NCBI GenBank assembly: GCA_024636215.1
Contig: JAGXHL010000024.1
Location: forward strand, 1 to 27,777
Direction: 5' to 3'
From: Deltaproteobacteria bacterium
GTDB taxonomy: Bacteria > Desulfobacterota > Desulfuromonadia > Desulfuromonadales > BM103
DNA length: 27,777 nucleotides
Both the position numbers and the translations under genes were made by a program. The notes beneath the pieces are model-generated. The model was not told the DNA's origin. It ran no database searches and was given only the letters and a program-made list of their open reading frames with translations. This document shows positions 1 through 27,777 of this stretch, piece by piece (position 1 is the first letter of the stretch; the number at the start of each line of letters is the position of its first letter).

Positions 1-413
1 GCGGGAATGGCAGAACGTAACCACAGAGAATCATCAACTGTCCGTCGTCCCTGCGCAGGCGGGGGCCCATCAACCATCGCCTGCAAATTAACACAGATCC
101 GACCGTCGTCCCCGCGCAGGCGGGGACCCAGAATCTCAAACATTGGATTCCCGCCTGCGCGGGAATGACAAAATAAGGTGCTACGTGACGGGTCAAGAAT
201 GCTGAATTTCCGTCACCCGACACAATCATTCGAGTACAGGCTACGCGGGAATGGCAGAACGTAACCACAGAGAATCATAAACTGTCCGTCGTCCCTGCGC
301 AGGCGGGGGCCCATCAACCATCGCCTGCAAATTAACACAGATCCGACCGTCGTCCCCGCGCAGGCGGGGACCCAGAATCTCAAACACTGGATTCCCGCCT
401 GCGCGGGAATGAC
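1..413. repeat. Duplicated hairpin-repeat cassette (about 169 bp, two direct copies)
   Basis: Bases 1-169 recur at 245-413 with an offset of 244; by eye I find only two differences (positions 35/279 and 143/387). Each copy holds three GC-rich hairpins built on the theme CCCGC-N4-GCGGG, the last reading ATTCCCGC, a 4-base loop, GCGGGAAT, then GAC. The unit resembles the GTCAT...ATGAC dispersed REP/MITE-like repeats of Geobacter-type genomes. The 75 bases between the copies (170-244) show no gene. There is no coding sequence in 1-442; the second copy ends 29 bases before hsdM. The window starts inside the first copy, so more copies may lie upstream. The two-copy, long-unit layout is not that of a CRISPR array. 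Confidence 0.85.
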
Positions 414-442
414 GTGATTAAGGGTTAACGAAGAGGAAAATT

Positions 443-1909
443 ATGTCAGTGTCAACCACCATCAAATCCATCCAAGACATCATGCGCAAGGACGCCGGAG
501 TCGACGGCGATGCACAGCGCATCGGGCAGTTGGTCTGGATGTTCTTCCTCAAAATCTTCGACGATCAGGAGCAGGAACTCGAACTCCTCTCCAACGACTA
601 CACCTCACCAATCCCCGAGCGGCTACGCTGGCGCAACTGGGCGGCCGATGCCGAAGGGATTACCGGTGATGAGCTACTCGACTTCATCAACAACGAGCTG
701 TTCAAGACCCTAAAGGAGCTGGAGTTGAACGCCGGAACCAACGGGCGTGGCATAGTGGTGCGCTCGGTGTTCGAGGATGCCTACAACTACATGAAGAACG
801 GCACGTTGATCCGTCAGGTGGTCAACAAGATCAACGACATCGATTTCAACCGTTCGGATGATCGTCACACCTTTGGCGACATCTATGAGCAGATTCTCAA
901 GGATTTGCAAAGCGCGGGCAACGCCGGAGAGTTCTACACCCCACGTGCCGTCACCCAGTTCATGGTCGATATGGTCGATCCCAAGCTAGGTGAGAAAATC
1001 CTCGACCCGGCCTGCGGCACCGGCGGTTTCCTTTCATGCTCCATCGAACATGTGCGCAGCAAGGATGTCAAGACCGCCGAGGACGAGCAGCTTTTGCAGA
1101 AGTCTGTGTTCGGCGTCGAAAAAAAGGCGCTGCCGCATCTGCTCTGCACCACCAACATGCTGCTGCACGGCATCGAAGTGCCGTCCAACGTTCGCCACGA
1201 CAACACCCTGGCGCGGCCTCTGCGGGATTACACCCCCAAGGATCGGGTCGATGTAGTGGTCACCAATCCGCCCTTCGGTGGCACCGAGGAGGACGGCATC
1301 GAAGCCAACTTCCCGGCCAACTTCCGCACCCGCGAGACCGCCGACCTGTTCCTGGTCTTGATTACCCATCTGCTCAAGGACGGAGGCCGCGCTGCCATCG
1401 TCCTGCCCGACGGCACCCTGTTCGGCGAAGGCGTCAAGACCCGCATCAAGGAGAAGCTGCTCACCGAGTGCAACCTGCACACCGTGGTGCGCCTGCCCAA
1501 CGGTGTTTTCAATCCTTACACCGGTATCAAAACCAACCTGCTGTTTTTCACCAAGGGGGAACCAACCAAAGAGGTCTGGTACTACGAGCATCCCTACCCC
1601 GAAGGAGCCAAGAGTTACAACAAGACCAGGCCGATGCGCATCGAGGAGTTCACACCCGAGAAGGCCTGGTGGGGAGGCGAGAAAAGAGCCGGCCGCCAGG
1701 AGAGCGAGCAGGCCTGGAAGGTTTCGGTCGAGCAGATCAAGGCCAACGGTTACAACCTCGATATCAAGAACCCCAACACCGTTGCTGATGTGCTCGGTGA
1801 TCCCGAGGAATTGCTGGTTGAGTACAAGTCACTGCTGGCCGACGTGGCCAAGGTGCGAGCACAGTTGAAAATTGAATTGATGGATGCATTGGGAGGGGAA
1901 CATGAGTGA
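443..1909 (+). CDS. hsdM: Type I restriction-modification system, DNA methyltransferase subunit HsdM
   Basis: This 488-residue protein is the methylation subunit of a type I restriction-modification enzyme; it transfers a methyl group from S-adenosylmethionine to N6 of adenine at sites chosen by HsdS. The N-terminal helical HsdM_N region spans about residues 5-135 and the N6-methyltransferase fold about 145-450. The SAM-binding motif I DPACGTGGF is at residues 188-196 and the catalytic motif IV NPPF at 275-278, both intact. The length is normal for a compact HsdM. The ATG at 443 is preceded by a GAAGAGGA ribosome-binding site. The stop overlaps the start of the next gene by 8 bases, and hsdS lies 1.9 kb downstream on the same strand, giving hsdM, Fic, SEC-C, hsdS. 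No hsdR is visible in the window. Confidence 0.95.
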   Translation: MSVSTTIKSIQDIMRKDAGVDGDAQRIGQLVWMFFLKIFDDQEQELELLSNDYTSPIPERLRWRNWAADAEGITGDELLDFINNELFKTLKELELNAGTNGRGIVVRSVFEDAYNYMKNGTLIRQVVNKINDIDFNRSDDRHTFGDIYEQILKDLQSAGNAGEFYTPRAVTQFMVDMVDPKLGEKILDPACGTGGFLSCSIEHVRSKDVKTAEDEQLLQKSVFGVEKKALPHLLCTTNMLLHGIEVPSNVRHDNTLARPLRDYTPKDRVDVVVTNPPFGGTEEDGIEANFPANFRTRETADLFLVLITHLLKDGGRAAIVLPDGTLFGEGVKTRIKEKLLTECNLHTVVRLPNGVFNPYTGIKTNLLFFTKGEPTKEVWYYEHPYPEGAKSYNKTRPMRIEEFTPEKAWWGGEKRAGRQESEQAWKVSVEQIKANGYNLDIKNPNTVADVLGDPEELLVEYKSLLADVAKVRAQLKIELMDALGGEHE

Positions 1910-2876
1910 AGTTGTCATTTACCAGGCAGAGGATGGGAGAAGCAGACTGGAGGTACATTTAGATAGGGATACGGTCTGGCTGTCCCAAGATCAGTTGGCG
2001 GAATTGTTTGGCCGGGAGCGTTCTGTTATTACGAAGCATTTACGTAACGTTTTCAAGGAAGGGGAACTGGAAGAGGAATCAGTTCGTGCAAAATATGCAC
2101 ATACTGCCGCAGACGGGAAAACATACCAGACTCAATTCTACAATCTCGATGTCATCATCTCCGTCGGCTACCGTGTGAAATCTCAACGCGGTACCCAGTT
2201 TCGCCAGTGGGCGACACGCCTTCTGCGCGAGCATCTGGTCAAAGGCTACACCTTCAACGAGCAACGCTTGAGCGAAGATCGCGCCAAGCTGAAAGAAATG
2301 CAGCGGGCGGTCGATCTGCTCTCCCGAACTTTGGAGCAGCAGCAATTGATCAGCGATATCGGCCAGGAAGTGCTACAGGTCATCACTGACTATGCCTACG
2401 CCCTGGCCACCCTTGACCGCTACGATCACGGCACTCTCGCTGTCGAAGCCACCAGCGGCCCGGCGGCTTTCGTACTGGAGTACGACGAGGCCATCGGCAT
2501 CGTTCAGTCGATGAAGAGGGAGTTCGACGGCCTGTTCGGGCTGGAAAAGGATCAGGGCTTCAAGAGCGCCCTTGGCGCCATCTACCAGACTTTTGACGGC
2601 AAGGATCTTTATCCGAGCATCGAGGAAAAGGCCGCCAACCTGCTCTACTTCACAGTCAAAAACCACGCCTTCAGTGATGGCAACAAGCGCATCGGCGCGG
2701 CAATTTTCATCTACTTCCTCGCCGCCAACGGTATTCTTTACCGTCCCGACGGCAGCAAACGCCTCGCAGACAACGCCCTGGTGGCGTTGACCCTGCTGAT
2801 TGCAGAGAGCAAACCGGATGAAAAAGACACCCTCGTCAAGGTGATCGTCAACCTGATCAACCGCAGTAACGGCTAA
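1902..2876 (+). CDS. RhuM-like virulence-type protein with C-terminal Fic/DOC domain
   Basis: A 324-residue protein with two parts. Residues about 5-130 match the RhuM (virulence protein RhuM) family, a wHTH-like module often found inserted in type I restriction loci. Residues about 190-300 are a Fic/DOC fold with the signature HAFSDGNKR at 255-263, which keeps the catalytic His of Fic enzymes; these usually transfer AMP or another phosphate-containing group to a target protein. The start is placed at ATG 1902, because GGGAGGGG sits just upstream and this ATG overlaps the hsdM stop by 8 bases; an upstream ATG at 1884 in the same frame lacks such a site. The overlap implies translational coupling to hsdM. 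The role is unproven: it may regulate or guard the system, or act as a toxin released when the locus is damaged. No separate small antitoxin is seen. Confidence 0.85.
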
Positions 2877-2881
2877 AGTCG

Positions 2882-3640
2882 ATGAAGCTATTCACCACCA
2901 AAGAAGAGAAACTCCTGAAGCAACTGCTGGCCTGCGCCGTCGATCAGGACGAGGTTCTGTCCCTGGCGAGCCTGCACGGCTTCCTCTCCTGCCTGGCGAT
3001 CATCCCCGAAGCGATTGCGCCCAGCGAGTGGCTGCCGATCGTCTTCGGCGAAGAGATGATCGAGGTCGCCGACGAGACCGAGGCCAACCGTCTGATGGGC
3101 GGCCTGATGGCCGTCTATAACCGCTTCGTCAGCGCCGGCGAGAACGATCAACCGGTCTTCCCCTACGATCTGGACAAGCTCAAAACCGCCGATATCGACC
3201 GCGTGCGTCAGTGGGCCTTCGGCTTCTTCCTCGGCACCAACCTGCGCCCCGAAGTCTGGGGGCTGCCGGACGAGGATGAGGATATCCCGGAAGACGAGGG
3301 TGAAGAAAGCGAGGAAGAGCAGGAGGTCGCCGCCTGCATGGCGGTGCTGATGGGGGTCGCCTTTCCGGACAGGATCGCCGAGTTGTTCGAGGAAGAGCCG
3401 GGCGTCGAGATGGATCAGGACGAGTTGAAAGAGCGGGAAGCCAAGTTCTTTGTCGTGCTGCCACGGGCGATCGAGGTTTTTCAGGGGATCGCCAGTGAAC
3501 AACGGGATGCCCAGCGTGACGAAAACCGTCAAGGTGCGACCGCTCCCATTCCGCTGCGCCGGGCGGAAAAAGTCGGACGCAACGAGCCGTGCCCCTGTGG
3601 CAGCGGCAAGAAATACAAGAAATGCTGCGGGGTGAATTGA
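2882..3640 (+). CDS. UPF0149 (YecA-like) family protein with C-terminal SEC-C zinc motif
   Basis: A 252-residue acidic protein. Most of it (about residues 5-200) has the helical, Glu/Asp-rich character of the UPF0149/YgfB-YecA family, including an acidic run at about 135-150. The tail is a SEC-C motif with C237, C239, C248 and C249 in the pattern CPC-x8-CC, the zinc-binding element also found at the end of SecA. SEC-C tails are thought to mediate binding to ribosomes or protein partners. It starts 5 bases after the Fic gene stop with only a weak ribosome-binding site, so it probably depends on coupling. It is not a standard restriction-modification subunit; its place between hsdM and hsdS suggests an accessory role, but that is inference. 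Confidence 0.8.
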
Positions 3641-3662
3641 AGTTATGATGACGTCGCAAAAC

Positions 3663-3743
3663 GTCGTCATACCCGCGAAGGCGGGTATCCAGAAGAGCCG
3701 TACCGACTCAAAAACACTGGATTCCCGTTTTCACGGGAATGAC
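3663..3743. repeat. REP/MITE-like double-hairpin repeat
   Basis: Two hairpins face each other: ATACCCGC-gaag-GCGGGTAT and ATTCCCGT-tttc-ACGGGAAT, bounded by GTCAT on the left and ATGAC on the right. The right half matches the hairpins at 145-169 and 389-413, so this is another member of the same repeat family. It fills the 144-base gap between the SEC-C gene and hsdS and ends 41 bases before the hsdS start. It could act as a transcriptional boundary, an mRNA-stability element or a target for insertion. Confidence 0.75.
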
Positions 3744-3784
3744 TGTTGCGAGTCATTTAGGTCTTTTTGTGAGAGAGTCTGGTT

Positions 3785-5359
3785 ATGACCGTCGAGACGT
3801 TCTTTGCCAATTTCGCCCATCTGGCCGATGCACCCAACGGGGTCCAGAAGCTGCGGGATTTGATTCTTCAGCTTGCGGTGCAGGGGGAGCTGGTACCGCA
3901 GGATCCGGAGGATGAGCCGGCTTCGGTTTTGTTAGAGAAGATTGAAGTCGAGAAAAAAACGCTGATTGCCGCAAAGAAAATACGGGCAAGAAAGGTTGCC
4001 TCAACAGATGCCTCGCCCTATGAGCTTCCAGAAAATTGGACATGGGTACCCATCGGAAACATTTGTAGAGATTGGGGGCAAAAGGTTCCAGATAAGCAAT
4101 TCAGCTACATCGATGTGTCGGCGATCGACAACGAGAAGGGTGACGTTGCAAAAGCAGCCGTGACTGAAGCCGCAGACGCACCTTCTAGGGCGAGAAAGTT
4201 GGTGAGGCCTGGAACTGTAATCTACTCAACAGTGCGCCCGTATTTGCTCAACATTGCCGTGATAGATAAGGAATTCGATCCCGAGCCAATTGCGAGTACT
4301 GCGTTTGCCATTGTTCATCCTCTTGGGGGCGTTTCTAGCCAATACATTTTTTGGTTTCTTAGAAGCCCTGTGTTTGTCGGGTACGTAGAATCCAAGATGC
4401 TAGGGGTCGCCTATCCCGCAATCAACGACAGTCAGTTCTTTTCGGGCTTGTTTCCTCTCCCCCCCCTCGCCGAACAACACCGCATCGTCGCCAAGGTCGA
4501 CCAACTCATGGCCCTGTGCAACGAACTCGAAGCCCGCCAGAAAAAGCAGCAGCAGGGACGGGTGCGCCTCAACAACGCCGCCCTCGACGCTCTGCTCACC
4601 GCCCGCGAACCCGACACATTCGCCGACCACTGGCAGCGCATCAGCACCAACTTCGACCTCCTCTACGACCACCCCGAAACCATCGCCAAACTCCGCGCCG
4701 CCATTCTCCAACTCGCCGTCCAGGGGAAACTGGTGCCCCAAGACAACCCAAGCCTTTGGCGAGAGGGAGTGTTAGGTGATGTGGTTGACTCAAGTGAGGC
4801 TGGCTGGAGTCCTCAGTGTGAAAATCGACCTTGCACCGGTGATGAGTGGGGCGTCTTAAAAGTCAGTGCCGTGTCGTGGGGTAAGTTCCTGCCGGGTGAG
4901 AATAAAACCTTGCCAAACCATTTGGAGCCACGCCCTCGCTACACTGTGAGTAAGGGGGATTTCCTGATCTCACGAGCAAACACTGCTGAGTTGGTTGCAA
5001 GGAGTGTCGTTGTTAACCAAGACTATCCTCGACACATGATGAGCGACAAGATCATTCGCATTCGATTTAGTGAAGATGTGGAGCCAAATTATCTCAATCT
5101 CGTTAATACTTCACCTTCTTCCCGTGAGTATTATGCTCGTGTAGCTGGCGGTACGAGTAGCTCAATGAAGAATGTCTCTAGGAAGCAAATTCTTGAGCTG
5201 CCTGTTAATCTCCCACCCCTCGAAGAACAAAAACGCATCGTCGCCAAGGTCGACCAACTCATGGCCCTGTGCGATCAACTTGAAGCCAAGTTCAACCAGG
5301 CCCGGCAGCAGAGCGAAAAGTTGATGGACGCCAGCGTGCGGCAGTTGTTGGTGGCGTGA
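3785..5359 (+). CDS. hsdS: Type I restriction-modification system, specificity subunit HsdS
   Basis: A 524-residue HsdS that sets the bipartite DNA target of the HsdM complex. It has the expected two-fold layout. Each half begins with a KLR..ILQLAVQG block (from residues 22 and 302), followed by a variable target-recognition domain (about 75-225 and 325-475), then a conserved coiled-coil spacer LPPL.EQ.RIVAKVDQLMALC (about 222-265 and 475-520). Length is slightly above the usual 400-480 because of the extra N-terminal block. The two spacers share a perfect 39-bp DNA repeat. The start at ATG 3785 follows GAGAGAG at 3771. The next gene begins 28 bases downstream. The recognition sequence cannot be predicted from sequence alone. 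Confidence 0.95.
   Translation: MTVETFFANFAHLADAPNGVQKLRDLILQLAVQGELVPQDPEDEPASVLLEKIEVEKKTLIAAKKIRARKVASTDASPYELPENWTWVPIGNICRDWGQKVPDKQFSYIDVSAIDNEKGDVAKAAVTEAADAPSRARKLVRPGTVIYSTVRPYLLNIAVIDKEFDPEPIASTAFAIVHPLGGVSSQYIFWFLRSPVFVGYVESKMLGVAYPAINDSQFFSGLFPLPPLAEQHRIVAKVDQLMALCNELEARQKKQQQGRVRLNNAALDALLTAREPDTFADHWQRISTNFDLLYDHPETIAKLRAAILQLAVQGKLVPQDNPSLWREGVLGDVVDSSEAGWSPQCENRPCTGDEWGVLKVSAVSWGKFLPGENKTLPNHLEPRPRYTVSKGDFLISRANTAELVARSVVVNQDYPRHMMSDKIIRIRFSEDVEPNYLNLVNTSPSSREYYARVAGGTSSSMKNVSRKQILELPVNLPPLEEQKRIVAKVDQLMALCDQLEAKFNQARQQSEKLMDASVRQLLVA
4481..4519 (+). repeat. 39-bp direct repeat within hsdS, copy 1
   Basis: Identical to bases 5234-5272 (offset 753). It encodes the core RIVAKVDQLMALC of the conserved spacer after the first recognition domain. 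Repeats of this kind can serve as crossover points for exchanging recognition domains with other hsdS genes, or for deleting one domain. Confidence 0.9.
5234..5272 (+). repeat. 39-bp direct repeat within hsdS, copy 2
   Basis: Identical to 4481-4519; it encodes the matching spacer motif after the second recognition domain. Recombination between the copies would excise exactly 753 bp (251 codons) and keep the frame. Confidence 0.9.
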
Positions 5360-5387
5360 ATTATTTCATTTTTCAGGAGGAATACCC

Positions 5388-7244
5388 GTGTCCACATTCG
5401 ACTCAACGAAAACCAGCCTTGATGATCTCCTAAAAGATATTGTCTGCGGAAAAATCCAGCTCCCAGATTTTCAACGCGGATGGGTTTGGGACGATGAGCA
5501 CATCCGCTCCCTGTTGGTGAGCATCGCCCGGGCATTCCCGGTCGGGGCAATCATGCTGCTGGAGAATGGTGGCGATGCCCGATTTAAAGTGCGACCTGTT
5601 GAAGGCATAGATACCAACCTTGCGCCGCCGAACAAGGTCGAAAATCTTATTCTCGATGGACAACAGCGGCTGACCTCCCTGACCCAGGTTCTAAAACTCG
5701 ATAAGCCAGTTGATACTCAGGACAGCAAGAAGCGAAAACTTAAGCGCTATTACTACATCGATATCGAGCGGGCGCTAGAAGGTCCTGAACATTACGAAGA
5801 TGCGATTTTCGGAGTGGATGAGGAGCGGATGATCCGAGAAAACTTCGGACGAGATATCAAGCTAGATTTGAGCTCGCCGCAAAAGGAATACGAAAACCTC
5901 TGCTTTCCTTGCAACCAGATTCTGAACTCCGATCGTTGGGAAGAAGGTTTGATGGCGTTTGATTCCGCCAGGTTCGCCCGGTATATGGAATTCCGCCGAG
6001 TGGTCCTGTCAGAGTTTCGCAATTACAACGTCCCGGTTATCGATTTGAAGAAGGAGAACAAGAAAGAAGCCGTGTGTCTGGTCTTTGAAAAGGTCAATAC
6101 GGGTGGTGTCCCTCTGTCCGTTTTTGAGCTGATTACCGCGACCTTTGCGGCAGACGGAGTCAACCTGCGTGACGAGTGGTACGGCGCTGCCGGTGTCGAA
6201 GGTGTAAAACCCTATCTTGCTCGGCAAAAAATGTTGCGAGCCATTGAGCCGACAGAGTTTTTCCAGGGGCTGTCCTTGCTTTATACCTTTCAGAAGCGCA
6301 AGGACGATATCGCAGCAGGTAAAACTGGGAAACAGGTTGCCGGTGTCAGCGCCAAGCGCGAAGCCGTTCTGTCCTTGCCGCTTGCTGCTTATCAAAAGTG
6401 GAAGGAGCCGCTCAAAGAGGGCTTTTGGAAAGTTTCAAAGTTTCTCCGTAAGGAGTCTTTTTTCACAACCTATGATCTCCCTTACCGTACTCAGCTTGTT
6501 CCGTTAGCCGCAATTCTAGCATTGCTTGGCGATCGTTGGCTGGAACAGAAAATCTATGACAAGCTTGCTCGCTGGTACTGGTGCGGAGTTTTGGGTGAAC
6601 TGTACGGCAGTACCGTTGAAAGTCGTTTTGCTCTTGATCTCCAAGAGGTGATTCACTGGATTGATAAGGATGATGCCGAACCGACGACCGTTGTTGACGC
6701 TAACTTCCAGTCCGCTCGTCTTGACACCCTCCGGTCTCGCAACAGTGCGGCGTATAAGGGAGTCAATGTCTTGATCCAACGCGCGGGGGCACAGGATTTT
6801 TTCTGGAAGAGCACCATCCGTGATCTTGATGAAACCGATTGGGAAGAGTGCAAATTGGATATTCATCATATCTTCCCGCGCGCCTGGTGTGAAGAACGTC
6901 AGATTGCTCCAAAACGGTACAACTCTATCCTCAATAAGACACCGATATCCTACAAGGCCAATCGGATGATTGGTGGCAAATCTCCAAGCGAATACCTGAA
7001 ACAGCTACAACAGCACCAAAGCGTATTACTCGATGACAATGCTATGGACGCCATACTCGTGACACACGCTCTCAATCCTCAGCATTTGAGGAACGATGAC
7101 TACGAGTCTTTCATTGAAAGCAGGAGAGCGCTTTTCCTGCAACGCATCAGTGAAGTCATGGGTAAGGACTTCATCGATATCGCAGATGATATTCCTGAAG
7201 ACGAACTCGACGAGGTTGATACCTTGTCACTGCAAGCGGTATAG
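5388..7244 (+). CDS. DUF262/HNH protein, GmrSD-like (type IV restriction candidate)
   Basis: A 618-residue protein with an N-terminal DUF262 domain, the ParB/Srx-like fold of GmrS, at about residues 10-260; its signature DGQQRLTSL is at 90-98. The C-terminal third holds a His-Me/HNH-like nuclease motif, DIHHIFP at 491-497, followed by an Asn-rich stretch typical of the DUF1524/GmrD nuclease. GmrSD enzymes are NTP-dependent nucleases that cut phage DNA with glucosylated hydroxymethylcytosine, and related fused proteins restrict other modified DNA. The GTG start at 5388 is set by a strong AGGAGG at 5375-5380. It is likely co-transcribed with hsdS, 28 bases upstream. Substrate specificity is not readable from sequence. 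Confidence 0.85.
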   Translation: MSTFDSTKTSLDDLLKDIVCGKIQLPDFQRGWVWDDEHIRSLLVSIARAFPVGAIMLLENGGDARFKVRPVEGIDTNLAPPNKVENLILDGQQRLTSLTQVLKLDKPVDTQDSKKRKLKRYYYIDIERALEGPEHYEDAIFGVDEERMIRENFGRDIKLDLSSPQKEYENLCFPCNQILNSDRWEEGLMAFDSARFARYMEFRRVVLSEFRNYNVPVIDLKKENKKEAVCLVFEKVNTGGVPLSVFELITATFAADGVNLRDEWYGAAGVEGVKPYLARQKMLRAIEPTEFFQGLSLLYTFQKRKDDIAAGKTGKQVAGVSAKREAVLSLPLAAYQKWKEPLKEGFWKVSKFLRKESFFTTYDLPYRTQLVPLAAILALLGDRWLEQKIYDKLARWYWCGVLGELYGSTVESRFALDLQEVIHWIDKDDAEPTTVVDANFQSARLDTLRSRNSAAYKGVNVLIQRAGAQDFFWKSTIRDLDETDWEECKLDIHHIFPRAWCEERQIAPKRYNSILNKTPISYKANRMIGGKSPSEYLKQLQQHQSVLLDDNAMDAILVTHALNPQHLRNDDYESFIESRRALFLQRISEVMGKDFIDIADDIPEDELDEVDTLSLQAV

Positions 7245-7253
7245 GGTGTACTC

Positions 7254-7325
7254 ATGATTTCTGTCGGAGATAAAGTTAAACATCCGAAAATGCCCGAGTG
7301 GGGTATTGGAAAAGTTCTGGAATTT
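7254..7325 (+). pseudogene. Truncated DUF3553-like gene (N-terminal fragment)
   Basis: The first 23-24 codons (SVGDKVKHPKMPEWGIGKVL) look like the start of a DUF3553-type small protein, whose members begin with a GDxVxHPxxPxWGxGxV pattern. An ATG with an AGGGTG-like site follows the GmrSD-like gene by 9 bases, so it was probably the next gene of that operon. Homology stops at about base 7320, where a palindrome begins. Beyond it the frame stays open to 7448 but only reads the antisense of the neighbouring ubiquitin-like relic, so the 64-codon open frame is chimeric. Confidence 0.5.
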
Positions 7326-7349
7326 GGGACACTCAAAATTGAGTGTCCC
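7326..7349. repeat. Perfect palindrome at a gene-fusion junction
   Basis: Arms GGGACACTCAA and TTGAGTGTCCC, 11 bp each, are separated by AA. The palindrome sits exactly where two convergent truncated genes meet. It could be two transposon ends left abutting after loss of the interior, or a shared bidirectional terminator-like hairpin. No T-run follows on either side, which favours the first idea weakly. Confidence 0.8.
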
Positions 7350-7569
7350 CGAAACTTTGAGATTCCCATCCAGTTCGACCATCTCGCTACCTTTTTCGAT
7401 GAAATAACCCCATTGTTTAGGGTCACCGGCCTCATTTGCTTCCTTTAGCGCCTTTTCGATTAGGCTTTTAATCGGTTGGTTTTTGTTGACTTCCAAGGTT
7501 GACTTCCAAGGTAATGGGAGCACCGGAAACAACAACTGTCAATTCTGCTTTCTGGTTTTGTTCATTCAT
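7350..7569 (-). pseudogene. Broken ubiquitin-like (DUF2604-type) protein gene
   Basis: Read on the minus strand from ATG 7569 (GGAG seven bases upstream), the product begins MNEQNQKAELTVVVSG and continues APITLEV, then goes out of frame. The cause is an exact 13-bp tandem duplication at 7485-7510. Removing one copy restores NKNQPIKSLIEKALKEANEA and then a QWGYFIEKGSE stretch. This beta-strand, Asn/Gln-Pro-Ile/Leu, helix, (N/Q)W pattern is what I associate with small beta-grasp, ubiquitin-like DUF2604 proteins, which normally end in a short flexible Gly-rich tail. Here homology stops at about residue 69, at the palindrome, so the tail is lost too. No E1-, E2- or JAB-like partner gene is seen nearby. 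The frameshift is certain from sequence; the family call is from memory. Confidence 0.6.
7485..7510. repeat. 13-bp tandem duplication (GTTGACTTCCAAG x2)
   Basis: Two exact adjacent copies at 7485-7497 and 7498-7510. Because 13 is not a multiple of three, the duplication frameshifts the ubiquitin-like gene at codon 23. It looks like a recent slippage event, since the copies have not diverged and the downstream frame is otherwise open. Confidence 0.95.
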
Positions 7570-7620
7570 AACAATTCTCCATACTGAAGGTTTGAAGTTA
7601 TGTGCTTGTTCAGTAAATGA

Positions 7621-8112
7621 TTAATTCTTGCAGCCCAAATCAGTTTCGATGGCTGCCATTTCTGTCGGCGGAAGTCTTCGGTTAAGGTATGTCCAATCTT
7701 GAATCCAACGGCATAGTTCTGCGGCAGGCAGAAGCCCTCTTTCGTAGGTTTGACGTATTATCCAGAGCAGCCCTAGGAAGTTTACGTTCTCAGCCTGACA
7801 TCGATTACGCAACGGTTTGTCTCCAGAAATCAGGGTACGATTGTGCTCTTTTGCATAGTAAAGGCAGAGCGCGTCAGCAAAGCTTAACGCGCCCTCTTGG
7901 TAATTTTGGGCTGGTTGTATCCAGGGATGTTGTGTCTCAACAACTCTGATGCCACTTTCCATAATAACTCCAGTCAGATCAGGTTGGCTGGCATGGTCAC
8001 ATTCCAGAAAAACCAAATCCAGAATCTCAATATCGCCGAGTTGCGGGAGGATTGGAACGCCGCCGACATCATGTAAAGTGATCAGGATGTTTGCGTCGGC
8101 GAGCAAAATCAA
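7621..8112 (-). CDS. PIN-domain-like protein (putative toxin/ribonuclease)
   Basis: A 163-residue protein with the layout of a PIN nuclease: an N-terminal ADANIL strand with D6, then E37 in FLEC, D80 in SFADAL, and D98 in ISGDKPL, the four acidic positions expected for Mg-dependent RNA cleavage. The start is TTG at 8112, which overlaps the TGA of the upstream XRE-ImmA gene (TTGA). It is supported by GGGAGAAG a few bases upstream and by the lack of an early ATG. The gene is therefore translationally coupled to the regulator-protease gene before it. By analogy with type II systems, PIN would be the toxin and the upstream XRE-ImmA protein the partner that represses or inactivates it. Function is inferred from fold and context only. 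Confidence 0.75.
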   Translation of the reverse strand: MILLADANILITLHDVGGVPILPQLGDIEILDLVFLECDHASQPDLTGVIMESGIRVVETQHPWIQPAQNYQEGALSFADALCLYYAKEHNRTLISGDKPLRNRCQAENVNFLGLLWIIRQTYERGLLPAAELCRWIQDWTYLNRRLPPTEMAAIETDLGCKN

Positions 8113-9167
8113 TGGACTTCTCCCGTGTCAAGCCATTTGCGTAATTCATCATGAACCGCTACTAGGGAGTCGCCAAGGATTTCTGCTGCACGGGAGGCAG
8201 TTATCTCCTCCATCAAGAGCGCTCGATATACAAGGCGGTTGAGGCGGCTTAAGGTCTCTGGAGCAGGGAGTATTGGTAATTCGTATCGCGAACCATACTT
8301 ATTGGCGATAATCCTGTACTGTTGAAAGGACTGCTTCTTCTGGATAACGTTGAGTTGGCCTGCGCGAACCACTATGGTTCGCATGCTCACCTGATAACGT
8401 AATTTCAGGTCTGCAAGTAGCGGCTCTGGGAGCCATTTGTTTCGATAGGCCCTTAACTCCTTTTCCAGCACATTGCGCGGCATCAAAACAGCACCCGCAA
8501 AATGGTCGGCCATCTTTTCCTTGTCTTTGGTTCGTACGCCTTCTGGGCGACCATAGTCCCTTCTGTGGAAAACGAGATGTCCAAGCTCGTGCATGGCTGT
8601 AAAATATTGGCGCTCGGTAGGGTGGCGTCGGTTGATGAAGATCACAGCCCCTAACTCTTCAGTGAAAGCTGAGAACCCAGAGACATCTTCCGGAAGCTGA
8701 TGAAGGATGACTTTTAGCCCTCGATTTTCGAGTAGCGAAAAAACATCGCCAACGGGTGCTTGTTCAATTCCTAACCAGTCACGTATTTCACGAGCCATTT
8801 GCTCGGCCTGGTCTGGCACGTAGCCATCGAACATGTGAGATGGCGGCAGGGCGGACGTTTCTCCGACCAGCCGTTCGATGAAGGCGTAATCCTTGGAGCG
8901 ATGTGTCAGAAGTGTCCGCAATTCAGGACCAAGCTGGTCCGGTTGGTCCGAGCGGAACAGCAGGGTAGTATCGACGTTCTGGTTTTGTTGTTCTAACAAC
9001 ATCTCCATAGGGACACCCAAGGCCTTGGCGACTTTAGCCAGTTGTGCGACAGATGGCGCTCTCTCTGTTCGCTCCCAGGCCGCTACGGTTTGCCTGGTAA
9101 CCCCCACTTGTTGACCGAGGTCTTCTTGCGACAAGCCTGCTTGTTCTCTACATCCCTTAAGGTTCAT
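8109..9167 (-). CDS. XRE-family regulator fused to ImmA/IrrE metallopeptidase
   Basis: A 352-residue, two-domain protein. Residues about 5-60 form an XRE/Cro helix-turn-helix (AGLSQEDLGQQVGVTRQTVA). Residues about 150-300 form an ImmA/IrrE-type zinc peptidase with HELGH at 193-197 and the downstream E.MADHFA block at about 217-226. Such proteins repress their own operon and can cleave regulators when a signal is sensed; ICEBs1 ImmA and Deinococcus IrrE are the known examples. ATG 9167 has AAAGGG six bases upstream. The downstream PIN gene overlaps it by 4 bases. A palindrome 31 bases upstream is the likely self-operator. Confidence 0.9.
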   Translation of the reverse strand: MNLKGCREQAGLSQEDLGQQVGVTRQTVAAWERTERAPSVAQLAKVAKALGVPMEMLLEQQNQNVDTTLLFRSDQPDQLGPELRTLLTHRSKDYAFIERLVGETSALPPSHMFDGYVPDQAEQMAREIRDWLGIEQAPVGDVFSLLENRGLKVILHQLPEDVSGFSAFTEELGAVIFINRRHPTERQYFTAMHELGHLVFHRRDYGRPEGVRTKDKEKMADHFAGAVLMPRNVLEKELRAYRNKWLPEPLLADLKLRYQVSMRTIVVRAGQLNVIQKKQSFQQYRIIANKYGSRYELPILPAPETLSRLNRLVYRALLMEEITASRAAEILGDSLVAVHDELRKWLDTGEVH

Positions 9168-9197
9168 ACACGCCCTTTCTCTTTATACGAGCACCTA

Positions 9198-9219
9198 AAT
9201 GTTATGTATATGTAACATT
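9198..9219. promoter_or_regulatory. Candidate operator for the XRE-ImmA/PIN operon
   Basis: Inverted repeat AATGTTA-N8-TAACATT, 31-52 bases upstream of the minus-strand start at 9167, in AT-rich sequence. Another half-site AATGTTA lies at about 9251. Position and symmetry fit autorepression by the XRE domain; this is inferred. Confidence 0.5.
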
Positions 9220-9430
9220 ATCTATAAATATTTCAGTATTACAAGGCGAAAATGTTAAATAAATAGAAAGGACCTATGCCAAGGGGAATGAACTGGTCCC
9301 GTCCATACTGCATCCGGAAATCCACAGAGAGGTGACGGCCGCAGTCGAGCGTGCCGCTCTCGAATCGGGGGTTATCAAGCACTGGGATTGACCTCCTGAA
9401 ATGGTGGCATTTCAGGTTCTTCTGGAAGAT
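9220..9430. other. Intergenic stretch with one possible enzyme-gene relic
   Basis: No intact gene is seen. A plus-strand open stretch at 9263-9391, without a start codon of its own, reads YAKGNELVPSILHPEI followed by an Ala/Val-rich helix and ends at TGA. It looks like the C-terminal tail of a metabolic enzyme, perhaps of malic-enzyme type, but I cannot place it firmly. It is best regarded as debris. Confidence 0.3.
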
Positions 9431-9541
9431 TTATTTGGTTAAAAAAGCAAGGCCCTTGGGGATGCGCTTCTGCCAGAGGTTGAGATGTTCCAGAATGCGA
9501 CGGATCAGCAGCAGCTTGTCGATAAAACTGATGATTTTCAT
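9431..9541 (-). pseudogene. Relic of an IS91-like (Y2-type) transposase, C-terminal end
   Basis: The minus strand from 9541 encodes 36 residues beginning MKIISFIDKLLLIRRILEHL and continuing NLWQKRIPKG before a stop. A K(I/V)I.FI...I..IL.HL.LW ending is typical of the last 30-40 residues of IS91/Y2_Tnp transposases. Everything upstream of it is missing or out of frame. Directly upstream on the same strand (about 9545-9720) is another open but frame-broken stretch that I do not recognise. Confidence 0.4.
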
Positions 9542-9720
9542 CGTCCTCGGCCGGAATCCCGAACATCTTACGGGCTCGAGGCACACTGAGAATGCCGGAG
9601 GCGGCCATATCCACCACTGGTTTCACCTGCTTTTCGTCCATCAGGTCGAAGCTTGCGTTCGGTCTCGCGGTTGGCGGCCTCGATGTCCGGGTCCGGATCC
9701 ATCCGCTTGATGGCATTCGT

Positions 9721-9777
9721 TATGATCGACTTGCGACGATTGTCGCAATGCGCTACAATTGATGCAAGTTGATCATA
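9721..9777. promoter_or_regulatory. Promoter with nested palindromic operators for the ParD/RelE-like operon
   Basis: An outer inverted repeat, TATGATCGACTTGC (9721-9734) against GCAAGTTGATCATA (9764-9777), matches 13 of 14 positions and encloses an inner one, TTGCGAC-GATT-GTCGCAA (9731-9748). A sigma-70-like promoter lies inside: TTGCGA at 9731-9736, 17 bases, TACAAT at 9754-9759. Antitoxin binding to these palindromes would occlude the promoter, the usual autoregulation of type II systems. The coding start follows at 9792. Confidence 0.7.
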
Positions 9778-9791
9778 AAAAGGAGGTTCAT

Positions 9792-10013
9792 ATGTCTACA
9801 GTCAGTGTACGACTTGACAAAGACTTAATTGAGAAAGCCACCATTATGGCAAAAGCATTAAACCGTACAACGCCAAAGCAAATTGAGCACTGGGCTAAAA
9901 TCGGTGAAATGATGGAAGATAACCCAGACCTGCCATATGAGTTCGTTAGACAGGCCATCATTGCAAAAGCCGAAAAAGAAGCCGGTAAGCTCGAGGAATA
10001 CAACTTTGGCTAA
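9792..10013 (+). CDS. ParD-like antitoxin
   Basis: A 73-residue protein of the ParD-like antitoxin type: an N-terminal ribbon strand TVSVRLDKDL for DNA binding, a helix and the conserved block KQIEHWAKIG, then a charged C-terminal helix (KAEKEAGKLEEYNFG) that would wrap the toxin. ATG 9792 is set by AGGAGG at 9781-9786; the same frame is open further upstream but has no such site. The toxin gene overlaps by 8 bases. The antitoxin neutralises the toxin and represses the operon through the palindromes upstream. Confidence 0.8.
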   Translation: MSTVSVRLDKDLIEKATIMAKALNRTTPKQIEHWAKIGEMMEDNPDLPYEFVRQAIIAKAEKEAGKLEEYNFG

Positions 10014-10296
10014 AATTACCCAGGTCCTTCAAACACCAACCTTCAAAAAAGCGGTCAAGAAGCTCCACCAGAACCAAAAGAAGGATCTGGACAAGGCTGT
10101 TAAGGAGCTTATTGAAGATCCTCTTTTGGGTGAACAGAAAAAAGGGGATCTGTCATTTCTACGCGTTTACAAATTTAAAATGCATAAACAGCTCACCCTT
10201 CTCGGTTACAGTTACCAAGACGGAAAAGTCACCCTTGAGTTAATGGCTCTTGGTTCTCATGAAAATTTTTACCGAGATATCAAGGGCGTTTACTGA
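10006..10296 (+). CDS. RelE/ParE-superfamily toxin
   Basis: A 96-residue basic protein of the RelE/ParE superfamily: two N-terminal helices (residues about 8-45, Lys-rich), then strands with the RVYKFKMHKQLTLLGYSY and LELMALGSHENFYRDIK patterns typical of RelE-like mRNA interferases or ParE-like gyrase poisons. The start is taken as TTG 10006, because GAGGA at 9993-9997 precedes it by 8 bases, it overlaps the antitoxin stop, and the resulting length fits the family; the next ATG would remove more than half the domain. Which target it attacks cannot be decided from sequence. The pair looks intact. Confidence 0.8.
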   Translation: MAKITQVLQTPTFKKAVKKLHQNQKKDLDKAVKELIEDPLLGEQKKGDLSFLRVYKFKMHKQLTLLGYSYQDGKVTLELMALGSHENFYRDIKGVY

Positions 10297-10440
10297 ACCG
10301 AATAAATCATAACGCTCCGCTTCACGATTCAGCGAATCTACTACCCGTGAGGGAAAGTCTATATTGATGCGCTTCCGTTCCTGGTTAGCACGACGTGCCG
10401 TGGACAAATCAAGATCATCAATGGCGCGGCTTGTTAACAC
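10297..10440 (-). pseudogene. Truncated CopG/BrnA-like antitoxin gene
   Basis: The minus strand reads DDLDLSTARRANQERKRINI followed by DFPSRVVDSLNREAERY. This is the DNA-binding half of a CopG/BrnA-type antitoxin, in which NQ..KRVNVDFP..(V/L)..LD.EA is conserved. The start is missing, because an in-frame stop lies just upstream with no normal start, and homology ends abruptly after REAERY, right where the plus-strand toxin gene ends. Both ends are therefore lost. The rest of the gap to 10648 holds only the upstream region of the next gene, with a TATAAA at 10605-10610 but no convincing -35. Confidence 0.5.
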
Positions 10441-10648
10441 TTGTCCCCATCAGACCCTGTAGACCCTTTCCCTCCGCAGCCCCTTGTTGGTCTGCCGATT
10501 CACTTCTGCACAAGCTTAGTCGTGTTCTCCTCATGGCACCGAGGCCTCTGGCTGACAAGCACAGGCTTTGACCGCTGTCGGCAAACAGGCTAAACTCGGT
10601 CGTGTATAAAAACTACTCACAATTTATGTCCAGCCTTTCGGAGTGTGT

Positions 10649-13450
10649 ATGAATGTCTCGGCACGTGTCGCAGAGTCTTTGCAGAAGATCAGCAGTCATG
10701 GCAAGGAAAACCTGGCTGATATTCTTCATGAAATTGGCGAAGCCGTCCCATTGATTACTGGACAGTCACGCTTTCGGCTCTACCTGGAAGACCTGACCGG
10801 TGGCATTTTGAGTTGTGTCCTGGCAACCGGCCGGACCCGGCAATTGGCCCGCGATCATGTCTTCTCTCTCACCGATGAAAACTATCTGGTTTCCAGAGTC
10901 TATATCGAGCAGCAGGTCGCTGAGTTTGCGGATCGCAAGCTTCTGCCTCCCCTGGCGCAGCAGCTTGCCGAAGACTTTGGTCTTATGGCCTCGACCCAGT
11001 TGCCCCTGGTGCATAAGGGGCGCTCGATTGGTGTGGTCTGTGTTGACAGTCCCCGGCCCGGTCGTTTGCTGGATGAAGTGGGCCGTCAGAACCTCGGTGA
11101 TTTCCTTGCAGAGGTGACGCCCGTCCTCGATCAGGCCCGCAAGTATCATCAGCAGATTATCGTGGCACGCCGGATCGATGGTTCAAAAAAGAAAGCCGCG
11201 GCCCGAACTATGGTGCGTTCGGCCGTACGCCTGATCAAAAAGCTCTCTCTGGCCTCGGTGCTGGTGCCATCCCGGATTGGTTCTGAAGACGATGGCCGAG
11301 GTCTTCAGGTCCTTGCTTCTTACGCCCGGGAAAAAGAAATCCAGCGTCTCTACGAGGATGAAAAACTGATCGACTTGAGTTCCGGCAAGTCATTGCTCTC
11401 CCAGTACATTAACGAAGAGGGTGTGATCACCGATGAAACCTTGTTACGGCCGCTCTATATCCCGAGTCTCAAGGCCCAGTCTCTGCAAAAAAGCTACCTG
11501 ACAGAGAAAATCGGCCTGACCTCTCTGTATGTCGTGCCCCGCTACGACCGGCGCAGTCGGCGCATTCGCTGCCTGGTCAATTACTTCACTCGCGAAGCTT
11601 ACCGTTTCAGTGATTTTGAGCGCGGCTTGTTGGAAGCACACGCCGAAATGGCCGAACGGGTCATCCAGGAAATCGGTGCTGAACACATGGAGATCCAGGT
11701 TCTTTCGGAAATCAACGACCTGCTGCAGGAGCATTTCGAAGGCTCGCAGCCCTTCCTGAACCGGGTCCTTGCCAAGGCAACCGAGCTGATCGGTGCCGAT
11801 ACCGGCAGTATCGCACTGGTCCAGGAACGTGATAGCCATGACTGGCTTATTGTTGAAGAGGAAGATGGTACTCTGGTGGGTGCCAAAAGTAAGGAATGGT
11901 TGAAAAAGAATATCCCTCTGATGCCGATCGGAGGGATCGAGCTGCCCCGTGGAGAGCGTAGCCTGACCGGCTATGTCGCGTCGACCAGACAGCCACTGAT
12001 TGTAGATGACTCATTTCTGGCGATGGTCGGAGACGGTTTCTACCGCCAGGTCACCCAGGAGATCCGCAGTGAGATCGCCGTGCCGGTCACCGTGGAAGAA
12101 AAAGTCCTCGCTGTGGTTTGTTTGAGCAGCCTGGCGTCGCACTACTTTACCGATGAACATCAGCGCATTCTGCAGATCATTGTGCAAATGATTGCCCGTC
12201 ATCTGGCTGGTCTGCTGCAGATTGAACGCCTGACATCGGAAGTCCATAGGCTACAGTCAGATGTGACCTATCGTGATCCGAAAATTTCCTCGTATCGGCT
12301 CGGCAACATTATTGGCAATTCAAGCAAAGCCGGAGATGTCATCTCGACCATAGAGACGATTACCCCGCCGCTCTATCGGCGTATCCTCCTGTGGCAAAAG
12401 GCCGATTTACGCGAAGCGGTGCTGGGGTTGCCTACCGTACTGATTACCGGAGATACCGGCAGCGGCAAGGAGTTTCTCTTCAACAACCTCTACTCCCGTC
12501 TCAACGAGATGCACCGCGCCGGCCCAGGCTCCGCCAAAGAGTTGCCGGTCACCAAAACCAACATTGCAGCCTACAGCGGCGAGCTGACCTATTCGGAGCT
12601 CTTCGGTCACAAGCGGGGCGCTTTTACCGGTGCCCACGCTGATCGTCACGGCATTATCGAAGAAGCCAGCGGTGGCGTGGTGTTCCTTGATGAAATCGGT
12701 GACGCTGATCCGAAAACCCAGGTGCAGTTGTTGCGTTTCCTGGATAATGGCGGCTTCGTCCGCCTCGGTGACAACCAGACCCGCTTCGCCCGGGTGTTGC
12801 TGGTCGCCGCAACCAACCAGGATCTGCCGCGCCTGATTGCGCAGGGACGTTTCCGTGCCGATCTCTATCATCGCCTGTCTGAATTGACCATTGCGGTGCC
12901 GTCATTGAACCAGCGCCGTGAGGACATCCCTGATCTGGCCGTGCACTTCCTCGGCCAACTCTACCGTATCTACCGCCTCGCTGACGAACCGGTCGATCAG
13001 GTGCCAACGATCAGCGCAGAGGCTCAAAGCCTTCTGAGCCGTCATGATTACACCGGCAATATCAGGGAGTTGCGGTCGATTCTTCTGCGTGCCCTGTTGT
13101 TTCGACAGGGACCGATTATTACCGGAACAGACCTGCAAAAAGCTCTGGCTTCAGGGCCTCAGCCGCTTGCTGGCGAAGCTGCCGACCAGGATCCGGTTCG
13201 TGGCATCCAGAACTCTATGCGTGAGGAGCTTGGAGACTTCTGGAGCCTGGTGCACAGGCCTTTTATTGATAATCAGCTGACCCGGGATACGGTCTGTGCG
13301 TTGATTGAAGCGACGCGCCGTGACGGTGCGCGTAATATGCCTGACCTCGCCGTTGCGCTCAGAGCCTGCGATCCACACAGCCAGGCCGCCGATGAACAGC
13401 GCAGGTTTTACAAGTTTAAAAATTTCCTTTACAAGACCGTCAGAATTTAA
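10649..13450 (+). CDS. GAF-domain sigma-54-dependent transcriptional activator
   Basis: A 933-residue bacterial enhancer-binding protein. The first about 540 residues contain two or three GAF-like sensory modules (about 15-170, 190-345 and 355-525), suited to binding a small ligand or cofactor. The AAA+ sigma-54-interaction domain follows (about 565-820), with Walker A GDTGSGKE at 601-608, GAFTGA at 657-662, the loop that contacts sigma-54, and Walker B VVFLDE ending at D681-E682. The last about 110 residues lack an obvious Fis-type HTH and instead carry a pattern FW.LV..PFI..QLTR.TV, seen at the end of some deltaproteobacterial activators. ATG 10649 has GGAG five bases upstream; a GTG at 10643 would lie inside that site. 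It is monocistronic and about 290 bases before the kinase gene. Its target is unknown. Confidence 0.9.
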   Translation: MNVSARVAESLQKISSHGKENLADILHEIGEAVPLITGQSRFRLYLEDLTGGILSCVLATGRTRQLARDHVFSLTDENYLVSRVYIEQQVAEFADRKLLPPLAQQLAEDFGLMASTQLPLVHKGRSIGVVCVDSPRPGRLLDEVGRQNLGDFLAEVTPVLDQARKYHQQIIVARRIDGSKKKAAARTMVRSAVRLIKKLSLASVLVPSRIGSEDDGRGLQVLASYAREKEIQRLYEDEKLIDLSSGKSLLSQYINEEGVITDETLLRPLYIPSLKAQSLQKSYLTEKIGLTSLYVVPRYDRRSRRIRCLVNYFTREAYRFSDFERGLLEAHAEMAERVIQEIGAEHMEIQVLSEINDLLQEHFEGSQPFLNRVLAKATELIGADTGSIALVQERDSHDWLIVEEEDGTLVGAKSKEWLKKNIPLMPIGGIELPRGERSLTGYVASTRQPLIVDDSFLAMVGDGFYRQVTQEIRSEIAVPVTVEEKVLAVVCLSSLASHYFTDEHQRILQIIVQMIARHLAGLLQIERLTSEVHRLQSDVTYRDPKISSYRLGNIIGNSSKAGDVISTIETITPPLYRRILLWQKADLREAVLGLPTVLITGDTGSGKEFLFNNLYSRLNEMHRAGPGSAKELPVTKTNIAAYSGELTYSELFGHKRGAFTGAHADRHGIIEEASGGVVFLDEIGDADPKTQVQLLRFLDNGGFVRLGDNQTRFARVLLVAATNQDLPRLIAQGRFRADLYHRLSELTIAVPSLNQRREDIPDLAVHFLGQLYRIYRLADEPVDQVPTISAEAQSLLSRHDYTGNIRELRSILLRALLFRQGPIITGTDLQKALASGPQPLAGEAADQDPVRGIQNSMREELGDFWSLVHRPFIDNQLTRDTVCALIEATRRDGARNMPDLAVALRACDPHSQAADEQRRFYKFKNFLYKTVRI

Positions 13451-13480
13451 CGTCTGTACCATGATCTGAGCAGGGAAAGC

Positions 13481-13508
13481 TTGACAGACAGCAGAACTTG
13501 TTTATATT
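13481..13508 (+). promoter_or_regulatory. Sigma-70-type promoter upstream of the haem-sensor kinase
   Basis: TTGACA at 13481-13486, a 16-base spacer, then TATATT at 13503-13508. The -35 is a perfect consensus match. Transcription would begin at about 13515, leaving a 220-base untranslated leader before the kinase start at 13738. Confidence 0.65.
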
Positions 13509-13519
13509 GGAGTTGAATA

Positions 13520-13658
13520 ATTAACAAAAACTAAGCTTGTGCCTGCCGACCCTTCCGTGAGGAAGGTTACGGAAAACCTTGGATCTTGAACACCAGAGCG
13601 CCGGGTTGCCAGAAAGGGTTCGGGACTTCCGGGTTCATTCTCGGTGTCCGGTTTTTTT
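13520..13658 (+). ncRNA. Structured 5' leader with alternative hairpins and T-run (candidate attenuator/riboswitch)
   Basis: The leader holds a perfect hairpin CCTTCC-GTGA-GGAAGG (13551-13566, GNRA loop). Two competing stems use the same bases: TTCCGT with ACGGAA, and AAGGTT with AACCTT. A longer-range pairing of CCGACCC (about 13546-13552) with GGGTTCGG (13616-13623) is also possible. A CCGG...CCGG stem then leads into seven T residues at 13652-13658, as in an intrinsic terminator, about 80 bases before the start codon. I compared it from memory with GEMM (c-di-GMP/cGAMP), Moco, fluoride, guanidine and THF riboswitches and saw no match. Whether it terminates or senses anything is untested. 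Confidence 0.4.
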
Positions 13659-13737
13659 GTGAGGGTCAAGGAGATTGCCGGACTATGCAGCCAGCTCATG
13701 GATAGTCCGACAGCCTCCAGGAGCGGGTCAATAAATC

Positions 13738-15366
13738 ATGCTCAAGCGTTTCAGCAACAGTCTGATCAGCAAGTATATCCTCAGAACCGGTATCGTACTG
13801 CTGGTCACGATCTCGCTCTTTGCTTTTTTCAATATCAGCACCCTCAAGGAGATCTTCCTGCAGGACGCCAAAGATGACATTGAAACGGTCAGTGAGATCA
13901 TTCTGCATACGACGCACTTTCAAATGCTCAAGGACAACCGCCCGCAAGTATACGAAATGATCAAGGAAGTCTGCTCGCATGAGAAAATTGACCGTATACG
14001 ACTCTTCAGTACCGACGGCCTTGTCCACTTCTCCACCTGCGAAGAGGAAATAGGCAAAAGGCTCGAAGAGATTAATTCTCCCTGCCAGGAGTGTAACAGC
14101 AAGGTGTTTCTACCTTCGAGTCATCCCCTTGGTGATAGTCGCCGAATCTTTCATAACGCCCAAGGGCAGGAAATCTTGAGCGTTACGACGGAAATCCGCA
14201 ACCAGCCGAGTTGTTCCACGGCGGCCTGCCATGTTCATCCACCCGACGTCAAGGTCCTCGGTTTCCTTGAGGTGCAGGGGTCCCTGGTGAAGATCGGCGT
14301 CCAGGCCAGCTCTTATCGCAATAGCATTGTGACCTTCGGCGTAACCTTGTTGCTGTTGGTTATTATCTGTCTGAGCTGGATGACCCAGAGCCTGGTTATT
14401 CATCCGGTCCATGACCTGCTGCTGCACGCTCATAAGGTCTCGAACATGGAGCTCGATAGTCGACTGCAGCTGAAATCAAACGATGAAATCGGCGAACTCT
14501 CGGAAGCCTTCAACGATATGACCCTGAAGCTGAAACAAACCCGTGACGAATATCAGGAACTGACAGAAACCCTGGAGGCCAAGGTTATCGAGAGAACGGA
14601 ACAGATCGCAAACGTCAGCGATCAATTGGTGCGCTCGGAAAAGCTTGCCTCTCTCGGTCAGCTGGTGGCCGGTATTGCCCACGAGATCAACAATCCCCTG
14701 GCTGGAATTCTGATGTTCGCCAATATGTTTGCGAATGATAAACAGCTCAACGCAATGCAACGTGAGGATGCCCTGACGATTGTCCACGAGACGAACCGAT
14801 GTGCCGATATTGTTAAGCGTCTGCTCGATTTTTCCCGCACTTCGATTCCCGACAAGCGACTCAGGTCTCTCTCCGAGATCATGGAAAGCACGCTGGCCCT
14901 GGTGAGCCATCATGCCAGCGTTAATGACGTGGAAATTGTGCGGCATTACGGGGTTAATCTGCCGGAAATAGAAGTTGATCCGACACAGATGGAGCAGGTT
15001 TTTATCAACCTGCTGGTGAATGCCTGTCATGCCATGCCTCTTGGGGGACGCATGACGATTATCATGAGTGCGGATTTGCGGCGCGATCGTCTGGTGACAA
15101 CCATAGAAGATACCGGGCAGGGGATCTCGGAAGAGCATATTGGCCGAATCTTCGACCCGTTTTTTACAACCAAGAACCAGGAACTTAATGGCATTGCCGG
15201 GACGGGCTTGGGGCTGTCCGTTTCTTACGGGATCATCGAAAACCATGGTGGACAGATCCTGGTGCAGAGTTCCCTAGGGCACGGCACGGTTTTCACCGTT
15301 GAACTGCCGATCTCCTCGCTGCAACGCAGCGAAGCAGGTCCGTACATTGCTGAAAAGAGTGCCTGA
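13738..15366 (+). CDS. Sensor histidine kinase with haem-c-motif periplasmic domain
   Basis: A 542-residue membrane kinase. Order: TM1 (about 17-38); a periplasmic sensor domain (39-196); TM2 (197-216); HAMP (217-270); coiled coil; HisKA with phospho-acceptor H315 in GIAHEINNPL; HATPase_c with N-box N424/N428, EDTGQGI from E457 and GTGLGLS from G488. The sensor carries CSTAACH at 159-165, a CX4CH c-type haem motif, and CQECN at 116-120, which matches a CXXCH motif except that the axial His is replaced by Asn. It may therefore bind one covalent haem and act as a redox or gas/ligand sensor. The same two-motif domain occurs in the protein at 21379-22206. The response regulator gene begins 72 bases downstream and is the obvious partner. 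The start ATG follows AGGAGCGGG. Confidence 0.9.
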   Translation: MLKRFSNSLISKYILRTGIVLLVTISLFAFFNISTLKEIFLQDAKDDIETVSEIILHTTHFQMLKDNRPQVYEMIKEVCSHEKIDRIRLFSTDGLVHFSTCEEEIGKRLEEINSPCQECNSKVFLPSSHPLGDSRRIFHNAQGQEILSVTTEIRNQPSCSTAACHVHPPDVKVLGFLEVQGSLVKIGVQASSYRNSIVTFGVTLLLLVIICLSWMTQSLVIHPVHDLLLHAHKVSNMELDSRLQLKSNDEIGELSEAFNDMTLKLKQTRDEYQELTETLEAKVIERTEQIANVSDQLVRSEKLASLGQLVAGIAHEINNPLAGILMFANMFANDKQLNAMQREDALTIVHETNRCADIVKRLLDFSRTSIPDKRLRSLSEIMESTLALVSHHASVNDVEIVRHYGVNLPEIEVDPTQMEQVFINLLVNACHAMPLGGRMTIIMSADLRRDRLVTTIEDTGQGISEEHIGRIFDPFFTTKNQELNGIAGTGLGLSVSYGIIENHGGQILVQSSLGHGTVFTVELPISSLQRSEAGPYIAEKSA

Positions 15367-15438
15367 ACTGCAGTCCTGGTCTCCCGTTTGCGGTAACCAA
15401 CGCATTGGGTCATGATTTCCAACCATCACGAGGGCTTT

Positions 15439-16860
15439 ATGAACAAGGCAATTGAACGGATTCTGGTGGCTGATGATGATGCGGTGATCCGGGAAGGTCT
15501 GCGCCGGATTCTAAGCGGCGAAGGTTACGAGGTTGAAGCGGTCAGCAACGGTAGCGCTGCTCTGAAGCGTTTGGATCAGGAAAGTTTCAAGCTGTTGATC
15601 ACAGATTTGAAGATGCCTGGGATGAGTGGGCTGGAAGTGTTGCAGGCGATCAGAATTTGTCAACCGGAGCTGCCCGTAGTCCTGATTACCGGCTATGCGG
15701 CCATCGATAATGCCGTAGAGGCCATGAAGAACGGAGCGACCGACTACCTGTCCAAGCCTTTCGGTAACGACGAATTGATCAGCAAGGTCAAAAATGCCAT
15801 ACAATCGAGGGCTGTGCTCATCGATGACATCTGCCTGTGGCGGGAAATGAATGAGACTCACGGCTTTGATCAACTGCTTGGCGACAGTCGAGAAATGAAA
15901 CGGCTGTACCAGCGCATCATGCAGGTTGCTCCCACAGACAGCACGGTGATGATCAGCGGTGAAAGTGGCACGGGCAAGGAGCTGGTTGCACGGGCTATCC
16001 ATACCCACAGTTCGCGGCGGTCACAACCTTTTGTGGCGATTGATTGTACCGCTCTGGCTGAAACTCTTCTGGAAAGTGAACTTTTCGGCCACGTCAAAGG
16101 ATCCTTTACAGGTGCCAGCCAGACCAAGCGTGGGCTCTTTGAGGTTGCCGAAGGCGGCACTTTACTACTCGATGAAGTTGGCAATATCAGTTTGTCGACC
16201 CAGGCCAAATTACTGCGTGTCCTGCAGGAGCGGGTGGTCACACCGATCGGCGGCACCACGCCGATCAAAATCGATATACGTCTGGTTGCAGCAACCAACG
16301 CAAACCTACGGGAGATGGTCGCTGCGGGACGCTTCCGTGATGATCTGTTTTTCCGTCTCAATATCATCCCGATCGATCTTCCTCCTTTGCGCGAGCGCAA
16401 GGGTGACCTGATGCTTCTGGCGAGCCAGTTTCTCAAGCGGTTTGCAGAGGAAAACGGCAAGGAAATCAGAGGCTTCAGTCCGGATGCGATTGAGCAGCTT
16501 GAGAATTACCGGTTTCCCGGCAATGTCCGTGAACTGGAAAACCTGATCGAACGTGCCGTTGTCCTGTCGCAGTCTGATCTATTACAGCGGCAGGACCTGG
16601 AACTGCCTGGCGACAATGGCATATCTACGGCTATCAATGATAATGTTGTTCCCCTTGACGCCAACGAGCTGAAAGCACGCAAGCAACAACTCCGGGAAGA
16701 AGCCGTGGTTCCATTGGAACGTGCCTTCTTGCTCAGCGCCCTTGATCGCAACGATTGGAATATTACCCGTGCGGCTCAGGAGGTCGGTATGCAAAGACCG
16801 AACTTTCAGGCCATGCTGAAAAAACAGGGCATCAGTGTCCGTATGCGGATCGTTGAGTAA
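15439..16860 (+). CDS. NtrC-family sigma-54 response regulator
   Basis: A 473-residue regulator with a receiver domain (about 5-120; phospho-acceptor D56 in LLITDLKMPG), an AAA+ domain (about 145-375) with Walker A GESGTGKE at 174-181, the sigma-54 loop as GSFTGA at 221-226 (Ser for the usual Ala, a tolerated variant), and a C-terminal Fis-type HTH (about 435-468, NWNITRAAQEVGMQRPNFQA with D before N). ATG 15439 is chosen over the in-frame ATG 15412, because GAGGG precedes it and the receiver then begins at the normal place. It is the likely partner of the kinase just upstream, and a -24/-12 promoter lies 315 bases downstream. Confidence 0.93.
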   Translation: MNKAIERILVADDDAVIREGLRRILSGEGYEVEAVSNGSAALKRLDQESFKLLITDLKMPGMSGLEVLQAIRICQPELPVVLITGYAAIDNAVEAMKNGATDYLSKPFGNDELISKVKNAIQSRAVLIDDICLWREMNETHGFDQLLGDSREMKRLYQRIMQVAPTDSTVMISGESGTGKELVARAIHTHSSRRSQPFVAIDCTALAETLLESELFGHVKGSFTGASQTKRGLFEVAEGGTLLLDEVGNISLSTQAKLLRVLQERVVTPIGGTTPIKIDIRLVAATNANLREMVAAGRFRDDLFFRLNIIPIDLPPLRERKGDLMLLASQFLKRFAEENGKEIRGFSPDAIEQLENYRFPGNVRELENLIERAVVLSQSDLLQRQDLELPGDNGISTAINDNVVPLDANELKARKQQLREEAVVPLERAFLLSALDRNDWNITRAAQEVGMQRPNFQAMLKKQGISVRMRIVE

Positions 16861-17174
16861 CTCTGATTGTCCTCTCGCTTCAGGAACCATCAAACCTTTT
16901 AACCCTTCTCCACGTCTTTCTTGTCTTGGAACTGGATATATAAAAAACATCCCGCTGTATATTTCTCTTATACGCCAGAGCCTTCCTTTCCAATCCCTTG
17001 TCATCTAAGTAGTTACAGGATTTCATCCCTGTCGAATGTAGCTCGAGGTGATTCTGTACGTATATTTTTTATATACGATCGACTGTCCCTCTGCGCAGAT
17101 TTCTTATCTTTTCATACATGTAAAACCTTTTAAAAACAGTATCTTATAATTATTATTAGATTTTATTTAATAAG
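16861..17174. promoter_or_regulatory. AT-rich upstream control region of the respiratory cluster
   Basis: No gene is seen. A perfect inverted repeat CGTATAT-TTTTT-ATATACG lies at 17059-17077, about 100 bases before the -24 element, the usual distance for an enhancer-binding-protein site. A related CTGTATAT occurs near 16955, recalling CTGTACGTATAT at 17054-17065. These are candidate binding sites for the NtrC-type regulator. ACAGG-N8-CCTGT at about 17016-17033 is another small palindrome. No convincing terminator follows the regulator gene. Confidence 0.45.
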
Positions 17175-17190
17175 TGGTACGGGCGATGCA
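17175..17190 (+). promoter_or_regulatory. Sigma-54 (-24/-12) promoter
   Basis: TGGTACGGGCGATGCA matches the consensus TGGCACG-N4-TTGCW with the correct GG-to-GC spacing; the deviations are C to T in the -24 box and T to A in the -12 box. The first gene of the cluster starts 57 bases downstream. Two sigma-54 activator genes lie directly upstream, which makes the call more likely. Confidence 0.7.
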
Positions 17191-17246
17191 ATAGTCCATA
17201 GTCAGGAACGGATATCAACAAACAGAGCAATCGCAAGGAGGCCGTT

Positions 17247-17471
17247 ATGAAAACGATGCAGATGTTGATTTCGATGGTGGCTGGCAGCGCTTCTGCTGCT
17301 TATGCAGCAGTGGGCACACATAACGAGGGAGCAGGGATTTTGACCTACTTCTTCATCGGCTTTTTCGCTTTGATTATTGTCTCGCAGTTGGTGCCGGCAA
17401 TGATTCTTTTCTTCAGTCTGGTTAAGGGGATCTTCTCCCGCCAGGAAAAGACCCGGGCAAAAGTCGATTAG
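17247..17471 (+). CDS. Small membrane protein (paralogue of 17966-18205)
   Basis: A 74-residue protein with an N-terminal signal-like segment (about 1-21, ending SAAYAA) and one clear transmembrane helix (about 30-60), then a short basic tail. The core GILTYFFIGFFALIIVSQLV aligns with GILVGVFLAFCALIVLVQLM of the second small protein of the cluster, and both continue into a KG motif. RBS AAGGAGG is strong. It is the first gene after the sigma-54 promoter. No known function; likely an accessory or assembly subunit of the membrane complex encoded downstream. Confidence 0.75.
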   Translation: MKTMQMLISMVAGSASAAYAAVGTHNEGAGILTYFFIGFFALIIVSQLVPAMILFFSLVKGIFSRQEKTRAKVD

Positions 17472-17525
17472 CAGGGAGCAGCCCTTTTGCATGGGCCAGC
17501 TTGGCCTTTGGCAGGAGAAGAAACC

Positions 17526-17936
17526 ATGATGAACATGCCAGGACTACTCATCGCAGACGAAGACGTCTTCAGCAGGAAGCGTATGGCGGACTTGTTCATT
17601 AACGCCGGCTACCAGGTCACGGTCACCAACACGGCAGCCGGGGTTCTCTACGGAATCCTCAAAAAGACCGCCCAGGTTGTTCTGATCAGCACCCGGTTTG
17701 ATGAACTGCTGGCGACAGAATTGATTCCAATTCTGAAAAAGTGCAATCGCAACCTGACAATTATTCTGGTGGCCAGCGAATTGCCGCTGTCCCTGATCCG
17801 CAAGGCGCGCAGCGAAGGGATTTTTTATCACGCCCTCAAACCGACTCGTCCCGGTGATGAAGACGAGTTACGGGAGGCAGTCAAGTGTGCCTTTGAAAAA
17901 GTGGCCCATAGCCCTGAAGGTGAACGCTTGCAATGA
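17526..17936 (+). CDS. Pseudo-receiver (REC-like) protein lacking the phospho-acceptor Asp
   Basis: A 136-residue single-domain protein with the REC fold order: strand 1 with acidic residues (GLLIADEDVFSRKRM, D11-E12-D13), strand 3 VVLIS, strand 4 TIILVAS, and strand 5 HALKP with the conserved Lys. At the end of strand 3, where the phospho-acceptor Asp should be, there is Ser (S55). It is therefore predicted not to be phosphorylated in the normal way and may act as a constitutive or ligand-gated adaptor. ATG 17526 is chosen because AGGAGAAG precedes it; the open frame from 17487 lacks a site. It sits between two paralogous small membrane protein genes in the sigma-54 cluster; its stop overlaps a possible ATG at 17933. 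Confidence 0.7.
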   Translation: MMNMPGLLIADEDVFSRKRMADLFINAGYQVTVTNTAAGVLYGILKKTAQVVLISTRFDELLATELIPILKKCNRNLTIILVASELPLSLIRKARSEGIFYHALKPTRPGDEDELREAVKCAFEKVAHSPEGERLQ

Positions 17937-17965
17937 GCAAACAACTCAACGGAACGGAGGAGAAC

Positions 17966-18205
17966 ATGAAAACTTTAAAAAGTACAGGAATGGGATTTTT
18001 GATGTTGCTGCTGGCCAGCCCGGCGCTTGCCGTAGATACCAGTCAAACCTACTCCAGCGGGATTCTGGTTGGTGTCTTTCTGGCATTCTGCGCACTGATT
18101 GTGCTTGTGCAGTTGATGCCGACAATCATGCTTCTGGTCGGCTTCATCAAAGGTCTGATCAAAGGCACAGATAAGAAGACCGCTCGCCAGGGCAACAAAG
18201 GCTAA
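17966..18205 (+). CDS. Small membrane protein (paralogue of 17247-17471)
   Basis: A 79-residue protein with a signal peptide ending SPALA (about 1-22), one transmembrane helix (about 32-58) and a Lys-rich tail. It matches the 74-residue protein at 17247 in the pattern GIL...F..F.ALI...QL.P...L....KG. The start is set at ATG 17966, because GGAGGAG precedes it by five bases and the signal peptide then begins normally; ATG 17933 in the same frame overlaps the previous stop and would add 11 residues. Function unknown. Confidence 0.7.
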   Translation: MKTLKSTGMGFLMLLLASPALAVDTSQTYSSGILVGVFLAFCALIVLVQLMPTIMLLVGFIKGLIKGTDKKTARQGNKG

Positions 18206-18246
18206 CCCGGTCAGATTCAAACCCGAGCGCATACAAGGAGAAGGCT

Positions 18247-18417
18247 ATGATCAGCCAGATACTCGACAACATAGTTGAAGTGCACAAAGTTTACACACTG
18301 GTGGATTTCTACCAGTACATCAAGGGCATTGAATATCTCATCTGTGTTGCCTTCTTTATCGGTTTCCCAATGTTCTACAAGTACCTGAATGAGAAGCCCA
18401 AAGAGTTTGGCAAATGA
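18247..18417 (+). CDS. 56-residue single-helix membrane protein
   Basis: Begins MISQILDNIVEVHKVYTLVD, continues into a hydrophobic segment EYLICVAFFIGFPMFYKYL (about 29-47) and ends in a Lys/Glu-rich tail. AAGGAGAAGG precedes the ATG, and it lies in line with its neighbours, 41 bases after one and 38 before the next, so I regard it as a real gene. It resembles the tiny membrane subunits found in Hmc/Cbc-type quinone-cytochrome complexes; that comparison is by context only. Confidence 0.7.
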   Translation: MISQILDNIVEVHKVYTLVDFYQYIKGIEYLICVAFFIGFPMFYKYLNEKPKEFGK

Positions 18418-18455
18418 GCCTGCCGTCAGGCACTCAAGGAAAAGGAGAGAGAATC

Positions 18456-18965
18456 ATGAGCGCTAAGCAGATTTTGATAACCTTGATGACGGTTTTGGCT
18501 GGTATGACGGCAAGCTCTTTGGCACTTGCTGCTGAAATGCCGGAGCAGGTGTCCATCGACTCTATGGTCGTTTTGTTTGAGGGTGTTGAGTTCGATCACG
18601 CCATGCATACCGAACTGGGCGAGGATTGCTCCGCCTGTCATCATCACACAACCGGGACCGGAACCACTGACGAGCGTTGTATCCGTTGTCATGCAGACAG
18701 CGATGAAGTTGCAAACGTGAGTTGCCGTGGCTGTCATCTCGTCAGCCCGTTTTCCGCAGAGAATATCAACAAGGAAGCTCTTGACCGTTATCAGTTCCAT
18801 ATTGATACCCCCGGATTAAAAGCGGCATATCACTGGAATTGTCTTGGCTGTCATGAAGAGATGGGTGGTCCGATCGATTGCCAGGATTGCCATACACGGA
18901 CCCCCCAGGGTGACGCCTTCTATCACAAGGACGCAGCTGCCGCAACGGGCAAGAGCGGGCACTGA
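18456..18965 (+). CDS. Pentahaem c-type cytochrome (cytochrome c3/c7-like)
   Basis: A 169-residue exported protein with a signal peptide (about 1-26, ...ALAA) and five CXXCH haem-attachment motifs: CSACH 58-62, CIRCH 75-79, CRGCH 90-94, CLGCH 129-133 and CQDCH 142-146. The sixth-ligand histidines probably include H48, H51, H63, H64, H115 and H126. It is a periplasmic electron carrier. The next genes encode a HybA-like FeS protein and an NrfD-type membrane protein, so it probably exchanges electrons with that quinone-reactive module. The start is ATG 18456 with AAAGGAGAGAG; the open frame extends to 18414 but lacks a site there. Confidence 0.92.
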   Translation: MSAKQILITLMTVLAGMTASSLALAAEMPEQVSIDSMVVLFEGVEFDHAMHTELGEDCSACHHHTTGTGTTDERCIRCHADSDEVANVSCRGCHLVSPFSAENINKEALDRYQFHIDTPGLKAAYHWNCLGCHEEMGGPIDCQDCHTRTPQGDAFYHKDAAAATGKSGH

Positions 18966-19026
18966 CGATGGCTGGAGCTGAGCTGCTAATTTTCGAATCA
19001 GGATTTTCACGAGAAGGAGAGTCGTT

Positions 19027-19980
19027 ATGAGTGGAATCAGTCGACGGAGATTTCTTGCTGCAAGCGTGGCAGGATGCGCCGCCACAACCTTGGCCGGACC
19101 GAAGAAGGCTCTGGCAGCCGGATCCTTTACCGGCTACCCGGATGGCATGGGGGTTCTGGTGGACTTGAGCCGTTGCATCGGTTGCCGTAGTTGTGAGGCG
19201 GCCTGCAACAAAGAGCAGAACTTGCCTGCTCCCGACCGGCCCTTTGATGACCCGTCGGTTTTTGATGAAACCTTCCATGGCGGCAAGCAGAAGCGCAGGC
19301 CTGATGAGAACGCCTATACCGTGGTCAACCGCTACAACCCTGAGGAGAGTGATCAACCTGTCTACCGCAAGGTGCAGTGTAACCATTGCAACGAGCCAGC
19401 CTGTTTAAGCTCCTGCTTTGTCAACGCCTACACCAAGACCAAGGAAGGTGCGGTGGTCTACAATGACAAAGTTTGTGTCGGTTGTCGTAACTGCATGGTC
19501 GCCTGTCCCTTCAATATTCCGGGCTACAGTTACTCCAGTGCCTTCGATCCGGTGGTTAAAAAGTGCATCTTCTGCCACGAAACCCGGTTGAAGAATGGTT
19601 TGCCTCCGGCATGCGTCGATGTTTGTCCCCAGGAAGCTCTGACCTTCGGCAAGCGTAAGGAGTTGATCAAGATCGCTCACCAACGTATCCAGACCCATCC
19701 TGGCCGTTATGTAAACCACCTTTACGGTGAAAACGAGTTGGGAGGCACCAGCTGGATGTACCTGTCTCCCGTCTCCTTTGACGAAGTTGGCTTCGACCCC
19801 AACCCGGGCAACGAACCGATCATCAATAATGTCAAAGATTTCCTCGGGACCGTACCGATGGTTTTGGCGATCTGGCCGGCAATGTTTACCGGTTTCCATC
19901 TGCTGGCAAAGAAGAGAGAGCATGCTGAGCAGGATCAAGACACCGAGCGGCAGCATGGTGAGGAAGGAGGCGAACAATGA
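19027..19980 (+). CDS. Tat-exported four-cluster ferredoxin-like subunit (HybA/HmcB/NrfC type)
   Basis: A 317-residue FeS subunit. A twin-arginine signal SRRRFLAAS is at residues 5-13. Sixteen cysteines in four groups (50/53/56/60, 118/121/126/130, 150/153/156/160, 180/183/196/200) should hold four [4Fe-4S] clusters. A C-terminal hydrophobic helix (about 276-294) followed by a charged tail anchors it in the membrane with the clusters in the periplasm, as in HybA. It would wire the NrfD-type quinone site to the cytochrome. GAAGGAGA precedes the ATG; the stop overlaps the next start (ATGA). Confidence 0.93.
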   Translation: MSGISRRRFLAASVAGCAATTLAGPKKALAAGSFTGYPDGMGVLVDLSRCIGCRSCEAACNKEQNLPAPDRPFDDPSVFDETFHGGKQKRRPDENAYTVVNRYNPEESDQPVYRKVQCNHCNEPACLSSCFVNAYTKTKEGAVVYNDKVCVGCRNCMVACPFNIPGYSYSSAFDPVVKKCIFCHETRLKNGLPPACVDVCPQEALTFGKRKELIKIAHQRIQTHPGRYVNHLYGENELGGTSWMYLSPVSFDEVGFDPNPGNEPIINNVKDFLGTVPMVLAIWPAMFTGFHLLAKKREHAEQDQDTERQHGEEGGEQ

Positions 19981-21317
19981 AAAGCCTGATTGGGTGGGGC
20001 GTGAAACCCGTTGATTCCCACATTGATGAAAAAACCGACCAGAAATGGTCCTTGTCCCGTAAATTAATGCTTGGCCTGACCCCGGGTCAATATCTTGGCC
20101 AGGCTTTACGCAATCCTTTCAACTGGATTCTGGGGATTATTTTTGCCATTGGCCTGCCGTTGATCGCCTATCGCTTCATCTTTGGCCTCAGCGTGGTGAC
20201 CCATGCCTCCAACGATTACCCCTGGGGTCTTTTCCTTGGTTTTGGTCTCTTTGCCATGGTGCCGCTTTCAGCCTCCGGTTTCATGCTTGGCACAACGGTT
20301 GAGATCTTTGGACGTCACGATTTCGAGCCGATCGAGCGGTTGGCGCTGCTGAATGGTTTGCTTGGTTACCTGTTTGCCGTTATCTATCTGCTGGTTGACC
20401 TTGGCCAGCCCTGGCGTCTGCCTTACCCGATGGTGGTTTCCTTCGGCCCGGCGGCGGTGCTCTTTTTGGTGGCCTGGCACGTGGCGACCTACCTTTCCGT
20501 ACAGGTAGCCGAAGTTTCGGTGTCTTTCTTCGAATGGATCGGCTGGTTGGGCGGCAAACGCTTCATCCGGCGAATTGCCATCGGTCTGACCGTCGCCGGC
20601 ATCATCCTTTCAACCCTGCACCAAGGTGCGCTGGGGGCACTCTTCAACTACGCGCCCGGCAAAGTACACCCGCTCTGGTATTCGGCGTCATTCCAGTGGA
20701 TTCACTTCTTCTGTTCATCGATCCCTGCGGGACTCTGCATGGTGATCGCTGTCAGCACTGTGGTCAAGAAGACCATGGCCTGGCGCTGTGATGATAACTT
20801 CAAGGACAATCTGGATCACTGCACTCTCGGGCTGGCCAAAGGTGCCAGCTTGGCCTTGATCACCTACCTGGTGATCAAACTGATCGGTGTAGCGCACGAT
20901 AACGAATGGGCCTATCTCGCAACCGGTTGGGGTGCCTGGTTCCTGTTCGAGATGGCCGTGGGCGTTATTCTACCGATTATCCTGTTAGGCTATGCTGTTC
21001 ACAATCGGGCTGTTACCCTGGCCCGGGTCGGGGCCTTCGTGACCATCTTCGGCATCGTCCTGAACCGGCTGAATACGGCATTGATCGCCTTTAACTGGCA
21101 GCTCTATCAGGAAGTGCCGCATATCTTTGAGGTGATTATCGCGGTGACGATCTTCGCGATCTACGTGGTGGTTTATCGCTTCATCCTCTACAGACTGCCG
21201 ATCCTCTATGCCTGGAAAGAGCAGCCGCAAGAGGCCCTGGCCGCTGAAGCGGCAAGGCCGGCGCCGATAAAAACGTCAACCTCGCCCATCGAAGCCATGT
21301 ACCGCAAGATGGATTAA
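19977..21317 (+). CDS. NrfD/HybB-family quinone-reactive membrane subunit
   Basis: A 446-residue integral membrane protein with about ten predicted helices, of the NrfD/PsrC/HybB family. These proteins have no haem and bind menaquinone/menaquinol near the periplasmic side. ATG 19977 overlaps the FeS gene stop (ATGA) and has AAGGAGG upstream, so the two are made together. With the pentahaem cytochrome and the FeS subunit it forms a complex of the Hmc/Qrc/Cbc kind, moving electrons between the menaquinone pool and periplasmic c-type cytochromes. The direction of flow cannot be told from sequence. Confidence 0.92.
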   Translation: MKSLIGWGVKPVDSHIDEKTDQKWSLSRKLMLGLTPGQYLGQALRNPFNWILGIIFAIGLPLIAYRFIFGLSVVTHASNDYPWGLFLGFGLFAMVPLSASGFMLGTTVEIFGRHDFEPIERLALLNGLLGYLFAVIYLLVDLGQPWRLPYPMVVSFGPAAVLFLVAWHVATYLSVQVAEVSVSFFEWIGWLGGKRFIRRIAIGLTVAGIILSTLHQGALGALFNYAPGKVHPLWYSASFQWIHFFCSSIPAGLCMVIAVSTVVKKTMAWRCDDNFKDNLDHCTLGLAKGASLALITYLVIKLIGVAHDNEWAYLATGWGAWFLFEMAVGVILPIILLGYAVHNRAVTLARVGAFVTIFGIVLNRLNTALIAFNWQLYQEVPHIFEVIIAVTIFAIYVVVYRFILYRLPILYAWKEQPQEALAAEAARPAPIKTSTSPIEAMYRKMD

Positions 21318-21323
21318 ACGATG

Positions 21324-21351
21324 GCCACGGGGCTTGTGAAAGCCCCGTGGC
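21324..21351 (+). other. Strong intercistronic hairpin
   Basis: GCCACGGGGCTT-GTGA-AAGCCCCGTGGC is a perfect 12-bp stem with a GNRA-type loop, 7 bases after the NrfD gene stop. No T-run follows, so it is more likely an RNA-stability or partial-termination element than a full terminator. It may set a lower level for the two genes that follow. Confidence 0.75.
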
Positions 21352-21378
21352 TACATGCTCAGGCCAAGGAGAATCGCC

Positions 21379-22206
21379 ATGTTGAGCAGCATAAACAGTC
21401 GCGCTATCGTTCCGGTCGCCTGTGCCGTCACCGGTTTTGTCATCGCCTGTTGTGTGCTTCTGTTTACCTTTATCAAGGCGGACCTGATCAAAGGCGAAAT
21501 TCAACATGCGGTCGATTTGGCTGATACTGTGATCAAATCTACACGCTATGCGATGCTGCATGACGACCGGGAAACCCTGAGCAATATCATCAGCAGCATC
21601 GGCGACCAGCAGCAGGTTGAACATGTCAGGATCTTCAATAAGAAGGGCTTGATCATGTTTTCCCGAGACCAGGATGAACTGAATAATTTTATCGACAAGT
21701 CGGCCGCCGGCTGCAATGAATGTCACGCCGAAGAGAAGCCGAAAAGCAGTTTGGGGACCATGGCCCAGGCCCGCCAGTTTACCGACAAAAAGGGCAATGA
21801 CGTCCTTGCTATTACGGCTCCGATCTACAATGAAACAGAATGTTCCACCGCTGCCTGTCATTTTCATTCACAGGAGCAGAGCCTGCTGGGGACCCTCGAT
21901 ATCGGCGTTTCTCAAGACCCTCTCAAACAGACTCTTGGACAATTGCAAAACCGCATGATCGTGTTTAGTGGTATGATCCTGATTCTTACCGTGGGTGCCG
22001 TATCCGCGCTCTTGTACCGACAGGTTTTTTTGCCGATCAAGAAACTTGCTGACTTTACCGAAACACCGGTCAATGGTAGGGTGATTGAAGATATCCCTGA
22101 GGTAAGAGGAGACATTGCCCGTCTGGCCAAATCCTTCCAGGAGATGACTAAGCGGGTTCATGAACTCGAGGCTCAAGTGTCGCCCAAGCGAGAGGACGTC
22201 TCGTAA
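21379..22206 (+). CDS. Membrane haem-sensor protein with HAMP domain but no kinase
   Basis: A 275-residue protein: TM1 (about 9-32), a periplasmic domain to about residue 190, TM2 (193-212), then a HAMP-like segment and a short charged end. The sensor domain has CNECH at 112-116 and CSTAACH at 155-161, a CXXCH and a CX4CH haem motif. This is the arrangement of the kinase at 13738, including identical CSTAACH residues and similar flanking text, but here the first motif is complete. There is no HisKA, ATPase, GGDEF or MCP signalling domain, so it either transmits through another protein or is an electron-carrying haem protein. ATG 21379 follows AAGGAGA; the ATG 21355 upstream lacks a site. Confidence 0.8.
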   Translation: MLSSINSRAIVPVACAVTGFVIACCVLLFTFIKADLIKGEIQHAVDLADTVIKSTRYAMLHDDRETLSNIISSIGDQQQVEHVRIFNKKGLIMFSRDQDELNNFIDKSAAGCNECHAEEKPKSSLGTMAQARQFTDKKGNDVLAITAPIYNETECSTAACHFHSQEQSLLGTLDIGVSQDPLKQTLGQLQNRMIVFSGMILILTVGAVSALLYRQVFLPIKKLADFTETPVNGRVIEDIPEVRGDIARLAKSFQEMTKRVHELEAQVSPKREDVS

Positions 22207-22271
22207 CGAAGTTACGCCAGCATGGATGTTGAAAATTTAACCATTCTGTCACGTGGCAGAAGGAGCCGACA

Positions 22272-22793
22272 ATGGGCCAGGTGCAGTCAAAGCCTGAAGG
22301 ACAGCCCTTTCCGGGACGCCAGGACCTGCGGCTCAGGATAGAAGCGCGGATCCGCAAGCTTGAAAGGGCTTCCGGCAACGGGCTCTGGTCGATGGTCTGT
22401 TTCCTGCTGGTCAGCTTTGCTGCGTTTCATGGATTTTCTTTCCTGCCCGAACTCAGCGCTGAGATGCGCAGCTTGCTTGGAGCACCGCCGTCTGCGGAAA
22501 TGATCAGCCTGGCCCTGGTTGTTTACGCTTTTTCCGGTATTGTTCGTACCCTTGCCCGCATGAGCCGCAACATCAAGCCGTTTCTCGGCCTGATGCACGC
22601 CGCATTTTTTACCGCCTTCTATCTTTTCTATCATCTGTCAGGAGCCTTGCAGGACAACTTCTGGGCGGTTTTCTTTGCCGGGATCAGCGTTATGGGGCTG
22701 GAGAACTATTATCTCTGGACGCACAGCAGCGCCGCCCTGCACAAGGAACGGGAATTGCTGAAGAGTCTGCCGGAGAGGCAAGTGGAAGACTAG
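22272..22793 (+). CDS. Membrane protein of unknown function, last gene of the respiratory cluster
   Basis: A 173-residue protein with a basic cytoplasmic N-terminus (about 1-37), about four hydrophobic helices (about 38-58, 74-92, 100-122, 127-148) and a charged tail. AGAAGGAG precedes the ATG. I do not recognise a family. It follows the haem sensor by 65 bases and faces the minus-strand operon convergently; the 42-base gap shows no T-run hairpin. A role in the quinone-cytochrome complex is inferred only from position. Confidence 0.7.
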   Translation: MGQVQSKPEGQPFPGRQDLRLRIEARIRKLERASGNGLWSMVCFLLVSFAAFHGFSFLPELSAEMRSLLGAPPSAEMISLALVVYAFSGIVRTLARMSRNIKPFLGLMHAAFFTAFYLFYHLSGALQDNFWAVFFAGISVMGLENYYLWTHSSAALHKERELLKSLPERQVED

Positions 22794-22835
22794 AGACCGT
22801 TGCCCTGCAGTCAGATCTTCTTGGGGACTCTTGAA

Positions 22836-23381
22836 TTATCGGTAAAACTCCAGGTTCTTCTGTACGAAACTTTCCACGCTGTCGATCTGGCTCTGCATGT
22901 CCATAATCCGGTTTTCGAGCAGAATGATCTCCTCGTCCAGCCGACGCTGTCGGTCTTTGATTGCCTGCTTGCGGAATTGAAGTTCTTCACGAGCTCTTTC
23001 CAGATCATTGCGCTGGTTGGGATCAAAAGAGAGAGACAGGTTGTCTTCTTCACGTTTAAATTGTTCCAACAGATCATCAATGCGATTGCGGCTGGTTCTT
23101 TTGGCCTGCAGATCCAACTCGAACATCTCTATACGCCTGGAACGAAAGTTCAGGTAGGCGATGGCGATATCCAGCTTGCGCAGTTTGGCGGCTTCTTTGG
23201 AGTCTCCCGCCTGCTGGGCAATCTGGCTGGTGAGCTTATCCACCGCTGCCGACAGGGACTTGATTTCCTCGGCGATGATTACCTGACCCTGATCGCTCTG
23301 GACGGCCATGGCCTGACCGCTTAAACAGAGGCAGGCCATCATGATGGTGATAAAAACTCTGAAAAAACGTCTTTTAGTCAT
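22836..23381 (-). CDS. Exported coiled-coil protein of unknown function
   Basis: A 181-residue protein with a signal peptide (about 1-26, MTKRR...SGQAMA) followed by almost continuous heptad-like, Arg/Glu/Gln/Leu-rich helix, predicted to form a long periplasmic coiled coil. The start is ATG 23381, two bases after the stop of the glutamine amidotransferase gene, so translation is coupled; an upstream frame extension to 23429 would bury the signal peptide. No family recognised. Confidence 0.75.
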   Translation of the reverse strand: MTKRRFFRVFITIMMACLCLSGQAMAVQSDQGQVIIAEEIKSLSAAVDKLTSQIAQQAGDSKEAAKLRKLDIAIAYLNFRSRRIEMFELDLQAKRTSRNRIDDLLEQFKREEDNLSLSFDPNQRNDLERAREELQFRKQAIKDRQRRLDEEIILLENRIMDMQSQIDSVESFVQKNLEFYR

Positions 23382-23383
23382 TT

Positions 23384-24127
23384 CTAGTACCCTGTATCCT
23401 TTAAGATACTTGTCCCTTGTGTTGCCCATGCTGCAAAGCGGGCCAAGAGTGAATTGGCTGCCGAGGTCTCGCAGCTCTGTTCAGAGAGTCTGGCAAGATC
23501 CTGCCCGGCTCCGCTCAGATGTTCTTGCTGGTTGATAAGATAATCGCGCATGACCTCAAGGTTGTACTCGGGATGGAACTGTACCCCCCAGGCACAATGA
23601 CCGACGCGGAAAGCATGATGTGGTTCGAAAGCATTTTCCGCGAGCAGGACGGCGCCAGGCGGCAGGTTGAGCACCGATTGAGCGTGGGTGGTATGTGCCG
23701 GGAACCGTTCAGGCAGTTGCTTGAAAAGGGGGTCCGTTTGAGCTGCGGCGGTTTTCCTGATCTCAACGGTACCAATTTCTCTGCCACGGGGATGATAATC
23801 GACCTGACCGCCCATGGCGCGACCGAGCAGTTGATGACCGTAACAGATGCCGAGCAGCGGAACCTGCAAGCGGACAAGGGCCGGGATCCAAGCCTCTATC
23901 GCCAGGCTCCATGGCAAATTATCGGTGACCATGCAGTGCGAGCCGGTGATGAAGACAGCATGACACGTCTGCGCTGAGGGTAACGGCTCTCCCTGGCAGG
24001 CCTTGACCGTGATCACCTCGGCAGCGCTGCTGCCGAGCCCTCTTTTCGTCATCTCTTCAAAATCACCATGTTTGGCAGCGGTCTCCGGGAAGGTCGAACC
24101 CGCCTTGATAATATATATTTTTTTCAT
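23384..24127 (-). CDS. Class I glutamine amidotransferase (GMP-synthase-like)
   Basis: A 247-residue protein of the GuaA-type glutamine amidotransferase family (COG0518 style). The catalytic triad is visible: nucleophile C95 in GICYGHQ, H185 and E187 in FHPEYN. The N-terminus (KKIYIIKAG) and the block HTTHAQSVLNLPP fit stand-alone members, which release ammonia from glutamine for an unidentified partner or act as gamma-glutamyl hydrolases. No synthase domain is attached. It is the middle gene of a tight minus-strand operon (8 bases after the previous stop, 2 before the next start). The acceptor substrate is unknown. Confidence 0.85.
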   Translation of the reverse strand: MKKIYIIKAGSTFPETAAKHGDFEEMTKRGLGSSAAEVITVKACQGEPLPSAQTCHAVFITGSHCMVTDNLPWSLAIEAWIPALVRLQVPLLGICYGHQLLGRAMGGQVDYHPRGREIGTVEIRKTAAAQTDPLFKQLPERFPAHTTHAQSVLNLPPGAVLLAENAFEPHHAFRVGHCAWGVQFHPEYNLEVMRDYLINQQEHLSGAGQDLARLSEQSCETSAANSLLARFAAWATQGTSILKDTGY

Positions 24128-24135
24128 AATTTCGA

Positions 24136-24609
24136 TTATTTGAGCAGCGTTTCTGAGCTGACGTTGAAATTGTAGATTTCGAAGAGTCCCTCTTTGAAGA
24201 GCAATTTCAGATTGATCGTGGCATCGCCGTTGGCATATTCGGTATCCACGTCATATTCGACAATCGTCTGCTCGCCGAGGGCGCCCTGCCTGCCGGTGTG
24301 AACATTTATGAACCTTGGTTCGTCCATGTTTTGCAGCGAGCCGAGCTTGGAGAACAAGTTCATCGTCTGAGAGAACTGTTCTGTCGAGATGGTCGCGGCA
24401 ACTTCAGAGACCATCAAGGCCTTGGTTGCCGTCGGGTCCCATTGTGAAATTACCGGGATTACGTCCTTGATGTAAACTTCGGCGGCAGCATCATACTTAG
24501 AGGTTTTGTAGCGATCGTAAAGTTCCGACCCACCGATCACGCCGATGATCACAACCAGCCAGGTGGCGAGCATGAAAAAGAATTTTTTCAAGGGCTGTTT
24601 TTTTATCAC
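24136..24609 (-). CDS. Membrane-anchored protein of unknown function
   Basis: A 157-residue protein with one N-terminal transmembrane anchor (about 10-28) and a periplasmic domain (about 45-155) with alternating strands near its end, reminiscent of an NTF2-like fold, but I cannot name the family. The start is GTG 24609 with AAGG nine bases upstream. It appears to be the first gene of the operon with the amidotransferase and coiled-coil genes. Confidence 0.7.
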   Translation of the reverse strand: MIKKQPLKKFFFMLATWLVVIIGVIGGSELYDRYKTSKYDAAAEVYIKDVIPVISQWDPTATKALMVSEVAATISTEQFSQTMNLFSKLGSLQNMDEPRFINVHTGRQGALGEQTIVEYDVDTEYANGDATINLKLLFKEGLFEIYNFNVSSETLLK

Positions 24610-24930
24610 GAAAAGACCTTTCTAATCTATTGCAGGCAGGCTGTGAAAAATCATGCATCGTTTGCTCGTGATGAAGCTGTTCCGCCAGGAGCTTGTAAAC
24701 GATAAGCGAGAGAGTATCACTTTAGATATGGCGACACCATGATTAGTTTCCGTCCGGAAACGGTTCTTTTCCGCAATCTCTGCGTCAATCGTCGGACTTG
24801 ATTGTGCGGCGTAAAGGACTACGCCTCCGCTCAAAGCCTTGACTTCCTAGACCTTGCGAAAATTGCTCGTATCCAGATCGAAAACTTCACTGTACCCGGA
24901 GTTTCCCAAATGGTGTGTTCCAAATCAAAC
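24610..24930. other. Intergenic stretch without a supported gene
   Basis: This 321-base gap lies upstream of the minus-strand operon and downstream of the transporter gene. Short open frames exist on both strands but lack ribosome-binding sites and family resemblance. The operon promoter should be here; I see no clear -35/-10 pair. Confidence 0.5.
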
Positions 24931-25863
24931 TTATTTGTGCTCGTAACGGACAAAAGCGATCAATCCTGCACAGGCAATGAACATGCCGAGGAGCGCTATT
25001 GTGTTCGGCAGGCTGGTTTGCAAAAGCAGCGTTTCTCCGGCCAGGGCAAAAATTACTTCGCTTGATTGGGTTGCGTCAACGGCGGCCAGTTTACTGGCAC
25101 TGTCCGCGCCATTACGAGCGGAGAGAAAGAGCGAGGTGGCGATGACACCCGAAAAGAGGGCAACCAGAGCGACAGTGACAAGTTGTCCCTGACCGGGAAG
25201 GGTTGCGCTGGTGAAAGGATACAGCAGAAGCCAGAAAGGGACGCTGCCGATGGAGAGCAGAAAGACCTTGGCAAAGGCGTTGTCGAGCAGGCCGGCATCA
25301 AGTTCAGGCAAGCCTTGGCGACCCTGTTTCGCCTCCCACACGAGTTGATTGCCAAGCGGATAGAGGAAAGCCGCCAGGAGTACCGGTGTGGCCCCCAGAA
25401 CCGTGCTCATGAGGTTGGCCGTTTCAATTTGACTGATATTGACAAGGAAAACCCCGCTGAAAACGACGGCCGAGTAAAGCCAGATCTTTCCTGAAAAGCT
25501 TTTGCCAAAAAACGTCAGCACAAACAGGGAGGCGATGATCGTCATCTGCCAGGTTGTTGCCACCACCCAGCCCGGTGAATAATCGGCGGCGAAGCAGAGC
25601 AGAGAGTAAAACCCGCCGAAACCGATCGAGCCGCTCACCACCCAGAACAGCCCGTTTCGCTTGAACTCGGCAAGTACTCGTCGGAAATACTTCTCACCTT
25701 TACAGATTCTCAGGGCGCCACCGAGAAAAGCGATCATATAGGCGTACCTGAGCGCCGCCGACCAGTACCAGTGACCGCCCTCGAGGCTCATGACTCTGTT
25801 CAGGATGAAGGTAGCGCTGAAGAACATGCCGGCGGCCAGGCCGAGGAGCATTAAGCGGAACAT
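24931..25863 (-). CDS. DMT-superfamily (EmrE-like) multidrug efflux transporter
   Basis: A 310-residue protein with about ten hydrophobic helices in two repeated halves, matching the putative multidrug-resistance efflux transporter family of the drug/metabolite superfamily. The first half contains GGHWYWSAALRYAYM, and the last third has ATQSSEVIFALAGETLLL, like the EamA-type repeats. It would export a hydrophobic or cationic compound across the inner membrane using the proton gradient. ATG 25863 follows AAGG. No regulator is adjacent. The IS3-family element lies about 115 bases upstream of its start. Confidence 0.8.
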   Translation of the reverse strand: MFRLMLLGLAAGMFFSATFILNRVMSLEGGHWYWSAALRYAYMIAFLGGALRICKGEKYFRRVLAEFKRNGLFWVVSGSIGFGGFYSLLCFAADYSPGWVVATTWQMTIIASLFVLTFFGKSFSGKIWLYSAVVFSGVFLVNISQIETANLMSTVLGATPVLLAAFLYPLGNQLVWEAKQGRQGLPELDAGLLDNAFAKVFLLSIGSVPFWLLLYPFTSATLPGQGQLVTVALVALFSGVIATSLFLSARNGADSASKLAAVDATQSSEVIFALAGETLLLQTSLPNTIALLGMFIACAGLIAFVRYEHK

Positions 25864-26040
25864 GATGACCTTGCCGATTGAAGGGTCTTTTATTCAAAGC
25901 AAAAAAGATTGGCTCTGTTTGCGTTCTGTGTCGATAAAAATATAGTCTTATAAATCCTAAGGCAATCTAGGAACCCCCTGTGTCAGCATAGTTGTCGCCT
26001 GTAACTGAACTCAACAAGATTGGGGGCACTCAGGAGGCAC

Positions 26041-26556
26041 ATGTACACCAAAGCGTTCAAAGCCTTGATGGTTCGGAAGATGGCTGATCCAAATAGGCTC
26101 AGCCCTATGGCTATTGCCAAGGACATTGGCGTTTCGCAAAGCACATTGTACCGTTGGGCAAGCGAAACTGATACCGTGGACGTCGCAGAGCTACCTGATC
26201 CACCCTCATTCTCTATATCAATGAAAAGGATGGCCACCGTGAAGCGACCACAAGATTGGAGTCCCGAAGAGAAGCTGGCAGCAGTTCTGGAGGCGACGTC
26301 GCTTTCAGAGGAAGATCTTGGCCCGTTCTTACGCAGTCGTGGACTGCATGAGGCCCATTTGCAGCAATGGCACGAGCAGATGCTGGTCGGGCTTGAGCCC
26401 GCCCCAACCACACGTGTTGTAAGAAAACGCATCCAGGAACTGGAGAAAGAACTTAATCGCAAGGACAAGGCTTTGGCTGAAGCTGCGGCCTTGCTGGTTC
26501 TCAAAAAAAAAGCCCAGGACATTTGGGGGGACGAGGACGACGACACGACCCCATAG
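26041..26556 (+). CDS. IS3-family transposase OrfA
   Basis: A 171-residue OrfA with an N-terminal HTH_Tnp domain (about 2-45, SPMAIAKDIGVSQSTLYRW), a second helical region (about 65-125) and a leucine-zipper-like C-terminus (RIQELEKELNRKDKALAEAA). OrfA binds the element ends and by itself tends to repress transposition. ATG 26041 has AGGAGG six bases upstream. A run of nine A (26503-26511) near the end lets ribosomes shift -1 into orfB. Confidence 0.88.
   Translation: MYTKAFKALMVRKMADPNRLSPMAIAKDIGVSQSTLYRWASETDTVDVAELPDPPSFSISMKRMATVKRPQDWSPEEKLAAVLEATSLSEEDLGPFLRSRGLHEAHLQQWHEQMLVGLEPAPTTRVVRKRIQELEKELNRKDKALAEAAALLVLKKKAQDIWGDEDDDTTP
26503..26511 (+). promoter_or_regulatory. Programmed -1 frameshift site (A9) between orfA and orfB
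   Basis: In the orfA frame the run is read AAA AAA AAA GCC. The orfB frame is -1 relative to orfA and is open through the run, so slippage here yields an OrfAB fusion, the active transposase in IS3 elements. Confidence 0.7.
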
Positions 26557-27335
26557 CCAGGGAGAAGGTCCTTGTCCTGATCGAGCAGGCGGTGCACCGG
26601 GGCGCCAGACTTGATCCCGCCGCACGAATGCTCGGGTTAACGGCTCGAACCGTCCAGCGTTGGCGCAACCAGAATGGCTGCTACGACAGGCGCAGCGGTC
26701 CAAAGACCGCGCCGGCGAACAAGCTGTCCCCTGTCGAACGACAGCAGGTCCTGTCAGTGTCCAATTCCCCCGAGTATCGAGACCTGTCGCCTCGGCAGAT
26801 CGTCCCCCGCCTGGCCGATGAAGGACAGTATCTCGCTTCGGAATCGACCTTCTACCGAATCTTGCGAGCCGAGGGGCAATTAGCGCATCGGGAACACTGC
26901 CGCCCAGTCAAACATCGTCGACCAAAGGAGAAAAAGGCAACCGGCCCATACCAGGTGTGGTCCTGGGACATTACCTATCTCAGATCGACAGTAAGGGGCC
27001 AGTTCTACTACCTGTACCTGATTCTCGATGTCTGGAGCCGCAAGATCATGGCGGCAACTGTCTTCTCCGTGGAGAGAGACCAGAACAGTTCAATGTTGTT
27101 CATGGAGGCGGTTTGCCATCATGACATAGACCCTGAAGTGTTGATTCTGCATTCTGACAATGGCAGCCCAATGAAGGGTTCGACTATGCTGGCAACGCTT
27201 CAGCACTTGGGCGTGATGCCTTCCTTTAGTCGCCCCAGTGTCAGTAATGATAACCCTTACTCGGAGTCGTTGTTTCGCACATTGAAGTACCGACCGGAGT
27301 ATCCCTCGCACCCTTTTGCAACGGACACCTGCTGA
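26523..27335 (+). pseudogene. IS3-family transposase OrfB, C-terminally truncated
   Basis: The open frame encodes about 270 residues with a helical N-terminus (HTH-like, about 25-50), then an rve/DDE integrase core: D in WSWDITYL, D in LHSDNG, E in YSESLF, all three catalytic acids present. Normal OrfB runs some 50-80 residues further through the R.H..L....P..Y region. Here homology stops at about residue 266, and the last few codons (TDTC) come from the pfkB gene read backwards. It is expressed as an OrfAB fusion through the upstream A9 site; loss of the end probably inactivates it. Confidence 0.8.
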
Positions 27336-27777
27336 GCCTGCCCATCGAGCAACCCGGGCATAGAAATCGTCCGGGACACCGGGCGGCAGGCTGCCGCTGG
27401 CAACCAGATATTGCGGCAGCGGTTCGAGCCCGTCAAGCAGGGCAAGGCAGGCCTGCCATTCCCGTTCCGTCAGTTCCGGTCCCGGCAGGACGAAGCGATA
27501 CTCCTGATCTGTTTCCTCCTCGAAAACGGTAAAGTTTTCCCTGCTGATACCATCAATCTCTTGCACCCGGCACGGCACATTCTCTGCCGCAAGCAGATCC
27601 TGCAGAAATACTCCTGAAGGGCCCCCCGCCGGCAAAAGGGCAAGCGCCTGCCCACCCAGAGAGCTGATCGCTCGTGCGACATTGATACCGCCACCTCCCG
27701 GATCGCGGCGGGCTATACGTCCACGCAGTTTGTCAGCCGGTTGCAGCTGCCGGGCATTGATGTACAGATCAATGGAC
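27318..27777 (-). pseudogene. pfkB: 6-phosphofructokinase II / PfkB-family sugar kinase, 3' half deleted
   Basis: Reading on the minus strand from the window edge, about 153 codons match the E. coli Pfk-2 type: the substrate-binding GGGGINVARAI block, LPAGGPSG, YRFVLPGPELTE, and VASGSLPPGVP. Homology ends at SAGVRC, where Pfk-2 would continue into a strand toward the nucleotide site. The C-terminal half, including the GAGD catalytic-base motif, is replaced by the truncated IS3 element. The 5' end lies beyond the window. A broken copy implies that glycolytic phosphofructokinase activity, if needed, comes from elsewhere. Confidence 0.85.

Follow-up and report, generated by a model that had tools for sequence, protein, structure and literature searches.

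A putative two-haem Cache sensor domain shared by a histidine kinase and a CbcD-like protein of a menaquinol:cytochrome c oxidoreductase-type operon

The window, the whole stretch of 27,777 nucleotides that was analysed (contig JAGXHL010000024.1 of a Desulfuromonadales bacterium), encodes on its forward strand, as do all features given below, a sensor histidine kinase, P0001 (13738..15366), which consists of a transmembrane segment, a putative haem-c Cache sensor, a second transmembrane segment, HAMP, HisKA and HATPase_c. The last three domains all score above their Pfam cut-offs. The periplasmic sensor domain spans approximately residues 36–193 (13843..14316). It contains Met63 (13924..13926), which is invariant across the family, aligns with Met60 of GSU0935 and is a candidate distal haem ligand, the role reported for Met60 in GSU0935 (PMC8396549). 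The first of its two cysteine motifs, CQECN (residues 116–120; 14083..14097), appears to be a decayed second-haem site; the second, CSTAACH (residues 159–165; 14212..14232), is homologous to the single CXXCH of GSU0582 and GSU0935 and is the putative haem site.

The output-less, CbcD-like protein P0002 (275 residues; 21379..22206) consists of a transmembrane segment, a predicted two-haem Cache sensor, a second transmembrane segment and a HAMP-like end; its periplasmic domain spans approximately residues 34–190. Its invariant Met59 (21553..21555) is likewise a candidate distal ligand, CNECH (residues 112–116; 21712..21726) a putative added haem site and CSTAACH (residues 155–161; 21841..21861) the putative ancestral one. 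The first cysteines of the two motifs are 43 residues apart in P0001 and P0002 alike, and the translations bear out the sequence-only reading in placing both motifs in both proteins at these positions. That reading also gave both proteins the same TM–sensor–TM–HAMP layout, which holds in full for the kinase; in P0002 the TM–sensor–TM part stands, followed by a HAMP-like stretch (residues 215–264; 22021..22170) with conserved hallmark positions that Pfam does not call as HAMP in P0002 itself. PF00672 matches at E ≤ 1 were obtained for 12 of the 39 A3 rows (7 of those rows being kinase sensors cut upstream of the HAMP region), and conservation at the HAMP hallmark positions of the output-less proteins is at least 0.9 at many columns. 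A PDB sequence search with P0002 as the sole query returned designed coiled-coil and other unrelated chains. The AlphaFold models are of moderate confidence.

The kinase gene is adjoined by that of an NtrC-type σ54 response regulator (15412..16860; Pfam Response_reg, Sigma54_activat and HTH_8), its presumed partner. Further downstream lie small hydrophobic proteins of 74 residues (17247..17471; no Pfam match), 79 residues (17966..18205) and 56 residues (18247..18417; no Pfam match). The first two flank a receiver-like protein (17526..17936) that scores 28.6 bits against the Response_reg cut-off of 30.2 and, by eye, apparently lacks the usual phosphoacceptor Asp (...VVLISTRFDE...). The core comprises a periplasmic multihaem cytochrome of class III, similar to HmcA and TmcA (18456..18965; five CXXCH by eye), an HmcB-like 4Fe–4S protein with a TAT-like signal (19027..19980) and an HmcC-like NrfD-type membrane protein (19977..21317). 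Both of the latter miss the NCBIfam equivalog cut-offs (404.7 bits against 420 for HmcB and 358 bits against 550 for HmcC). P0002 follows, and after it a CbcE-like membrane protein (22272..22793) without a Pfam or NCBIfam match. The gene order kinase–NtrC–receiver–cytochrome–FeS–NrfD–CbcD-like–CbcE-like is conserved, and a CbcE-like gene comes directly after 42 of 47 output-less genes. In the neighbour counts, one apparently frameshifted kinase (L070, 'short' in the motif tally) was excluded and one locus (L019) was counted as coreless owing to a frame overlap, though its NrfD gene is present.

P0002 shows the marks of CbcD in its HAMP-type end, two haem motifs and neighbouring CbcE-like gene; in place of the CbcABC core of that system the window has cytochrome–FeS–NrfD. 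Geobacter records show the same kinase/CbcD/CbcE-type shell around CbcABC, whereas the window core is HmcABC-like. CbcD is annotated as a subunit of Cbc5 with HAMP and two haems (PMC7894505); a CbcD of G. metallireducens is listed as monohaem (PMC10470525). Judged by these features, P0002 is the counterpart of a named respiratory protein, CbcD, to which it is related and which it resembles in lacking a kinase part. P0001 and P0002 together have the look of a redox-sensing shell around a respiratory gene cluster.

A −24/−12-like site, TGGTACGGGCGATGCA (17175..17190), lies downstream of the kinase and NtrC genes and upstream of the operon. The pattern, tightened once initial results had been seen, is present at 16 of 29 loci and absent at 13, with 0.032 occurrences expected per 900 bases. 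Together, the HisKA/HATPase_c kinase, the adjoining receiver–AAA–HTH regulator and this site have the makings of an NtrC-type σ54 two-component system.

The periplasmic domain with its two motifs belongs to a real and large family. Among the matches listed, and with the queries included, 108 of the 109 kinase-set proteins retain CX4CH, as do all 121 output-less proteins; the sole exception, P0105, lacks the segment. Since CX4CH is thus nearly universal in both sets, the motif pair is not a product of chance. CXXCH is also retained in 121 of 121 output-less proteins (120 of 1207 matches listed, plus the query). The kinases differ: script scoring of the 103 with a full domain (6 of the 109 were excluded on this ground) gave 16 with CXXCH, 59 with CXXC but without the histidine and 28 without CXXC, including one (P0071) that has CEDCE in its segment. 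Simple decay does not explain a pattern in which 59 of 103 kinases keep the cysteine pair without its histidine. From the first alignment, of 230 proteins, six that were too short or motif-less were left out for N-terminal truncation, as was P0105 for its missing motif. The domain alignment has 137 rows, 2 of 139 having been dropped with fewer than 150 matched residues. In these 137 domains the first motif is a complete CXXCH in 126; the second is CX4CH in 128, CX3CH in 4, CX5CH in 3 and CX2CH in 2, with the CH ending in all; and the family methionine is invariant (137/137).

A profile of 15 domains matches GSU0935 (PDB 3b42, E 3.8e-5) and GSU0582 (PDB 3b47, E 0.0057), and in this match CX4CH falls on their CXXCH. 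Profile–profile comparison with 12 one-haem sensors (12 of 13 PF21563 loci, L178 being omitted as itself an output-less family member) extends over 165 columns with 99.9% probability and E 2.5e-32, with the first motif in a gap. At the family methionine column, 2 of these 12 relatives (L169 and L175) lack methionine when that alignment is read by eye. With PF21563 itself, P0002 remains below the gathering score (23.4 bits against 27) and Pfam finds no match in P0001; 13 of 15 diverse family members match at E ≤ 1 (best 1.8e-7). Because the second motif aligns with the single CXXCH site and an insertion holds the first CXXCH, the domain, homologous along its whole length to the periplasmic haem-c sCache or 'haem PAS' sensors represented by GSU0582 and GSU0935, is on this alignment a variant of them with two putative haems. 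CX4CH is then no different kind of site; it occupies the CXXCH position of the one-haem relatives, with an elastic spacing of 2–5. Membership of PF11845 (Tll0287-like) was considered and rejected: Pfam finds no match in P0001 or P0002, 2 of 15 diverse members match (best E 0.092) and the profile comparison (14 of 15 PF11845 loci, L163 omitted) is partial, with 36.9% probability, 66 columns and E 0.00036.

The tree was built by a quick method, with a row's first CXXC-like match within the expected stretch masked as X because the motif should not steer the topology; 51 of 134 inner branches are open and one row (L111) forms a long branch. Loss of the first motif maps to one clade of 10 rows, including P0001 (SH-aLRT 98), the nearest outgroups of which carry CXXCH. 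Judging from tree and motif counts, CQECN of P0001 is a derived loss that occurred once in its kinase lineage, in agreement with the earlier suggestion of a diheme sensor that became monohaem. The output-less proteins form a separate, old CbcD-like clade apart from the kinases, and an origin of P0002 as a recent copy of the kinase by duplication within the operon is rejected by the tree.

We consider it reasonably probable that a haem redox-sensing kinase turns on the menaquinol:cytochrome c oxidoreductase operon, the CbcD-like subunit of which relays signal or electrons. The ancestral haem would sit at CX4CH, and its candidate sixth ligand is the invariant methionine (Met63/Met59), bound when the haem is reduced and released when it is oxidized, as described for GSU0935; CXXCH would represent the addition of a second haem, which the lineage of the window kinase has lost in a single event. 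Through its haem the kinase may read how reduced the periplasmic cytochrome pool is and phosphorylate the adjoining NtrC-type regulator, which would start σ54 transcription of the HmcABC-like operon near 17175. P0002 would be the operon's CbcD-like accessory, a membrane-anchored two-haem Cache–HAMP protein and partner of its CbcE-like neighbour, serving as an electron relay or as a reporter of the redox state inside the complex.

P0002 might be a membrane subunit that does nothing but carry electrons, takes no part in signalling and keeps its HAMP end as a relic; this is a serious possibility, although we would not call it probable. Its annotation as the cytochrome c subunit CbcD, its constant position beside the core, the intact haem motifs throughout the output-less proteins listed and the existence of four stand-alone paralogues, three without the HAMP end, all fit such a role; the fold, in contrast, is that of a sensor, and the HAMP hallmarks are still highly conserved. 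The same hallmarks would suit a modulator or decoy, one that tunes the kinase signal by pairing with the kinase via Cache and HAMP. Co-occurrence is indeed frequent: among the matches listed, each of the 23 genomes counted with the output-less form yields one or more additional matches, and 20 of them have a kinase-length match no more than ~8 kb away. Against this, most kinase-bearing genomes lack the output-less form among the matches listed, kinase and output-less proteins are separate clades, the gene, with its CbcE-like neighbour, follows the core genes inside the structural operon, and a homologue is named as a Cbc5 subunit. The reading as a whole is therefore unlikely; its decoy part lost its support because the clade is separate and older, with both motifs intact, a structural-operon position and correspondence to CbcD, while a modulator role is possible. 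We are equally doubtful of a bolder scheme, in which a core-independent redox-sensing shell (haem Cache kinase, σ54 regulator, two-haem Cache–HAMP protein and CbcE-like partner) is retained while the governed enzyme is swapped between unrelated HmcABC-like and CbcABC types, and the HAMP protein transmits the redox signal of its haem through the membrane so as to gate the complex or the kinase directly. If true, it would make P0002 a haem–HAMP regulator of respiratory enzymes, not of transcription or chemotaxis.

For the kinase, the haem might instead sense NO, as in the HAMP-linked sCache_heme protein of Pseudomonas azotoformans, which is reported to bind NO tightly and to form no stable oxygen complex; signalling-linked sCache_heme proteins are described as NO sensors in the same source (PMC12889525), and GSU0582 and GSU0935 are reported to bind NO and CO (PMC8396549). 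This is improbable here, given that the kinase adjoins a quinol:cytochrome c oxidoreductase-type operon, that none of the 10 Pfam-scanned neighbours matches a known NO-handling family and that the invariant methionine suits a ligand switched by redox state, even though NO is able to displace methionine. Binding of a metal or iron–sulfur cluster by the four cysteines, or disulfide formation, is suggested by the four cysteines without the first histidine in the window kinase and by the many kinases in which CXXC outlasts its histidine, but is very improbable in view of the constant CH and spacing of 2–5 at the second motif, its alignment with a proven haem-c site, the complete CXXCH in most domains and the 24 of 103 kinases scored without any cysteine in the first-motif segment that nevertheless keep CX4CH.

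Metal- and electrode-respiring bacteria are reported to change over between inner-membrane respiratory complexes in response to the acceptor potential (PMC10082016, PMC12307469), and in the open-licence literature we found no paper naming a protein that measures this potential. In many Desulfobacterota the regulator and operon of such a complex adjoin a kinase with a putative redox-active haem, which makes this kinase a concrete candidate; the one-haem version in the window would allow the two haems to be told apart, and CbcD, listed as a cytochrome subunit, is now connected to sensor domains, a link testable in genetically tractable Geobacter. What appears to be new is how large the family is, that the sites are homologous, that the loss occurred once and that the core is exchanged. 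The domain is not an undescribed sensor family, as had been proposed, because two-motif GSU0591 and GSU0599 are in print as signal transducers with two CX2–4CH haem motifs (PMC8396549, PMC3831638) and CbcD is annotated with HAMP and two haems. In the open-licence papers searched, CX4CH (or CXXXXCH) was not tied to a histidine kinase, a weak negative as wording varies.

Among known systems, the sCache_heme family (DUF3365/Tll0287, PF11845) shares a periplasmic Cache fold with covalent haem and has an output-less, HAMP-only member in P. azotoformans; it differs in being defined by a single CXXCH, and a word search in PMC12889525 found no diheme or CX4CH. GSU0582 and GSU0935 (Mcp40H class; PF21563) are closer, with a homologous domain, the same haem column, helix–strand order and distal-methionine position, yet each is a one-haem protein with CXXCH spacing and a chemotaxis output, whereas the domain family described here carries an inserted stretch with an additional CXXCH and has mostly CX4CH at the old site. 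HmcABC/Tmc-type complexes resemble the window core in their HmcB-like Fe–S protein, HmcC-like NrfD protein and small multihaem cytochrome; the window proteins score below the equivalog cut-offs and their operon has CbcD/CbcE-like partners. In Geobacter sulfurreducens, the two-component protein GSU0599 and GSU0591 (CbcD) flank CbcABC instead of an HmcABC-like core. In the Geobacter record L133, the genes of which were matched to GSU0599/GSU0591 by order and haem count rather than through identity of sequence with those two genes, the kinase keeps CXXCH, whereas the window kinase has lost the first site.

Translation of the window bears out both reading frames and all four haem motifs that the sequence-only reading had assigned to them: CQECN (residues 116–120) and CSTAACH (159–165) in the sensor histidine kinase (13738–15366, + strand) and CNECH (112–116) and CSTAACH (155–161) in the output-less protein of 275 residues (21379–22206, + strand). 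HAMP, HisKA and HATPase_c domains score above the Pfam cut-offs in the kinase, and the same scan gave no noteworthy match for its periplasmic part. The output-less protein has weak Cache-type matches (sCache_4, 24.2 bits with a cut-off of 22.1; Mcp40H-20_sensor, 23.4 with a cut-off of 27). The best two PDB matches of a profile built from 15 diverse domains are the haem sensors GSU0935 (3b42; E = 3.8e-5) and GSU0582 (3b47; E = 0.0057), followed by multihaem nitrite reductases (E = 0.03 or worse), and the CX4CH stretch falls on the single CXXCH of the two sensors. Against 12 one-haem sensors from related genomes, found via PF21563, the family profile aligned across 165 columns (probability 99.9%, E = 2.5e-32), with the first motif in a gap. 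Since the second motif lies on the one-haem CXXCH and the first in a gap, the alignments identify the second motif as the putative old haem site and the first as a later addition. AlphaFold models of the output-less protein (pLDDT 74.4, pTM 0.53) and the kinase sensor (pLDDT 76.5, pTM 0.62) both have the helix–strand order of a single Cache domain; residues 115–131 of the kinase, which include the decayed first motif, have a pLDDT below 50.

CX4CH is kept in 108 of the 109 proteins of the kinase set (homology matches, query counted), and both CX4CH and CXXCH are present in all 121 output-less proteins considered (the query and 120 listed of 1207 matches). Among 137 domains from the gathered loci, a chosen sample of matches from which two of 139 were dropped because of their short length, 128 have CX4CH as the second motif, four CX3CH, three CX5CH and two CX2CH, so that CH closes the motif in every case; at the first motif, 126 have CXXCH, seven have CXXC without the histidine and four have no motif. 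A constant CH with elastic spacing at a known haem site points to covalent haem and away from a metal cluster. One methionine is unchanged in 137/137 domains, as well as in 103/103 of the kinase set, and corresponds to Met60 of GSU0935 (counted from His144 along the HMMER alignment), a residue that, according to PMC8396549, ligates the haem in its reduced state and lets go of it on oxidation. By eye, ten of the 12 one-haem sensors have methionine at this column, the exceptions being L169, where it is shifted one column later, and L175, which has leucine. The kinase may act in redox sensing.

In a tree of the 137 domains, made by a quick method with masking of the first motif, a single group (SH-aLRT 98) holds all ten kinases whose first motif is not intact, and the kinases adjoining it (L014 and L013) retain CXXCH, which supports the proposal of a dihaem sensor that became monohaem, in a single event. 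The first motif of 103 close kinase relatives with a full domain is CXXCH in 16 and CXXC with N, D, E or another residue in place of the histidine in 59, with 28 scored as lacking CXXC (one of these, P0071, does carry CEDCE); the frequent retention of the cysteine pair after loss of the histidine counts against pure decay. All output-less proteins but L070, which by its layout looks like a frameshifted kinase, fall into a single 47-row clade (SH-aLRT 100), and this clade is not sister to that of the window's kinase.

The two-motif domain forms a family, with matches at E ≤ 1e-20 in 112 of the 395 genomes from the phylum to which locus L001 belongs, mostly in kinase-length frames among the matches listed. 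Among these matches, the output-less form occurs in at least 23 genomes (G187 is a possible 24th), all 23 of which have at least two domain matches; kinase and output-less forms co-occur in them, with a kinase-length match within about 8 kb in 20, on another contig in two and at a place not given in one. In the phylum of L023 the domain is found in 10/140 genomes, with frames of at least 510 residues in all matches listed.

Gathered loci of sufficient length share a recurrent order: kinase, NtrC, receiver-like protein, small transmembrane proteins, cytochrome, Fe–S protein, NrfD, CbcD-like and CbcE-like proteins. The Fe–S protein resembles HmcB and the NrfD protein HmcC, both with scores below the equivalog cut-offs. 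A Geobacter record (L133) encodes a kinase, an NtrC-type regulator (other strand), a small transmembrane protein, a 7-CXXCH cytochrome, a membrane cytochrome b, a 12-CXXCH cytochrome, an output-less protein and a membrane protein, and L018 resembles it. From this gene order and the haem count, the window's output-less protein is CbcD-like and the 22272–22793 product is CbcE-like; a CbcE-like gene follows 42 of the 47 output-less genes. For 38 output-less genes the sequence extends more than 1300 bases upstream, and the core found there is of the NrfD type in 24, CbcA/CbcB in eight and neither in six; of these six, L019 has NrfD after all, L020, L021, L135 and L136 are stand-alone and L016 has no core seen. 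Judged by gene content, the same predicted sensory shell (kinase/NtrC, CbcD-like and CbcE-like proteins) thus surrounds two unrelated respiratory cores. L119 carries NrfD-type genes together with a CbcC-like cytochrome and is a possible intermediate between core types. The Cbc5 regulator is reportedly BccR (GSU0598), which is said to help induce cbcBA at low potential (Joshi et al., 2021).

The first transmembrane helix is the best-conserved part of the output-less protein (mean top-residue frequency 0.96 over 121 close homologues among the matches listed), and the HAMP hallmark positions are kept in the same homologues. A TGF...C signature is found in most rows of both core types and is absent from the stand-alone paralogues; the conserved helix and signature may mark a contact with the CbcE-like protein, and a role as subunit or in signalling would be plausible for the CbcD-like protein. 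The four stand-alone paralogues have no CbcE-like neighbour, and three of them stop soon after the second transmembrane helix, without HAMP. A G. metallireducens CbcD is listed as monohaem in PMC10470525.

Of 29 loci, 16 carry a −24/−12-like site, TGG[CT]A[CT]N5[AT]TGC[AT] (a pattern tightened after an initial scan), in the 900 bases that precede their first detected core gene, and 13 lack it; the rate over the same loci would give 0.032 matches per 900 bases. The window's match is at 17175. Directly upstream of the kinase, 10643–13450 (+) encodes a GAF-GAF-sigma-54 AAA protein, which may belong to the kinase circuit, as homologues occupy the same position in L001, L004, L013 and L014. The receiver-like protein (17526–17936, +), which is encoded inside the respiratory operon and is conserved along with it, seems to lack the phosphoacceptor aspartate. 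The small hydrophobic proteins at 17247–17471, 17966–18205 and 18247–18417 (+) have no noteworthy Pfam match; the first two share a similar layout, and the one at 17966 has a further match, at 34–43%, to a second upstream site in several loci.

Elsewhere in the window, names read from translations describe a type I restriction-modification-like cluster at 443–7244, comprising HsdM-like (443–1909), Fic/RhuM-like (1884–2876), SEC-C-ended (2882–3640), HsdS-like (3785–5359) and DUF262-like (5388–7244) frames. Also from translations, a PIN-like and helix-turn-helix/ImmA-like pair (7621–9167, −) and a small RelE-like protein (9937–10296, +) have the look of toxin–antitoxin or stress modules. An integrase-core transposase-like frame (26523–27335, +) overlaps the end of a sugar-kinase-like frame (27090–27776, −), as if an insertion element interrupted the latter.

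No report of the swapped-core operon, or of common ancestry between CbcD and the sensor of the kinase, was found in the portion of the open-licence literature covered. An additional haem motif is mentioned in two Anaeromyxobacter sensors, as in Gsu0591 and Gsu0599 (PMC3831638, citing Londer et al., 2006), and PMC8396549 counts GSU0591 and GSU0599 among signal transducers that carry two motifs of the signature CX2–4CH; going by the accessible parts of both papers, two-motif sensors were noticed before and apparently not characterized. These mentions and the alignment with the one-haem sensors argue against the suggestion of an undescribed sensor family: the shared domain is, as far as its sequence tells, a real and conserved two-haem variant of a known one, and the kinase and output-less protein are ordinary members of it in an unusual arrangement. 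PMC12889525 describes an sCache_heme family with a HAMP-only member that has NO-sensor properties, and a word search of its available text found no dihaem, second-haem or CX4CH wording. The profile of that published family, PF11845, represented by 14 Tll0287-like domains, matches our family profile partially (66 columns, 36.9% probability, E = 0.00036), and the match centres on the same haem site as the second motif.
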